From NCBI GenBank assembly GCA_021740915.1, contig JAIOYW010000023.1, forward strand, positions 1 to 56,120: DNA of 56,120 bases, in the 5' to 3' direction. The notes beneath the pieces were generated by a model, which was not told the DNA's origin, did no database searches, and saw nothing but the letters and a program-made list of their open reading frames with translations. The position numbers and the translations under genes are program-made. Positions 1-56,120 of this stretch are shown piece by piece. This DNA is from Ignavibacteriales bacterium. Its GTDB lineage: Bacteria > Bacteroidota > Ignavibacteria > Ignavibacteriales > Melioribacteraceae. The first letter of the stretch is position 1. Each line of letters begins with the position of its first letter.

Positions 1-2
1 TT

Positions 3-875
3 TGGGAACTGTACAATTCGGTGGAAATTCCCACAACACCATTGGTAGGACGAGATTCAACAATATATTTTGCAAACGCAAATCTCGAGAGAGTTTATGC
101 CGTCAACAATGATGGAAGCATTAAATGGGAATATAAAGCAGAGTCGGATATCTGGAATTCTACGCTTGGAATTGATCGGAAAGGCAACATATATTTTACG
201 ACAAAAAGTACCTTAACAGTTCTTTCACCTGATGGTAATTTGCTCTGGGAATTAAATGATTCAAGGATGCTGGGCAACTCTTTATCTGGCTTTGCATTCT
301 CACCGGATGGAAGATATATCTATTTGCAGGGAAACTCTGTAAGCTTATTAGCAGTTGATACAATAACAAAAGAAGTTATCTGGACTTTTGGGGATAGGAG
401 ACTATTTGTCGCTCCTGTGGTTGATAATCAGGGCAACATATATATATTCCCTTCAGCTATCCGGGATGAGGATAACTATTTTTATTGCCTGACATCAACG
501 GGTGAAATTCGCTGGAAATATAAACATGATGAAAGTAGCTTTATAATAGCCAATAATGTTGAACCTGCAATAGATAAAAACGGCAACATCTATTTTGGAT
601 TTTATAATCTATACTCTCTGGATTATTCCGGAAAACTCAGGTGGAAAGTCAGCCTGAATGGAGACATAATTGTTAGCCCGCTGCTTGTTGATAACAGCGG
701 TAATATATTTATTGGAACAGTTGACTCAAAAGTAATCTCCTTTAATAATGAAGGGGTGAAGAATTGGGAGCTTCTGCTTTCCGACTATCTTCTGGGATCA
801 TCCGGCGCAATTACAGAAAATGGGTTACTTATTTACCCAACCTTCGATTCTGATAATTATTACATAATAAAATAG
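3..875 (+). CDS. PQQ-like beta-propeller protein, 5' end outside the window
   Basis: The reading frame is open from base 3, before the GTG at 21, so the true start lies upstream and only the C-terminal part is seen. The protein repeats a pattern of G-x-[IL]-x-W-[EK] strands (GSIKWEYK, GNLLWEL, GEIRWKYK, GKLRWKV) alternating with GNIY/GNIYF strands about every 40 residues. This is the signature of PQQ-like/quinoprotein-type beta-propeller blades. No cofactor-binding residues or enzyme domain can be identified, so a binding or scaffold role outside the cytoplasm is the most that can be said. The next gene starts 9 bases downstream and has the same fold, so the two are probably a tandem paralogous pair in one operon. 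Confidence 0.8.
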   Translation, partial: WELYNSVEIPTTPLVGRDSTIYFANANLERVYAVNNDGSIKWEYKAESDIWNSTLGIDRKGNIYFTTKSTLTVLSPDGNLLWELNDSRMLGNSLSGFAFSPDGRYIYLQGNSVSLLAVDTITKEVIWTFGDRRLFVAPVVDNQGNIYIFPSAIRDEDNYFYCLTSTGEIRWKYKHDESSFIIANNVEPAIDKNGNIYFGFYNLYSLDYSGKLRWKVSLNGDIIVSPLLVDNSGNIFIGTVDSKVISFNNEGVKNWELLLSDYLLGSSGAITENGLLIYPTFDSDNYYIIK

Positions 876-884
876 AGAAATACT

Positions 885-2078
885 ATGAGACGTTTATGGC
901 TGTTATTGGTATTTATTTCTATCAATAGCTGCGATACAACCGAACCGACCCCGCACGTAAATCCGCCCGGATATCAGGAACAGATCAAATGGCCTTCACT
1001 TGCCGACAGCCCCTGGCCGATGTACAGAGCTGATCCGCAGAATTCGGGCAGAGGCAGATATCCAGTAAGAAACAGCAATTTTGCAATTACGAATTCTATT
1101 AATTGCAGCGGTCTAAATGCAGGGGTGGCTCTCAGTTCAAATACAATCTATTTTAACTCAATACATTCATCGGTTCTATATTCCTACGATAAAAATTCCT
1201 TGAATAAAAATTGGGAAATGCTTATTGGTTACGAAACAATAACAACCCCGCTTATTGCAGCCAATAGTATTTACACAACTGCACAGAATATATTGTATGC
1301 CTTTGACCTCAATGGAGATACTTTATGGACACGCCGGGTGGGCGGACGTTATGTATATCAGCGCACACTCAATATTGACAAAGCCGGGAATGTTTACATT
1401 TTGAGTGAGGAAAGAACTCTATATAAATTCAGCCCTGCGGGAGAACTGCTGAATCAGATCACAAGCCCGGAATTTTCGAGAATGAACGCGACCGCTTTCT
1501 CACCGGATGGGAAAACACTATACCTGAGGGGTGAAAATGCCGGAATAATCGCATTAGATATCAATAATTTTGACATAAGATGGACATATGGAAATAGCGG
1601 GAATGCAATTTCGCCTGTAGTTGATTCATATGGCAATATTTACAGTCTTCAGTTCCCTGATGAGCAAAATAATTATTTGATCTCGGTAAATTCGGAAGGG
1701 ATACTAAACTGGAAATACGAAATAGATGAGTGGCTTAATTTTATAGTCTCAAGTCCGGCGATAGGAAAATACGGCAGCATATACTGCGGGGCAGATACAC
1801 TTTATTCAATATCATATAAGGGTGAACTGGAATGGAAAATAGGAGTTGAGACGGGTATTGCAGAGATAACCACAGACGCTTCAGGAAATGTTTTAATCGG
1901 AACATTTGATAACCGTGTTTTGCTGATATCATCAAAAGGAGTTGTTCTTCATGAAGTTCAGATACCTCAGGCTCCTACAGGCGGAGGAATGCTGCCGATA
2001 GTTGTATCGGATGATGCAATTTATGCGCCGCTATATAATGGTTGGGACGATAATGGCGATGTATATATTCTAAAATAA
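885..2078 (+). CDS. PQQ-like beta-propeller lipoprotein
   Basis: This 397-residue protein begins with a lipoprotein signal peptide: MRRL, a hydrophobic stretch, then the lipobox INSC with Cys at about residue 16, followed by a Pro/Thr-rich linker. The rest consists of propeller-type repeats (GDTLWTRRV, GILNWKYE, GELEWKIG, with GNVYIL and GNIYSL strands). The mature protein is predicted to be lipid-anchored in the envelope. The gene follows the preceding propeller gene by 9 bases, and both end in a similar YI[IL]K tail, which suggests tandem duplication. No catalytic function can be assigned. A candidate terminator lies about 60 bases downstream. Confidence 0.85.
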   Translation: MRRLWLLLVFISINSCDTTEPTPHVNPPGYQEQIKWPSLADSPWPMYRADPQNSGRGRYPVRNSNFAITNSINCSGLNAGVALSSNTIYFNSIHSSVLYSYDKNSLNKNWEMLIGYETITTPLIAANSIYTTAQNILYAFDLNGDTLWTRRVGGRYVYQRTLNIDKAGNVYILSEERTLYKFSPAGELLNQITSPEFSRMNATAFSPDGKTLYLRGENAGIIALDINNFDIRWTYGNSGNAISPVVDSYGNIYSLQFPDEQNNYLISVNSEGILNWKYEIDEWLNFIVSSPAIGKYGSIYCGADTLYSISYKGELEWKIGVETGIAEITTDASGNVLIGTFDNRVLLISSKGVVLHEVQIPQAPTGGGMLPIVVSDDAIYAPLYNGWDDNGDVYILK

Positions 2079-2137
2079 TGGAAATTAAATGATGCTTCTG
2101 AAGTAATACCTGCCTCCTAACATAATTTACCCCCAAT

Positions 2138-2170
2138 GGGCTGCTCAGAAACGGGCAGCCCGTTTCGTTT
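2138..2170 (+). terminator. Probable Rho-independent terminator after the propeller pair
   Basis: GGGCTGC at 2138-2144 pairs perfectly with GCAGCCC at 2155-2161 around a 10-base loop. A T-rich stretch (GTTTCGTTTT) follows. It lies about 60 bases after the stop of the propeller lipoprotein gene and faces the convergent TetR gene. Confidence 0.65.
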
Positions 2171-2266
2171 TAAGTGGGTGAGGCAATTTCCTCTCATCTC
2201 TCTTTCTCTCTGCATAATTACGATACTCCGGCGCTGAGACTCCCGAGATAACGCTTCTTAATGAAT

Positions 2267-2857
2267 TTACATACTCAGGATATTATCAAGCTCCTTATTC
2301 AGCATCTTCTTAAAAGCAGAATAATCCGGAGCCATTCTCCTGTTCAGATAGAGCAGCAAAATTCCCGCTAAGGAAAAGCGGAGACTATCTTTTTTCGAAG
2401 AAATTACTGCCTTCGGGAGAGAACCGCTTTCCTCTATTTGTTTCCAGTCGGAAGCGCATATTTCATCGAGAAATGAATAGATCAATGCCAGTGTTGGTTG
2501 AGCACCCGCAATCTCATTCGGTTTTTCAGTAAAGAATATATTGAACACCCCCGGGTATTGAACAAAAAACATTGCATAAGTTTCAGCCGCTCTGCGAATT
2601 CCTGGGAGCCCGGGCGCGACTTTTGAGCGTTCGGTTTCGATCATTGTCCGCGCTTCATCCATAAACACTTTCACACATTCGAAAATAAGCTCGCGCACAT
2701 CCTTAAAATAATTATAAAGAGTCGCATAAGAATAACCAGCCCTGTCAGCTATATTCCTTACACTCAATGCCCTCATACCCTCGGAGCGAAGAATCTCCGA
2801 AGCTGCCTGAATAAAATAACCCCGCATCCTTTTTTCCTGAATTTCATTTCTTGTCAT
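2267..2857 (-). CDS. TetR/AcrR family transcriptional regulator
   Basis: This 196-residue protein has the usual TetR length and layout. An N-terminal helix-turn-helix spans about residues 20-65 (SVRNIADRAGYSYATLYNYF is the recognition segment), followed by an all-helical ligand-binding domain with no recognisable ligand motif. TetR proteins usually repress their own gene and a nearby transporter or enzyme until a small molecule binds. No obvious target gene is adjacent: the next gene upstream is a TupA-like protein with its own promoter region. A 17-base palindrome lies 16 bases before the start codon and could be its own operator. Confidence 0.9.
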   Translation of the reverse strand: MTRNEIQEKRMRGYFIQAASEILRSEGMRALSVRNIADRAGYSYATLYNYFKDVRELIFECVKVFMDEARTMIETERSKVAPGLPGIRRAAETYAMFFVQYPGVFNIFFTEKPNEIAGAQPTLALIYSFLDEICASDWKQIEESGSLPKAVISSKKDSLRFSLAGILLLYLNRRMAPDYSAFKKMLNKELDNILSM

Positions 2858-2872
2858 AACAGTGTCCTAAAT

Positions 2873-2889
2873 TATTAACAATGTTAATA
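2873..2889 (-). promoter_or_regulatory. Candidate TetR autoregulatory operator
   Basis: TATTAAC at 2873-2879 and GTTAATA at 2883-2889 form a 7+3+7 inverted repeat immediately upstream of the TetR start. The size and position suit a TetR-dimer operator overlapping the promoter. The motif is AT-rich, so chance cannot be excluded. Confidence 0.4.
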
Positions 2890-3034
2890 TAATGAAAAGT
2901 GTTCATGGATTCCAAATGAATTAAGAAATAATGCCGTGGGAACCCTTTAGCGAAGCAGGATATCATCCCGATAAAGCGCAGAAAATTCTTACAGGTTTAA
3001 CGCCGCAAAAAAAATGTAATCAGCCGCATTTTTA

Positions 3035-4003
3035 TCATACATTTGGATAATTCAGATCAATCATCTTTCCGAATTTCAAATCCCATTCAAAAGGAATAAA
3101 TTTATCGAAGCCTCCGCTGTCATGGAAGGTAACCTCTCCGTGAAACATCTTTCCGTCTATCTCAAAAAAATCAACCCTGAGATAAGCGAAATCGCGGGCA
3201 AGATTCTCAGCTATCATAATCATCTTTTCGAATGAGGCGGGTTTTGGAATTGAGCGTAAGAACTCTGATGAAACCAGGTCAGTATCTTCAGTGCCGTAAT
3301 GGAAATCCTGATACTCCAGGTCCCTGTTAAATTTAGCGGCAATGTAATGCCGGGTATCCTTCCGGTAAATATTAACTGAGAGTAAGCCGGCTTCACCCGA
3401 AAAGCAATGCACTCTGTAATTATGCGGGATACTGCCATCGGGATTCAGGAGCAGTTTCTCAACTAATATCAGCCTTTCGATATCTTTATACTGCCATTCC
3501 CGGCTTGAATAATAGTAATTCTTTGAAAGCCAGCGGCGGCAGTCGGTGCGAATCATATTCCAATCGCATGAATATTTATCCCGGATTATATGATAATAAC
3601 CTGAGGCATGGTTCGGTTTAATTATAACAGGATAATCGGGCATGTTTTCCAGAGCAATCTCCTCCCAGTTTCTGGCGCTGAAAACGAGAGGCACAAGATT
3701 ATCGGAATCGAATTTTTCAGCATAAATTTTTCTTACGGCTGATTTATCGGCATAAACTTTGTGCAGGGGGCGTCTGTCATAAAGTTTCAGCCATTGCATT
3801 TTTTCATTAAATGTAAGCGGAGATTCAATTTTTAATTTATAGCCATGTACCTGCTTAAAGCGGAGCCTAAGAGCATATTTATCCGGCAGATATTTTTTAT
3901 AACGGAAAAAATCATAAATAGAAATGAGAAATCCGATAAGAAAATAACCGAATCCTGAAGTGTATCTGATCGAAATAATTGACGAACTGAATCGTTCAAT
4001 CAT
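3035..4003 (-). CDS. TupA-like ATP-grasp family protein
   Basis: The 322-residue protein matches the TupA-like ATP-grasp family, seen in the segment LTFNEKMQWLKLYDRRPLH near residue 60, then DK-x-AVR and PVIIKPNHASGYYHI. The C-terminal part has DFFEIDGKMFHGEVTFHDSGG, which fits the metal/ATP-binding end of ATP-grasp enzymes. TupA makes part of the teichuronopeptide in Bacillus. Relatives are common in capsule and surface polysaccharide loci and probably ligate amino acids or peptides to sugars. Here the gene is alone, without glycosyltransferase neighbours, so its substrate is unknown. ATG at 4003 was chosen over a TTG two codons earlier (4009). Neither has a clear ribosome binding site. Confidence 0.8.
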   Translation of the reverse strand: MIERFSSSIISIRYTSGFGYFLIGFLISIYDFFRYKKYLPDKYALRLRFKQVHGYKLKIESPLTFNEKMQWLKLYDRRPLHKVYADKSAVRKIYAEKFDSDNLVPLVFSARNWEEIALENMPDYPVIIKPNHASGYYHIIRDKYSCDWNMIRTDCRRWLSKNYYYSSREWQYKDIERLILVEKLLLNPDGSIPHNYRVHCFSGEAGLLSVNIYRKDTRHYIAAKFNRDLEYQDFHYGTEDTDLVSSEFLRSIPKPASFEKMIMIAENLARDFAYLRVDFFEIDGKMFHGEVTFHDSGGFDKFIPFEWDLKFGKMIDLNYPNV

Positions 4004-4009
4004 ATCCAA

Positions 4010-4323
4010 AGTGAGGCGGAGTAATGTTTATTCTTCGACAAATTTTCTCCTGAAAAGATTATCAGCGCTTTTAACAGGAATAATTAGTTCCCTGTGAATT
4101 GCTCCAGTTATTTCCCCTTTGAACCAAAAATACAAAAAAATAATGACACAAATGAAGCAGGGAATTATTCCCTTTATGGGCGGTTCAGCGAGAGAACAGG
4201 ATAATTAATACGATCCGGAATTTATCCGCTCATTTTCAAATTAGTATCATTTAATGATACTGTTCGGCAGAGAATGCAGAATAAATTTAAGAAGTAAAAA
4301 AAATAATCTGAGGAGAAAGAAAA
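4010..4323. other. Intergenic region with a palindrome
   Basis: This 314-base divergent intergenic region is AT-rich and carries no open frame that looks real. The notable element is the inverted repeat at 4243-4261, listed separately. Confidence 0.5.
4243..4261. promoter_or_regulatory. Operator-like inverted repeat upstream of the small-gene operon
   Basis: AGTATCAT at 4243-4250 and ATGATACT at 4254-4261 form a perfect 8+3+8 inverted repeat, 63 bases before the 4324 start codon. Size and placement fit a binding site for a dimeric repressor. The binding protein is unknown. Confidence 0.4.
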
Positions 4324-4605
4324 ATGAGTAACGGTAAAACCTCAAACCATATAATGATTCTGCCCGAAAAAGTGATCCGGATTATTAAAAAAATTGCCGC
4401 TGATTATTCCCTTAATTATTACGATGTGCTTCGTCTCGCAGAAAAAGGATGCGAGATTGCATTTCTGGATAATCTTAGCGAACGCATCGAAAAATTCGGC
4501 GGTACGGAAGCTTTTAAAGATGGCATACTCGAGGGTTTTATCCTGACATGCGTTTATGGCGGCACAAATGACTTTTCAATAATTCTTGAAAAATCTCTCA
4601 ATTAA
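4324..4605 (+). CDS. Small conserved-looking protein of unknown function
   Basis: This 93-residue soluble protein is preceded by a strong ribosome binding site (GAGGAGAAAGAAAA before ATG), which supports it as a real gene. I do not recognise the family. It begins with a basic, helical stretch (VIRIIKKIAADY) followed by LNYYDVLRLAEKGCEIAFLDN. There is no signal peptide or membrane segment. The following small gene starts within a few bases, so the two are co-transcribed. An operator-like palindrome lies upstream. The pair sits beside a restriction-modification system, but no link in function can be shown. Confidence 0.6.
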   Translation: MSNGKTSNHIMILPEKVIRIIKKIAADYSLNYYDVLRLAEKGCEIAFLDNLSERIEKFGGTEAFKDGILEGFILTCVYGGTNDFSIILEKSLN

Positions 4606-4617
4606 CTGGTGAATTCA

Positions 4618-4854
4618 ATGGAAGAAAATGAAAATCGCGAAATTAAAAGCAATAATACACCGGATTGGAATAAACCTGAGAGCATCGATAACAGACTGCG
4701 GGTTCTTCTGGGTATGGATGAAGACGAGGAATTCTTTCCCGCAAATCATGCTCTGGCGCTGGGATTACTGATACAAAAAGGTTTCATTACTCAAGACCTG
4801 AGACTGACAGAAGGCGGGATACGGGAATATGAGAAACTAAAAACCAAGCCATAA
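4618..4854 (+). CDS. Small acidic protein, possible winged-helix fold
   Basis: The 78-residue protein is hydrophilic and acidic at the N-terminus and ends with GFITQDLRLTEGGIREYEKL, which resembles the last helix and wing of small winged-helix proteins. That resemblance is weak. ATG at 4618 was chosen because GGTGA sits about 6 bases upstream. An in-frame GTG at 4609 would add three residues. The gene starts 12 bases after its upstream neighbour stops, which suggests translational coupling. Function is unknown. Confidence 0.55.
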   Translation: MEENENREIKSNNTPDWNKPESIDNRLRVLLGMDEDEEFFPANHALALGLLIQKGFITQDLRLTEGGIREYEKLKTKP

Positions 4855-4874
4855 CCAGCAGCGGAGGAAAGGCA

Positions 4875-4928
4875 ATGGCTAACCCCGGCGAAATTTTACG
4901 GGAGCCGCATTATTATTTCAAACATTGA
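4875..4928 (+). pseudogene. Truncated gene stump against the restriction-modification cassette
   Basis: A near-perfect ribosome binding site (GGAGGAAAGGCA) precedes ATG at 4875. The frame reads only 17 residues, MANPGEILREPHYYFKH, before TGA. It lies 20 bases after the preceding small gene on the same strand and ends 8 bases from the 3' end of the convergent restriction endonuclease gene. A site this strong in front of so short a frame suggests the start of a longer third gene in the operon, cut off when the restriction-modification pair was inserted. This is inference from position and signal strength. Confidence 0.45.
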
Positions 4929-4936
4929 ACAATCCT

Positions 4937-5872
4937 TTATCGAGGCCCGATGAACCGATCCCCATTAAAATGAATCATATGGTCTGGCACTTCCATTAAC
5001 CACACTTCAGTTTCCCAGGCAATATTATTTGAGTGTTTCTTAAATTCTCTCATGTCAGGAAATGCACTCACATAAATTTTACCAACTTTGCAGTCTTTTA
5101 AAAATTCTTCCAGCTCCAAAAGTCTTTTAGGTGAAACTGGTCCATGTGAAGTAACTGCTTCAATTAAAAACAGCCATTGTCTTTTACTATCATAGATAAC
5201 AACATCTGGTAGTTTGCTGTGAAGGTCGATCGGGATTCCCAACTCCTCCAGTCCTTTTTTATCGACTATTAAGTTTTTATCGGCGGTATCGCCTAAATAC
5301 AGCAAGATGCCGTCATTAACGAAACGAGGAGCAAATTGTTCAACTACTGCAGCCTGAACTTGATTGTGTTTACCTGCAGAAAGATGAATCAATTTTCCAT
5401 TTCTGAGCACAACGGGAATTTGATTTATTTCTCGTGACTTTTGATAGACATCAGTAAGTTTTCCAACTTTAGAAATATAACTCTCTAAAGCTTTTTCCCA
5501 TTTCTCATTCTTATATTCTCTTACAATTTTTATTACTTGTTTCGTAACAGCATAATGAACTCTCGGACTATTTACGGGAAGTTTAACATCATCCGGATTA
5601 TGATCGACTATCCTTGCCTGAACAAATTGGTGGAGTACTTGCCTTCTGAAAGTTTCCCGTGTGTTCGGTGCATAAGATTTATTGTAATTTTCATTAACAA
5701 AATTCATAATCCCCTTGGATACACCTAAACTTTGTCGTTTCGCTTTTGCCCAGTCGTCCTTTTCCCTGATATTACAAAGAGCTAAAAACGTGAGTGCAGC
5801 CATTTCATTGCATTGTGCAGCGGGCAATCCTAATGATTTCAGGATGTCTTGTGCTTCTTCAATCTTGTTCAT
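4937..5872 (-). CDS. Type II restriction endonuclease, BsuBI/PstI family
   Basis: The 311-residue protein matches the BsuBI/PstI endonuclease family over its length. An N-terminal helical region contains RETFRRQVLHQFVQARIVDH. The C-terminal nuclease domain contains PDVVIYDSKRQWLFLIEAV followed by SHGPVSPKR, a PD-(D/E)xK-like core. Founding members cut CTGCAG, but specificity cannot be read from sequence here. The gene starts one base after the methyltransferase stop, so the two are translationally coupled, with the methyltransferase first as expected for a safe order of expression. The length is normal and no key part is missing, so the enzyme is probably active. Confidence 0.9.
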   Translation of the reverse strand: MNKIEEAQDILKSLGLPAAQCNEMAALTFLALCNIREKDDWAKAKRQSLGVSKGIMNFVNENYNKSYAPNTRETFRRQVLHQFVQARIVDHNPDDVKLPVNSPRVHYAVTKQVIKIVREYKNEKWEKALESYISKVGKLTDVYQKSREINQIPVVLRNGKLIHLSAGKHNQVQAAVVEQFAPRFVNDGILLYLGDTADKNLIVDKKGLEELGIPIDLHSKLPDVVIYDSKRQWLFLIEAVTSHGPVSPKRLLELEEFLKDCKVGKIYVSAFPDMREFKKHSNNIAWETEVWLMEVPDHMIHFNGDRFIGPR

Positions 5873-5873
5873 A

Positions 5874-7466
5874 TTATTTTATAAGGATTTCGTATTCGAA
5901 AAGTTCACTTACAATGCGATCTACGTTTGTCATAGAATAGTCATTTGAAAGAATAATTTTTTTTCCGATTATTTTAACGTCTTCTAATGATGGAAATCTC
6001 ATCCCTCTTAATTCTGTAGCGCTTACGTTAACATTACCGTTGAATATTTGAAAGTAATTATTAAAAAGATCACTATTCAATAAAGCGCATAGCCCAACAA
6101 CTTCATCTCTATCCAAATGTCCGTCTTTTCTATAAATATAATTTAATTTATTTTCAACTCCTATTAATTCCGATTTCGCATAATTGCAAAAATAAGGTGC
6201 CGCAATTAAGCGGCTTTTATCGTCTTTTGTGCTGAATCGCCTTAAAAATATGTAATTTTTATTAGGTATCAGCAAAGATTTTGAACCTGCTTCAATTCTG
6301 ATAAATTGGCCCTTATCTTTAAGCTGTTTTGGCCATTCCAATATCATTTTGTTCACATTGTGCAGCCAAAAAAGAGGAGCCAAAAAAACCAACCCGTTTT
6401 CATAATCCCTTTGAATATATTCCCAGGCGCGAAAAGAAACGACTGGTCCGGTAGATATTTTAATATTGAAATTACTTAAAACATCCTCCCAATTGGCAAC
6501 CAGATTCAGGATGATTTCTTCTTTGATTGTTGTCGGCAAATGCAATATTTTTTCTCTCGAATCAATATCAATTAATTCGGAGGAATTAAAGAATTTTGTT
6601 GAAGGAGCCAGTATATCGCTAATACCTGCACTTGAGGAAACAAGAACTTTCCTATCAGGATCATTATTTTCCTTGACGGCTTTAATAATAACGGTTTCCT
6701 GTAACACGCCATCTCTGTTAAATGTGTCTTTCCTGGATACAAACAAATGTATTTTATCAATTTGGACAGTATTGAAAAAATTTTCTCTAAATGCTTTGAA
6801 GTAATTGCCAGATGTAAAACTTCTGGGGGAAATAAATATAAGTTCACCCTTTTTACGTAAAAGTCTGGCAGCTAAGCCGATAAAAATTGAATAAATATTT
6901 GGCTGTCCATTGACTAATCCCCTGGCAGCTTTAGTTTTTTCATCCTCTTTTGAAAGCTTGAAATAAGGAGGATTGGAAATAATTATGTCATATTTAATTA
7001 ATTCATCACCTGGTTTCTCAAACAAACTGGGTGACTCATCGGAAATTAAAAATTCTGCATTTTCCAAAATAAAATCATCAACATAAATGTTATATTGCAA
7101 ACTAATCCCTTTTTCCTCAAGCCATTTCTTAAGGTAATTCAGCGCTTTTTCTGATAATGAAATTATTTCCGGATCGGTTTCGTAAGCCACAAGAGATATA
7201 GTTTTAACCTTTGTATTTAACAAATGCTCGCATAGCACACAGCTTAAAATCGCAGTACCACATCCCGGGTCTAAAATCCTAATGCTATCTTTTCGCAAAT
7301 CAGAATATGAAGCCATGAGTCGGGCTATAGGTATTGGAGTAAAATACTGTCCGAATTCCTTTTTATGCTCCGCTGTAACCTTTTGGGTATAAAAAATGCC
7401 GAGTCTGTCAGCATATTCACTTGGCAGTTCATTTTCGGATGGCGTTATGTCTGACTTATTAATCAT
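5874..7466 (-). CDS. N6-adenine DNA methyltransferase of the type II system
   Basis: This 530-residue gamma-type adenine methyltransferase carries FGQYFTP near residue 40, the S-adenosylmethionine motif I as LDPGCGTAILS near residue 68, and the catalytic motif IV as NPPYFK near residue 165. The C-terminal half is the target-recognition region (VNVSATELRGMRFPSL near the end). It should methylate the adenine in the target of the adjacent BsuBI/PstI-type endonuclease. It is the first gene of the pair. No controller (C) protein gene is present. Confidence 0.9.
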   Translation of the reverse strand: MINKSDITPSENELPSEYADRLGIFYTQKVTAEHKKEFGQYFTPIPIARLMASYSDLRKDSIRILDPGCGTAILSCVLCEHLLNTKVKTISLVAYETDPEIISLSEKALNYLKKWLEEKGISLQYNIYVDDFILENAEFLISDESPSLFEKPGDELIKYDIIISNPPYFKLSKEDEKTKAARGLVNGQPNIYSIFIGLAARLLRKKGELIFISPRSFTSGNYFKAFRENFFNTVQIDKIHLFVSRKDTFNRDGVLQETVIIKAVKENNDPDRKVLVSSSAGISDILAPSTKFFNSSELIDIDSREKILHLPTTIKEEIILNLVANWEDVLSNFNIKISTGPVVSFRAWEYIQRDYENGLVFLAPLFWLHNVNKMILEWPKQLKDKGQFIRIEAGSKSLLIPNKNYIFLRRFSTKDDKSRLIAAPYFCNYAKSELIGVENKLNYIYRKDGHLDRDEVVGLCALLNSDLFNNYFQIFNGNVNVSATELRGMRFPSLEDVKIIGKKIILSNDYSMTNVDRIVSELFEYEILIK

Positions 7467-7689
7467 AACTGTAAAAGTACAAAAAAAGTAAATCTTTTAA
7501 GTATGGATATCGAAGTGCAAACTGTTCTCCGGGAATTAAGAATATACTAATTTAATATGCTTGTGATTTTTTAAGTTAATTACCAAAAGGATAGCCCTCA
7601 TTCCGATTTCCATACAGCTCTTTTATTCTGCCGCTTTTAATTGAGGAAATATTTCTTTATTTTACAGTTCTAATACTGGCAGGTGGAAA
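7467..7689. other. Intergenic region, possible 3' remnant of the interrupted gene
   Basis: This AT-rich region separates the divergent methyltransferase and LysM genes and should hold both promoters. A short frame (7503-7550, MDIEVQTVLRELRIY then TAA) has coding-like composition. It could be the C-terminal tail of the gene whose start remains at 4875, but no evidence beyond position supports this. Confidence 0.25.
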
Positions 7690-8073
7690 ATGAAAAACAT
7701 ACTGAGAAATTTGAGTTTTGTATCCCTCGCCCTGATAATTGCGGTATCGTCTTCGTGCCGCGGACCAGGCGAGACCGGAGAGAAAAAGGATACGGACACC
7801 GTCGTATTTTCAAAACCGTCCAAACCTGCGCCAAAACCCGTACAGCAGCCCAATACTCAACGCAGGAATAACCGCACTGAGCAGGACGGTCTTATTGAAA
7901 AAGGCGGAGTTTTGTATTATAAAGCCCAGGAAGGCGATACTTTTGCTTCGATAGCCGAGCGGTTTTTGGGAGACAGGGATAAATGGATCAACGTCTTTGC
8001 GCTCAATGAGGCATATATTGACGATCCCGATAAAATTCCCGTTGGCAAAATGCTTCGAATGCCCCGCCAATGA
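7690..8073 (+). CDS. LysM-domain lipoprotein
   Basis: The 127-residue protein has a lipoprotein signal peptide with lipobox VSSSC near residue 23 and a Pro/Lys/Gln-rich linker. A single C-terminal LysM domain spans about residues 75-125 (YKAQEGDTFASIAERFLGD, then ALNEAYIDDPDKIPVGKMLRM). LysM binds N-acetylglucosamine-containing glycans, so the protein probably ties the membrane to peptidoglycan. A Shine-Dalgarno-like AGGTGG lies just before ATG at 7690. A good terminator follows, so the gene appears to be a single transcription unit. Confidence 0.85.
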   Translation: MKNILRNLSFVSLALIIAVSSSCRGPGETGEKKDTDTVVFSKPSKPAPKPVQQPNTQRRNNRTEQDGLIEKGGVLYYKAQEGDTFASIAERFLGDRDKWINVFALNEAYIDDPDKIPVGKMLRMPRQ

Positions 8074-8094
8074 TTTAATATTTTGAGATAGAGG

Positions 8095-8130
8095 GCAGGC
8101 TCATCTTATTCTTTGAGCCTGCTTCAGTCT
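8095..8130 (+). terminator. Rho-independent terminator after the LysM gene
   Basis: GCAGGCTCA at 8095-8103 pairs with TGAGCCTGC at 8114-8122, a 9-bp stem with a 10-base loop, followed by TTCAGTCTT. It lies 22 bases after the LysM lipoprotein stop codon. Confidence 0.65.
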
Positions 8131-8249
8131 TCCCGCGATACTTCTTCAATTCTATTATTCCGCTTTTGAAATCCCCGTCTCTTTTTGAGCAATATTAAGT
8201 TCGTAAAACCTTAAATTTACATCATTAATTTTTTTTCTGCGGAGAAATC

Positions 8250-10091
8250 ATGTCTGAAAAACTGATCGAATGTGTCCCGAATTTCTCGGAGGGACAGAAT
8301 AAAGATATTATCAAACTGATAACAAATGAAATTGAGAACGTTGAAGGTGTAAGGCTGCTCGATGTTGATCCCGGTTATGAAATGAACAGGACTGTGGTTA
8401 CGTTCATCGGCAATCCGGCGGGAGTTAAAGAGGCTGCATTCCGGGCAATAAAAAAAGCATCTGAAGTAATTGATATGCGCAAGCACAAAGGCTCGCATCC
8501 CCGGATGGGCGCTACCGATGTTTGTCCCTTCGTGCCGGTAAGCGGCGTTACCGAAGAGGAAGTACTAAAGATCGCCGATGAAGTGGCGGAAAGAGTTGGC
8601 AGCGAACTTGGAATTCCAATCTATATGTACGAAAGATCAGCGCGTAAACCGGAGCGGAAAAATCTTGCGATAATAAGACAGGGTGAATACGAGGGTTTCG
8701 ATGAAAAAATAAAGACAGAAGGCTGGGAGCCTGATTTTGGTCCTAAGGAGTTTAATGCCAGATCGGGGGCAACTGTTATGGGAGTCCGTGAATTCCTTAT
8801 CGCATATAATATTAATCTTAATACCAGAGAAAAAGTTTACGCTACTGAAATAGCAAACAGACTCCGGGAAAAAGGATATTCTGTACGGCGGCCGGAATCG
8901 TATCCATTTTATTATAAAGGCGGGGAACTGCTCAGATATGCAAATGGGAATTATCCTTGCGGAAATGATGAGTTTACGGGAGTTACTTTGGATGAAACCG
9001 CAAAATATTGTCTCGAAAAGTATGGCTACGATCTCAGAGAACTGCTCGAACTCAACGCAATAAACCCGGACAAACCCGAAGGTAAGCCTGTAAAAGTGCC
9101 GGGGAAATTCAAAAACTGCAAAGCGATCGGCTGGGTCGTTCCGGAATACGGCAGGGCGCAGATTTCAATAAATCTGACAGATTACAAGGTAACTTCGATG
9201 CATCATGTTTACGAGGAAGCCCGGAAGCTGGCAGATGAAAGAGGCATTCTTGTTACCGGAAGCGAGATTGTCGGTATGGTGCCATATCCGGCGCTGTATG
9301 AATGCGGCAGATATTTTCTCGCAAAGCAGGGAAGATCTGCAGGAGTGCCGATTAAAGATGTCCTGGAAACTGCGCTGCAATCTCTCGGTTTAAAAGATGT
9401 AGCGAATTTCAAAATTGAGGACAGGGTTTTGGGTCTCCCGCAGATCGCCGGGAATACGCTCGCGGCAATGAAAGTAAACGAATTTGCCGATGAAGTCAGC
9501 CGGGAATCCCCTGCACCGGGCGGCGGATCGATTGCAGCTCTTGCAGGTGCGCTCGGAGCGGCTCTTGCTTCGATGGTGAGCAATCTGACTGCCAATAAAA
9601 GAGGCACTGCCCATATTGATGAGACTCTTTACGGCGCGGCAGTGAAATGTCAGGATATTAAGGACAGGCTAATCAAAGCGGTTGACGATGATACTAATGC
9701 ATTTAATTTGTACATGGAAGCCAGAAGACTCCCGCAGGGCAGCGCAGAAGAGAAAAAAGTCCGCGGGGAGGCAATGCTTGCCGGATTGAAAGAAGCGGTC
9801 AAAGTCCCGCTTAATACTGCTAAACTTTCGCTGGAAGCTCTAAAGATGGCGGCAGTTGTGGTTGAACACGGAAACCCTAATTCGATTACGGACGTCGGTG
9901 TCGGCGCACAGATGGCATTCGCCGGTCTTAAAGGCGGCGTATATAATGTGTATATCAATCTCAAGGATATTGCCGATACTGTTTATGTTGATGAGATGAA
10001 AAAGATCTGCACCGAAATCCTTGCAGAAGGCGAAAATCTGCTCCAGTCTGTAACAGGTAAAGTTGAGAAGAAAATAGGAATAACAGTATAG
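8250..10091 (+). CDS. Bifunctional glutamate formimidoyltransferase / formimidoyltetrahydrofolate cyclodeaminase
   Basis: The 613-residue fusion joins formiminotransferase (residues 1 to about 400) and cyclodeaminase (about 408-613). The transferase is marked by IECVPNFSEGQ at the start and HKGSHPRMGATDVCPF near residue 75, which contains the conserved active-site His segment. The cyclodeaminase shows SPAPGGGSIAALAGALGAA and VDDDTNAF near 479-483. Together they move the formimino group of N-formimino-glutamate to tetrahydrofolate and release ammonia, the last step of one histidine degradation route. About 80 extra residues (roughly 207-290) split the transferase compared with the compact vertebrate enzyme. 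No other hut gene is nearby. GGAGAAATC before ATG supports the start. Confidence 0.93.
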   Translation: MSEKLIECVPNFSEGQNKDIIKLITNEIENVEGVRLLDVDPGYEMNRTVVTFIGNPAGVKEAAFRAIKKASEVIDMRKHKGSHPRMGATDVCPFVPVSGVTEEEVLKIADEVAERVGSELGIPIYMYERSARKPERKNLAIIRQGEYEGFDEKIKTEGWEPDFGPKEFNARSGATVMGVREFLIAYNINLNTREKVYATEIANRLREKGYSVRRPESYPFYYKGGELLRYANGNYPCGNDEFTGVTLDETAKYCLEKYGYDLRELLELNAINPDKPEGKPVKVPGKFKNCKAIGWVVPEYGRAQISINLTDYKVTSMHHVYEEARKLADERGILVTGSEIVGMVPYPALYECGRYFLAKQGRSAGVPIKDVLETALQSLGLKDVANFKIEDRVLGLPQIAGNTLAAMKVNEFADEVSRESPAPGGGSIAALAGALGAALASMVSNLTANKRGTAHIDETLYGAAVKCQDIKDRLIKAVDDDTNAFNLYMEARRLPQGSAEEKKVRGEAMLAGLKEAVKVPLNTAKLSLEALKMAAVVVEHGNPNSITDVGVGAQMAFAGLKGGVYNVYINLKDIADTVYVDEMKKICTEILAEGENLLQSVTGKVEKKIGITV

Positions 10092-10194
10092 TTTTTACTG
10101 TATATCAATTACCCCGGACAGAAGATCAATGAACCCCGAAGGGGTGATATTATTGTACAAAACAAATCGGAATGATATCATGAACCCCGAAGGG

Positions 10195-10213
10195 CCTGCC
10201 TGCCGCAGGCAGG
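10195..10213. repeat. 19-bp palindromic insert within the tandem array (copy 1)
   Basis: CCTGCCTGCCGCAGGCAGG is a perfect 9+1+9 inverted repeat. It splits the GAAGGGGTGAT core exactly and lengthens the 51-bp period to 70 bp, with no target duplication visible. Confidence 0.85.
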
Positions 10214-10728
10214 GTGATATTATTGTAGAATACAAATCAAAACGATTGCATGAACCCCGAAGGGGTGACATTATTGTAGAATACAAATCGGAATGATATC
10301 ATGAACCCCGAAGGGGTGATATTATTGCTGCCAATACCGCCAGATGAAAAATCAATGAACCCCGAAGGGGTGATATTATTGTAGAATACAAGTCAGAACG
10401 ATTGCATGAACCCCGAAGGGGTGATATTATTGTAGAATACAAATCGAACGATTGCATGAACCCCGAAGGGGTGATATTATTGTAGAATACAAATCAGAAC
10501 GATTGCATGAACCCCGAAGAGGTGATATTATTGCTGCCAATACCGCCAGATGAAAAATCAATGAACCCCGAAGGGGTGACATTATTGTAGAATACAAATC
10601 AAAACGATTGCATGAACCCCGAAGGGGTGACATTATTGTAGAATACAAATCGGAATGATATCATGAACCCCGAAGGGGTGACATTATTGTAAAATACAAA
10701 TCGGAATGATATCATGAACCCCGAAGGG

Positions 10729-10747
10729 CCTGCCTGCCGCAGGCAGG
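10729..10747. repeat. 19-bp palindromic insert within the tandem array (copy 2)
   Basis: This copy is identical to 10195-10213 in sequence and in position within its repeat unit. The two copies probably arose by duplication of one interrupted unit, not by two insertions. Confidence 0.85.
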
Positions 10748-10881
10748 GTGATATTATTGTAGAATACAAATCAGAACGATTGCATGAACCCCGAAGTGCC
10801 CTGCCCCGCCCTGTGGATAGATGACATGAAGCTCTGATAACGAATTCAGCCTGCTGTTTTCTGCAAATATATCAATTAGCA

Positions 10882-12177
10882 TCAGACGGGCTTCTCGGTG
10901 AATTTACCCGAATGACCGAGACTGAGGAGCGCCGCCCTGTTGCGCTGCGTATGGCGCGATTCTGCAAGCTGGCACACGTATTCATCCGGTGAATATTTCC
11001 TGGCGCCTGGAGCTGATGAAATCCCGCTCTCCACAGGATTGTATATCGTAAAGAGAAAATCACAATCGCGGGCAAGAGAAATGCTTCCGGCAAGTTTATC
11101 CGATGTCGGGGAATTTTTGCCGTCCCTGTTAAGCTGGGCAATAAGAAAAACTGTTGTTTCTGTTGCAATTGCCATCTGTTTGAGATTTGCAGTAAGGTAT
11201 TCAACCGTCTGGTAGTGCGAATCGAATTTGACAGACGATTCAATATAACCCAGATAATCTATAAACACCGCCTTGATGCCGTAACGCGCTTTCAGTTCCC
11301 GTATCTTCTGCCCTATCCGCATTTCATCCATTCTGCCTGTCATGTAATAGAGAGGATACTTATCTCCGGAATCAATCAGACTTTTAATCTTATCATGCGC
11401 ATCATCAGTGAGCAAAGCCGGGTTCCTGAATTTACTGTATTGCTCCCCTGTCCTTAGTGAAAGGATTTTATTCTCCAGTTCAACGGATGTAACTTCGAGT
11501 GAAAAAAACAATACCGGAATATTCTGTTCTGCCAGATCGCATGCAAAATTAAGCGCCAGTGTTGTTTTCCCAGATTTGTAGCTTCCTGCAATGCCCGTAA
11601 GGTTACCGGCTCTGAAGCCTGCCGTCATTTCTGAAATCTTCGGAAATCCCCTCAGATAAATATTCCCTGTGGATTCATTATCAGCATTTAATCTTTCAAT
11701 TATTCCCGGCAGATTTTCGGTGAAACTTTTTATTCTCGAAGGAATATCAGGCAGATATTGAGCAAATGATGTGAATTTTGCAGCATATTCCGCAAGATCC
11801 TCTTCATAAAAACGCCTCTCCCGGGAATCCGCAATAAACTCACGTGCAAGTTCTGTGGCTTTAATCTGAAGATGCAGGTCAAGCAGGGTTGCATAATATC
11901 CTCTCGCCAAAACCATATTCGCAGTGCACTGAAGGTTAATTAAATCATGAATTTTCTTAAGGTTGATCTTATTCTTCACCATAAGGGATAAAACCTCAAT
12001 AAGGCTTTCCTTTGTATAGTTGGGAATACTTCCAAGAACTTCAAGTATTTTTCGGTTTTCTGCGCTGAAAAATTCTGGTCGGCAAAGACTCGTTAATGGA
12101 ATAAAACTCTCAGGCGAATTAAGCGCTGCCGAAAGGATCATACGTTCGATCTCATCTTTAAGCGGAAGTATTTTCAT
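10882..12177 (-). CDS. DnaB-like replicative helicase/RecA-fold ATPase
   Basis: The 431-residue protein has a DnaB_N-like helical domain at the start (LPLKDEIERMILSAAL near residue 5) and a RecA-type ATPase domain. The ATPase has Walker A GSYKSGKTT near residue 205, the DnaB-type FFSLEVTSVELENK, Walker B AVFIDYLG near 305 and LIAQLNRDG near 340. It is probably a hexameric DNA helicase or loader paralogue. ATG at 12177 was chosen because it follows the stop of the upstream winged-helix gene by one base and gives a normal DnaB N-terminus. An upstream in-frame ATG at 12258 would overlap that gene by 80 bases and has no nearby ribosome binding site. The pairing suggests a phage or mobile-element replication module. 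Confidence 0.85.
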   Translation of the reverse strand: MKILPLKDEIERMILSAALNSPESFIPLTSLCRPEFFSAENRKILEVLGSIPNYTKESLIEVLSLMVKNKINLKKIHDLINLQCTANMVLARGYYATLLDLHLQIKATELAREFIADSRERRFYEEDLAEYAAKFTSFAQYLPDIPSRIKSFTENLPGIIERLNADNESTGNIYLRGFPKISEMTAGFRAGNLTGIAGSYKSGKTTLALNFACDLAEQNIPVLFFSLEVTSVELENKILSLRTGEQYSKFRNPALLTDDAHDKIKSLIDSGDKYPLYYMTGRMDEMRIGQKIRELKARYGIKAVFIDYLGYIESSVKFDSHYQTVEYLTANLKQMAIATETTVFLIAQLNRDGKNSPTSDKLAGSISLARDCDFLFTIYNPVESGISSAPGARKYSPDEYVCQLAESRHTQRNRAALLSLGHSGKFTEKPV

Positions 12178-12178
12178 A

Positions 12179-12910
12179 TCAGCAAAAAACCGGGGCATTT
12201 GGTGAATTCCAGAAATCGTCACCCGTTTTCGGGGCATTGATTCTGCTGAGCGAGCCATTCAAATATCTGTGCAGCTCCTGAAGGGTGAACCTGCGGCTTT
12301 CTCTTTTCAGATTTCCAAGCAATTGAAAGAAGGTCTGTGGACTTAACTCCCCGAAATATTTATTCAGTATTATAATAGTTTCTGCCTTTCCGCTGCCAGC
12401 CGGAATCAGTCCTTCAATTATCGAAAGCAGATTTTGCTTCATTTCCTTTTCAGGGAGAATTAAAAACTCTGAAAGAGTTATTGATTTAAGATTCTCACTG
12501 GTATTTGTCTTATGTACCGCCGCACAGGACGTGGATTCCGGGACATGGTCTGCCACCGGCAAGGAAGCCTTTACAACTTTGCTTTCTGCCGGATGAAGCT
12601 CTTTATCCGCCCCGCTCCCTTCGGCAGAATTTCCCGATCCCGGAAAAACGTAAACAGCCGTGCCCAATGTTCCATCGCCTGTTCTTCGCGATCTGCTTAT
12701 TATAAAACCGCCTGATTTCAATTCGTTGAGGTATTTGTAGTAGGAATGTTTTGAAAAACCCGAATCCTTCAGCAATTTCTCCCGTGAGGGAAACGATCTG
12801 CCTTCTTTATCCCGATAGGAATATATAAGCAGATAAAGAAACCTCGCACCTGCGGAAATCCGGCTGTTTCTTATAAATGACTGTTTGTAGGAGTGGTGGA
12901 ATTCTTTCAT
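12179..12910 (-). CDS. Winged-helix replication-type protein
   Basis: The 243-residue protein starts with a helix-turn-helix of the HTH_36 type (residues about 15-90): AGARFLYLLIYSYRDKEGRS, FPSREKLLKDSGFSKHSYYK, then YLNELKSGGFIISRSRR. The middle is low in complexity. The C-terminal helical region (about 145-225) may correspond to a DnaD/helicase-loader-like part, though this is weak. It is directly upstream of and coupled to the DnaB-like gene. Together they look like the initiator/loader plus helicase pair of phages and integrative elements. No integrase, capsid or other phage gene is near, so it may be a domesticated or leftover pair. Confidence 0.75.
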   Translation of the reverse strand: MKEFHHSYKQSFIRNSRISAGARFLYLLIYSYRDKEGRSFPSREKLLKDSGFSKHSYYKYLNELKSGGFIISRSRRTGDGTLGTAVYVFPGSGNSAEGSGADKELHPAESKVVKASLPVADHVPESTSCAAVHKTNTSENLKSITLSEFLILPEKEMKQNLLSIIEGLIPAGSGKAETIIILNKYFGELSPQTFFQLLGNLKRESRRFTLQELHRYLNGSLSRINAPKTGDDFWNSPNAPVFC

Positions 12911-13037
12911 TTTTATCGTCTCCTCTGAAAAAAATATAAATCATAATTACTGACGGAGACTAAAATAAATTCCGGAGAGTTTGGCTGCCAAAAGATGCTT
13001 TCCATTTGCCGGATTTTGGAAGGGAAATATGTAACGC

Positions 13038-13066
13038 AAAAAAAAGGCGGGTTTCAGCGCCCGCCT
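13038..13066 (-). terminator. Rho-independent terminator of the argS operon
   Basis: On the minus strand AGGCGGG (13066-13060) pairs with CCCGCCT (13051-13045) around an 8-base loop and is followed by eight T residues (13045-13038). It lies about 20 bases after the argS stop codon, a textbook position. Confidence 0.85.
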
Positions 13067-13088
13067 CAAAAATTAATATATCTTGTTA

Positions 13089-14717
13089 TTACATTCTCTC
13101 CGGCGCTTCAAGTCCAAGAAGCGTAAGAGTGTTGTATATTACCTGACGGACAGCGGTTATCAGCGCTATCCTTGCCGATGCCAGTTCAGCTCCGGAGCCG
13201 ATAATCCTGCACTCCGTAAAAAACCTGTGAAAAAGAGCAGCCAATTCCTCGATGTAAACTGTGATTTTATGCGGCTCAAAATTCTCGGCGCATTGAAGCA
13301 TCTCTTCTTCATAAGCCCATAATTTTTTCAGAAGTTCCTTTTCGGCTGGGTGTTCGAGCAGGTGCAGGTTCTCAAGGGATAAGCCGATATTCTGCTCGGC
13401 GGCATACCGAAGAATCGAGCAAATTCTTGCATGAGCATATTTAATGTAAAAAACAGGGTTTTCATCAGATTGCCGTTTCGCCAGTGTCAGATCGAAACTC
13501 ATGTGAGAATTTGTGTTCCTTCGGATAAAGAAATACCGCACAACATCTTTGCCGACCGCATCGGTTATCTCTTCGAGCTCAACGAAATTCGCGAGACGTG
13601 TTGACATCTTTATCTCTTTGCCATCCTCAAGAATTGTAACAAACTGATAGATAAGAACCCTTACTTTAGAGTCATCGTAACCGAGTGCACGCAGTCCGGC
13701 AAGAACATCGGGATACTGATCCTGATGATCGGAGCCGAAGATATCGACAATAAGATCATAACCACGGTTAAATTTGTTTCTGTGATAAGCAATATCGGGC
13801 AGTCTGTATGTGGGTTCACCGGTTGATTTGACAATAACGGGATCTTTCGGGCTGCCCATCTGTTCGAGTTTCAGCCAGACAGCGCCGTCTTTTTCATAAG
13901 AAAGACCGCTTTCTTTGAAACTATCGAGAAGCTGCTTTATCGATCCATCCTCATAAAGCGAATTTTCGTTAAAATAACTGTCGAAACCAATATTCAGTTT
14001 CTCAAGCGACCTTTTAATCTCACTAAAAATTGCAGATTCAGCCGTGGATTTGAAAATACCTTCAGGCTCTTCATTCCGCAGGGCTTCGCCATGTTTATCC
14101 ATCAAACCGCGGGCAATATCTGTAATATAGCCGCCCTGGTAATAGCCTTCGGGGTATTCGATCTTTTCGCCGAGAAGCTGAAGATACCTGTGCCGGACCG
14201 AATCGCCGAGCACTCTCATCTGCCTGCCGGCATTATTGAAATAATACTCGCGTTCCACGGTATAGCCGACTGAGGAAAGGAGTGCGGCGGTAGTATCACC
14301 GATAACGGCATTCCTTCCGTGTCCTACTGTCAGTGGTCCGGTAGGATTTGCAGAAACAAATTCAACAAGCGCCTTTTTACCTGCATATTTATCCGATCTT
14401 CCGAAATTTTCTTCCCTTTCGAGAATATCGGGAACCACTTCGGCGAGGTATCCGGTAGTAAAAAAGAAATTGATAAAACCAGGACCCGCAATCTCTATCC
14501 GGGAAATTTTGGTTTGATCGTAATTAAGGTTTGAAATAATCTCAGCGGCAACATCCCTGGGCTTTTTACCTGCTTTTTTGCTAAGAATAAGAGCCGCATT
14601 TGTTGCGAGATCGCCATGCTCTTTTGTCTGCGGCGGTGCGAAAATAATTTCCGCTTCTTTCAGATACTCCAGTCTCCCGGCAGCATCCTGAAAGATCTGC
14701 TGTAAGTAAGTTTTCAT
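13089..14717 (-). CDS. argS: Arginine-tRNA ligase
   Basis: The 542-residue class I synthetase attaches arginine to its tRNA in the cytoplasm. The N-terminal Add-1-type domain is followed by VEFVSANPTGPLTVGHGRNA, where VGHGRN is the HIGH-type motif near residue 120. KMSTR, the KMSKS equivalent, lies near residue 380. The C-terminal DALR anticodon-binding domain contains YIKYAHARICSIL and ends with LLGLEAPERM. It is the last gene of a minus-strand operon (ridA, panD, omp-like, lytR_C, rsfS, argS) and is followed by a strong terminator. Confidence 0.96.
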   Translation of the reverse strand: MKTYLQQIFQDAAGRLEYLKEAEIIFAPPQTKEHGDLATNAALILSKKAGKKPRDVAAEIISNLNYDQTKISRIEIAGPGFINFFFTTGYLAEVVPDILEREENFGRSDKYAGKKALVEFVSANPTGPLTVGHGRNAVIGDTTAALLSSVGYTVEREYYFNNAGRQMRVLGDSVRHRYLQLLGEKIEYPEGYYQGGYITDIARGLMDKHGEALRNEEPEGIFKSTAESAIFSEIKRSLEKLNIGFDSYFNENSLYEDGSIKQLLDSFKESGLSYEKDGAVWLKLEQMGSPKDPVIVKSTGEPTYRLPDIAYHRNKFNRGYDLIVDIFGSDHQDQYPDVLAGLRALGYDDSKVRVLIYQFVTILEDGKEIKMSTRLANFVELEEITDAVGKDVVRYFFIRRNTNSHMSFDLTLAKRQSDENPVFYIKYAHARICSILRYAAEQNIGLSLENLHLLEHPAEKELLKKLWAYEEEMLQCAENFEPHKITVYIEELAALFHRFFTECRIIGSGAELASARIALITAVRQVIYNTLTLLGLEAPERM

Positions 14718-14737
14718 TTGCGAAAGAAAATTAAACG

Positions 14738-15103
14738 TTAAACAATAGGAGGTACGACAGATTCCTCAACAATCTCATACGGAGCATCACCCCAGAGTTT
14801 CTCGAGGTTATAAAACGAGCGCGATTCATGCCTGAAAACGTGCACAACAACGTCAAAATAATCAAGGAGCACCCAGTTGAGAGCCGAATAACCTTCCTTG
14901 TGCATAACTTTAATGCCTCTATCCCTCAGTCCGTCTTCAACGGATTCGGCGATAGCTTTGACCTGCATATCTGAATCGGCAGAGCAAATAATAAAATAGT
15001 CTGCGATATAGCTGACCTTTTTGATATCCAGAATACGGATATTACTACCCTTTTTCTGGAGAATAAGTTCAACAATAATTTTGGTAAATTCTTTTGGATC
15101 CAA
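14738..15103 (-). CDS. rsfS: Ribosomal silencing factor RsfS
   Basis: The 121-residue protein matches RsfS/Iojap over its length: ILDIKKVSYIADYFIICSA, then MHKEGYSALNWVLLDYFDVV and VHVFRHESRSFYNLEKLWGD. RsfS binds ribosomal protein uL14 and blocks joining of the subunits when nutrients are short. The gene lies 9 bases after the LytR_C gene and 20 bases before argS, so the three are probably co-transcribed. Confidence 0.95.
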   Translation of the reverse strand: MDPKEFTKIIVELILQKKGSNIRILDIKKVSYIADYFIICSADSDMQVKAIAESVEDGLRDRGIKVMHKEGYSALNWVLLDYFDVVVHVFRHESRSFYNLEKLWGDAPYEIVEESVVPPIV

Positions 15104-15112
15104 TAATCTTCC

Positions 15113-15586
15113 TTATTTAATTGGAGTTAACTTAAAATAATCTTTTCCTATGATAACCGAAACATCGAGGAAATAATCCCTGTTTGTCTGCACAAGAATA
15201 GTGTTTTCGGGAACACCCAGAATTTTCGCTGTTTTCCTGGCATTGGCTTCGTTTCCGCTTCTGTCAATTATCATTGTCTCATCAATATCCGAAGTCATAT
15301 AATTGCCGGTCTTAACAACATCAAAGCCATTATTCCGCAGAAAATCTGTAACCCTTGCCGCAACACCATCTATCCCGCTGCCGTTAAGAACTTCTATCTG
15401 AATGATCTCGGATGGCTCCTGTCCTGCTACTTTCGTAATTACCGGTTCAGGATCGCTGACAAATTTGATCACAATTGAATAAATTAAAAAGATGATCAAC
15501 CCGGAAAGCAAAAAAATCGAGGTATTGTAAAAAATATTTAAAGTTGATGCTTTTAAATCATCCGGGGAATTATGCTTTTCTTGCAA
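15113..15586 (-). CDS. Membrane-anchored LytR C-terminal domain protein
   Basis: The 157-residue protein has one N-terminal membrane segment (about residues 20-45, IFLLSGLIIFLIYSIVIKFV) and a LytR_cpsA_psr C-terminal-type domain (about 65-150). The domain shows IIQIEVLNGSGIDGVAARV and LRNNGFDVVKTGNY, then RSGNEANARKTAKILG. The domain probably acts on the outer side of the membrane, and its function is poorly known. The catalytic LytR-CpsA-Psr phosphotransferase domain is absent. Pairing of such a short protein with rsfS is something I believe occurs in related genomes. The start codon is a TTG. Confidence 0.85.
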   Translation of the reverse strand: MQEKHNSPDDLKASTLNIFYNTSIFLLSGLIIFLIYSIVIKFVSDPEPVITKVAGQEPSEIIQIEVLNGSGIDGVAARVTDFLRNNGFDVVKTGNYMTSDIDETMIIDRSGNEANARKTAKILGVPENTILVQTNRDYFLDVSVIIGKDYFKLTPIK

Positions 15587-15606
15587 GATAAGATTAGGCT
15601 TAGTTC

Positions 15607-16095
15607 TTAATAACCGAAGTAATCGAAAGCGCTTGCTCTGCGGAAACTGCCGCCGTAGTAATACGGGCTGTATCCAACCGGGCTTCCGCGGTACTGCAGA
15701 CTGATAAACATATTCTCTGAAGGTGTGTAGTTAATCTCTGCGCGGCTAAGGTAAATTCCGTTTATCTGGTCAGTAAAATTGTTGCCAAATGAATTGTAAG
15801 GTGAATTAACAATGCTTGCATCCACTTCCACATTTACGTTCTCAGCAAGTTTGTATGCCATCGAATTGGTATAAACACCGAGGGCAACACCCTGTCCGCC
15901 GAAAGCGCTATAGGACATACTTACAGAATGCGACATGGAGAAATTTGCAGGATTGAAAAAGTTTGTAAATAAACCTGAAGGACTGCCATTAAAAATGGAG
16001 CGTTTTATATCAACCGGTTTTTCAGTCTGTTCCCTGAACTGTGCATAATTAATTCCTGAGAGCAGCAGCAGTGTGATAATAAAATACTTTTTCAT
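15607..16095 (-). CDS. Exported beta-rich protein, probably outer membrane
   Basis: The 162-residue protein has a clear signal peptide (MKKYFIITLLLLSGINYAQ) and then short amphipathic strands rich in Ser, Tyr and Asn (SMSYSAFGGQGVALGVYTN, AEINYTPSENMFISLQYRG). It ends in FDYFGY, an aromatic terminus like that of outer-membrane barrels. It is too short for a typical large barrel. ATG at 16095 was chosen because AAGGA lies 6 bases upstream. An upstream ATG at 16140 would overlap panD and break the signal peptide. The gene sits between panD and lytR_C in one operon. No specific function is recognised. Confidence 0.7.
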   Translation of the reverse strand: MKKYFIITLLLLSGINYAQFREQTEKPVDIKRSIFNGSPSGLFTNFFNPANFSMSHSVSMSYSAFGGQGVALGVYTNSMAYKLAENVNVEVDASIVNSPYNSFGNNFTDQINGIYLSRAEINYTPSENMFISLQYRGSPVGYSPYYYGGSFRRASAFDYFGY

Positions 16096-16136
16096 AAACA
16101 TTCCTTGCAGTTTATTGATTTTACAAATCAGTATGA

Positions 16137-16490
16137 TCAAAGTTTCCTGACCGGTTTGTTCTTTTCATCAACCAGCACAACCCTGGGCTGATGTTTGCGG
16201 GCTTCTTCCTCGCTCATCTGTGCATAGGTAATAATAATCACCTTATCTCCGACTGCGCCGAGTCTTGCCGCTGCGCCGTTCAGACCAACAACGCCGCTCG
16301 CCCGCTGACCTATTATCGTATAGGTTTCGAGTCTTTGACCGTTGTTTATGTTTACAACCTGTACTTTTTCGTGAGGCAGTATATCGGCGGCTTCCAGCAG
16401 GTCAAGGTCAACCGTCAGACTGCCCTCATAGTATAATTCACAGTGGGTTAAAGTTGCACCGTGAATTTTTGACTTAAACATCTCTCGCAT
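16137..16490 (-). CDS. panD: Aspartate 1-decarboxylase
   Basis: The 117-residue pyruvoyl enzyme makes beta-alanine from aspartate for pantothenate and coenzyme A synthesis. It contains [20 protein letters not shown], in which self-cleavage occurs between Gly23 and Ser24 to form the pyruvoyl group. [18 protein letters not shown] follows. Both parts are complete and the length is normal. A second ATG three codons inside the frame (16481) is an alternative start. No other pan genes are near. The gene lies within the ridA-to-argS operon. Confidence 0.95.
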
Positions 16491-16551
16491 GAATTAATTT
16501 ATCTCTTACAGAGCCTTTAAATAAAAATATCCTAACAAAAAATAAGCAAAA

Positions 16552-17007
16552 TTAATTCACTTCAACTATCATCTCAATTTCAACCGAGGCGCCTCTTGGA
16601 AGTTCTGCCACTCCCACTGCGCTTCTTGCGTGTTTTCCGCTTTCCCCGAATATTTTCAGCATCAGCTCCGAGGCTCCGTTTGCTACAGCCGGCTGCGCTG
16701 TAAATCCTTCCGCCGAAGCGACAAAAGCAACAATTTTAACAATCTGTTTGATTTTGTTCAGATCGCCTATCGCTGTTTTAACAGCACTGAGGCAATTGAT
16801 TGCGCATATTTCAGCAGCTTTTACTGCATCCTCAGCGGTGATATCCCTGCCGACCTTTCCGGAATAAAGCAGTTCGCCATTCTTTAGGGGAAGCTGCCCT
16901 GCCGTAAAAACGTAATTTCCCGTCCTTAGCGCCGGCACGTAAGCTGCCAGAGGTTTCGGAGCTTCAGGTATCTCAATTCCAAGTTCTTTTAGTCTTTCGT
17001 TTATCAT
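16552..17007 (-). CDS. RidA family enamine/imine deaminase
   Basis: The 151-residue protein belongs to the RidA/YjgF superfamily. It has VFTAGQLPLKNGELLYSGKV near residue 33 and the conserved Arg-containing end HARSAVGVAELPRGASVEIE near 127-146. RidA proteins hydrolyse reactive enamines made by pyridoxal-phosphate enzymes such as threonine dehydratase. The length, with an extended N-terminal part (residues 1-25, GIEIPEAPKPLAAYVPA), places it in the longer YjgF-like subgroup and not strict RidA. It is the first gene of the operon, 61 bases before panD. Confidence 0.9.
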   Translation of the reverse strand: MINERLKELGIEIPEAPKPLAAYVPALRTGNYVFTAGQLPLKNGELLYSGKVGRDITAEDAVKAAEICAINCLSAVKTAIGDLNKIKQIVKIVAFVASAEGFTAQPAVANGASELMLKIFGESGKHARSAVGVAELPRGASVEIEMIVEVN

Positions 17008-17386
17008 AAAGTTTTCCCTGATTTAATATTTAAATATAAGTAATTGCAATGTTAATTGCCGGAGCACGCATCATTGAGTCCATAGGGGAAAGCATGTAAC
17101 TGCCGGATATTCGTCCGGTTCATAAGTTTAATTGTATTGATTATATTCAGCCTGCAAAGATTCTTCTCCCAAAATACTTGATATTTGTAAAATTTTATTA
17201 TATGTTATTAGCGGATGGTAATTATATTAAGTGAGACTTGCAATGTCGATCTTAAAATTACTGTACAGGATATTTTTCAGTTCTCTCAAATCGCAACAGA
17301 ATCTCAGGAATGTTTTTTCCTGCGGAAATCCTTATTCGAATCCCTCTTTATATTTCTCAAATATTTATAATAAAACGAGGTTTATC
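17008..17386. other. Divergent intergenic region
   Basis: These 379 bases separate ridA (minus) from the lipoprotein gene (plus). They should contain both promoters. An in-frame extension of the lipoprotein frame starts at 17231, but it lacks a ribosome binding site and would bury the signal peptide. I see no further structure. Confidence 0.5.
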
Positions 17387-17992
17387 ATGAAAACGGCGCT
17401 GAAGTGCATTGCTGCGGCGGCATTTATCCTTTTTTCGTTTGCTGCCTGCGAGGAGGACTCCCCGACCTGCCCAAGTTACCAGACGACATCTTTCACATTC
17501 GCCAAAGCGGGGAATAAGTGGATTTACCGCACCACAGTTGACAGCCACACCGGCGAGGATGCCACAATGGAAATTACCCGGAATATGGGCGGCAATATAT
17601 TCGAAATTGTCTCCACTTTTCCCGGAAGTGAGTTTGGATCAGTTACACAGTACTGGTACATAAAGGATGATAAGTTCGGCATGAATTCGGACTCAGCCGG
17701 TACAACTATCGATATTATGTTCGATAAGAATACTCAGGAAGGAAGGATTTACTCGGCAGTTGTCCGCAATAATCCATTCCTCGATCCCGGTGACAGCATA
17801 TATTTTAACATGTTGAGTGTATGCACAAACGTGAGCGTACCGGCTGGCGCCTTCAACTGCTTCAGAGTTCGGATATGGTCGAATGATCCCGATAAAATGC
17901 CGGAAACTGATATCTACATCAATAAAAACTCAGGGATAATCAAGCAGTATAATGAATTTATGATCATGGAACTGGAATCGAAGAATTTCTGA
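17387..17992 (+). CDS. Lipoprotein of unknown function (paralogue A)
   Basis: The 201-residue lipoprotein has a signal peptide ending in lipobox FAAC near residue 20, followed by EEDSPTCP. The mature part is beta-rich: FTFAKAGNKWIYRTTVDSHT, then TMEITRNMGGNIFEIVSTFPGS, then VPAGAFNCFRVRIWSNDP and a C-terminal MELESKNF. ATG at 17387 was chosen because GAGG lies 6 bases upstream and the signal peptide starts there. The next gene encodes a paralogue with the same order of motifs, so the pair arose by duplication. The family is not recognised. The W-[IT]-Y-[RK] strand near the N-terminus resembles DUF-type lipoproteins seen in Ignavibacteria. Confidence 0.8.
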   Translation: MKTALKCIAAAAFILFSFAACEEDSPTCPSYQTTSFTFAKAGNKWIYRTTVDSHTGEDATMEITRNMGGNIFEIVSTFPGSEFGSVTQYWYIKDDKFGMNSDSAGTTIDIMFDKNTQEGRIYSAVVRNNPFLDPGDSIYFNMLSVCTNVSVPAGAFNCFRVRIWSNDPDKMPETDIYINKNSGIIKQYNEFMIMELESKNF

Positions 17993-18238
17993 CCGGGAAG
18001 CGGCTGTTTTTTGTTTATAATTATTATCCTGCCCTTTTGGATCAGGGGCAAAAGACTATTGCTAATTACATGTTTTCAGCATAAGTTTATTCATGCCTGA
18101 AAATAAACATTCGTTTGAAATTCTGTTTATGTCCCTGACTGCGGAATTTGTCTTTTATCTTAAACCGCCGGGCTATACTGTGTTCTCCAATTTTCACCAA
18201 ATAAATTCCCGCAATTCTTTTTCAATACGAGGCATAAT

Positions 18239-18841
18239 ATGAAAAAATCCGCAAACTCTTTTGTTCTGCTGATATTTATTTTCTCTTTGTTTATAGGATG
18301 TAAGGACGATCCTGTCAGCCCGGATCCAACATCAATGAATTTTACATTCGGAAAAGTCGGAAATAGATGGACTTATAAATCCACTACCAGTTCCCAGATA
18401 CGCGATGACATCACAATGGAGGTCACAAGATCAATGGGCAATTATGTTTATGAACTGATCTGGACTTTCCCGGGAAGTGATTTTAATACAATTCAACAGT
18501 TCTGGTACATTAACGGGGATAAGTTCGGATTGAATCCTGATTCCACAGGGGCAAACCCCGGGATGATAATGGACAATAAAACGGAACTTAACAAAACGTA
18601 TTCGACTGTTGTAACAGAGCATCCGTTTCTCAGTCCCGGCGATACGCTATATTTTCAACTGCTCAGCACAAATACATCCGCAACCGTTCCAGCAGGAACA
18701 TTCAACTGCCTGAAAACAAAAACGTGGTCGAATAATACGGAAGCTATGCCGGAAGTTCTCACGTATATCAGTCAGAATGCAGGAATCGTAAGGCAGTCAA
18801 ATCAGTTTATACTGCTGGAACTGATTTCCAAAAACTTTTAA
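18239..18841 (+). CDS. Lipoprotein of unknown function (paralogue B)
   Basis: The 200-residue lipoprotein has the lipobox FIGC near residue 21. Its mature part follows the preceding protein closely: FTFGKVGNRWTYKSTTSSQ, TMEVTRSMGNYVYELIWTFP, VPAGTFNCLKTKTWSNN, and the identical C-terminal SKNF. By eye roughly half of the residues match. Its own upstream region of 246 bases suggests a separate promoter from paralogue A. Function is unknown. Confidence 0.8.
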   Translation: MKKSANSFVLLIFIFSLFIGCKDDPVSPDPTSMNFTFGKVGNRWTYKSTTSSQIRDDITMEVTRSMGNYVYELIWTFPGSDFNTIQQFWYINGDKFGLNPDSTGANPGMIMDNKTELNKTYSTVVTEHPFLSPGDTLYFQLLSTNTSATVPAGTFNCLKTKTWSNNTEAMPEVLTYISQNAGIVRQSNQFILLELISKNF

Positions 18842-18894
18842 GGTAAATATTGAGGCTTTAAGGTTGTTTCGATACGTCCCTCCCTGCCGGCATT

Positions 18895-19827
18895 ACATGT
18901 TTGCATGATTAACAATTAATAATTATTCGGCAGGCAGGTAGCTTCAAAAACCTGCGTAGAGACATGCCATCCCTGCGAACCCCGCTTGGTGGGGGCAGGC
19001 AGGGGTGAGTTATCCCACACCACCACCACCCCGGTCACTTCGATACGATCCGCCCTGACCTAACCATAATCAAATTTTTATCGTGCTGGTGGGCGGATCA
19101 CTCAGTGACCTTACGGGTCATAAATAATCCTGCCAATCCTTCAATCCTATGAATCATGGTTCAGACATTTTTTTCTCAGAAGAACAGGTAAACCCCCTAT
19201 CATTTCAATACTTTCCGCCGCCCTGACCTAACCATATTCAAATTTTTATCGTGCTGGTGGGCGGATCACTCAGTGACCTTACGGGTCATAAATAATCCTG
19301 CCAATCCTTCAATCCTGTGAATCATGGTTCAGACATTTTTTCTCAGAAGAACAGGTAAACCCCCTATCATTTCAATACTTTCCGCCCCCCTGCCCTCACA
19401 TGTTTATATTATTAACTAATCACCATTAACAATTAATAATTATTCGGCGGGCAGGTAGCTTCAAAAACCTGCGTAGAGACATGCCCTTGCCCCGTTCGCG
19501 GGGATGGCATGTCTCTACAAACGCGTTTTCCATGTTTACCTTGCAAAGCCCGCGGGGCAGGCAGGGGTGAGTTATCCCACACAACCACCCCCCGGTCACT
19601 TCGATACGATCCGCCCTGACCTAACCATTGTCATATTCTTATCGTGCTGGTGGGCGGATCACTCAGTGACCTTAGGGGTCATAAATAATCCTGCCAATCC
19701 TTCAATCCTGTGAATCATGGTTCAGACATTTTTTTCTCAGAAGAACAGGTAAACCCCCTATCATTTCGAAAATTTCCGCCTCGCCAATCATTAAATGTTT
19801 GAATAATTAACCATTAACAATTAATTA
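18895..19827. repeat. Compound dispersed-repeat block (A1-B1-B2-A2-B3)
   Basis: This 0.9-kb block has no believable gene and is built from two repeat types. Unit A (18895-19049 and 19397-19610) contains TTAACAATTAATAATTATTC, CAGGTAGCTTCAAAAACCTG and GGCAGGCAGGGGTGAGTTAT. Unit B, about 168 bp, starts CCGCCCTGACCTAACCAT and ends near TTTCCGCC; it occurs at 19050-19217, 19218-19386 and 19611-19780 with few differences. A partial third A end (TTAACCATTAACAATTAATT) lies near 19805. The order A-B-B-A-B suggests tandem duplication of a larger block. It separates the lipoprotein pair from the nrf cluster. Confidence 0.9.
19473..19518. repeat. Long inverted repeat inside unit A2
   Basis: GTAGAGACATGCC (19473-19485) pairs with GGCATGTCTCTAC (19506-19518), 13 bp perfect. 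The loop itself holds CCCCG-TTCG-CGGGG. A1 keeps only the left arm, so the full hairpin is unique to A2. It resembles widely dispersed GTAGAGAC-type palindromes of bacteria. Confidence 0.8.
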
Positions 19828-21039
19828 TCAAAAGTTAACAACGGTCATTACATACGCCCAGGTTGCCATATCTTTGCCCCGGGTTTCTTCAAAAATTTCT
19901 CCGGCACTGAAGAATGAGAATCCGCTCTGGAAATTAACCGCTGTGTTGTAATTATATTTTAATGTGATATCAGTTTCCAGACCAAAATTCCTTGATGTTG
20001 CGCCCGTGAGAAGCACATAATCAGCATTGCCTGTAAAAAGGTGTGCATCGACTGATGCAGTGAATTTTTTGAATGGTGTGAATGAAAATCCACCATGAAT
20101 ATCGGTCAAACCCAGACCATAAGAATCGTTGGGAATATTAATGAAATAATCCATAAATCCGTGTGATTTGTGATTGCTTCCATACAGTTTTGAAAAAAGC
20201 TTATAATCCGTATCAGCGCCATTATCATCTCCGGAATAATAGTCGATACCGGCTTTAATTACAGGCTGTGCTTCCCCGCCGAAATTATATCTGGCATTAA
20301 AAGCGAAGAAAAATGCATTTATATCCTTCGGAGAAAGAGGAGCAGGTGTGATCTTACCCAACTGGAATGCGCCTTCAGTTTCATGAGAGAAATTACCGAG
20401 TTTTCCATTCACATAGAAACCAAGTGTAAGCCGGCTGAGATCGTCTGTCGGCAAACGTCTTTCCCAGTACAAGAATGGCTCGATTTTGTAATTTTCCACA
20501 AAATTCAGTTCTGAATGTACACCGACAAAATCAACATCGCCAATATCCCCGGGGAGCTGATTTTCAGCTAATCTCAGTCCGAAAATATGCAGGTCGAATT
20601 TTGCCCCTTTAACATCGAAAAGCAATCCGTCGAACGATCTGCTGACATTATTCCAGTCAGAAGCGCCTACGAATCTCTCGGAAGCAAAAGCAATGACCAT
20701 TCTGCCGCCATGTAAATTGACTGGCAGTCCGAACACGTCCTTTACTACAAAACGCGCCTGATGCAAATCCAGATTTTTTTCATTGGAAAGAGTGGAAGCC
20801 TCGGTGCCCGAAGTACGGGAATCCTGAATCTGAAAATAGACGCTAACGTCATTTACCGGGTTAAATGCAGCTCCTAACCTTGAACGCAGCGGAGCGAAAT
20901 TATACATTGCAGTGTTACTGTTAAAATCTTTTGCATCAAATTCAATTCTGCCTCTGATCTGTCCGTCGAACGTGACTTTATCCTGAGCGCCGATCAAAGA
21001 TGCCATAATAAGTATCAGATAAAAATAAGCGTATTTCAT
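19828..21039 (-). CDS. Alginate-export-like outer-membrane channel
   Basis: The 403-residue exported protein has a signal peptide (cleavage near LIGAQ) and then many amphipathic beta strands. It includes RMVIAFASERFVGASDWNNV followed by SRSFDGLLFDV, which is characteristic of alginate-export (AlgE-like) beta barrels, and it ends in YVMTVVNF with a terminal Phe. It is probably a diffusion channel of the outer membrane. It directly follows nrfA (49 bases) in the same orientation, so here it may let nitrite in or ammonium out and is unlikely to export alginate. That role is inference from position. Confidence 0.75.
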   Translation of the reverse strand: MKYAYFYLILIMASLIGAQDKVTFDGQIRGRIEFDAKDFNSNTAMYNFAPLRSRLGAAFNPVNDVSVYFQIQDSRTSGTEASTLSNEKNLDLHQARFVVKDVFGLPVNLHGGRMVIAFASERFVGASDWNNVSRSFDGLLFDVKGAKFDLHIFGLRLAENQLPGDIGDVDFVGVHSELNFVENYKIEPFLYWERRLPTDDLSRLTLGFYVNGKLGNFSHETEGAFQLGKITPAPLSPKDINAFFFAFNARYNFGGEAQPVIKAGIDYYSGDDNGADTDYKLFSKLYGSNHKSHGFMDYFINIPNDSYGLGLTDIHGGFSFTPFKKFTASVDAHLFTGNADYVLLTGATSRNFGLETDITLKYNYNTAVNFQSGFSFFSAGEIFEETRGKDMATWAYVMTVVNF

Positions 21040-21088
21040 TGTTGTTCTCTATTTGTTTTGTGAATTATCCTATAAAAAGCTGAGTTGA

Positions 21089-22576
21089 TCAATATTCAAT
21101 TAAAGTCCCCTGACGCTCTTTTGCGATCTTATCCCATTCTTTTGTCCTTGTATTCAGAAGATCCTGTTTATCCTTGCGGAGCTCATCCATTTTAAGCCCG
21201 ATAAGCGCCTGAGCTTTATCCTTTGTGCTGAAATCAGGAAGTGCAACCGGATATTGTTTACCGTGTTTTACGAGTATCAATGCAATTTCCTTGCGGGCAA
21301 GTTCAGCTTTCTGCAGGGAAGTTGAAATAACCCGTAAAGCTTCAACAGGCGAATGGAAACCAAGTCCGTTTGCTGCGGCAACCCAGTCCCATCTCCATTG
21401 AGCATGTCTTATAAATTGGAGGGCGGGTTTCATTTCATCTGCGGATGCGCCGGATTCCCATGCCATTTTTGCTTCGAGATGAGCGGCTGCGAGAGCTTTT
21501 TCGGTAAGCCTGCGTATCTCCTCAATTTTATCCTGTCTTTCATAAACATCGCCGATAAGATCACTTGTTTCTTCTCTGTGACAGACCTGGCAGGAATTCG
21601 CAACATTATTGAGCGGAGACTGAATATGATGATCGGTAAATTTCACTCCGCCTTCTGATTTGTAGGGCATATGGCAGTCGGCGCAGGAAACTCCCCTGTC
21701 TGCATGAACTCCCGTTTTATAAAGCTCAAAATCGGGATGCTGAGCTTTAAGCATCGGCGCTTTGCTAAGTGAGTGCGTCCAGTCGCTGAATTCAATTTCA
21801 TCATAATATTTCTCCATATCATCGGCAGTATAGCCTTTATCCCAGGGGAAAGTGAGATAATTATCCTTGCCTTTGAAATAATATTCAACGTGGCATTGCG
21901 CACATACGAGCGAGCGCATTTCCTGACGTGAAAAATCCTCCATTTTTTTACCCTGGCGTTCCATTGCTTCAACAAGCGCAGGGCGGCTGATTCTCAGGTC
22001 CATTGTTTTTGGATCGTGACAATCCTGGCAGCCGATCGGGTTAACGTGTTCCTGCCCTTTATCAATCCATTTACCTTTGTAATATTCAGCAACCCCGACT
22101 TCAGCCATTGTGCGGGGAACATCGGTGCTTTTGCATGACCAGCATGTGGCAGGCATCGGAGAGACTTTATTGCCTCCGGTTCTTAAAGTATTGCGGATAT
22201 CTTTTATTGCATGGGCATGACCTCTGCCCTGATTATAATCTTTCGAGAATCCATATCCAGCCCACATAACAACCAGCTCCGGATATTTCTCAAGATAATC
22301 GATCATTGCGGCGCCGCCATGCTTGCTGGCAAAATTCGTATCAAGCGTTTTTCTGTAGGATTCATACTCTCTTGGAAAATTCTCTCCCCAAACTTCATTC
22401 CGGGGTTCCCAGTCTGCAATCGGTTTGACCATCTGAAGCGTATAAGTTGCCTCATTCTTTCTCTCAACTATTGATGATGCAAATAAGCCGAGTAAAAACA
22501 CTATAACGGTAGTAGCTAAAAACAAGACCCAGCCGAGCCAGGGCTTCTGTCTGATTTTTTCCTGAATTGATGACAT
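21089..22576 (-). CDS. nrfA: Ammonia-forming cytochrome c nitrite reductase
   Basis: The 495-residue pentahaem enzyme reduces nitrite to ammonium with six electrons on the outer side of the membrane. It has the diagnostic catalytic haem motif CWSCK (residues 145-149) and four CxxCH motifs at 183, 225, 298 and 329. The expected catalytic residues are visible: Arg118 in RGHAHAI, Tyr232 in EYYF and His291 in VHADRG. An uncleaved-looking membrane segment (about 14-34) may anchor it beside NrfH. nrfH lies 20 bases upstream. The set is complete, so the enzyme is very probably active. Confidence 0.97.
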   Translation of the reverse strand: MSSIQEKIRQKPWLGWVLFLATTVIVFLLGLFASSIVERKNEATYTLQMVKPIADWEPRNEVWGENFPREYESYRKTLDTNFASKHGGAAMIDYLEKYPELVVMWAGYGFSKDYNQGRGHAHAIKDIRNTLRTGGNKVSPMPATCWSCKSTDVPRTMAEVGVAEYYKGKWIDKGQEHVNPIGCQDCHDPKTMDLRISRPALVEAMERQGKKMEDFSRQEMRSLVCAQCHVEYYFKGKDNYLTFPWDKGYTADDMEKYYDEIEFSDWTHSLSKAPMLKAQHPDFELYKTGVHADRGVSCADCHMPYKSEGGVKFTDHHIQSPLNNVANSCQVCHREETSDLIGDVYERQDKIEEIRRLTEKALAAAHLEAKMAWESGASADEMKPALQFIRHAQWRWDWVAAANGLGFHSPVEALRVISTSLQKAELARKEIALILVKHGKQYPVALPDFSTKDKAQALIGLKMDELRKDKQDLLNTRTKEWDKIAKERQGTLIEY

Positions 22577-22596
22577 GTTTAACCTCTATCTTTCAT

Positions 22597-23211
22597 TTAA
22601 TTTTTTTTTAATTCTTTTTTTATCCAGTCAGGTACTCTGGCAGTTTTATTTGCAATTCTGGCATTTGGGGTTGAAGCCAGACTATGAACCCTGCCGTGAG
22701 GTGTTTCACGATGACAATCCCAGCAGCGGGTTTCATCGTCATAATGAATAGTTTTGTTATTAATCGCTCTCAGGCTCAGAGGATGAATATAATTTTGATG
22801 ACACCTGATACAATTTTCCTGGACAACGTTTTTCCCGGCTTCTTTAATCCTTATAACCTGAGGTTCCATTCTGAAAGTGAACATAAAAGAATGGCGCAGC
22901 CCATCCTGAGCCTTAAAATAAAACTTGCTGAAGATGTTATCGTGCGGCACATGGCAATCATTACAGTTCGTTTTCTGACCATGGCTCGACCGTTCCCAGG
23001 TTGAAAATTCGGGGACCATCACGTGGCAGTTGATACATGCTGCGGGATCATCTGAGAGGTATGAGACAGCATTTGAGATGTAAAAAGTGCTAAGTCCCAG
23101 ACCTGTAAAAATTCCGAGAAGAATAAGTACAGGTGTCCGCCATTCAGGCGGAGGCGAAAAACGCCTGAAGAATCCGCCTCTCTCATTTACCGCTGATTTT
23201 TTTTCCTTCAT
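22597..23211 (-). CDS. nrfH: Tetrahaem quinol dehydrogenase NrfH
   Basis: The 204-residue NapC/NirT-type protein passes electrons from menaquinol to NrfA. It has one membrane anchor (about residues 26-48) and four CxxCH motifs at 59, 83, 134 and 163. The first is CINCHVM, with the Met that ligates haem 1 in NrfH (CxxCHxM). The protein is longer at the C-terminus (about 35 residues, RIANKTARVPDWIKKELKKN) than minimal NrfH. The gene overlaps the upstream NapH-like gene by 29 bases and lies just before nrfA. Confidence 0.95.
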   Translation of the reverse strand: MKEKKSAVNERGGFFRRFSPPPEWRTPVLILLGIFTGLGLSTFYISNAVSYLSDDPAACINCHVMVPEFSTWERSSHGQKTNCNDCHVPHDNIFSKFYFKAQDGLRHSFMFTFRMEPQVIRIKEAGKNVVQENCIRCHQNYIHPLSLRAINNKTIHYDDETRCWDCHRETPHGRVHSLASTPNARIANKTARVPDWIKKELKKN

Positions 23212-24292
23212 TCAGATTCCTTTCTTCTGATTTTTCGTTCAGTTCCTTTATTTCTCTGACACCTGTCGGGTGTCCGAGATTTTTTACATTATCTATATGG
23301 TGCAGATATTGGGGAGTGGAGATTGAATTGTGCCAGTTGCCGGAAATCATCCCAATTCCCGTTATTGAAATAAAAAGCATTATTATGCCAAGTGCAACTG
23401 TTATTTTGTTGATTTTTTTCTTCCTGATAACAGTGCTCATAAAGAGTGTGTCTTTCACGGGACATGCATCAACGCAGCTCATACAGGAAGAACATTCGTC
23501 GGAAATTACGGTTTTAACCTTATCCACTTTAATAAATGAGGGACAGGCTTTCGTACATAAACCGCAGTCGATACAGCTCAGCGGTTCTCTTTTGATCCTG
23601 GTAGGACTAACAAAATTCAAAATCCCGAGCAGTGCGCCATAAGGACAAAGATAACGGCACCAGAAATTTCGTATAAATATTGAAAGTACAAACAAAACCG
23701 AAATTACGATCAGACTGAAACGTGAAATTTCGGCAAAGAAATAGTACATCTTGATATCGGCAACTTTATTGTAATCACTATCGAGAAAAACTTTCAGAGC
23801 GAGCTCAGTCATAGTAAAAAATATAGCATATACAAAAAAAGCGAGAAGCAGATACTTAAGTGACCTTAGGGGATAATCGAGAAAGCGGGGAATTTTTAGG
23901 CGTCTTTTGAATAATCTGAGCCAGATTTTATCCCCGAAATCGCCGAGTGATTCCGAAAGAAATCCAACAGGGCATATCCAACTGCAAAATGATTTACCGA
24001 AAACGAGAGATACCCCGATAACAGCAAGGAGGATAAAAAAACCTGAAGGATGAACGCTGTGTATTTCACCCGAAATAAGAAAATAATAAACACTCATTAA
24101 GGCGCTTATCGGCAGAAATCCTTCTACTCCGGGAGGTCTTGAAGGGCTGCCGGAAACTCCTCCGGTTTCCAGGTATTTTACAAAAAGATGAAACTCAACA
24201 CCAATCCAGATGCATAGCAGAACAAAAGCAATCTGGGATATTGTCCGGTATATCTGTACCGGTTTATCTGTATTTTTAATTACTTTTTTCAC
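23183..24292 (-). CDS. NapH-like membrane polyferredoxin
   Basis: The 369-residue protein has about five membrane segments and two Fer4_5-type motifs on their ends (FCSWICPVG near residue 104 and CRYLCPYG near 212). Two cytoplasmic ferredoxin-type [4Fe-4S] motifs follow: CIDCGLCTKACP, then CSSCMSCVDACP. This matches NapH/CcoG-type quinol-linked iron-sulphur proteins. It is the first gene of the nrf operon and overlaps nrfH, so it probably feeds or regulates electron flow to NrfH/NrfA, or aids enzyme maturation. The last 40 residues form an unusual charged tail after the final membrane segment. Confidence 0.9.
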   Translation of the reverse strand: MKKVIKNTDKPVQIYRTISQIAFVLLCIWIGVEFHLFVKYLETGGVSGSPSRPPGVEGFLPISALMSVYYFLISGEIHSVHPSGFFILLAVIGVSLVFGKSFCSWICPVGFLSESLGDFGDKIWLRLFKRRLKIPRFLDYPLRSLKYLLLAFFVYAIFFTMTELALKVFLDSDYNKVADIKMYYFFAEISRFSLIVISVLFVLSIFIRNFWCRYLCPYGALLGILNFVSPTRIKREPLSCIDCGLCTKACPSFIKVDKVKTVISDECSSCMSCVDACPVKDTLFMSTVIRKKKINKITVALGIIMLFISITGIGMISGNWHNSISTPQYLHHIDNVKNLGHPTGVREIKELNEKSEERNLNEGKKISGK

Positions 24293-24506
24293 AATTTACC
24301 ACAATGAAGCTTTATAACCAGAATTTTTATACCGATTAAACTAAGAAATATTTTCACAACTATCAAGTGATTTAGTGCAGCGAAATTACTTGAGTGCATA
24401 AAATATTACTTGTATTTATAGCCCAAAGCATACTTTTCCCTTGCCGGAGAAATGTTAGTTTCGTAATTTTGTTAATCAGATTGTTCATTCTGTTTATGGA
24501 GTTAAA

Positions 24507-25346
24507 ATGTATAGAAAAATAATAGAAATAAATGAAGCAAAATGTGACGGCTGCGGAATTTGCGTTCCCGCCTGTGCAGAAGGCGCTTTACAGGTAATTG
24601 ACGGGAAAATCAGGCTTATCAGCGATTTCTTCTGCGATGGACTCGGCGCCTGTATTGGCGAATGTCCGCAGGGAGCTTTGCAGATTGTTGAGAGAGAAGC
24701 CGAACCATATAATGAATATAAAGTTATGGATTATATTGTAAAGGGCGGGCCAAATGTAATAAAGGCGCATCTTGAGCATATGCTGGACCATGGAGAAACC
24801 GGATTCTACAATGAAGCTCTGGATTACCTGAATACGATGAAAATTCCGATACCCGCTCACGGAGATGCAGATAAAAGCGGACATTCCTGCGGGTGCGCCG
24901 GAAGCGCCCACACCGAACTGGAGCAGAAGGAAAACAAATCACCGGGTTCAACAGACAGAACATCCCAACTGCGCCAGTGGCCCGTTCAGCTCCACCTTCT
25001 AAATCCGAATGCACAGGTATTCCGGGATTCCGATCTTCTTCTCGCTGCTGATTGCTGCGGATTTGCCTCCCCCACATTCCACAACGATTTCCTGAAAGGG
25101 AAAACTCTGGCTATTGCCTGCCCGAAACTCGACAGCAATAAACAAGTGTATCTGGATAAACTGATAACACTGATAAACTCAACGGAAATCCGCTCGCTTA
25201 CAGTTATGATAATGCAGGTGCCCTGCTGCGGGGGACTCTTTCAGCTTGCTAATCAGGCGCTCGAATTTTCGGAAAGAAAAATACCGCTCAAACTTATTAT
25301 GATAGGTGTCGAAGGAAATATTATTAAGGAAGTGGAGTACGAGTAA
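24507..25346 (+). CDS. 4Fe-4S ferredoxin-type protein divergent from the nrf operon
   Basis: The 279-residue cytoplasmic protein starts with one complete [4Fe-4S] motif (CDGCGICVPACAEGAL, residues 13-28). A second is incomplete (CDGLGACIGECPQGAL, CX5CX3CP, one Cys short). The C-terminal domain has extra cysteines in SCGCAG, ADCCGFA, CPKLD and PCCGG. I believe similar proteins are found beside anaerobic nitrogen or hybrid-cluster genes, but the function is not established. The gene is divergent from the nrf operon across 214 bases. That region probably holds shared redox or nitrite control, although I found no clear FNR-type box. Confidence 0.8.
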   Translation: MYRKIIEINEAKCDGCGICVPACAEGALQVIDGKIRLISDFFCDGLGACIGECPQGALQIVEREAEPYNEYKVMDYIVKGGPNVIKAHLEHMLDHGETGFYNEALDYLNTMKIPIPAHGDADKSGHSCGCAGSAHTELEQKENKSPGSTDRTSQLRQWPVQLHLLNPNAQVFRDSDLLLAADCCGFASPTFHNDFLKGKTLAIACPKLDSNKQVYLDKLITLINSTEIRSLTVMIMQVPCCGGLFQLANQALEFSERKIPLKLIMIGVEGNIIKEVEYE

Positions 25347-25475
25347 GCGGCATTTGCAAATATGGAGAATATTGTTTATAAAAATAAAACATTTGATACT
25401 ATATTTAGTAAATTTTAATTATGTTAAACTAACTGCAACACAAAAAATATTTCATAAATTTCACAAGAAGGGAAC

Positions 25476-26894
25476 ATGGAAACCAGTTCAGGGGTGACTG
25501 CTGTTTTAGTTTTCTTTGGGGCAATACTTATGCTTATTGCGCTCAGCCAAATCGGAAAACTCATTTCATCGATAGCCGGCAATGTTTTTATCAGGAACTG
25601 GAAGCAGATAATGTATCTTGCCGGCATCTTCTTTTTCGGATATATAGGGGTTCTTATACTATTATATCTTGATGAAACCCATTTCTTAATACTGATCACA
25701 GGCGGGATTTTTTTCCTTGGCGCTTTATTTGTCCTGCTTGTTGTTTATAACGGTAAGATCACAATTCAGGAATTGATAAGAACGAGCGTTTCGAAATCGT
25801 ATCTTTCGAACATAATCGAGTCGATGACTGACTCGCTGATAGTTGTTAACACAAATCACGAATCCACGGTCAGAACCGTAAACCGGGCAGCACAGCGTTT
25901 ACTTAAATATGAAAAAAACGAGCTGGTCGGGGCGCCGGTTACATCAATTTTCGGCATCGAACTGACAGAAAACATTGACCTCTCCGATCTTAAAGCCGGC
26001 AGGTTTATTTCTGAATGTGAGGGCGAATATGTGACTAAAGATGGCAATAAGATACCGATACTCTTTTCTGCGGCTCCTATGCTGTCGCGGAAAAATGATG
26101 TAGAGGGAATTATTTTTGTTGCCCAGGATATTACTGAAAGAAAAGAAAATGAAAAGAAAATCCAGGAATTTATCAGTAAGCTGACTGAGTCTGAAAAAAG
26201 TCTGCAAGAATTAAATGCCAACAAAGACAGATTTTTCTCAATAATTGCCCACGATCTGCGCAGTCCGTTTTCAGCCTTGCTCGGTTATTCTGAAATAATT
26301 GCTACTGAGTACAAAGACCTTACTCCTGAAGAGCTGAAAGAATTTGCAACGAATCTTCATGATCAGGCAAAATCAGTATTCGAACTTCTTGAGAACTTAT
26401 TGACCTGGTCCAGGATACAGACAGGAAGGATAGTTTATGAGCCTGAGTTTTTCCCGGTAAGTAAAATTATGAAGGATATTGGAAAACTTTACGAAGAAAA
26501 CGCAAAACAAAAAGGTATCTCAGTAATCTGCGCCTGCGATACAAATGTTATGGCTTATGCCGATTCCAATATGATTTCAACAGTTTTAAGGAATCTTGTA
26601 TCCAACGCACTGAAATTTACGCCCACCGGCGGAGAGATTAGGATTGCCGCCGAGAAAGTGGAGAAGCAGTGCAAAATTATGGTTTCCGATACCGGGAAAG
26701 GAATTCCGGAAGAGACCCGGAAAAGACTTTTCAAAATTGATCAGAACGTAACCACTCTGGGAACCAATGCTGAAAAAGGAACCGGTCTGGGACTGATTCT
26801 CTGCAAAGAATTGCTTGATAAAAATAATGGGACGATAGAACTTACAAGTGCAGTTGATGGCGGCACAACTTTTACGATCTCTCTGCCGTGCTGA
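25476..26894 (+). CDS. PAS-domain sensor histidine kinase
   Basis: The 472-residue kinase has three N-terminal hydrophobic segments (about 8-28, 40-62 and 66-88), a PAS domain (about 112-230, ESMTDSLIVVNTNHES onward) and a coiled linker. The HisKA domain has phospho-acceptor His in FFSIIAHDLRSPFSALLGYS. The ATPase domain shows the N box NLVSNALKFTPTGGE, then DTGKGIPEE and GTGLGLILCKELL. All catalytic boxes are intact. No response regulator is encoded next to it, so it is an orphan kinase. The start is supported by GAAGGGA before ATG. Confidence 0.92.
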   Translation: METSSGVTAVLVFFGAILMLIALSQIGKLISSIAGNVFIRNWKQIMYLAGIFFFGYIGVLILLYLDETHFLILITGGIFFLGALFVLLVVYNGKITIQELIRTSVSKSYLSNIIESMTDSLIVVNTNHESTVRTVNRAAQRLLKYEKNELVGAPVTSIFGIELTENIDLSDLKAGRFISECEGEYVTKDGNKIPILFSAAPMLSRKNDVEGIIFVAQDITERKENEKKIQEFISKLTESEKSLQELNANKDRFFSIIAHDLRSPFSALLGYSEIIATEYKDLTPEELKEFATNLHDQAKSVFELLENLLTWSRIQTGRIVYEPEFFPVSKIMKDIGKLYEENAKQKGISVICACDTNVMAYADSNMISTVLRNLVSNALKFTPTGGEIRIAAEKVEKQCKIMVSDTGKGIPEETRKRLFKIDQNVTTLGTNAEKGTGLGLILCKELLDKNNGTIELTSAVDGGTTFTISLPC

Positions 26895-26982
26895 CGGCAA
26901 TTAGCGATTAAAAAGAATGTGCTTCTTCAAAATAATGCTGGTTTGAAGAAAAGACTAATGCTCTGAAATATTTCATTTACGG

Positions 26983-27016
26983 GCTGAAGCAGCGTAAGAT
27001 TGCTTCAGCTTTAATT
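26983..27016 (+). terminator. Terminator between convergent genes
   Basis: GCTGAAGCA (26983-26991) pairs with TGCTTCAGC (27001-27009), a 9-bp stem, followed by TTTAATT. It lies between the kinase gene and the convergent SGNH hydrolase gene. Confidence 0.55.
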
Positions 27017-27027
27017 CAGTCCTGCGC

Positions 27028-28203
27028 TCATTTAACAATTTCCGGCCTGAGATAAGGCAGGATAACGGGATAAAGGATATCAGCGGTAACTTTATGTCCC
27101 TCAGCGTTAAAATGCCTGTCAATTTCTCCGTATAATTGCCTGCCATCCGAAGCATACTTTTTTAATTCATCAAGCAGATCGTAATAATTCAAACCTTTGA
27201 GTTTTTCTTTAAGAATTATATTGGGCTGAATAATATCTACAGCATTTTTGTCTATCGAAAAGCCTTTAAGATAATTATTAAACACTTCAGGATAAACCTG
27301 GTAAGGGGCAGGGAGCAAAAAAAACACAACCGGAACACCTTTCGTATCAAAAAATCTCTGAATCTGAAGGCAGGTATTCGCTGTGATCGCCCACCTCCCG
27401 GAAGCTGCTTCAGATTTCAGAAAAACATCCGGGAAATAATAGGCGGTAAGTCCAATCTGTGAGAGTATATTTTCACTCCGCTGTTTCAGAAAAATAAAAA
27501 GATGTGATCGCGCCTCAAAAAAATCGTTCACGGGATAGAACAGGGCATCCTTCAGTTCCGAAAAGGATAAACTGACAGGCATCCTTAATTTATGGAGGAC
27601 ATTTATCTTTCGTACCGTGATCACAGTATCCTGCGCTTTCATAATATCATTGGCGACATAAAGAAATACAACGGCAAGATCAGGATTGATCTGCCTGTAA
27701 CTCTGTTCTGCCGATCTGAGATACTGGAGAGGATTCCAGCCGGCGCAGCCTGTATTTATAAAACTAGTATTAATTTTTTCATCTGCGAACTTTTTCTGCA
27801 GCAATTTTGCAAATGTCTCATCGTTCTCGACTGTCAATGCCTCAACAAAAGAATCCCCTATTACAGCAACTTTAAGAACGCCCTCCGGAATGCCCGCAAG
27901 ATCGCTCTCAGAAATCCTGAATCCGTTTGCATCAGAGATATAAGTTACTGTTCGTTCGCCGGTATTAACCTCTGTTTTAATATCAGGATTATGTGTCCAT
28001 CCAAGAACGCTGTCAGGTTTCCACAATCCTTCATACGGAGTTATCAATTGCTGGGGTAAAAATACTCTTATAATAAATTCAAGAACAAGAACCGAAACTC
28101 CCAGTCCGGCTATTATCAGTGCAATATTCCCTGATATTTTTTTGATGCTGTGTTTTTTCAATCGCAGGCTAAGGTTAATTGTTTTGTCTGTAAAATTAGT
28201 CAT
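27028..28203 (-). CDS. Membrane-anchored SGNH/GDSL hydrolase-like protein
   Basis: The 391-residue protein has one membrane segment (about residues 26-48) and then an SGNH-type hydrolase fold. The nucleophile block is VAVIGDSFVEALTV near residue 115. A Gly/Asn block follows (FINTGCAGWNPLQY and FLYVANDI). The C-terminal catalytic pair is seen in EIDRHFNAEGHKV, an Asp-x-His block near residue 370. Such enzymes remove acyl groups from surface glycans or lipids. The substrate cannot be told. It stands alone between two histidine kinases. Confidence 0.8.
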   Translation of the reverse strand: MTNFTDKTINLSLRLKKHSIKKISGNIALIIAGLGVSVLVLEFIIRVFLPQQLITPYEGLWKPDSVLGWTHNPDIKTEVNTGERTVTYISDANGFRISESDLAGIPEGVLKVAVIGDSFVEALTVENDETFAKLLQKKFADEKINTSFINTGCAGWNPLQYLRSAEQSYRQINPDLAVVFLYVANDIMKAQDTVITVRKINVLHKLRMPVSLSFSELKDALFYPVNDFFEARSHLFIFLKQRSENILSQIGLTAYYFPDVFLKSEAASGRWAITANTCLQIQRFFDTKGVPVVFFLLPAPYQVYPEVFNNYLKGFSIDKNAVDIIQPNIILKEKLKGLNYYDLLDELKKYASDGRQLYGEIDRHFNAEGHKVTADILYPVILPYLRPEIVK

Positions 28204-28491
28204 AATTGTAAAGTAAAGGAAATTCTGCCGGTATTCACATTAGCAAAATATTTCCCGGATGCGGTATTAAGTGTGGCAGGAGGCTACGGACTTCCGCAGA
28301 TTTCCTGGCGATTGACCGGCAAGAGAATACTATCCCGAGATATTCGGCATAATTCTTCGAGGGTAAATGCCCACCCTCATTATCAGATCAGGGATAACTC
28401 TTTCCTCTCAGAGAAATAATTTCAGCATAATCCGGCAGAAAGTATATACCGGATAATTCTATCGCCATCGGAGCTCTGCCGCTCATCAATT

Positions 28492-31400
28492 CTAAAGGAA
28501 GAGTTCGTCACTCTCTTTTTTGGGTTCGGCGGGGATTTCAACACGGAAAGTTGAACCAGCGCCCCGTTCGCTCTCAAGCGTCAGAACGCCTTTTAGAAGT
28601 ACGGCGCTTTTCCTTGTAATTGCAAGACCGAGTCCAACGCCCTGATAGTCCCGTGTGTAGCCTTCGCTCAACTGCCTGAACTCCTGCCAGATAATCTCCT
28701 GTTTAGTTTGCGGAATGCCGATGCCGGTATCTGTCACTTCGATGAGCAGATTTTGATTATCTCCCGATCCATGGTCGCTGATCCGAACTTTAACGCTGCC
28801 CTCGTCAGTGTATTTTATTGCATTCTCAATCAGATTTGAAAGGATATTCACCATTAAAGACTCGTCAGTAATATAAACAGGATGTGTCAATTTGGAAATG
28901 TGACTTAATCTGAGATTCTTCTTCTCGGCTTTCGATCTGAAGGAGCGGCAAATTCTTTCGACCAACTGATCAATTCTTACATCCTTAAAAGAGAGGATCG
29001 ATTCGCCGGACTCAAGATCGGTAAGAGCCAATATTTTGGTAAGAGTGTTCTGCATTCTTTCTGAACTCGACTGAATTGCCTGTATCATTTCGAGATCATC
29101 GGGATCTTTATTAGATTTTTCAAGGAGTTCGGCATAACCCTTTATTGCAACGAACGGAGTCCTCAGTTCATGGCTCATATTTGCAAGGAAAATCGTTTTA
29201 ATACGATTCATCTCCTGCGCAGTATTCCGCGCTTCGAGCAGATCCGTTTCAATCTTTTTGCGGTTCCCGATATTAACAAGCATCTGGGCAAAAATCTGGA
29301 GCAGTTCGCGCTCGGTATTCTGTAAAATATGCTTTTCACGTACATAGTCGAAACCGATAAATCCGGTGCAGATACCGATCTGCATCATAGGAATAGAGAT
29401 TAAACTTCTTATACCCTGAGGTTTCAGAACGTCCTTAGTGTAACCATCGGGAAGCGCATCCACTTCCGGCACGTACATTATTTCACCTTTACGGAAAGCA
29501 TCAACCCAGTCCTGCCCAAGAGGTATATTCTGCAAGCCTTCGATGAATGGTTCAATTCCTTCAGCGCACCACTCAAATGTATTCGAACATAAACCGCTCG
29601 AATCATCAAAAGTAAAGACGTAAGTCCTGTCAGCATTACTAAATTTACCTAATACCCCAAGAGTTTTTTGAATTTCATCCTCCACCTGACTGATCGGAAT
29701 ATTAATGTAAACCGTAGAAATTTCGACCAGCAATTGCCTGAAAAGAGCCTGGATTGTTATGTGCTCTTCAGCTTTTTTTCTTTCATTAACGTTCACAAGC
29801 ATTTCAGAGTAAATAATTAACAACTGCTCTTCATTTGCTGTAAATTCGAATAATTCACCTGAGAACGTAAAAATCACGCAGCCGTTACATTGTCCGGAAG
29901 ATATCATCGGCAAAATGACAACACCCTGAATTTGGGCAGTAATCATAAAATCACGAAGTTTTTCAGGAAAAACGCCCGGCTTCGACAGTATATTAATTTC
30001 GCCGTCCCTTAATCCGGCAATCACCATCGATTTGATCTGATCACATCTGATCTGCGGGGGTATAACAAATGGCGCGCCTTCCATTCCCCACTTGTATTTT
30101 AAGAAAAATTCAGAAGCGCCGGATTTTGTGCCATAGATCATTCCTGCATCAGCATGAAGGAAACCGCTGAGTCTTTCAAGAGATGATCTGATCGCCTGAT
30201 CAATCTCATTAATTGGAATATTAATAAAATTCGCTGATAATTCCGTTAACAGTTGTCTTAGCTCAGACTCAGCCTGAATCCTTATCTCTGCCTTTTTTCT
30301 GTGCGTAATATTTTTTCCATACACACATACGCCCACGACTTCATTTTCCACTTCGATCGGACTCATGGCAACTTCAACATAAACAAAGTCATCATTCAGG
30401 GGAATCCTGTCCTCAAAGATAAAATGTTCGTTGGATAAAGCCTTGTCATACCTGCTTTTCCATAAATCTTTTAACTCAACGGGCAGGATTTCAATAATAT
30501 TTACCCCGGGTTCGATAAGAACCCCAAAAGCTTCAAAATATGAAGCCGAGAAAACTTCATTCACATAATGAATAACGTAATTCCTGTCAACAGTCCAGAT
30601 ACTCTCAAGTGAATTTTGAAGAATCGCTTTCAAATTTGCATGATTCTCACTCAGAAGCCGTTCCGATTCCTTCTGAGATGTAACGTCACGCGCAGAACCG
30701 ACAACCCCTATAAGTTTTCCCGAATCGTCAAAAAGCGGCGCTTTCCAGACATCGAGAAAAAGAAACTTTCCGCGCACATTGCCGAATTCTTCAAAATGCA
30801 TAAGTTTCATTTCCCGGAGGGTAACCGCATCCGAGTCAATGCACATTTCACCAAATGAATACCACTGATTATCCCCGGGGTTTTCCTTACGAATCCTTTC
30901 GGCAAAAAAGAGATCATTTTTCCCGATTGGTTCATCAGTATCAACTGCATGTATGAGTTTGGAACATGCTGCCTGATTCACAAAAATAAATCTTGAATTA
31001 AGGTCTTTTGCCCATAACATATCGGGCATTGTGTCGGACATTAGCCGGAAAAGGGAAAATGTTTCCTTAAATTTCTTTTCAGCGTGTTCAACTTCTTTTT
31101 CTTTTTTAACACTCTCGGTAACTTCTCTGATAACTACAAAATAACTGCCTGCCCAACTTTTTATCTCAGTGCAGAGCACGTCGAATACTCTTGTCTCTTC
31201 ATTTATAATTGATTCTAATCTTTGATAACGTTTTTTTTCAAGTATAGCTTCAACGAGCTTATTTGACTCAATCTTTGAACTGATGAGGCTCGTTCCTATT
31301 GCTTCTTTATAACCGATTTCCAAAAACTCGATAGCGGCTTTATTGATATCAATTATTACATTATTATTGTCAATAGCAAGCATGCCGTCGGGGAGCGACT

Positions 31401-32142
31401 CCACAAGTATTTCGCGCGTGACCGGGGCAAGATCAAGAAGCCGTGCAAAACGCATTGCAACAACGAGCAGAATACCGCTCAGCAGTATGCTGGCAGGAGT
31501 GATATTCAGACCCGGTACAGGGTTCAGCCCAAGCACATATATGAGGCTTGCAATAAAAGGGCACATACCTGCGAGCAGGATAAACCATGCCTGGTTCAGG
31601 TACTCTCCGGCTCTTCGGAAACTGAAAACAGACAGCGTATAAGATGTGAATAAAAGCAGCAGATAATTATATCCAAGGTAACCAATCCAGAACCAGGTTC
31701 CGTGATAATACTGCATCAGATTGGTTGAGGAAGAGATCTCCGAAAATCCTGTCCATATAAGATGATGATCCTGGTTTGTCCATGCAAACGCAATAGTAAT
31801 AACCGGAATACTGTAAAGAAGCGCCAGCCAGGTGCGCTTTATAAGGCGTACTCTGCCGGTAAATTTAATTGCAAACTGAAGGTACATTACGGGAACAGTG
31901 GTAGCGGCTAAATATTCAAATTTGGAGAATAAAATTTTGCTTTGCTGTGAAGTTGATCCGGCTTCAAAAAAATCTATCAGTGCCCAAATTCCTGCGAGTA
32001 CCATAAGATAAACTAATTCTGTGGCGCCGCGGGCAATCCTTCGCTTCCATGCTAAATAGGCTGTGAAGAATGAAAGGAGAGTTGTGGCGAGGAAAAAACC
32101 GGTATATATTGTAAAATTAAAATTCACCATTTTTACGCTCAA
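28492..32142 (-). CDS. Large hybrid-sensor histidine kinase (7TM, PAS, GAF)
   Basis: The 1216-residue kinase starts with a seven- to eight-helix membrane region (residues about 1-230, 7TMR histidine-kinase N-terminal type). Three PAS-type domains follow (about 240-345, 365-490 and 495-620), then two GAF-type domains (about 640-790 and 805-960). The HisKA domain shows FLANMSHELRTPFVAIKGYA, and the ATPase domain shows NLIENAIKYTDEG, DTGIGIPQ and GVGLGLAITRKSAV. The catalytic boxes are intact. There is no receiver domain and no adjacent response regulator. It probably combines several cues, such as a membrane signal and small ligands, into one phosphorylation output. The partner is unknown. Confidence 0.92.
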   Translation of the reverse strand: MSVKMVNFNFTIYTGFFLATTLLSFFTAYLAWKRRIARGATELVYLMVLAGIWALIDFFEAGSTSQQSKILFSKFEYLAATTVPVMYLQFAIKFTGRVRLIKRTWLALLYSIPVITIAFAWTNQDHHLIWTGFSEISSSTNLMQYYHGTWFWIGYLGYNYLLLLFTSYTLSVFSFRRAGEYLNQAWFILLAGMCPFIASLIYVLGLNPVPGLNITPASILLSGILLVVAMRFARLLDLAPVTREILVESLPDGMLAIDNNNVIIDINKAAIEFLEIGYKEAIGTSLISSKIESNKLVEAILEKKRYQRLESIINEETRVFDVLCTEIKSWAGSYFVVIREVTESVKKEKEVEHAEKKFKETFSLFRLMSDTMPDMLWAKDLNSRFIFVNQAACSKLIHAVDTDEPIGKNDLFFAERIRKENPGDNQWYSFGEMCIDSDAVTLREMKLMHFEEFGNVRGKFLFLDVWKAPLFDDSGKLIGVVGSARDVTSQKESERLLSENHANLKAILQNSLESIWTVDRNYVIHYVNEVFSASYFEAFGVLIEPGVNIIEILPVELKDLWKSRYDKALSNEHFIFEDRIPLNDDFVYVEVAMSPIEVENEVVGVCVYGKNITHRKKAEIRIQAESELRQLLTELSANFINIPINEIDQAIRSSLERLSGFLHADAGMIYGTKSGASEFFLKYKWGMEGAPFVIPPQIRCDQIKSMVIAGLRDGEINILSKPGVFPEKLRDFMITAQIQGVVILPMISSGQCNGCVIFTFSGELFEFTANEEQLLIIYSEMLVNVNERKKAEEHITIQALFRQLLVEISTVYINIPISQVEDEIQKTLGVLGKFSNADRTYVFTFDDSSGLCSNTFEWCAEGIEPFIEGLQNIPLGQDWVDAFRKGEIMYVPEVDALPDGYTKDVLKPQGIRSLISIPMMQIGICTGFIGFDYVREKHILQNTERELLQIFAQMLVNIGNRKKIETDLLEARNTAQEMNRIKTIFLANMSHELRTPFVAIKGYAELLEKSNKDPDDLEMIQAIQSSSERMQNTLTKILALTDLESGESILSFKDVRIDQLVERICRSFRSKAEKKNLRLSHISKLTHPVYITDESLMVNILSNLIENAIKYTDEGSVKVRISDHGSGDNQNLLIEVTDTGIGIPQTKQEIIWQEFRQLSEGYTRDYQGVGLGLAITRKSAVLLKGVLTLESERGAGSTFRVEIPAEPKKESDELFL

Positions 32143-32427
32143 TTTGAATTAAAAATCGGTGACAACTTTAATTGCCAGTGCCATTCACGGAGATTAAGGA
32201 TCATAAACCTGAACCGGGTACCGAAATAACATTACAACTAATATTATCTATAATGAAATCTTCATCATCAATTTCAAATAATATTTGCTCTAAAATAACT
32301 TAATAATGTAAATCAAACAATAATTGTTCTAATAAATATTTAAGATATTTGAGTTCAAAATTATGATAATGCAGAGCGCCGGATTTTTAACCGGAGAACA
32401 TGCTAAAAGAAAGCATATTCAGTTAAT
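32143..32427. other. AT-rich region upstream of the large kinase
   Basis: No gene is visible. The region should carry the kinase promoter. A small inverted repeat AACAAT-A-ATTGTT (32316-32328) is present, but it is AT-rich and too far from the start to assign. Confidence 0.4.
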
Positions 32428-32655
32428 CCGATAAACAACGTTGCCGATAACCCGCCGCCCATAACAGCAATGTGGATTAAAAAGACAAAGCCAAAGATTA
32501 AGCCCGCACTGCGGGGCAACAATGTTAATTAATAGAACAACCTTGAACAACAAAGCCGAAACGGAAAGACCAAACCAAAAACTTAAAAATTGCCGAACCT
32601 GTCTGCCAGCAGGCAGATGCGAAATCGCTGTCGCCTTAAGCCACTTGTTATACCG
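32428..32655 (-). repeat. Dispersed element with attC-like ends and a palindromic insert
   Basis: Read on the minus strand, it begins TATAACAAGTGGCTTAAGGC directly at the stop of the restriction-modification remnant and ends near GGGTTATCGGCAACGTTG. The opening resembles integron attC/VCR sites (TAACAA..CTCAAG), but I cannot match the RYYYAAC/GTTRRRY cores cleanly. It contains TCTGCC-AGCA-GGCAGA (about 32602-32617), a cousin of the 19-bp palindrome at 10195. An open frame here (32419-32673) reads YNKWLKATAISH then LPAGRQ and looks like a translated repeat, not a protein. Confidence 0.35.
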
Positions 32656-33184
32656 TTTTCTCAACTTCTTCAAAATATTTATCTATTTCGTTTTGTAAAT
32701 CAATTGTCTTTGAAAGAGAAGTTACAATTTTGCAATAAGTTTTAATTTCATCTAAAGTAAGCGTTCTATCTTTTCTGTCTTTTAACCATTTTTCACAGAC
32801 TTGATAACCACCTATTTGATATTGCCAAACTGCTTCTTTTATTCCGTCAAAATATTGTTCTTTGTTTATCCACACTTTCCCATTGTCACGCTGAGCAGAG
32901 TCGAAGCGTGGCTTTTCTAATTTGTTAGCCCCATCAATAGGGAATTTGGAGATTGATTTATCCAAATCTTTTGATTTAAGTAAATGCAAATCTGCAAGTT
33001 GTTGACCAAGTTTGCCAAGTTGAATAAAAAGTTTGTAGTCTCTTGTGAAAGGAACACGTGGAAAATCGATTTTTAAGAATTCTGCGTATTTTATGCGGTA
33101 TATGTTACTGAAAAGAACGGCATAGATGTAATAAAATATTTCTTCAGGCGTTACGTCTTTTGTAATTCTTTTTTTGTTCCTCAA
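32648..33184 (-). pseudogene. Type ISP restriction-modification gene remnant, C-terminal part
   Basis: This frame of 178 codons reads KRITKDVTPEEIFYYIYAVL, then KYAEFLKIDFPRVPFTRDY and LADLHLL, ending in IDKYFEEVEKTV. It is the specificity-domain end of type ISP (helicase-methyltransferase) restriction-modification proteins. It has no proper start and is joined to the upstream frame by a single-base shift near 33165-33190. The segment RFDSAQRDN is encoded by a short element at 32884-32908 (TGTCACGCTGAGC..GAAGCG), which is inserted in frame and is known to me as a dispersed repeat in this phylum. This is the 3' end of the decayed gene. Confidence 0.8.
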
Positions 33185-33548
33185 ATAACGCCGGATTTAT
33201 ATTTGGCTGTCGTGTTTGATGCTCTATTTCCGGCTCAAACATCATCATCTGAACAATTGCGCCTTTCATTTTTTCTCTTTTTCCCGGTTAAAGATATAAT
33301 GGGAAAACTAATTCTCCGCCACGCCTATATAAATTAAAGGCAACTATTATTTCTGAAATAAACACAATGTCATAATTTTCAGAGCCAATTACACTGCTTT
33401 GCCTTCCTATCGAAATAGCTAAATTCGGATGTAATAGATGTTTAAGAATTTCTTTTCTCGAACGCTCAATCATTTCATCATGGTATAAAATCCATCTTTC
33501 ATCAAAGGGGCGGTAAAGAATTTTAGTAATCGAATCTTTCCAATCCAA
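33185..33548 (-). pseudogene. Type ISP restriction-modification remnant, middle part
   Basis: The frame reads LDWKDSITKILYRPFDERWI and then NLAISIGRQSSVIGSENYD to GGELVFPLYL, where it meets TAA at 33288-33290. The same frame continues beyond that stop with QMMMFEPEIEHQTRQPNINP, which also belongs to the family. The TAA is therefore a nonsense change inside one original gene. Confidence 0.75.
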
Positions 33549-33584
33549 ATCTTTTTTAAGTTTTTCTTTCTGTTCTTTTATTTT

Positions 33585-33929
33585 TCAGTTTTGGTTTTCT
33601 GTTAAGCCATAAGTTTGTTTAAGAATTTCCTCGTCTACTTTGATGTCTATGAATTGTTTTACTCTTCGTTCAAGTTCCTTCTTTTCAAAATCAATTACAA
33701 AACCGTCTCTTGCTGTTACAATGCCTACACTATTAACGGGAAAAATATCAGTTATTTTTTTATAGGTTTGATACTTTTTTAATAGAGTAACATCTTGCGG
33801 AATAAAAAGATAAAACTCACTTTGCGGTTCAAGTTTATTCCACTTAACATTTTTAATGTTGTGCTTGTTCAGCCAGTCGTATTTGGTATCTCGTAATCCA
33901 TAAATTTCTGAGTGATAAACTTTAGCCAT
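33585..33929 (-). pseudogene. Type ISP restriction-modification remnant, middle part with TGA
   Basis: The frame reads AKVYHSEIYGLRDTKYDWLN, then EFYLFIPQDVTLLKKY and VNSVGIVTARDGFVIDF, ending ENQN before TGA (33585-33587). The next codons in the same frame, KIKEQKEKLKKDLDWKDS, continue the family. The TGA stands where relatives have a Trp codon, a one-base change from TGG. Other genes in the window use TGA as a stop, so recoding is unlikely. Confidence 0.8.
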
Positions 33930-33939
33930 AATATTTCCT

Positions 33940-34740
33940 TTTCAATAAACCGTTGAAACGGTTGATCTTTTTGTTTTCCTTTTCTACACACCCACGGATA
34001 AATCCGTGGGTTAAATTCAACTTTTCTCAGGTAAATACAAAATATACCACGCTTTGACCATAAGAATGTCTATAATACTTTCCATTAACCCACGACTTCA
34101 GTCGTGGGTACAAGCCGATAATGGAACATACTGAACCGATTCATCGGTTTCCATCCCTAAAACCATACTTCTCTTCGAATCTTTTGTATTCTTCAGCAAA
34201 ACTACTTTTTTTATGGTGCTCTTTCTGATTAAAGATATATCTCTTTACTTCACTAATCATCGATTCGCTAATCGAAAAAGCGCCGTACCCAGTCTGCCAG
34301 GCAAATTTACTTTTAATAAATCCACTTTGATTTATCCAGTGAGAAGAATTTCCTTTTAAATTCTTTGCAATGTCTGCTATTGAGTAATTTTGATTTTGAA
34401 GCATTAGAATATGAATATGATCGGAAGTTCCATTTATTGAAGCTGCTAAACTTTTAAAGTCATTCTCAATAATCTGCTTTAAATGCTCATATAATTTCTT
34501 TTCGAAAGATTCGTCTATCAACGGTATTCTTTCCTTTGTGCCGAAGATTAAGTGTATCCAGATTTTAGTTAGTGAATGCGGCATATTCTTTATTCCTTTA
34601 GAAAATAGAAAACGGTTGCAACCGTGGGTTAGCTCCAAATCAGATTAGAATTTTTAACAATTTGGAGTCCAAACCCACGACTTCAGTCGTGGGACAGAAA
34701 AACTAATGCTAATAGATAAAACCGGTTCATCGGTTTCCCT
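33940..34740 (-). mobile_element. IS200-like/RAYT element with paired palindromes
   Basis: About 800 bases interrupt the restriction-modification remnant. A Y1 transposase gene is flanked by two palindrome types. P1 (AACCGnT..AnCGGTT) lies at 33948-33963, 34134-34149, 34612-34625 and 34720-34735. P2 (CCCACGnnT..AnnCGTGGG) lies at 33991-34010, 34088-34109 and 34674-34693. The order is P1-P2-P2-P1-transposase-P1-(half P2)-P2-P1, so mirror-image pairs stand on each side, as in REP/BIME structures. Similar AAAAAGGA and AAAAGGA sequences at the two edges mark the target, and removing the element restores the frame (IKYKK.. to GNIMAKVYH). Confidence 0.8.
34141..34584 (-). CDS. IS200/RAYT-type Y1 transposase
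   Basis: The 147-residue HUH-type transposase has the metal-binding HxH motif at His56 and His58 (SDHIHILM) and the catalytic Tyr116 in the helix VKRYIFNQKEHHK, with Gln120 four residues later. All active-site residues are present. Start ATG at 34584 (MPHSLTKIWIHLIFGTKER) was chosen because AAAGGA lies about 9 bases upstream and the family begins this way. The longer frame to 34638 would run through the P1 palindrome. No TnpB gene is present. The enzyme probably recognises the flanking hairpins as single-stranded DNA. Confidence 0.9.
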   Translation of the reverse strand: MPHSLTKIWIHLIFGTKERIPLIDESFEKKLYEHLKQIIENDFKSLAASINGTSDHIHILMLQNQNYSIADIAKNLKGNSSHWINQSGFIKSKFAWQTGYGAFSISESMISEVKRYIFNQKEHHKKSSFAEEYKRFEEKYGFRDGNR

Positions 34741-34978
34741 AATCCTTTTTATACTTTATCATAAAACAAACAGCGACACACTGCATAATATCAAAAACAT
34801 TTTCGTCTTTAGTTCCATCAAGAGCTTTTTCTTTCTTTAAACTATTTCTGTGCAAATCGAGGATGTATATTTCATCAAAACTATTCATCAAAGATCGTCG
34901 CATTCCTCTGAAAGTTGGATTATCGAGATAACTGTGGTTTGTAATAAATCCCAAAACGCCTTCACCGGCTTGGTCAAT
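34739..34978 (-). pseudogene. Type ISP restriction-modification remnant, 5'-most part
   Basis: The homology starts at IDQAGEGVLGFITNHSYLDN just after an in-frame TAA (34979-34981) and runs through TFRGMRRSLMNSFDEIYILD and then DENVFDIMQCVAVCFMIKYKKD to a stop in the inserted element. This is the region just after the methyltransferase NPPY motif in the family. The helicase, nuclease and most methyltransferase parts upstream are gone, so the gene was cut at about 34980 as well as interrupted. Confidence 0.8.
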
Positions 34979-35345
34979 TTACATTAAATGAACTGATATG
35001 CACATGTGTACAAGTACTTATTTTCTTTTGGATTATTTTTTAACTCTTCTGCCCTAAGATAATATTATAAATTAATATTTACTGAAAAGAACCATCAAAT
35101 GAATACTAAATAATTGAATCTTGAAGCTAATTTTTTAACGATACCGGGATTATCAAATATTATGTTTGTTTAAACCATTTCTGAAACAGCCGTCAGATTG
35201 AACAGGCTGATGATGCTTCAATATTTCAAATTCTAATTCCCTAACCGGGCGGGGAAAATGTATCCATCAACCAGTTAAGAATCAGAGATGAAAGTTGGAC
35301 GGGGGAAAGGCAGAGAAGTCAGAATTTAGAGGTAAAAAGGTGATT
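34979..35345. other. Intergenic region
   Basis: No gene is visible in these 367 bases. It begins at the broken edge of the restriction-modification remnant and ends at the 3' end of the AraC-type regulator gene. I see no clear terminator. Confidence 0.4.
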
Positions 35346-37076
35346 TCAGATTATTTTCGGGACATCCTTTTTTTTGTTTAGCTTTATATTTTTCAGAAAA
35401 AAGGAAGGGGAAACCCCTGTGTAGGCTGTAAAAACTTTTATAAAAGCAGTTCGGCTCTTAAATCCGCAGTAATTTGAAATTCCGTCAATGGTGTAATTGT
35501 CAAAAAATCCCGATTCCATTAGAACAATTATTTCCTGCATTCTGAGTTTATTAACATATCCGTTAAAATTCGTCATCAGTATATGATTTATTGCATTTGA
35601 GAGGTATGAACGGTTTGTATTCAATTGTTCGGCAACCTTCAGTATTGTAATCTCTGTCTGAAGAAATATTTTCTCATTTTGCATTAATTCTTCCATACGA
35701 TTTATCAGATCTTTCAACTTTTCATCTTCAACTGTAGTCGCAGAATTTTTCTCTTTCGAGATTATATCCTTTTTCTTAATTATTCTTGATTTTTCGGCCT
35801 CTAATGTTTTATCTACTAATTTTAAATTTGCCCTTCTTAAACGAACATGTAAAATGAAGATTACTATTAAAACTAATGTGAGCGAAACTATAGAATAGAT
35901 TAAAATTCTGTTAAAATTACTTTCAAAACTTAACTGCATTTTAAGCTTTTCGTAATTATTTTTTGCTAATATTTGAAGATATTCCCATTTATTCTGTGCC
36001 TTAAGGATTGAATCTTTAGTTGAAATAAGTTTCTCTTTATATGCAATTGCATTTATTGGTTTATTTAGCTTTTCATATATTTTTGATAACAGTTCATAGT
36101 ACTTTGAATTTAGAGATAATGAAGAGAATCCTTTGTCTAAATAAGATTCACCTATTTTGGAATAATATAATGCAGAATCCGGTTTCCCGTTTTCATAACA
36201 GACTAAGCCTTTAGTTAGGAATAAATTTGCAGCAAATTCATTTTGTCTAAATTTTAACGCATTATTAATGCTTATGTTGAAATAAAACCCGGCTGATCTA
36301 TAATCTTTTATTATTAAAGATATTTCAGCTAATTTACAATAAATATAAACCGCTGCAATTGAATCAACAATCTGCTGAGTTCCCTTATTCACTTCTTTAA
36401 GTGAAATTAAGAATTTCCTTTTTGCCGAATCATAATCCTCATTTTTCATATCAATTAAGGCAAGATTGTTTCTAATTACCCTTTTTCTCCAGTTTTCCCA
36501 CTGTCCGATTTCCCCTTTAAGCACGTTAATTTCTTCAAAAACTTCTTTAGCTTCGTTATATAAACCGGCAGCAAAGTATAAATCTCCTATGGCCTGCTTT
36601 GTTGTTACAACTCCATCAACTCCCGGCATTTTCTGATAAATATTATTCGCCTCGAGAATAGCCACCATGGCGGAATCGTATTTTTCCATCTTTCTGTAAT
36701 AATTACTTTTTGTAATTAAAGCTGCAGCCATAATTCCGGTCAGATCATTTTTTTTAGCCACATAATAAATAGAATCCAGGCTGACTATCAGATTATATTC
36801 ATAATAATTAAGTGAAAATAATTTTGCAATAAGATGAGGTTCTAAGCCAATTTTTTTTGTTTTTGCCAGCATCAAGCCGGCATATTTTTTTGAAATTTCA
36901 GGTGGGTTAATATAGATTTCCCAGGCTATCGCTCCAACCGAATCATTTAATACTGATCGATCCAGTCTTTCCAGATTCTCAATTCTTTTTTCAATTGATT
37001 GAGCACTCAATTGATCCGGATTTTGTAAAAAAAGAATTGTACAAATACAACTGAGAAACCTTAAATGTCGGATCAT
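35346..37076 (-). CDS. TPR-transmembrane-AraC regulator (module 1)
   Basis: The 576-residue protein has a signal peptide (MIRHLRFLSCICTILFL), a long helical TPR region outside the cytoplasm (residues about 25-375) and one membrane segment (about 393-415, ILIYSIVSLTLVLIVIFIL). A linker leads to a C-terminal AraC DNA-binding domain (about 470-565) with VAEQLNTNRSYLSNAINHIL and ISNYCGFKSRTAFIKVFTAY. It is probably a membrane-bound regulator that senses an envelope signal. ATG at 37076 was chosen, since the upstream frame to 37205 would hide the signal peptide. It is divergent from the LamG/T9SS gene, its likely target. A paralogue lies at 42128-43840. Confidence 0.85.
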   Translation of the reverse strand: MIRHLRFLSCICTILFLQNPDQLSAQSIEKRIENLERLDRSVLNDSVGAIAWEIYINPPEISKKYAGLMLAKTKKIGLEPHLIAKLFSLNYYEYNLIVSLDSIYYVAKKNDLTGIMAAALITKSNYYRKMEKYDSAMVAILEANNIYQKMPGVDGVVTTKQAIGDLYFAAGLYNEAKEVFEEINVLKGEIGQWENWRKRVIRNNLALIDMKNEDYDSAKRKFLISLKEVNKGTQQIVDSIAAVYIYCKLAEISLIIKDYRSAGFYFNISINNALKFRQNEFAANLFLTKGLVCYENGKPDSALYYSKIGESYLDKGFSSLSLNSKYYELLSKIYEKLNKPINAIAYKEKLISTKDSILKAQNKWEYLQILAKNNYEKLKMQLSFESNFNRILIYSIVSLTLVLIVIFILHVRLRRANLKLVDKTLEAEKSRIIKKKDIISKEKNSATTVEDEKLKDLINRMEELMQNEKIFLQTEITILKVAEQLNTNRSYLSNAINHILMTNFNGYVNKLRMQEIIVLMESGFFDNYTIDGISNYCGFKSRTAFIKVFTAYTGVSPSFFLKNIKLNKKKDVPKII

Positions 37077-37137
37077 TTTTTGGGAAAAATTCGTGTGCAA
37101 ATAAAATTTAAACGAAAAACAACCAGTTATTTTGTTC

Positions 37138-37155
37138 ATTTTGGTAAATATGCAC
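37138..37155 (+). promoter_or_regulatory. Shared motif in divergent promoter 1
   Basis: ATTTTGGTAAATATGCAC lies between the divergent AraC-type regulator and LamG genes, 107 bases before the LamG start. Its first 13 bases match ATTTTGGCAAATA at 43974 in the second module with one difference. Candidate binding site for the AraC-type regulators. Confidence 0.35.
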
Positions 37156-37261
37156 ATAATAATCAAAATAAAGAATAAATATCCCCCTCTAAAATATGAC
37201 AACATACTATCAACTTTTGTATTTTGATAATATAAAGAGAAACATCTAAAAGAGAAACAAC

Positions 37262-40200
37262 ATGAAGAAATTAATTACACTTACCTCATTATTTATTACA
37301 TTAAATCTTTTCGCTCAAAATAATTCATTACAGTTTGACGGAATCAATGATCATATTAATAGCGGTACAATAAATCTTTCCGGTTCCGCAATAACTCTGG
37401 AAACATGGGTGAAAGCAGATGCTTTTCAGTCCAATTTCCCTTATATCTCCCAAATAGCGGGTACGGAAGCATCTGGAAACTCAGCCTTTCTCAGGCTGGG
37501 TGATGGCGATATTCCCGCCGGTAATAAAGTACAATTCGTACTGCAATTTGGAGGAAGTCAAATTAAATTAACAAGTTCCTCAACACTTCAAACCGGTCAA
37601 TGGTATCATATAGCCGGAACTTATGACGGTACTAATATGAAGGTTTATATTAACGGTGCCCAGGATGCAAGTAACAGCCAATCCGGAAGTTTTACATCAA
37701 ATTCAACTTTTTATCTTGCTACAAATGATGGTTCCGGAAGATTTCTCGATGGTACTCTGGACGAAGTCCGTGTTTGGAATGATGCACGCACAGAAACGGA
37801 AATCCGCCAGAATATTTACAGAGAATTACCCGATCCTTCATCTGAGACAAATTTGATTGCATATTACAAGCTAAATGAATCATCCGGCACAACTGCAAGC
37901 GACAGCAAAAACAACTATGATGGAACTTTGACTAATATGGCGGGAAGTGAATGGGTAACAGAAAGCCCATTTGAAGCACCAAAATACGCCCTGGATTTTG
38001 ACGGAACTAATGATTATGTACAAGCCGGAGCAATAGCTTTTACGGGCAGCACACTTACAATTGAAGCCTGGATCAGACCCCGCACATTTAATGATGGCAG
38101 TGATGCCAATATTACCGATTTAGTTAAAGATGCAAACGAGAAGTTAGTTTTAAGAATTGGTGACGGAGGAATTGAAAACAACAGGCTCCAGTTCGTTCTA
38201 AGTATTGGAAACACCCAATACAAATTGCAGGCAAATACATTATTAAGTGCTGATACCTGGTATCATGTAGCCGCTGCTTATGATGGAAGTAATATGAAAT
38301 TATATATTAATGGAGTTGAGGATAATACAACAGGCAGAACCGGAAATATAGATGCCGGCGCCGGTAATTTGCTTATTGGCGGAAATTCCGGAGGGCGGCG
38401 TCTTGATGGTAAAATGGATGAAGTTCGTATCTGGTCAACTGCCAGATCGGCATCAGAAATAAGCAGTAATATGACAAGTTTGCTGAATGGGTTTGAAACC
38501 GGACTAACAGCTTATTACAGATTTGATGATGGAACGGGCACAACTCTTACCGATCAAAAATCAACTTATAATGGCACATTAACAAATATGGATAATGCCG
38601 ATTGGGTAAATTCCTACGCAATGGTTTTAGCCGAAGACGCAACCGATATTTCAACTACAAGTTTTACGGCAAATTGGGATTGCCCGGGTACGGGAAGTAG
38701 CTTTGATGACGGTTATACAATTCAGTATTCAACAACTTCAGACTTTTCAAGTGGAAATAATACAACAACTGCCACAAGCTCTGAGACAAGTAAATCAATT
38801 ACCGGACTTTCAGCCGGCACTACTTATTATTACCGTGTAAGCGGAAAAAGAAGCGGTGACGCTACTCTTGAATACAGCAATGTTAAAAGCGCCGCAACAA
38901 CTTCGCTTATAAGTTATATTGTTAGCGGAGCCGGCAGTTCCGAAGTTAACGGCACTTACGTGGAAAGCGGAACATATAACGGTAAAACACAATATAGATT
39001 AGGAAGTACAGATTATTATCTGAGATACAATGGTTATGGTAGTAACCGGTGGGAAATTTGGAATGACAATTACTGGGAAACATTATATTATACCAATGTC
39101 GCAGGTGATACTCCTCCTTCAACAGGATGGACAACCTATTTTGGCGATGATCCTGCTCCAAGCGTTGAAATTTCCAGTCCGTCCATTGCATATTCTGCGT
39201 CGGAATTTAATGAATCTTATGATGATGACGGATCAATTAGTAATAATATAACGATCACATGCAATAATGTTGACGGGGTTGAATTTACCGGAACTAACGG
39301 AGATAATTTTGTTACCGGCGGTAAAGTAGTTGTTACAAATCTCCCTCCCGGGCTTACTGCTGTAATAACCAGAACAGATAATTTGACCTTAAGTGTTAGC
39401 CTTACGGGTAACGCGACTTCTCATGATTACCCGAATTCTGTTCCAGACTTAACATTTACTTTTCAGAACAGCGCATTCAGCAATAATGATGCTTCAGGTG
39501 TAAGAAATTCGACAAAAGCCGATTTGATCGTGAACTTTTATGATACCTGGGGGCCTGATGCTGTTCAACCCCCGCTTCAGGATCCCGGTTCGCCTTACGA
39601 TGCAAATACAAACCCTTATGTAGTATCCTCTTTAGCTCATCTAAGCTGGCTTAGTCAAAACACAAGCGGATGGGATAAAGCCTACATTCAAAGCGGCACT
39701 ATAGACGCTTCTCAGACTCAGTATTGGGATGATAGTGACGATGATAGTGACGGAGATAAATTTAATGATGCGAACGATGCGATTTCGGCAGGAAATAACG
39801 AAGGTTTTCAGAGAATAGGTATTTATTCAAATAATTTTACAGGTAACTATAACGGGCAATATTATGTAATAAAAGGATTGTACATATTTAGTAGTTCAGA
39901 GCGTGTCGGATTCTTTGGTTATTTTAATGGAACAGTGACAAATCTCGGACTTATTGATGCGGATATAACAATGGGTTCTTTCAATAATGGAATCTTAACC
40001 GGACAAATGATGGGTGGTGTAATTGAAAATTGTCTGGTCACCGGAAGTATTGTTTCTAATTCCCAAAACATGGGTTCAATAACTGGCTATATGGCATCTG
40101 GAACTATTAGAAATTGTTATTCAACCGCTTCGGTATCCTCTTCAAGTATTAGAATTGGAGGATTCCTACAAACAATTAATTCTGGCACTATTTCAAATTG

Positions 40201-42076
40201 TTATTCAACTGGGAGAGTAAGTGGAGGACCTCCTACAGGTGGATTTGTGGCAACATATAATTCCGGAACAGTAACAAGTTGCTATTGGGATACTGAAACA
40301 TCCGGGCAAACTTCAAGCGCCGCCGGAACCGGTTACACAACTGCACAAATGAAAGTCCAGGGTAATTACTCCGGATGGGATTTTACAAATACCTGGGGAA
40401 TTGACGCAAATATAAACGATGGTTATCCATATCTGAAAGGTTTTCTTGATAATATCAGTGAACCAATCACACAAGCCACAGATCCGGCTTGCACAGAAAT
40501 CGGAAATATTTACGCAAATTTAAGCTGGACAAATGGGAATGGTGAGATGAGATTCGTTTTCGCTAAAGAAGGGAATAGCGGAACCGCTTCGCCTGTTGAT
40601 TTTAATAATTACGAGGCTTCAATCGGTTTTGGACAAGGAACACAAATTGGGAGTACAGGCTGGTATTGTGTTTATAAAGGGACCGGGAATTCAGTTTCAA
40701 TAAAAAATCTATCTCCTAACACTGCATATATATTCCAGGTTTTTGAAGGCAATGGTTATTCAACATTTTATAATTTTAATACTTCTTTAACTTCAAATAG
40801 TATAAGTACAACAACTGAAAATTCCGTTCGTTCAAACTTAGCGCTTACATTTGACGGTACGGATGATTATGTGTCCTTGCCTAATGAACTTTATAATACT
40901 AATTTCTCCGGTGGTTCAGCTATAACAATTGAATATTGGTTTAAAGGAACACAATTACAATCCCCGCTAAGGTTTCAAGATGGAAATGGTTATCTCGTTG
41001 CCGGGTGGAACAGCCCGCCGCAGTTCATAATCTCTTCTGATGGCGGTACAAACGGGGTACAAATTGCCACAGATGCCGCGGTTGAAGATAACCAATGGCA
41101 TCATGTAGCTTGTGTTTGGCAAAAAAATACTGCAGGAGGGTTTAAAACATATCTGGATGGTTCCCTTTCAAATTCCAAAGATGCTGGCAATGTAGATCTT
41201 CCAACAATAACATCTGGGGGCTATATTGGTTGTTATAATGCCTCAGGCGAATTTATAAATGGACAGATGGATGAGATTAGAATATGGAATGTGGCAAGAA
41301 CAGCAGAACAGATTTCGGGAAACATGAAAACTGAACTGACTGGAGGTGAAGCCGGATTGGTTGCTTATTATAATATGAATTCAATAAATAAAAATATCCT
41401 GGAAGATAATACTACTGCCAAAGGAGCAAACCAAGGGACATTGTTTAATGGTGTTTATTACTCCGAAGCTGACGATATTTCGACCCTTCCTGTAGAACTC
41501 ACTTCATTCACTGCCAAAATATACGAGAACAAAGTAACACTTAACTGGCAGACCGCAACAGAAGTGGATAATTACGGCTTTGAAATACAAAGGCAGTATT
41601 CCGGGAAGAGAATTCCAAACCCGGAATGGGAAAAAGTTGGTTTTGTGGCAGGTCACGGCAGCAGTAATTCACCTAAAGAATATTCTTTTGCTGATGAATC
41701 TATACAAAACGGGATTTATTCATACAGGCTAAAACAGATAGACATCGATGGTGAGTTTGAATACTCCGGTGTGCTGGAGGTTGAGGTAAATTTTCTGCCT
41801 AAAGAGTTTTCTCTTTCACAGAATTATCCTAATCCGTTTAATCCAAGCACGACAATAAAATATTCAATCCCTGCAGGCGTAGAGCCGTCATATATGACGG
41901 CTCTAATAGTGTACGACATTCTCGGAAACGAAGTAGCTACTTTGGTAAACGAAAGACAAAAATCTGGCAATTACGAAGTAAAATTTAATGCTTCCAACTT
42001 GGCAAGTGGAATTTATCTATATAGATTGCAAAGTGGCAGTTTTGTACAAACAAGGAAACTAATTCTGTTAAAATAA
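37262..42076 (+). CDS. Giant secreted LamG/fibronectin/GLUG protein with T9SS sorting domain
   Basis: The 1604-residue protein has a signal peptide (KKLITLTSLFITLNLFAQ). Two LamG/concanavalin-like domains follow (about 22-210 and 245-420, each ending GTLDEVRVWN- or GKMDEVRIWS-type), then a fibronectin III domain (about 455-545) and a beta-rich middle. GLUG repeats (about 850-1000) show GFFGYFNGTVTNLGL and TISNCYSTGRV. A third LamG domain (about 1190-1390) comes before the T9SS type A sorting domain (QNYPNPFNPSTTIKYS, ending KLILLK). It should be exported by type IX secretion and attached to or released from the cell, probably binding polysaccharide. A 24-bp palindrome is inserted in frame in the sorting domain. 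Confidence 0.92.
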   Translation: MKKLITLTSLFITLNLFAQNNSLQFDGINDHINSGTINLSGSAITLETWVKADAFQSNFPYISQIAGTEASGNSAFLRLGDGDIPAGNKVQFVLQFGGSQIKLTSSSTLQTGQWYHIAGTYDGTNMKVYINGAQDASNSQSGSFTSNSTFYLATNDGSGRFLDGTLDEVRVWNDARTETEIRQNIYRELPDPSSETNLIAYYKLNESSGTTASDSKNNYDGTLTNMAGSEWVTESPFEAPKYALDFDGTNDYVQAGAIAFTGSTLTIEAWIRPRTFNDGSDANITDLVKDANEKLVLRIGDGGIENNRLQFVLSIGNTQYKLQANTLLSADTWYHVAAAYDGSNMKLYINGVEDNTTGRTGNIDAGAGNLLIGGNSGGRRLDGKMDEVRIWSTARSASEISSNMTSLLNGFETGLTAYYRFDDGTGTTLTDQKSTYNGTLTNMDNADWVNSYAMVLAEDATDISTTSFTANWDCPGTGSSFDDGYTIQYSTTSDFSSGNNTTTATSSETSKSITGLSAGTTYYYRVSGKRSGDATLEYSNVKSAATTSLISYIVSGAGSSEVNGTYVESGTYNGKTQYRLGSTDYYLRYNGYGSNRWEIWNDNYWETLYYTNVAGDTPPSTGWTTYFGDDPAPSVEISSPSIAYSASEFNESYDDDGSISNNITITCNNVDGVEFTGTNGDNFVTGGKVVVTNLPPGLTAVITRTDNLTLSVSLTGNATSHDYPNSVPDLTFTFQNSAFSNNDASGVRNSTKADLIVNFYDTWGPDAVQPPLQDPGSPYDANTNPYVVSSLAHLSWLSQNTSGWDKAYIQSGTIDASQTQYWDDSDDDSDGDKFNDANDAISAGNNEGFQRIGIYSNNFTGNYNGQYYVIKGLYIFSSSERVGFFGYFNGTVTNLGLIDADITMGSFNNGILTGQMMGGVIENCLVTGSIVSNSQNMGSITGYMASGTIRNCYSTASVSSSSIRIGGFLQTINSGTISNCYSTGRVSGGPPTGGFVATYNSGTVTSCYWDTETSGQTSSAAGTGYTTAQMKVQGNYSGWDFTNTWGIDANINDGYPYLKGFLDNISEPITQATDPACTEIGNIYANLSWTNGNGEMRFVFAKEGNSGTASPVDFNNYEASIGFGQGTQIGSTGWYCVYKGTGNSVSIKNLSPNTAYIFQVFEGNGYSTFYNFNTSLTSNSISTTTENSVRSNLALTFDGTDDYVSLPNELYNTNFSGGSAITIEYWFKGTQLQSPLRFQDGNGYLVAGWNSPPQFIISSDGGTNGVQIATDAAVEDNQWHHVACVWQKNTAGGFKTYLDGSLSNSKDAGNVDLPTITSGGYIGCYNASGEFINGQMDEIRIWNVARTAEQISGNMKTELTGGEAGLVAYYNMNSINKNILEDNTTAKGANQGTLFNGVYYSEADDISTLPVELTSFTAKIYENKVTLNWQTATEVDNYGFEIQRQYSGKRIPNPEWEKVGFVAGHGSSNSPKEYSFADESIQNGIYSYRLKQIDIDGEFEYSGVLEVEVNFLPKEFSLSQNYPNPFNPSTTIKYSIPAGVEPSYMTALIVYDILGNEVATLVNERQKSGNYEVKFNASNLASGIYLYRLQSGSFVQTRKLILLK
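41881..41904. repeat. 24-bp perfect palindrome in the T9SS domain coding sequence
   Basis: AGAGCCGTCATA is followed directly by its exact reverse complement. It lies in frame inside the sorting domain, between the TTIKYS strand and the VYDILGNEV strand, and encodes a loop (EPSYMTAL). Confidence 0.85.
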
Positions 42077-42085
42077 TTTTCAACA

Positions 42086-42130
42086 TAGGGACGTTTTGCA
42101 TTTATCCGCTTTTGGCTGAAAACGTTCCTA
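42086..42130. terminator. Shared bidirectional hairpin terminator
   Basis: TAGGGACGTTTT (42086-42097) pairs with AAAACGTTCCTA (42119-42130) with one G-T wobble, a 12-bp stem and 21-base loop. It stands between the stops of the convergent LamG and AraC-type genes and overlaps the latter's last codons. T-rich runs occur on both strands. Confidence 0.5.
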
Positions 42131-43840
42131 CATATTTTCAGTAACCGATTTATAGTTATTTATATAAAATGAAGGTGTTACGCCAACTTGTTTTTTAAAG
42201 GCTGTACGAAAAACTGTTCTACTCATAAAACCACAAGTCGATGCAATACCTTCAATAGTCATGCTATCGGCTTTTCCTTCATGAATCAAATCGATTGCTT
42301 CTTTTACTCTATATTTATTTATGTATGAATTAAAATTGTCGTTTTTCTTTTGGTTAATTGCTTTTGAAAGATACGTTCTATTAGTATTTAATAATTTGGA
42401 TACTTTTTCTATTGTTAAATCCTTTTCAAGGAATAATTTTTCATTAACTATCAAGTATTCTAATTCTCCATATAATTCATCCAATTTAAGAGAATCTAAT
42501 TGATTTTTTTGAGAATTTTCATTGTTAGTGTCCACTTCTTTGGCAATATTTGAGGCTTCATATTTTCTATTATCTATATAATGTTTAACATGATTTAAGT
42601 ATGATTTTCTTAGTTTTAAGTAAAATAATAAAATAAACGAAGTGAAAATAATGCCGACAATTGATATGATTACAAGAAACTTAAGACTTATTTGGCTTAA
42701 TTCGTAATTATGTTTTATTGCATCATATTCTTTTTCAGCTTTTATTACCAAAGCGCGTGATTTTGCCGTTTGATCGGCAAAGATATCCTTCTGTTCTTTT
42801 GCTTTCTTTAGATAAAAAAGAGATTTATTAGCCAAATAAATTTTTTCATAAATTTGAGAGAATAAATAATATATATCGTAATAAAAAACTGCATCGTAAT
42901 TATATTTTTTCTCTAAATCTAAAATAATTTCAAGTTGTTTTAATGCTTCTTCAAACTTTCCTTGCATGTAATTAGTTTTACTTTTTTCATAATAAAAATT
43001 GGGCTTGAAGCTATTAAAATCAAATAAAATAATAATTTCGTTCCCTTTTTCAACATATTTAACGGCGTTTGTCAGATCGCCTAAACTAATATAAAGTTCT
43101 ATAATCTGGACATATATGTAAAGTAAAGTTTCAGCGTTTGTTGAACAATTAGGCTGCAAATCATTTAGTTCTATGGATTTAAAAAACCATTGGAGAGCTT
43201 TTGGATAATTTCCTTTCCCTTTTTCAATTAAGCCAAAATTAAAAAGCAATGTTCTATGAATCCAATTCTCCCATAATCCCCTATCGACATCACTATTATA
43301 TATTTCCAAATAATATTTATTTGCTTCATCGTATAGAGCTGTTCTGTATAGAATATCCCCGATTTTAAGAGCTGAAACAATATAATTTGTTTTAAACCCA
43401 CCACGTTTATAATTATCTCTTGCCCATAAAATTGCTGTCATTGCCTTATCATACTGAAAAGCTTCCATGTATATTTCGCACTGGTTTTCCAGCGCCATAC
43501 CCATAAGGTAAGGTTCATCAATTTTGCTTGCTAATTTATATGCCTCTTCCAAATATTGAATTTTATTATCAGGAGCGTACTTACCTAAATTAATTAATAC
43601 TCCAGCTTCAAAGTGTTCTCCCTTTTGTTTTACTCTTTCATATATAACTTTGCTTTTTTCAAACTTTATTGAAATATCGCTAATATCATATAGCATGCCG
43701 AAAAGAGTTCCCAGTTGTTTATCAAGTTCAGACCCATTGTAATACTTAAGAGAATCAATTTTTCTATTAATTTCATCAAAAGCATAATTCTGATAACCGG
43801 TGATGTAAAAAGAAAGGAATAAGAGAACAATATACTTCAT
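42128..43840 (-). CDS. TPR-transmembrane-AraC regulator (module 2)
   Basis: The 570-residue protein has the same plan as the 35346-37076 product: a signal peptide (MKYIVLLFLSFYITGY), TPR-like helices (about 30-370), one membrane segment (about 386-410, FLVIISIVGIIFTSFILLFY) and an AraC domain (about 465-565). The AraC domain shows VSKLLNTNRTYLSKAINQKK and IASTCGFMSRTVFRTAFKKQ. It is AT-richer than the housekeeping genes of the window. It is divergent from the S74 and T9SS pair. A soluble or wall signal is probably sensed by the TPR part and passed through the membrane to DNA binding; this is inference. Confidence 0.85.
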   Translation of the reverse strand: MKYIVLLFLSFYITGYQNYAFDEINRKIDSLKYYNGSELDKQLGTLFGMLYDISDISIKFEKSKVIYERVKQKGEHFEAGVLINLGKYAPDNKIQYLEEAYKLASKIDEPYLMGMALENQCEIYMEAFQYDKAMTAILWARDNYKRGGFKTNYIVSALKIGDILYRTALYDEANKYYLEIYNSDVDRGLWENWIHRTLLFNFGLIEKGKGNYPKALQWFFKSIELNDLQPNCSTNAETLLYIYVQIIELYISLGDLTNAVKYVEKGNEIIILFDFNSFKPNFYYEKSKTNYMQGKFEEALKQLEIILDLEKKYNYDAVFYYDIYYLFSQIYEKIYLANKSLFYLKKAKEQKDIFADQTAKSRALVIKAEKEYDAIKHNYELSQISLKFLVIISIVGIIFTSFILLFYLKLRKSYLNHVKHYIDNRKYEASNIAKEVDTNNENSQKNQLDSLKLDELYGELEYLIVNEKLFLEKDLTIEKVSKLLNTNRTYLSKAINQKKNDNFNSYINKYRVKEAIDLIHEGKADSMTIEGIASTCGFMSRTVFRTAFKKQVGVTPSFYINNYKSVTENM

Positions 43841-43902
43841 TTAGTAAATTTCCATAAAAAGACTAATTCATGACATCCCCAAAATAAAAATTTAAGTCGT
43901 GC

Positions 43903-43990
43903 TTGGCAATATTTACCAATCTTGCCACCTTTAAATATGCTGGTATCTTGAATTTATCTTATACTTACCGATTATTTTGGCAAATAAATT
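43903..43990. promoter_or_regulatory. Shared motifs in divergent promoter 2
   Basis: ATTTTGGCAAATAAATT lies at 43974-43990, 62 bases before the S74 gene. An inverted relative, ATTGGTAAATATTGCCAA on the minus strand, lies at 43903-43920. Both resemble ATTTTGGTAAATA at 37138 in the first module. Confidence 0.35.
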
Positions 43991-44052
43991 ACAAATCAAA
44001 AGATAAAGCAAATTTAATAAAAATAATTTCACAAAAATATAAAGGTGTATAA

Positions 44053-45207
44053 ATGAAAAAATTATTACTTACCCTAATCTTAGTTCTTTTTGCATTGCAA
44101 ATATTTGCACAAAATATTACAAATACTTTGGGCGATAACGGCTTTTTTTATATTAAAGACGCAACTGCAACACCAAATACTTGGTTTACTTTGCAAGAAT
44201 CTAACGGCTACGTCGGTATCGGAACAACAAATCCAACTTACAAATTAGAAGTAAATGGTAATATCAAAGCAAGTCACTTTGGGCTTGATGCTACAGGTTA
44301 TTTTCAGACCCAAACCATTGATGGAAGCACTGAAGATATTGTTATTGCTTGTGATAATAATGATTTTTTCTTTTATGAACGCGAAAGTGATTTTTACCAG
44401 TTTAATATAGGTGGAGCAGCAAAACTGCGTATTCAGGCAAATGGCAGGGTCGGCATCGGAACAGAATCACCAGACGCTCCGTTGCATGTTTCTGGGTCTG
44501 TTGGAATTAGTTCAGCAGCAAGCTACTTTAATTCTGGTACAAATAGTCAACTTTACTGGAGTAACCCCGGCACTTTTAATGTAACCATACGTGCCAGTAA
44601 TGATATTATGGCAGGTGGTTCTATTGTGGCAACATCCGACAAAAGGGTAAAAGAAAATATTACAGAATTGCATCATTCTTTAGATTTGATAGGCAAGCTG
44701 AGACCCGTTTCCTATAACAAGATAGATAAAGTGGAACAAGGCAACAGGATTAAATACGGATTTATAGCTCAGGAAGTGGAAGAAGTTATTCCTAATGCAG
44801 TAAATACCGGCAAAGGCGAAATCCCCGTATTAAAACCATTTGAATCGGTTGATTTTGAAGCGGGTGTAAGCTATACTCTGTTGGTTAAAAACGGCGATGA
44901 TATTGTAGAGCAAAAATACACTACAAAAGATCCGAGACCCGAAGGCGAGATCATCGTAAAATCGAAGACCGTGGATGACTTTAAGTCTTTAACCTACGAT
45001 ATGATTTTCACCGTGGCAGTGGATGCAATCCAGGAACAGCAAAAACAAATTGAAGAACTTAAAGCCGCTAATTTGTTATTAGCACAAAAATTACAAGTAA
45101 TTGACGAACTTAAAGTGGAGCTTGTTAAGCTTCAGAAAGCTTTTGAAAATAAAGATTTACAAGCACCAAATAATCAAATAAGACTTACAACTCTTGAGAA
45201 CAAGTAA
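44053..45207 (+). CDS. Secreted protein with S74 intramolecular chaperone domain
   Basis: The 384-residue protein has a signal peptide (LLLTLILVLFALQIFAQ) and two VGIGT-x-[NS]P repeats (GYVGIGTTNPTYKLEVNGN; RVGIGTESPDAPLHVSG), as in phage-fibre-like trimeric stalks. The C-terminal peptidase S74 chaperone domain (about 195-330) has the conserved ATSDKRVKENI and KYGFIAQEVEEVIP. S74 domains help a trimeric fibre fold and often cleave themselves off at the Ser-Asp step. A coiled coil (about 325-370, EQQKQIEELKAANLLLAQKL) ends the protein. There is no T9SS domain. It lies 18 bases before a T9SS protein and divergent from an AraC-type regulator. Confidence 0.9.
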   Translation: MKKLLLTLILVLFALQIFAQNITNTLGDNGFFYIKDATATPNTWFTLQESNGYVGIGTTNPTYKLEVNGNIKASHFGLDATGYFQTQTIDGSTEDIVIACDNNDFFFYERESDFYQFNIGGAAKLRIQANGRVGIGTESPDAPLHVSGSVGISSAASYFNSGTNSQLYWSNPGTFNVTIRASNDIMAGGSIVATSDKRVKENITELHHSLDLIGKLRPVSYNKIDKVEQGNRIKYGFIAQEVEEVIPNAVNTGKGEIPVLKPFESVDFEAGVSYTLLVKNGDDIVEQKYTTKDPRPEGEIIVKSKTVDDFKSLTYDMIFTVAVDAIQEQQKQIEELKAANLLLAQKLQVIDELKVELVKLQKAFENKDLQAPNNQIRLTTLENK

Positions 45208-45225
45208 ATTTGATAAGGTGACAAA

Positions 45226-46011
45226 ATGAAAATAAAATTAATAATAGCAATATTTATTCTGCTTATTACGCATGTTATGGCGCAATCAATAGAAATTGGA
45301 AGTGCGGCAGAAATAAATGTCAGTGCGGGAGCAGATATTTGTGCCGGTTCTCATGGAAACATAACAGGAAATCTTACCGGTTCGGGGACACAATGCGACG
45401 GGACACTGCCAGTGGAATTAACATCATTTTGGGCAGAAATAAGTGAAAAAGATGTAGTTCTAAACTGGCAGACTGCTACTGAAGTAAATAATTACGGCTT
45501 TGAAATCGAGAGGATCTCACCCCAACCCCTCTCCTGGCAAGGAGAGGGGCAGGGGAGAAGTTGGGTGAAGATCGGCTTTGTAGAAGGACACGGAAATTCA
45601 AACTCGCCGAAAAATTATTTTTTTATTGATAATTCAATTACTGAAGGGAACTATTCTTATCGCCTAAAACAAATAGACACAGACGGAAAATTTGAATATT
45701 CCGAAATAGTAGCAGTTGAAATAGGGAATCCGTCAACTGACGGACCTACGGATTTTGAACTATTCCAAAACTATCCTAATCCGTTTAATCCAAACACAAG
45801 TATCGATTACTCACTACCGGTTGATGAATATGTAAGTTTAAAAGTTTATGATATACTTGGAAATCAGGTTGCTGAATTGGTAAATGAAAAGAAAGCTGCC
45901 GGAAAATATAAAATTAATTTTAATGCATCGTATTTATCGAGCGGATTATGTATCTACAAAATACAGGCAGGAAGTTTTTCTAAGGTACGTAAGATGATGC
46001 TTTTAAAATAG
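45226..46011 (+). CDS. Small secreted T9SS protein
   Basis: The 261-residue protein has a signal peptide (IIAIFILLITHVMAQ), a short Gly/Ser/Ala/Asn-rich region and then the region that usually precedes the T9SS domain (LPVELTSFWAEISEKDVVLN, TATEVNNYGFEIER). The sorting domain shows QNYPNPFNPNTSIDYS and ends KMMLLK. It is little more than a secretion tail plus a short leader. A 24-bp palindromic element (45526-45549) is inserted in frame and adds about a dozen residues (PQPLSWQGEGQG) where the LamG protein has a shorter loop. It is probably co-transcribed with the S74 gene, 18 bases upstream. Confidence 0.85.
   Translation: MKIKLIIAIFILLITHVMAQSIEIGSAAEINVSAGADICAGSHGNITGNLTGSGTQCDGTLPVELTSFWAEISEKDVVLNWQTATEVNNYGFEIERISPQPLSWQGEGQGRSWVKIGFVEGHGNSNSPKNYFFIDNSITEGNYSYRLKQIDTDGKFEYSEIVAVEIGNPSTDGPTDFELFQNYPNPFNPNTSIDYSLPVDEYVSLKVYDILGNQVAELVNEKKAAGKYKINFNASYLSSGLCIYKIQAGSFSKVRKMMLLK
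45526..45549. repeat. In-frame palindromic element
   Basis: CCCCTCTCCT (45526-45535) pairs with AGGAGAGGGG (45540-45549) around a 4-base loop. It lies inside the T9SS gene and is translated as LSWQGEG. I recognise this motif as a common dispersed element in related bacteria. Confidence 0.85.
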
Positions 46012-46018
46012 GTAACAA

Positions 46019-46048
46019 GGGGCTGTCTCAAAATAACGTTACAGCCCC
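46019..46048 (+). repeat. GGGGCTGT hairpin between the T9SS gene and the IS remnant
   Basis: GGGGCTGT (46019-46026) pairs with ACAGCCCC (46041-46048). GGGGCTGTCTCAAAAT resembles an IS terminal repeat. The hairpin may also end transcription of the T9SS gene, but no T tract follows. Confidence 0.4.
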
Positions 46049-46092
46049 TAAAATCCAGACGAAATACAAGCAAAATAAATAAAAATAATATA

Positions 46093-46345
46093 GAAGAAAG
46101 GCTGCAAATTGAAGCGACGATAGGTCACTTGGAAAAAGACCACAGACTGAACCGAAATTTTACAAGGGGATTATTGGTGATTCGATCAACGTATTGCTAT
46201 CGGCAGCAGCATATAACTTCAGGAGGGTGATGAGAAAATGGTCATCATCTTTTTGGCTCCTCATTGATCGCAAAATTTGTTCGTCGTTTATTTCGGCTTG
46301 TGACTTTAGAACGGTGACTTTTTTACTGAAATTGACTTTTTAGGG
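46093..46345 (+). pseudogene. IS5-family-like transposase remnant (C-terminal, frameshifted)
   Basis: One frame reads RLQIEATIGHLEKDHRLNRN then FTRGLL, the typical C-terminal catalytic-region end of IS5-type transposases (IE..IGHLK.DHR). A one-base loss near 46187 shifts to the next frame, which continues DSINVLLSAAAYNFRRVMRK and ends TFLLKLTF at TAG (46343-46345). No intact start or N-terminal part is present. The remnant ends beside TTTTTAGGGGTCAAC, a plausible IS edge. Confidence 0.6.
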
Positions 46346-46529
46346 GTCAACTAATTAGATTTCAGTCTTTTCGCATTTTCCGGTCTTTAAATATATATTT
46401 TTATATGGGAAATAATTGTCTGTTTATTTCAGTAACGTGATTATACGAACTTATTTTAGTTTTTGTCTGAATTATTGGCTTTTAATATTTGCCGGAGAAC
46501 TTTATTGACCCGGCTATTTAAGAAATTTT
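46346..46529. other. AT-rich region before the sigma factor
   Basis: It probably holds the promoter of the sigma-factor operon. I saw no clear box or repeat. Confidence 0.35.
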
Positions 46530-47075
46530 ATGATCACTGAAAACAGCGAAATATTTTTCAAAAATCTGGTTCTTGAAAATCAGGAGCGTGTAAGAAATAT
46601 CTGCTTCCGTTTCCTGAATGACCGGGATGACGCCGAGGATGCCGCACAGGAGGTATTCATTAAAGTTTTTGATTCTCTTGGCAGTTTCCGCAGCGAATCG
46701 GAAGTGACCACATGGATTTATCGTATTGCGGTAAACAAATCCTTAGATATGATCCGCAGAAAAAAAAGGAAAAAACGATTTGCTCTGCTCACTTCAGTTT
46801 TCGTTGATTCCGAAGAAGAGATTGAGATCAGCATCCCGGCTGAGGGTGATCCCGGAAAGGAATTGGAAGATGCAGAACGAAAACGAATACTGGACGAAGC
46901 ATTGGGGAAAATTCCGGTATCCCAGAGAACGGCTCTTATTCTCAGCAAAACACAGGGATTCAGCAATAACGAAATAGCAGAAATAATGAATATTACAGTC
47001 TCAGCGGTGGAATCATTGATCCACCGGTCAAAAAAAAATTTAAGGAAATTGCTGTACAAATATTTTTCTTATTAA
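46530..47075 (+). CDS. ECF sigma factor
   Basis: The 181-residue RNA polymerase sigma factor has region 2 (residues about 15-80: FRFLNDRDDAEDAAQEVFIK, WIYRIAVNKSLDMIRRK) and region 4 (about 120-175: IPVSQRTALILSKTQGFSNN, EIAEIMNITVSAVESLIHRS). A basic linker between them is rich in Lys and Arg. ECF sigma factors switch on regulons for envelope or metal stress. The next two genes encode a membrane protein and a periplasmic sensor, a usual sigma/anti-sigma/co-sensor set. Confidence 0.93.
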   Translation: MITENSEIFFKNLVLENQERVRNICFRFLNDRDDAEDAAQEVFIKVFDSLGSFRSESEVTTWIYRIAVNKSLDMIRRKKRKKRFALLTSVFVDSEEEIEISIPAEGDPGKELEDAERKRILDEALGKIPVSQRTALILSKTQGFSNNEIAEIMNITVSAVESLIHRSKKNLRKLLYKYFSY

Positions 47076-47132
47076 AAATAATTAAAGGCGCAGGTTTTTT
47101 TGAAATTCAGCGTCAAAGAATCAGGTGGAAGA

Positions 47133-47468
47133 ATGGATAACAGATCACAAATAAAAAATAAGGTTGACCATGCAATGAAATTGCTTGATGAATTGGATGA
47201 GATGAAGCCCGATCCATACTTTTTATCAAAACTCGAAACCAGAATTAAATCAGCAGAAAAAGCAAAATTTTCTGTTTCCGGCTGGGTAAAACCTGCGCTG
47301 GCAGGAGTTCTGCTTATGGTTAATATCGGAACTGCTCTATGGTACGTTTCCGGTTCCGGGAATACTGCCCAGACTAATACCGAAACTCAGTTGATCAGAT
47401 ATTTGGCGGGTGATCTTATCAGCACTGAAAATGAATATCCTTTCCTGAAAAAGGAGAACAGCAGATGA
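47133..47468 (+). CDS. Small membrane protein, probable anti-sigma factor
   Basis: The 111-residue protein has a soluble N-terminal part (KMLLDELDEMKPDPYFLSKL-like, acidic) and one membrane segment (about residues 49-70, VKPALAGVLLMVNIGTALWY), then a short periplasmic tail. ATG at 47133 was chosen over an upstream TTG (47100) because AGGTGGAAG lies directly before it. It overlaps the next gene through ATGA. Position directly after an ECF sigma factor and topology suggest an anti-sigma role, although it lacks a recognisable zinc-binding His-x3-Cys-x2-Cys motif. Confidence 0.65.
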   Translation: MDNRSQIKNKVDHAMKLLDELDEMKPDPYFLSKLETRIKSAEKAKFSVSGWVKPALAGVLLMVNIGTALWYVSGSGNTAQTNTETQLIRYLAGDLISTENEYPFLKKENSR

Positions 47469-47953
47469 ACATATTTACAGAGAAAAAGTTTACGTCAATT
47501 CTGATAATTCTCCTCGTAATATTGAACATTGGAACAATTACATTACTGCTTCTGGGAAGACCGGAATTTCCGCCAGCCCATCCCGGAGATGAAAGACCCC
47601 GCGATGAAAATCGAATGATTGCCGGTTTGCTTAAAATGGAGCTTGATTTCAGCGAAGAACAAATCCGGGACTATTTTGAATTACGCTCAACCCATTCGGA
47701 ACAAGTATCACAACTGAACAGGGAGATCAGAAGGCTTAAAAAAGAGATGTTTGATGAAGTGCTGGCTGATGTATCGGAGCCGGAAATTTCCGACTCGCTT
47801 CTTACTTTATCCCAGAGTAAACAGAATCAGGTTGAACGACTCACTTTCAAACACTTCCTCGAACTGAAAAAAATATGCAGCCCTGAGCAGCAGACCAAAT
47901 TACGGCGAATATTCCACAGACTTTTTATCCCAAAACCGGGCAGCCCAGGGTAA
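47465..47953 (+). CDS. Membrane-anchored Spy/CnrX-like periplasmic sensor
   Basis: The 162-residue protein has one membrane anchor (about residues 11-31) and a helical periplasmic domain (about 50-155) rich in Glu, Arg and Leu: LKMELDFSEEQIRDYFELRS, REIRRLKKEMFDEVLADVSE, and HFLELKKICSPEQQTKLRRI. This layout fits the heavy-metal-sensor/Spy-CpxP family. No clear metal-binding cluster is visible apart from scattered His, Met and Cys. It follows the likely anti-sigma gene with a 4-base overlap. It may detect envelope or metal stress for the sigma factor; this is inference. Confidence 0.7.
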   Translation: MNIFTEKKFTSILIILLVILNIGTITLLLLGRPEFPPAHPGDERPRDENRMIAGLLKMELDFSEEQIRDYFELRSTHSEQVSQLNREIRRLKKEMFDEVLADVSEPEISDSLLTLSQSKQNQVERLTFKHFLELKKICSPEQQTKLRRIFHRLFIPKPGSPG

Positions 47954-48380
47954 AATGTATCCCCCGGGGGATGATGCACCGATTTTCCAATAATGAAAAA
48001 TCTGCGCCCGGCTCAGAAATTCCGTGACAATGGCATGGAAATTAAAGCGATTATTTTGGACACCAAAGCCAAAGATAATAGCTTCTGTACAATACCAGTC
48101 CGACTCGGGAAGTGATATGCGAGGGTAGCTTCCGATTAAACTCCGGTTTTATTTTTAGTTAATGTTGTGCAGCAGTAAAAGAACCTGAAGAATTTCAATG
48201 CGCAATGTTTGTCATAAGTTAATAAGGTTTTTACCCGAACTTTAATTATCTTGCAAATTAAGGGATACACTTTTCTAATTTAAATAAGAAATTAAATCAC
48301 TTATAATCTGAATAACTGCGAAATTCGAAACGCGGGTTTCGGTTTATTTGGCTTATTTATCTCTTGAGAGAAAACGTAAT
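47954..48380. other. Intergenic region upstream of the CHAT operon
   Basis: These 427 bases hold no gene. ATCCCCCGGGGGAT at 47959-47972 is a perfect 14-bp palindrome just after the sensor stop and may be part of a terminator, but it lacks a T tract. The promoter of the downstream operon should lie near 48250-48380. Confidence 0.4.
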
Positions 48381-48959
48381 ATGTACAAATTATTCTTACT
48401 CGCACTTGTGTTTTTCCACGCAAATTTCTATTCCCAGAACAAAATCGTTGACGCTAATATTGGGATTATTGTCGAATCAGATGATAATCAAAGGATACTT
48501 AAAAAGAATGATTTTATTACAGGCTCCGAAAAATTCAGAGTGAAAATTGATGCTAACAGTGAAATGCTGACTTATGTAATTTATTCAGATGCACAGGAAA
48601 CAATAATACTTAACACTGAAGGAAAAGGCGCTATCTTAAAAAAGGACAGTTCAATTACACTTCCGGCGCCGAATGAATTGTACACCATAACAGGTACTGA
48701 GAAAGCCACTATCACAATAATCTGCAGCGCTGAGTCCATCCCTGAAATTGAAAAAATCACCAGAGACGGTAAACTACCCCCGGAAAGCTGGAGTAAATTT
48801 ATAAACAGTTTTTATAGTAAAAATATTAGTATTATCAATAACACAGCAGAAAAAAGCATACCTCTGGCAGGAAACCGACGAGGCGAGACCCTAACGATTC
48901 GGAATTTTCGAGGCGCTTCAATAATTCTCAGGAAATATGAAATTACATTTAAAAAGTAG
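48381..48959 (+). CDS. Secreted DUF4384-like protein of the CHAT/CHASE2 operon
   Basis: The 192-residue protein has a signal peptide (MYKLFLLALVFFHANFYSQ) and one beta-rich domain: LKKNDFITGSEKFRVKIDAN, MLTYVIYSDAQETIILN, then SITLPAPNELYTITGTEKAT and ITIICSAESI. The layout (a dimension-setting strand, then a 'voice of the cell' Y-V strand and a final hydrophobic strand) resembles DUF4384, a domain often encoded with caspase-like and CHAT proteases. The match is by pattern only. ATG at 48381 was chosen because GAGAG lies upstream and the signal peptide starts there. It overlaps the cyclase gene by 23 bases, a sign of tight co-expression. Confidence 0.6.
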   Translation: MYKLFLLALVFFHANFYSQNKIVDANIGIIVESDDNQRILKKNDFITGSEKFRVKIDANSEMLTYVIYSDAQETIILNTEGKGAILKKDSSITLPAPNELYTITGTEKATITIICSAESIPEIEKITRDGKLPPESWSKFINSFYSKNISIINNTAEKSIPLAGNRRGETLTIRNFRGASIILRKYEITFKK

Positions 48960-51126
48960 TAAACAGCTTAACATTTATCTTCCGCTGATCACTTCTTTTA
49001 TTCTATTATTTGCTGCAGGTCTGTGGTTGACAGATGTCATCTACAACTCCATTGACTACAAAATTATTGATTTAGCATATTCCCAGGCTTATGCGGATAA
49101 TCGTTCTGTGAAAGCAAAAAATCAGGTGGTTCACCTGAATATCACTGACAGTACCTACGATTATCTTCATTCAAATTACTTGAGCCGATCTTTTTTAGCT
49201 GAGATTAACCGCAGCCTGGGCAAACTTGAGCCTGCAGCCGTGATGTACGATCTGATTTTTGCTTTCCCCGGAAATCCTTCTGATGATTCCTTATTTGCGT
49301 CTTCTCTCTCGGAGGCAAAATTTTATCTTCCGGTCGGGCCTAAACTTGAGAATACACTTGCAAAAGCGCAGTCCAAAAATGCGGAGATCCTTCCCGCTGA
49401 ACTCGCCTCCCGTTACCTTTTACCGCTTAAAACTATAAACGAAGGTTCTCCCTATTTCGTCAGTAATTTTAGTGTTCAATATTCGCCTTTTTGGCAAAAT
49501 TGTTACGGAAGCGGACATATAGGAATAAAAAGTGATCCTGATGGTATTTTCAGACATATACCTCTTATTGTACGTTATGACTCTCTCTATTTGCCATCCA
49601 TATCTTTAGCTATGATTCTTGATTATTACAATATTCCATTCGATAGTGTCAGGATTAATTTCGGTAATGAAATCGTCATCCCCTATCGAAGGGAGAGTTT
49701 ACTTACAGAACCTTTAAGAATACCCATTGATGAAACGGGATCATGTTTTATTCCATTCCGGAATCGATGGGAAAATATGGGAGAAATGATAGATATTCAA
49801 AATTTTCACGAATACTCCCGCAATATTGAGCACTTCAATTCACTTTCAGAAATTATCGAAGGAAATTTTGTTATGATTGCCGATGTTTCAACGGGTATAT
49901 CCGATCTTGGGAGCACTCCGCTGGAAGACGATGTACCGCTTATAGTTGTTCATTCGGCGATGACTGATGCTATGCTGAATAATTCTTTTTTTTATAAATG
50001 GAGTAAAGAAAAAGTCATCCTAATCTTTCTCGCCGGCTGCTTCTTTATTGTTTTCGGAAGTCTTTTCAAGCGGAACTACCCGATCTATATTTCCTCAGTC
50101 GCAGGTTTTTGTTTATTTCAGATATATCTGTTTTCCCAATTTAATAATGCGATACTTCTTCCAGCAGCTACATTGAATATTTCGTTAGCTCTGGTTTTTA
50201 TTCTTTCAATTGTCTCACTCCAGGTTATTGGTAAAAAACAGGAAGTATTTATTAAGAATGCATTTGCCATGTATGTGCCCGATAAGATTGTTGAAATACT
50301 TGTGGAGAACCCGGGAATGTTGAAGCTGGGAGGAGAAGAAAGAATTGTTACGATGCTGTTTTCTGATCTGACGAATTTTACCGGATCATCTGAAAAAGTA
50401 TCTCCAAAATCGGTAGTAGGGCTGCTAAATAGTTACTTTACTGAAATGACTGAAATAATAATGAATGAGAACGGAATCGTTGATAAATTTCTCGGCGACG
50501 GTATTCTTGCAGAGTTCGGTGCGCCGGTTTATTGCGAAGATCATGCAGATAGAGCGGTTTCCGCAGCAATTAACATGAAAAAACGTCTTCAAAGTTTTAA
50601 TGCTAACGGTGAAAAAGCCGGGTTTTCAGATATTGGGATGAGAATTGGAATAAATTCAGGCAATGTGATACTTGGGAACATAGGCTCAAAAAAAGTCTTC
50701 GACTATACTGTCATCGGTGATAACGTAAATCTTGCAGCCCGTTTGGAAAGTGTTAATAAAGTTTATGCGACAGAAATTTTAATCTCCGAATCTACGTTCA
50801 GCCTCATTAATAAATCCAAATATTTCTATAGACCGATCGATATTATACAGGTCAAAGGCAAAACAGAGCCTATTGAGATTTATGAGATTTTCTCATTCAG
50901 CAATGATCTAATTGAAGAAAAATTAAAAGATTTATTCAAAAAGTATTCTGAAGCAATTCAGCAGTTGAAAAGAATTGATCTGGAGCAGGCAAAACATTCT
51001 TTTGAGCTTTGTCTTGAGATTAAACCGGATGATGTGCCTTCTGCCCTTCTGCTTGAAAGAGTTAACGGATATATTAATTCCGGTGAAATTATTAACAATA
51101 TTCAACATGTACTAAGAAATAAGTAG
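48937..51126 (+). CDS. CHASE2-domain class III adenylate cyclase
   Basis: The 729-residue protein has one membrane segment (about 13-35), an extracytoplasmic CHASE2 domain (about 45-340, with VVHLNITDSTYDYL, MYDLIFAFPGNPSDDSLFAS and ISDLGSTPL) and three membrane segments (about 348-430). The cytoplasmic cyclase domain (about 470-655) has the metal-binding aspartates D477 (FSDLTNFT) and D521 (LGDGILAEFG). It also has the adenine-choosing Lys517 and Thr591 (class IIIb pattern) and the transition-state N598 and R602 (NVNLAAR). It should make cAMP in response to an outside signal. A short helical tail follows. It lies between the DUF4384-like and the CHAT genes. Confidence 0.92.
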   Translation: MKLHLKSSKQLNIYLPLITSFILLFAAGLWLTDVIYNSIDYKIIDLAYSQAYADNRSVKAKNQVVHLNITDSTYDYLHSNYLSRSFLAEINRSLGKLEPAAVMYDLIFAFPGNPSDDSLFASSLSEAKFYLPVGPKLENTLAKAQSKNAEILPAELASRYLLPLKTINEGSPYFVSNFSVQYSPFWQNCYGSGHIGIKSDPDGIFRHIPLIVRYDSLYLPSISLAMILDYYNIPFDSVRINFGNEIVIPYRRESLLTEPLRIPIDETGSCFIPFRNRWENMGEMIDIQNFHEYSRNIEHFNSLSEIIEGNFVMIADVSTGISDLGSTPLEDDVPLIVVHSAMTDAMLNNSFFYKWSKEKVILIFLAGCFFIVFGSLFKRNYPIYISSVAGFCLFQIYLFSQFNNAILLPAATLNISLALVFILSIVSLQVIGKKQEVFIKNAFAMYVPDKIVEILVENPGMLKLGGEERIVTMLFSDLTNFTGSSEKVSPKSVVGLLNSYFTEMTEIIMNENGIVDKFLGDGILAEFGAPVYCEDHADRAVSAAINMKKRLQSFNANGEKAGFSDIGMRIGINSGNVILGNIGSKKVFDYTVIGDNVNLAARLESVNKVYATEILISESTFSLINKSKYFYRPIDIIQVKGKTEPIEIYEIFSFSNDLIEEKLKDLFKKYSEAIQQLKRIDLEQAKHSFELCLEIKPDDVPSALLLERVNGYINSGEIINNIQHVLRNK

Positions 51127-51150
51127 TTTAAAATAATTATAGGTGAGTCT

Positions 51151-54117
51151 TTGAAAGGGATTAAATTTTTAATTATAACAATTATTTTTATTAACATTTT
51201 TACACAGGCGCAAAGCCTCGACAGTCTTAATACTCTTATCTTTGAAAACTATAGCAAAGGTGATTACCAAACGGCTTCTGTTTATGCAGAAAAAGCTGTT
51301 GAAAAATGCAAGCAGGATTCGGGGAAATTGTCTGATTGTTATGTTGAATCACTCAATAATCTTGGAGTATTGTATGAAGCATTGGGCAGGTTCAACGATA
51401 TTTTTCCTCTGTATCTTGAGGCTCTGGAAGTCATAAAACAGACCGGGGGAAATGAGAACCAGCATTACGTTATTACTCTTAATAATCTGGCCGGTTTATA
51501 CCAATCGGTGGGCAAATACGATGATGCTCTGCCAATTTATCTAGAAGCATTGAATTCCTCAGAAAAAAAATCCGGAAAAAAGCATCCTGAGTACAGTAAG
51601 TGCCTTAATAATCTGGCTGTATTATACAAAGAAATGGGAAGAAACGAAGATGCCCTGCCATTATTTTTAGAAGCAATGGAAATTAACGGAAAAACTCTTG
51701 GGAAAGAACATTGGGAGTATGGAGTTAACCTGAACAATCTGGCTCACCTTAATCAGTTAATGGGAAGATATAAAGAAGCATTGCAGTTTTCCAACGAATC
51801 GCTCTCTGTAACTGAAAAGACTTTGGGGAAATCCCACATAACTTACAGTATTCGGCTGAATAATCTTGCGGTTCTGTATCGGGAACTGGGAAGAAATGAA
51901 GAAGCATTACCTTTAATTCTTGAGGCATTGAATATAACAGAAAATACTTTAGGGAAAGAACATGCCAATTACGGATTCCTCTTAAATAATCTGGCATTTA
52001 TTTATCAGGCAATGGGGCTATATGATGAAGCGCTTGAAACCTTTCTCACAGCTTTAGAAAATACCGAAAAGACGCTTGGCAAAGATCATTACGAATATGG
52101 CAATCGTTTGAATAACCTCGCAATGTTATACAGGGAAATGGGAAGGGATGAAGAAGCCCTGTCCTTATCGCTTGATGCATTTGGGAACACAGAACGGGCA
52201 CTTGGTAAGGATCATGCTGATTATGGTGTGCGACTTCACAATCTGGCTTTAATATATATGGATTTAGACAGGTATGATGAATCACAAAAATTGTTTCTTG
52301 AGGCATTACCAATATTAACTGCTGCGTTAGGCAAGGATCATTCCAAATACGGAAATATATTGGTTAGCCTGAAAGAATTATATATTGCTATGAATCAGGA
52401 TTCTCTTGCTGCCCCTTTGATCATCGAAGCCAACCAAAATCTCATAAAACAGATTAAATCAGTCTTTTCATTTTCTTCCGAAAAAAATAAACGGGAATTT
52501 TTCGCTTCACTCTGTAAGAACTTCGATCAGTTCCAATCATTTATGCTTAAAACCGGCGGTAAATATGAGGATCTGTCCGGAATGATGTATGACGATCTAT
52601 TAATTCTCAAAGGACAGATTCTCAATGAGTCAAAAGCAATGCTTCAAAGCGTCTTTAATAACCCGGACAGTTTAGTTTCCGAAAAATACAGCCAATGGAT
52701 CGGATTAAAACGCCGGCTTGCAACTCAATTCGGAAAGCCTATAAGCAGCAGGAAATTTAATATTGACAGTCTGCAAAATATTGCCAACAAACTTGAAAGT
52801 GAACTTGTCATGCTTTCCAAAGATTTTCAGATCGTAAGAGAGAAAGAGGCCGTCACCTGGAAAGATATCAGGGGAACTCTAAAAGATGACGAAATCGCCA
52901 TCGAATTTTCCAGGTTCAGATATTATGATAGAAAATGGACTGATTCGGTATATTATGTGGCATATGTCGTTACTCCGGGATGTGAAAACCCGGAGATGAT
53001 AGTTTTGTTTGAAGAAAATGAACTCTTAAAATTTCTGAGAGGGAATAGCCCCGAAAGCCTATACAACACAAGATCACTTTCGACAGTCGCGGCTAAAAGT
53101 TCAAGCGGGTTAAATGACAGCCTTTACAATCTTATCTTAAAACCACTTGAATCCGTAATAACGGGAAAGAAAAACATATATTTTTCAACGGACGGAAATT
53201 TACACCAGATTGCATTCGCTGCTTTGCAGAACACTGCGGGCATACTTATGTGCGAAAAACATAATCTTGTTCAGTTGAACAGCACAAACCAGATTATTGT
53301 TAAAAGGGAACAACCTTCCAAAGAGCCCGCTCTTCTTGCCGGCGGAATAAATTTCAATTACGACAAAGGACTAAACACAGATACTTCGGGTACATTCAAT
53401 TTCAATCCTTTAAGCAATAAGGATAAGAAATTAAGATCAGCGGGCCGCAGGATATCTGACGAATGGCAATACCTCGAAGGCAGTAAAAATGAAATAGAGC
53501 TTATCAATAAAATATACCGCGAAAAAAATTTGAGTGCAACCGTGCTGAGCGGAGAAGCTGCAACTGAAGAAGAGATCAAAAAACTCGACGGAAACAGCCC
53601 GAAAATACTTCATCTTGCAACTCATGGTTTTTTCTTTGAAGACCCGGAAGATAAAAGAAAAGACGGCTATTCTGATAATAACACCTACGCTTTTTCAGAT
53701 GATCCATTGCTGAGGTCAGGCTTGGTTTTAGCCGGAGCGAATTATGCCTGGAAAAATGGTGTCAACCCTTATAAAAAGGAAGATGGTATTTTAAGTTCTT
53801 ATGAAATATCGAACCTGAACCTGAGCAATACTGATCTGGTTGTTTTAAGCGCCTGTGAAACCGGCTTGGGCGATATTGAAGGGAGTGAAGGAGTTTACGG
53901 CCTTCAGAGAGCGTTCAGGATGGCAGGGGCAGACTATCTGATAATGAGCCTTTGGAGTGTGCCGGATGAAGAAACTGTTGAATTTATGGAAATATTTTAC
54001 AAATCATGGCTTTCAGATAAGACTATTCGCGAAGCCTTCACTTCAGCGCAGGTTGCAATGAGTAATAAGTATAGAACCGATCCTGATAAATGGGCTGCTT
54101 TTGTTCTGGTTGAATAA
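51151..54117 (+). CDS. Secreted TPR-CHAT protease
   Basis: The 988-residue protein has a signal peptide (GIKFLIITIIFINIFTQAQS) and nine kinesin-light-chain-type TPR units of 42 residues (about 60-430, L-N-N-L-A-x-L-Y pattern). A helical linker and a C-terminal CHAT caspase-like domain (about 640-988) follow. The catalytic dyad is intact: His825 in LHLATHGFFF and Cys902 in LVVLSACETGLG. Such proteases usually cut after basic residues. The start is a TTG, supported by AGGTGAG just upstream. The gene is last in the operon. The signal peptide means it acts outside the cytoplasm, unlike cytosolic Csx29-type CHAT enzymes. Confidence 0.92.
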   Translation: MKGIKFLIITIIFINIFTQAQSLDSLNTLIFENYSKGDYQTASVYAEKAVEKCKQDSGKLSDCYVESLNNLGVLYEALGRFNDIFPLYLEALEVIKQTGGNENQHYVITLNNLAGLYQSVGKYDDALPIYLEALNSSEKKSGKKHPEYSKCLNNLAVLYKEMGRNEDALPLFLEAMEINGKTLGKEHWEYGVNLNNLAHLNQLMGRYKEALQFSNESLSVTEKTLGKSHITYSIRLNNLAVLYRELGRNEEALPLILEALNITENTLGKEHANYGFLLNNLAFIYQAMGLYDEALETFLTALENTEKTLGKDHYEYGNRLNNLAMLYREMGRDEEALSLSLDAFGNTERALGKDHADYGVRLHNLALIYMDLDRYDESQKLFLEALPILTAALGKDHSKYGNILVSLKELYIAMNQDSLAAPLIIEANQNLIKQIKSVFSFSSEKNKREFFASLCKNFDQFQSFMLKTGGKYEDLSGMMYDDLLILKGQILNESKAMLQSVFNNPDSLVSEKYSQWIGLKRRLATQFGKPISSRKFNIDSLQNIANKLESELVMLSKDFQIVREKEAVTWKDIRGTLKDDEIAIEFSRFRYYDRKWTDSVYYVAYVVTPGCENPEMIVLFEENELLKFLRGNSPESLYNTRSLSTVAAKSSSGLNDSLYNLILKPLESVITGKKNIYFSTDGNLHQIAFAALQNTAGILMCEKHNLVQLNSTNQIIVKREQPSKEPALLAGGINFNYDKGLNTDTSGTFNFNPLSNKDKKLRSAGRRISDEWQYLEGSKNEIELINKIYREKNLSATVLSGEAATEEEIKKLDGNSPKILHLATHGFFFEDPEDKRKDGYSDNNTYAFSDDPLLRSGLVLAGANYAWKNGVNPYKKEDGILSSYEISNLNLSNTDLVVLSACETGLGDIEGSEGVYGLQRAFRMAGADYLIMSLWSVPDEETVEFMEIFYKSWLSDKTIREAFTSAQVAMSNKYRTDPDKWAAFVLVE

Positions 54118-54150
54118 TATTTAATATATGTCGTAATATTTGATGTAACG

Positions 54151-54185
54151 ATACCGGTTTGCTAAAATATTTAGGAAACCGGTAT
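54151..54185 (+). terminator. Hairpin after the CHAT operon
   Basis: ATACCGGTTT (54151-54160) pairs with AAACCGGTAT (54176-54185). Inside the loop CTAAA-ATA-TTTAG pairs again, with a G-G mismatch between. The T tract after it is weak. It lies 34 bases after the CHAT stop. Confidence 0.5.
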
Positions 54186-54484
54186 TACTTCTGTGTCATT
54201 CGAAGTTGGATCAATGGTGCCCTAATATTCTGGATATCTGAATTGTCTTTAGAAGCAAAACCTGCCTGTCTGATCAATCCCTGATTGTTGATGTCACGAC
54301 CAGCCCCACCCCTGATTTACTGTAATGTGAATATCCCTTAAAAAAATATCGATTTGCCGCACAAGTTTTTTTCTGAGTTGTCGTCTTAATAACTGAGAGG
54401 TGAAATTACTGTTCCTTCATGATGGAACTAATAATTTTTCCTTGTTCGGAATTGATGTAAAATTTTAACAATTTGAGGTGATAA
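54186..54484. other. Intergenic region
   Basis: No gene or repeat of note is visible in these 299 bases. The last part before 54485 contains TTTGAGGTGATAA, a weak ribosome binding site. Confidence 0.4.
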
Positions 54485-56077
54485 ATGAATATAAACAAAA
54501 TTTTTCCCCGGACATTTAAGATGCCTGTTTTATTTTTTCTTTTAAATACGCTGATGTTCGCACAATCCTACCCGATTGTTGATACAGGGCAGGAGAAATT
54601 CTTCGGGGATAGTCTTGTTATTGCCGCTCCTTCCATAAATGATAATTACTATGGACAGGATGCCCAGTTCAATGGTTTTCAGCCGTCATATACTGATAAT
54701 GGCGATGGTACCATCACAGATAATGTAACCGGATTAATGTGGCAGAAATCAGGCGATTTTAACGGAGACGGGCTGATAAACTACTCTGATAAAATGTCAT
54801 ATTCCGAAGCAATGGCGGCAGCAGACACTTTTTCACTCGCCGGATATAACGACTGGCGGATGCCGACAATAAAGGAACTCTATTCACTCATACTATTTAC
54901 CGGAATTGATCCAAGCGGCTGGAACGGGACAAACACCGATCTTCTCACAGCTTTTATTGACGACAATTATTTTGAATTCGGCTTCGGCGATGTTTCATCC
55001 GGTGAAAGAATAATTGATGCACAGTATGCTTCATCAACAATGTACGTAAGCACAACGATGAATAATGAAGAAACTATTTTCGGGGTTAACTTTGCTGACG
55101 GAAGGATCAAGGGATATCCGACAGGACCGATGCCGGGAAGTTCTTTGGATAAACAATATTACATAAAATATGTCCGCGGAAATCCGGCTTACGGGGTCAA
55201 CGATTTTTCAGATAACGGTGATGGCACTATCAGCGATTATGCGACAGGACTGATGTGGCAGAAAGACGATAACGGAGCGGCTCTTAACTGGAAAGCAGCG
55301 CTCGAATGGGTCAGTCAGAAAAATACCGAAAATTACCTTGGCTACAGCGACTGGAGACTTCCGAACGTTAAGGAATTACAAAGCATAGTTGAATACACAA
55401 GATCACCGGCAACAACAGGCAGCGCTGCAATCGATCCTGTTTTTGAATGCACAGAAATTACCGATGAAGGCGGAGTAAACAATTTCCCCATGTACTGGAG
55501 CGGAACCACCCATGAGAATATGGTGAACGGACTGAATGCAAGTTATGTTGCATTCGGTGAGGCTCTGGGCTGGATGGAAATGCCGCCGTTCTCAGGCAAT
55601 TATGTCCTCATGGACGTGCATGGAGCCGGGGCACAGAGGAGCGATCCGAAAGCCGGCGATCCTGCCAATTTCCCCTACGGTCATGGTCCGCAGGGAGATG
55701 TTATAAGAATATATAATTATGTCAGGATGGTTAGGGATAACGACACAACAACTTCCGTCGGGGAAAATGGGGAGAACAGTTCTCCTTCAGGGTTTTCTCT
55801 GGAGCAGAATTACCCCAATCCCTTTAATCCTGTAACAACAATTAAATATTCAGTTCCGAATGTAATGACAGGGAACGCCCTGTCATTACAACAGAATGTC
55901 ACATTAAAGGTTTATGATATTCTCGGGAACGAAACTGCAACTTTGGTAAATTCGCAGCATTCCGCAGGAGATTATGAAGTGCTGTTTGATGCAGGTAACC
56001 TTTCGAGCGGAGTTTACTACTACAGATTAACAGCCGGTAAATTTGCCGAAACAAAAAAGTTTGTTTTACTGAAATAA
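54485..56077 (+). CDS. Secreted DUF1566 protein with T9SS sorting domain
   Basis: The 530-residue protein has a signal peptide (VLFFLLNTLMFAQS) and two DUF1566 (Lcl C-terminal-type) domains. The first spans about 70-235 (DNGDGTITDNVTGLMWQKSG, YNDWRMPTIKEL); the second spans about 240-415 (DNGDGTISDYATGLMWQKDD, YSDWRLPNVKEL). A Ser/Gly/Asn linker leads to the T9SS type A sorting domain (QNYPNPFNPVTTIKYS, ending KFVLLK). Two palindromes lie in the linker (55771-55785) and in the sorting domain (55861-55890). Function of the domain is unknown. It is secreted and probably attached to the cell surface. Confidence 0.9.
   Translation: MNINKIFPRTFKMPVLFFLLNTLMFAQSYPIVDTGQEKFFGDSLVIAAPSINDNYYGQDAQFNGFQPSYTDNGDGTITDNVTGLMWQKSGDFNGDGLINYSDKMSYSEAMAAADTFSLAGYNDWRMPTIKELYSLILFTGIDPSGWNGTNTDLLTAFIDDNYFEFGFGDVSSGERIIDAQYASSTMYVSTTMNNEETIFGVNFADGRIKGYPTGPMPGSSLDKQYYIKYVRGNPAYGVNDFSDNGDGTISDYATGLMWQKDDNGAALNWKAALEWVSQKNTENYLGYSDWRLPNVKELQSIVEYTRSPATTGSAAIDPVFECTEITDEGGVNNFPMYWSGTTHENMVNGLNASYVAFGEALGWMEMPPFSGNYVLMDVHGAGAQRSDPKAGDPANFPYGHGPQGDVIRIYNYVRMVRDNDTTTSVGENGENSSPSGFSLEQNYPNPFNPVTTIKYSVPNVMTGNALSLQQNVTLKVYDILGNETATLVNSQHSAGDYEVLFDAGNLSSGVYYYRLTAGKFAETKKFVLLK
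55771..55785. repeat. Palindrome before the T9SS domain
   Basis: GGAGAAC-A-GTTCTCC is a perfect 7+1+7 inverted repeat in frame in the linker just before the sorting domain. Confidence 0.6.
55861..55890. repeat. 30-bp in-frame palindrome in the T9SS domain
   Basis: TGTAATGACAGGG (55861-55873) pairs perfectly with CCCTGTCATTACA (55878-55890) around AACG. It sits in the same loop of the sorting domain as the 24-bp palindrome at 41881, but its sequence is different. Confidence 0.85.
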
Positions 56078-56120
56078 AAGCAGACTTCAAGAAAAGCAAT
56101 AATTTGTAAAAAGGTATAAT

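Follow-up and report, generated by a model that had tools for sequence, protein, structure and literature searches.

A candidate cell-envelope signalling module joining a caspase-fold protein to a CHASE2-adenylate cyclase in an Ignavibacteriales bacterium

To our knowledge, the ligands of CHASE2 domains and the roles of exported bacterial caspase homologues are both largely open. Among described systems, the Sinorhizobium meliloti CHASE2 cyclases CyaK, CyaD1 and CyaD2 are reported to require the outer-membrane protein NsrA for a protein signal (PMC7529298, PMC13001267, as far as the available text goes). In the magnetotactic mtxA case, the gene for a signal-peptide protein lies directly 5' of a CHASE2-adenylate cyclase gene (PMC4439547), and in Trichodesmium erythraeum a caspase fold is joined to CHASE2 in a metacaspase-CHASE2 fusion (PMC3501461, PMC2853523). 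Among 217 metacaspase operons, signalling, sensor and regulatory domains occur in 23 and OmpA in 14 (PMC3501461), and DUF4384 is described as an accessory domain in several cyanobacterial orthocaspases (PMC7475262). CHAT domains are placed in other conflict systems by PMC10907252, in whose available text neither CHASE2 nor a cyclase appears. A search of the open-licence literature, with supplements outside its scope, did not find CHASE2 together with a CHAT domain; searches of the same literature did not find a CHAT protease together with an adenylate cyclase, and returned nothing on topic for metacaspase-adenylate cyclase operons in bacteria.

The window analysed here is a stretch of 56,120 nt from an Ignavibacteriales bacterium (contig JAIOYW010000023.1). 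It contains a run of three genes (Table 1), encoding a small protein referred to here as G1, a CHASE2-adenylate cyclase and a TPR-CHAT protein (CHATa). ORF calls confirmed the positions and spacing that an earlier note, made from the sequence alone, had given for this run: the G1 and cyclase genes overlap by 23 nt (48937-48959), and 24 nt separate the cyclase gene from the TPR-CHAT gene on the same strand. Judged by this layout, the arrangement is operon-like. A motif scan gave 23 promoter-like sites against 22.8 in shuffles and 9 terminator-like sites against 5.9 (sd 2.7), and both tallies were set aside as evidence. The genome carries a second copy of the G1-cyclase pair, likewise linked to a TPR-CHAT gene.

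Table 1. Positions of the three genes and their main features in the window
Feature	Position	Strand	Basis
G1, small DUF4384-related protein, predicted exported and beta-rich, 192 aa	48381..48959	+	ORF calls, profile chain, AF2 model
AGNRRG motif, G1 residues 163-168	48867..48884	+	G1 model and alignment
CHASE2-adenylate cyclase, 729 aa	48937..51126	+	ORF call, Pfam, alignment
CHASE2 domain, aa 24-367, inferred mostly outside the inner membrane	49006..50037	+	Pfam 93.3 bits; model
Class III nucleotide cyclase domain, aa 471-648	50347..50880	+	Pfam; residues D477, K517, D521, T591, N598, R602
TPR-CHAT protein (CHATa), 988 aa, signal-like N-terminus, TTG start	51151..54117	+	ORF call, Pfam
CHAT domain, aa 657-987	53119..54111	+	Pfam 191.4 bits (cut-off 24); TPRs besides
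CHAT dyad, H825 and C902	53623-53625 and 53854-53856	+	Read in translation

No significant Pfam match was found for the window G1 (best E 0.031), and DUF4384 was not matched at E up to 1. Its L056 paralogue matches DUF4384 at E 1.8e-4, with 21.9 bits, under the cut-off of 27. The G1 profile (A3) also picks up a protein of genome G227 at 3.3e-16, and that protein matches DUF4384 (PF14326) at 51.3 bits, above the cut-off. On these profile matches, the window G1 is kin to DUF4384 transitively, through intermediate sequences; in the genomes examined here, DUF4384 is fused to papain-like domains. The AF2 model of G1 (pLDDT 83.1, pTM 0.79) has a helix at residues 2-16, and a fold search with it against the PDB gave weak matches, none reaching E 0.001 and the strongest standing at E 1.4e-3 with TM 0.24. 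The loop holding AGNRRG (residues 161-169) was modelled at pLDDT <50. Across 36 aligned G1 rows, two of them gapped at the motif, the AGNxR pattern is conserved at G164 (34/34), N165 (33/34) and R167 (32/34), counting rows with letters there, and it is rare outside G1 among 972 ORFs. Class-level G1s extend about 35 residues past the motif.

Class IIIb adenylate cyclases carry two metal-binding Asp residues, a substrate Lys and Thr, and a transition-state Asn and Arg. The cyclase domain here (Guanylate_cyc, 102 bits in Pfam) has these six residues at the numbers named in the earlier note, and they are invariant in 13/13 aligned proteins; in the solved 2w01 cyclase, E aligns with the substrate Lys and G with the Thr. 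By its residues, the protein is a class IIIb CHASE2 adenylate cyclase, with cAMP synthesis predicted, and the proteins behind seven cNMP-binding matches in the same genome could be its readers. A PDB fold search with the CHASE2 model gave no match at E 0.001 or better. H825 and C902 of the TPR-CHAT protein were also found as numbered and are invariant in all seven rows of alignment A4, marking a predicted CHAT protease (PF12770) with an intact dyad. The first hit of a PDB sequence search with this protein was kinesin light chain, among TPR proteins. The suggestion that all three products are exported or have outside domains stands as a prediction: the TPR-CHAT N-terminus passes a hydropathy rule (not SignalP) that 232/545 background ORFs pass too, the G1 N-terminus is signal-peptide-like by eye, and 16/16 related G1s, a list outside which the window G1 falls, pass the same rule. 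The TPR-CHAT protein is thus probably exported.

Evidence that the association is recurrent came from other genomes, where G1 and CHASE2 proteins are paired both in Ignavibacteria and in former Deltaproteobacteria, the latter represented by six loci. A C14 or CHAT gene was found within 12 kb at 22/27 distinct G1-CHASE2 pairs, in each case within 6.6 kb, while the same HMMs found one at 2/20 randomly drawn other CHASE2 loci, scanned up to 9 kb either side. Fisher's test gives p about 1e-6, ignoring relatedness of rows, and since the rows are related the p-values overstate. Pfam searches alone gave at least 9/18 G1-CHASE2 pairs against 8/136 other CHASE2 loci among the matches listed; these tallies, from the best 99 of 112 CHAT rows and the best 53 of 55 C14 rows, are lower bounds that missed the C14 proteins of G019 (68.8 bits) and G059:C265 (71.5 bits). 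Of the 15 weakest CHAT or C14 rows, which were left out, just one (G025:C1) shares its contig with a CHASE2 from the list, at a distance of about 1.6 Mb. The first refuting condition of the earlier note, that the genes are not neighbours in other genomes, therefore did not hold, while its view of the pairing as exceptional was not borne out, C14 or CHAT partners recurring beside G1-CHASE2. Proteins with a peptidase fold repeatedly accompany this CHASE2 sensor.

The partners vary. C14-linked and CHAT-linked rows are intermixed in a 15-row Ignavibacteriales clade of the cyclase tree (99/98) and in a six-row deltaproteobacterial group (81/85, not starred), and C14 and CHAT partners interchange within this tree. 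The exact 23-nt overlap of the G1 and CHASE2 genes occurs in 10/25 distinct pairs, in both lineages. His and Cys motifs are kept in 18/18 G1-linked C14 proteins and are also intact in the CHATs of the window, L056-L060, L110 and L112. SpoIIE takes the place of the cyclase at two loci. The nearest intact analogue of the window, in Desulfobacter latus (L112), has the order CHAT-G1-cyclase. L068, with about 4 kb on both sides, has no peptidase; the module is split between contigs in G069 and G036, in G059 G1-C14 is on one contig and the cyclase on another, and G1 stands alone in four genomes. At five loci the gene after the cyclase encodes a TPR-CHAT homologue of 616-673 aa. Profile comparison rejects a TPR-only reading of these proteins and shows TPR plus a truncated CHAT ending before the H825 and C902 positions.

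The best explanation, with a probability of about 0.55, is that these genes make up a recurrent cell-envelope signalling module, in the smallest version encountered here, in which an exported caspase-fold protein would act on a CHASE2/G1 sensor and thereby on cAMP; the localisation of the proteins, the G1-CHASE2 contact, the direction and the nature of the target are predicted parts of this model. G1, whose gene overlaps that of the sensor, is most likely seated on the CHASE2 ectodomain. Input would come from the caspase-fold protein, a TPR-CHAT here and a C14 or TPR-CHAT elsewhere, whose TPR or WD40 part may bind a polypeptide outside the inner membrane. A partner with an intact dyad could then cut that polypeptide or a component of the module, and the altered state of CHASE2 would lead the cytoplasmic cyclase to make cAMP. 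In favour of this model are the linkage tallies, the exchange of peptidase and output partners, the recurring 23-nt overlap, the intact dyads, the cNMP-binding matches, the DUF4384 domains of orthocaspases and the NsrA precedent. Against it stand the five truncated CHAT partners, the peptidase-free L068, the genomes with the module split between contigs and the lone G1s, and gene linkage is also compatible with plain co-regulation.

A narrower form of this model, in which the TPR-CHAT must cut its target to start the cAMP signal, is tentative and somewhat unlikely. It is consistent with the intact His and Cys of the window and other listed G1-linked partners, with the near-invariant AGNxR loop of G1, and with cleavage by orthocaspases after positively charged residues (PMC6426788, in the available text). 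However, the catalytic half is absent from five partners, so the pairing can do without cutting, although the cyclases of those five have no adjacent G1. The AGNxR motif is also retained in 4/5 lone G1s, the fifth having K, and is for that reason not preferred as a cut site. The protease-to-cAMP mechanism of the earlier note is thus partly supported, by the operon-like linkage to a probably exported TPR-CHAT with an intact dyad, while proteolysis as the obligatory trigger is weakened; the target, the dependence of cAMP on the protease and a role in envelope damage or attack would be further, putative parts of it.

The direction could also be reversed, with CHASE2 and G1 sensing an outside cue and cAMP turning on an exported peptidase as an effector of remodelling, defence or self-lysis; the genes would then adjoin because the cyclase controls its own effector. 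Intact dyads in the listed G1-linked partners fit this reading, as does the extra VWA/TPR/OmpA protein at L056- and L057-type loci (L057 also has SPOR), which is typical of envelope machinery, and C14/CHAT exchange fits a swapping of effectors. It is nonetheless unlikely: truncated, non-catalytic CHATs would be poor effectors, and the G1 gene overlaps CHASE2 rather than the peptidase, which ties the small exported protein to the sensor. A bacterial protease-activated receptor is unlikely as well. Here the exported peptidase would be drawn to a polypeptide ligand through its TPR or WD40 part and would cut or clamp the flexible AGNxR loop of a G1 docked on the CHASE2 ectodomain; G1, once freed or changed in shape, would let CHASE2 switch on cAMP or SpoIIE output. 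At the five loci with truncated CHATs there is no adjacent G1 either. That unrelated envelope genes lie together by chance in this genome is very improbable: while the order G1, cyclase, intact CHATa turned up at no other locus examined, and CHATa relatives at L085, L088 (just 4 kb), L090, L137 and L139 lack a pair of G1 and cyclase genes in the sequence examined, the shared strand and close spacing, the TPR-CHAT-linked second copy in the genome, the linkage tallies and the homologous truncated CHATa beside five cyclases all argue against it.

If a caspase-fold protein does feed a CHASE2/G1 sensor, the recurrent coupling through a DUF4384-related protein offers a concrete, testable CHASE2 input, a peptidase-fold partner. 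It would also point to signalling, not cell death, as something that exported orthocaspases and CHAT proteins may do. Among the natural variants, C14 alternates with CHAT, catalytic with truncated partners and cyclase with SpoIIE, which gives a ready comparison series.

Several known systems resemble the locus in part. Pycsar PycC shares the class III cyclase domain, and PADLOC PycC models match aa 463-666 at most; a Pycsar defence assignment is disfavoured, these matches being confined to the cyclase domain of a protein that has a membrane CHASE2 sensor, and no PADLOC Pycsar effector model matched G1, TPR-CHAT or four L056 proteins scanned, further neighbours having been covered by Pfam. Craspase shares the TPR-CHAT architecture (PMC9729208, PMC9935389, available text), but its TPR-CHAT partners Cas7-11, whereas the N-terminus of the window protein resembles a signal peptide; Craspase membership was rejected, a Pfam scan finding no Cas family among nine window proteins (44053-56077). 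The metacaspase operons include sensor or OmpA domains, while the main text of PMC3501461 contains neither "adenylate" nor "guanylate". For mtxA, the available text of PMC4439547 mentions no peptidase. The NsrA system is similar in that an inner-membrane CHASE2 adenylate cyclase with cAMP output needs a protein beyond the membrane; NsrA, however, is a predicted outer-membrane beta-barrel rather than a caspase-fold protein, with no DUF4384 partner mentioned in the available text (PMC7529298, PMC13001267), and no barrel family was found in the scan of the same nine window proteins. The Trichodesmium fusion differs in being a single protein whose caspase is assigned to the cytoplasm (PMC3501461), with no mention of a cyclase in the available text; the peptidases here are separate, predicted exported proteins.

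The earlier note described an operon of three genes, and ORF positions place these genes where it had claimed, with the catalytic residues that it named present under the same residue numbers. The first gene, G1, encodes a small, predicted exported DUF4384-related protein, the second a predicted membrane CHASE2-cyclase, and the third a 988-aa TPR-CHAT protein (family CHATa). Matches to CHASE2, Guanylate_cyc and CHAT are all far above Pfam cut-offs, and the closest PDB entries to the cyclase domain are 6fht, 2w01 and CyaB (3r5g). Because of the gaps that separate the operon from its neighbors on the same strand, the gene at 54485 and the ECF-sigma group were taken to be separate units, probably so in the case of the ECF-sigma group. 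No type IX C-terminal sorting domain is among the Pfam matches listed for TPR-CHAT.

Features of the window and of loci elsewhere in its genome or in relatives (L-handles)
Feature	Sequence	Coordinates	Strand	Remarks
G1	window	48381-48959	+	ORF
CHASE2-cyclase gene	window	48937-51126	+	ORF; 23-nt overlap with G1
TPR-CHAT gene	window	start 51151	+	TTG start; 24 nt past the cyclase gene
ECF-sigma group	window	46530-47953	+	427 nt ahead of the operon; ECF sigma factor, 122-aa protein without Pfam match (possible anti-sigma factor, judged by position), Metal_resist protein
Protein with type IX sorting domain	window	54485-56077	+	367 nt beyond the operon; domain C-terminal
Protein with type IX sorting domain	window	45226-46011		domain C-terminal
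Protein with type IX sorting domain	window	37262-42076		domain C-terminal
Histidine kinase	window	28492-32142		1216 aa; 7TM, PAS and GAF domains
Genes between cyclase and TPR-CHAT	L056	5885-11211		two degenerate-caspase-like companions (593 and 245 aa, by eye; no C14 match in Pfam), VWA/TPR/OmpA protein
CHATa relative	L137	6461-15441		adjoins C14 protein (weak DUF4384 match) and WD40 protein with C14-like stretch; no G1-cyclase pair within the stretch examined
C14 gene near CHASE2 gene	L135	4488-7785		C14 protein also carries CsgG; CHASE2 protein ~400 aa, no cyclase domain in Pfam
C14 gene near CHASE2 gene	L136	4931-11031		papain-DUF4384 gene (custom HMM) between the two; CHASE2 protein ~400 aa, no cyclase domain in Pfam
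Papain-DUF4384 gene and C14 genes	L131	73-10351		tandem array of four C14 genes, His/Cys motifs present; no CHASE2 match in the stretch examined

Evidence for linkage of these genes came from loci picked by similarity to G1 or the cyclase, not via peptidases. A gene for a C14 or CHAT protein lies within 12 kb of 22 of the 27 distinct G1-CHASE2 pairs (adjoining G1 and CHASE2 genes), the nearest never being more than 6.6 kb away, in a tally that, like its control, ignores relatedness among loci and that leaves out duplicate locus records (L104, L106, L107, L109 and L117-L119), cyclases without an adjoining G1, and G1s without an adjoining CHASE2 gene. Five pairs have no such gene: in L062, L105, L114 and L115 the sequence ends less than 1 kb away on one side or both; L068 extends ~4 kb in either direction. 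The control was a random set of 20 CHASE2 loci from the 136 others listed, with 9 kb requested on each side; CHAT or C14 was found in 2/20 and G1 in 0/20, with 7 of the stretches shorter than 12 kb owing to contig ends, and with 13 matched by a custom CHASE2-cyclase HMM, the other 7 holding different CHASE2 proteins. The two control loci with a match both belong to the L078/L082 type, in which CHAT genes diverge from a CHASE2-cyclase gene. Counted by Pfam only, the tally is 9/18 versus 8/136, a lower bound.

Among 146 genomes of the order to which the window's genome belongs, Ignavibacteriales, matches to the window G1 occur in 15, to CHAT in 63 and to the window cyclase in 134, with orthologue-like cyclases (E below 1e-140) at 16 places in 15 genomes, two of them in one genome (G000). 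A second G1-cyclase pair (L056) occurs in the same genome as the window. After it come an Ig-like protein, the end of which resembles a caspase by eye, with the usual motifs absent, then a protein of 245 aa, one with VWA/TPR/OmpA domains and finally a 1167-aa TPR-CHAT. This layout recurs in genomes G029, G032 and G064, is found in G069 minus the cyclase, which is on a separate contig, and is present in pieces over two contigs in G036. The VWA/TPR/OmpA homologue in L057 has a SPOR match as well. A second CHASE2-cyclase layout (L077-L082; G017, G027, G030, G059, G073 and G086) has ~225-aa, 350-aa and 800-aa proteins with the cyclase, divergent from two TPR-CHAT genes of about 820 and 1850 aa; the ~225-aa protein of L077 is FecR by Pfam.

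Further afield, a G1 profile matched in 18 of 395 genomes sampled across the phylum, 4 of these matches falling in papain-DUF4384 proteins of 460-540 aa (custom HMM). All eight class-level loci from beyond the order (L120-L127) have the gene order C14, G1, CHASE2 protein, where WD40, Ig-like and C14 domains were assigned by Pfam in L120 and L122, the cyclase by Pfam in L120, L122, L124 and L127, and the remainder by custom HMMs. Two genomes (G021 and G066) have SpoIIE, not a cyclase, at the end of the CHASE2 protein, and the gene adjoins two C14 genes and a papain-DUF4384 gene (G066 peptidases by custom HMMs). Six further loci with module genes are deltaproteobacterial. That of Desulfobacter latus (L112) carries, all on a single strand, genes for ShlB, a TPS protein, TPR-CHAT, G1 and CHASE2-cyclase; in L110, TPR-CHAT and G1-cyclase are divergently oriented; C14 genes are present in L108 and L111; and L114 and L115, both shortened by contig ends, have no C14 or CHAT gene in the sequence present.

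C14 and CHAT are two branches of the caspase fold. In a tree of 32 CHASE2 cyclases, the window cyclase and the G019 cyclase form a pair (91/94, not starred); the neighbor of the latter is a WD40-Ig-C14 protein. The pair is nested in an Ignavibacteriales clade of 15 rows (99/98), which includes the order's other CHAT-linked rows as well. C14 and CHAT partners are likewise intermixed in the six-row deltaproteobacterial group (81/85). Given this mixing within clades, C14 and CHAT seem able to substitute for one another next to the same sensor pair. Long branches join in the class-level and FecR-type groups, and no conclusion is drawn from that join.

Five genomes (G017, G030, G073, G112 and G059) have a gene for a 616-673 aa protein next after the cyclase gene, in the same orientation. 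Profile comparison aligned these proteins to the CHATa family over window residues 5-706 with probability 100, covering the signal segment, TPRs, linker and first part of the CHAT domain, where the proteins stop; a CHAT search gave no match on their contigs. Since the first four genomes share one genus label and G059 has another, these cases represent two lineages rather than five independent events. Truncated partners beside cyclases show that the pairing survives loss of catalysis. None of the five cyclases has an adjoining G1; four of the genomes have lone G1 genes elsewhere, and in G059, G1 adjoins an Ig-C14 protein. In the loci seen, an adjoining G1 and an intact peptidase occur together.

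The AlphaFold model of G1 is beta-rich (pLDDT 83, pTM 0.79), with a single poorly predicted loop, residues 161-169, that contains a highly conserved AGN-x-R motif. In an alignment of 36 rows, 2 of them gapped at the motif, G164 is conserved in 34/34, N165 in 33/34 and R167 in 32/34 rows with letters. Lone G1s retain the motif, with R in 4/5 and K in 1/5, and the pattern is rare among other ORFs of the loci. A bold reading is that this loop could be a docking or cutting site for the peptidase.

The best reading of the module is an envelope receptor, where the peptidase-fold protein would be the input, G1 an adaptor on CHASE2, and cAMP the output. The overlap of the G1 and CHASE2 genes, found in both the Ignavibacteriales and the deltaproteobacterial lineages and exactly 23 nt in 10 of 25 distinct pairs, argues for a stoichiometric complex of G1 and the sensor. 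The direction from peptidase through CHASE2 to cAMP, as the earlier note had it, would fit by analogy with Sinorhizobium meliloti, where an outer-membrane partner mediates the response of CHASE2 cyclases to a protein (PMC7529298, PMC13001267). The reverse direction, with cAMP controlling an exported peptidase effector, is less likely but plausible.

Several elements of this envelope receptor model have published precedents: CHASE2 cyclases paired with an accessory protein of the envelope (PMC7529298, PMC13001267, PMC4439547), a metacaspase-CHASE2 fusion (PMC3501461, PMC2853523), and metacaspase operons with OmpA or unnamed sensor domains, which are counted in PMC3501461. Searches of open-licence papers gave no description of a linkage between genes for exported C14 or CHAT proteins and those for DUF4384 and CHASE2-cyclase.
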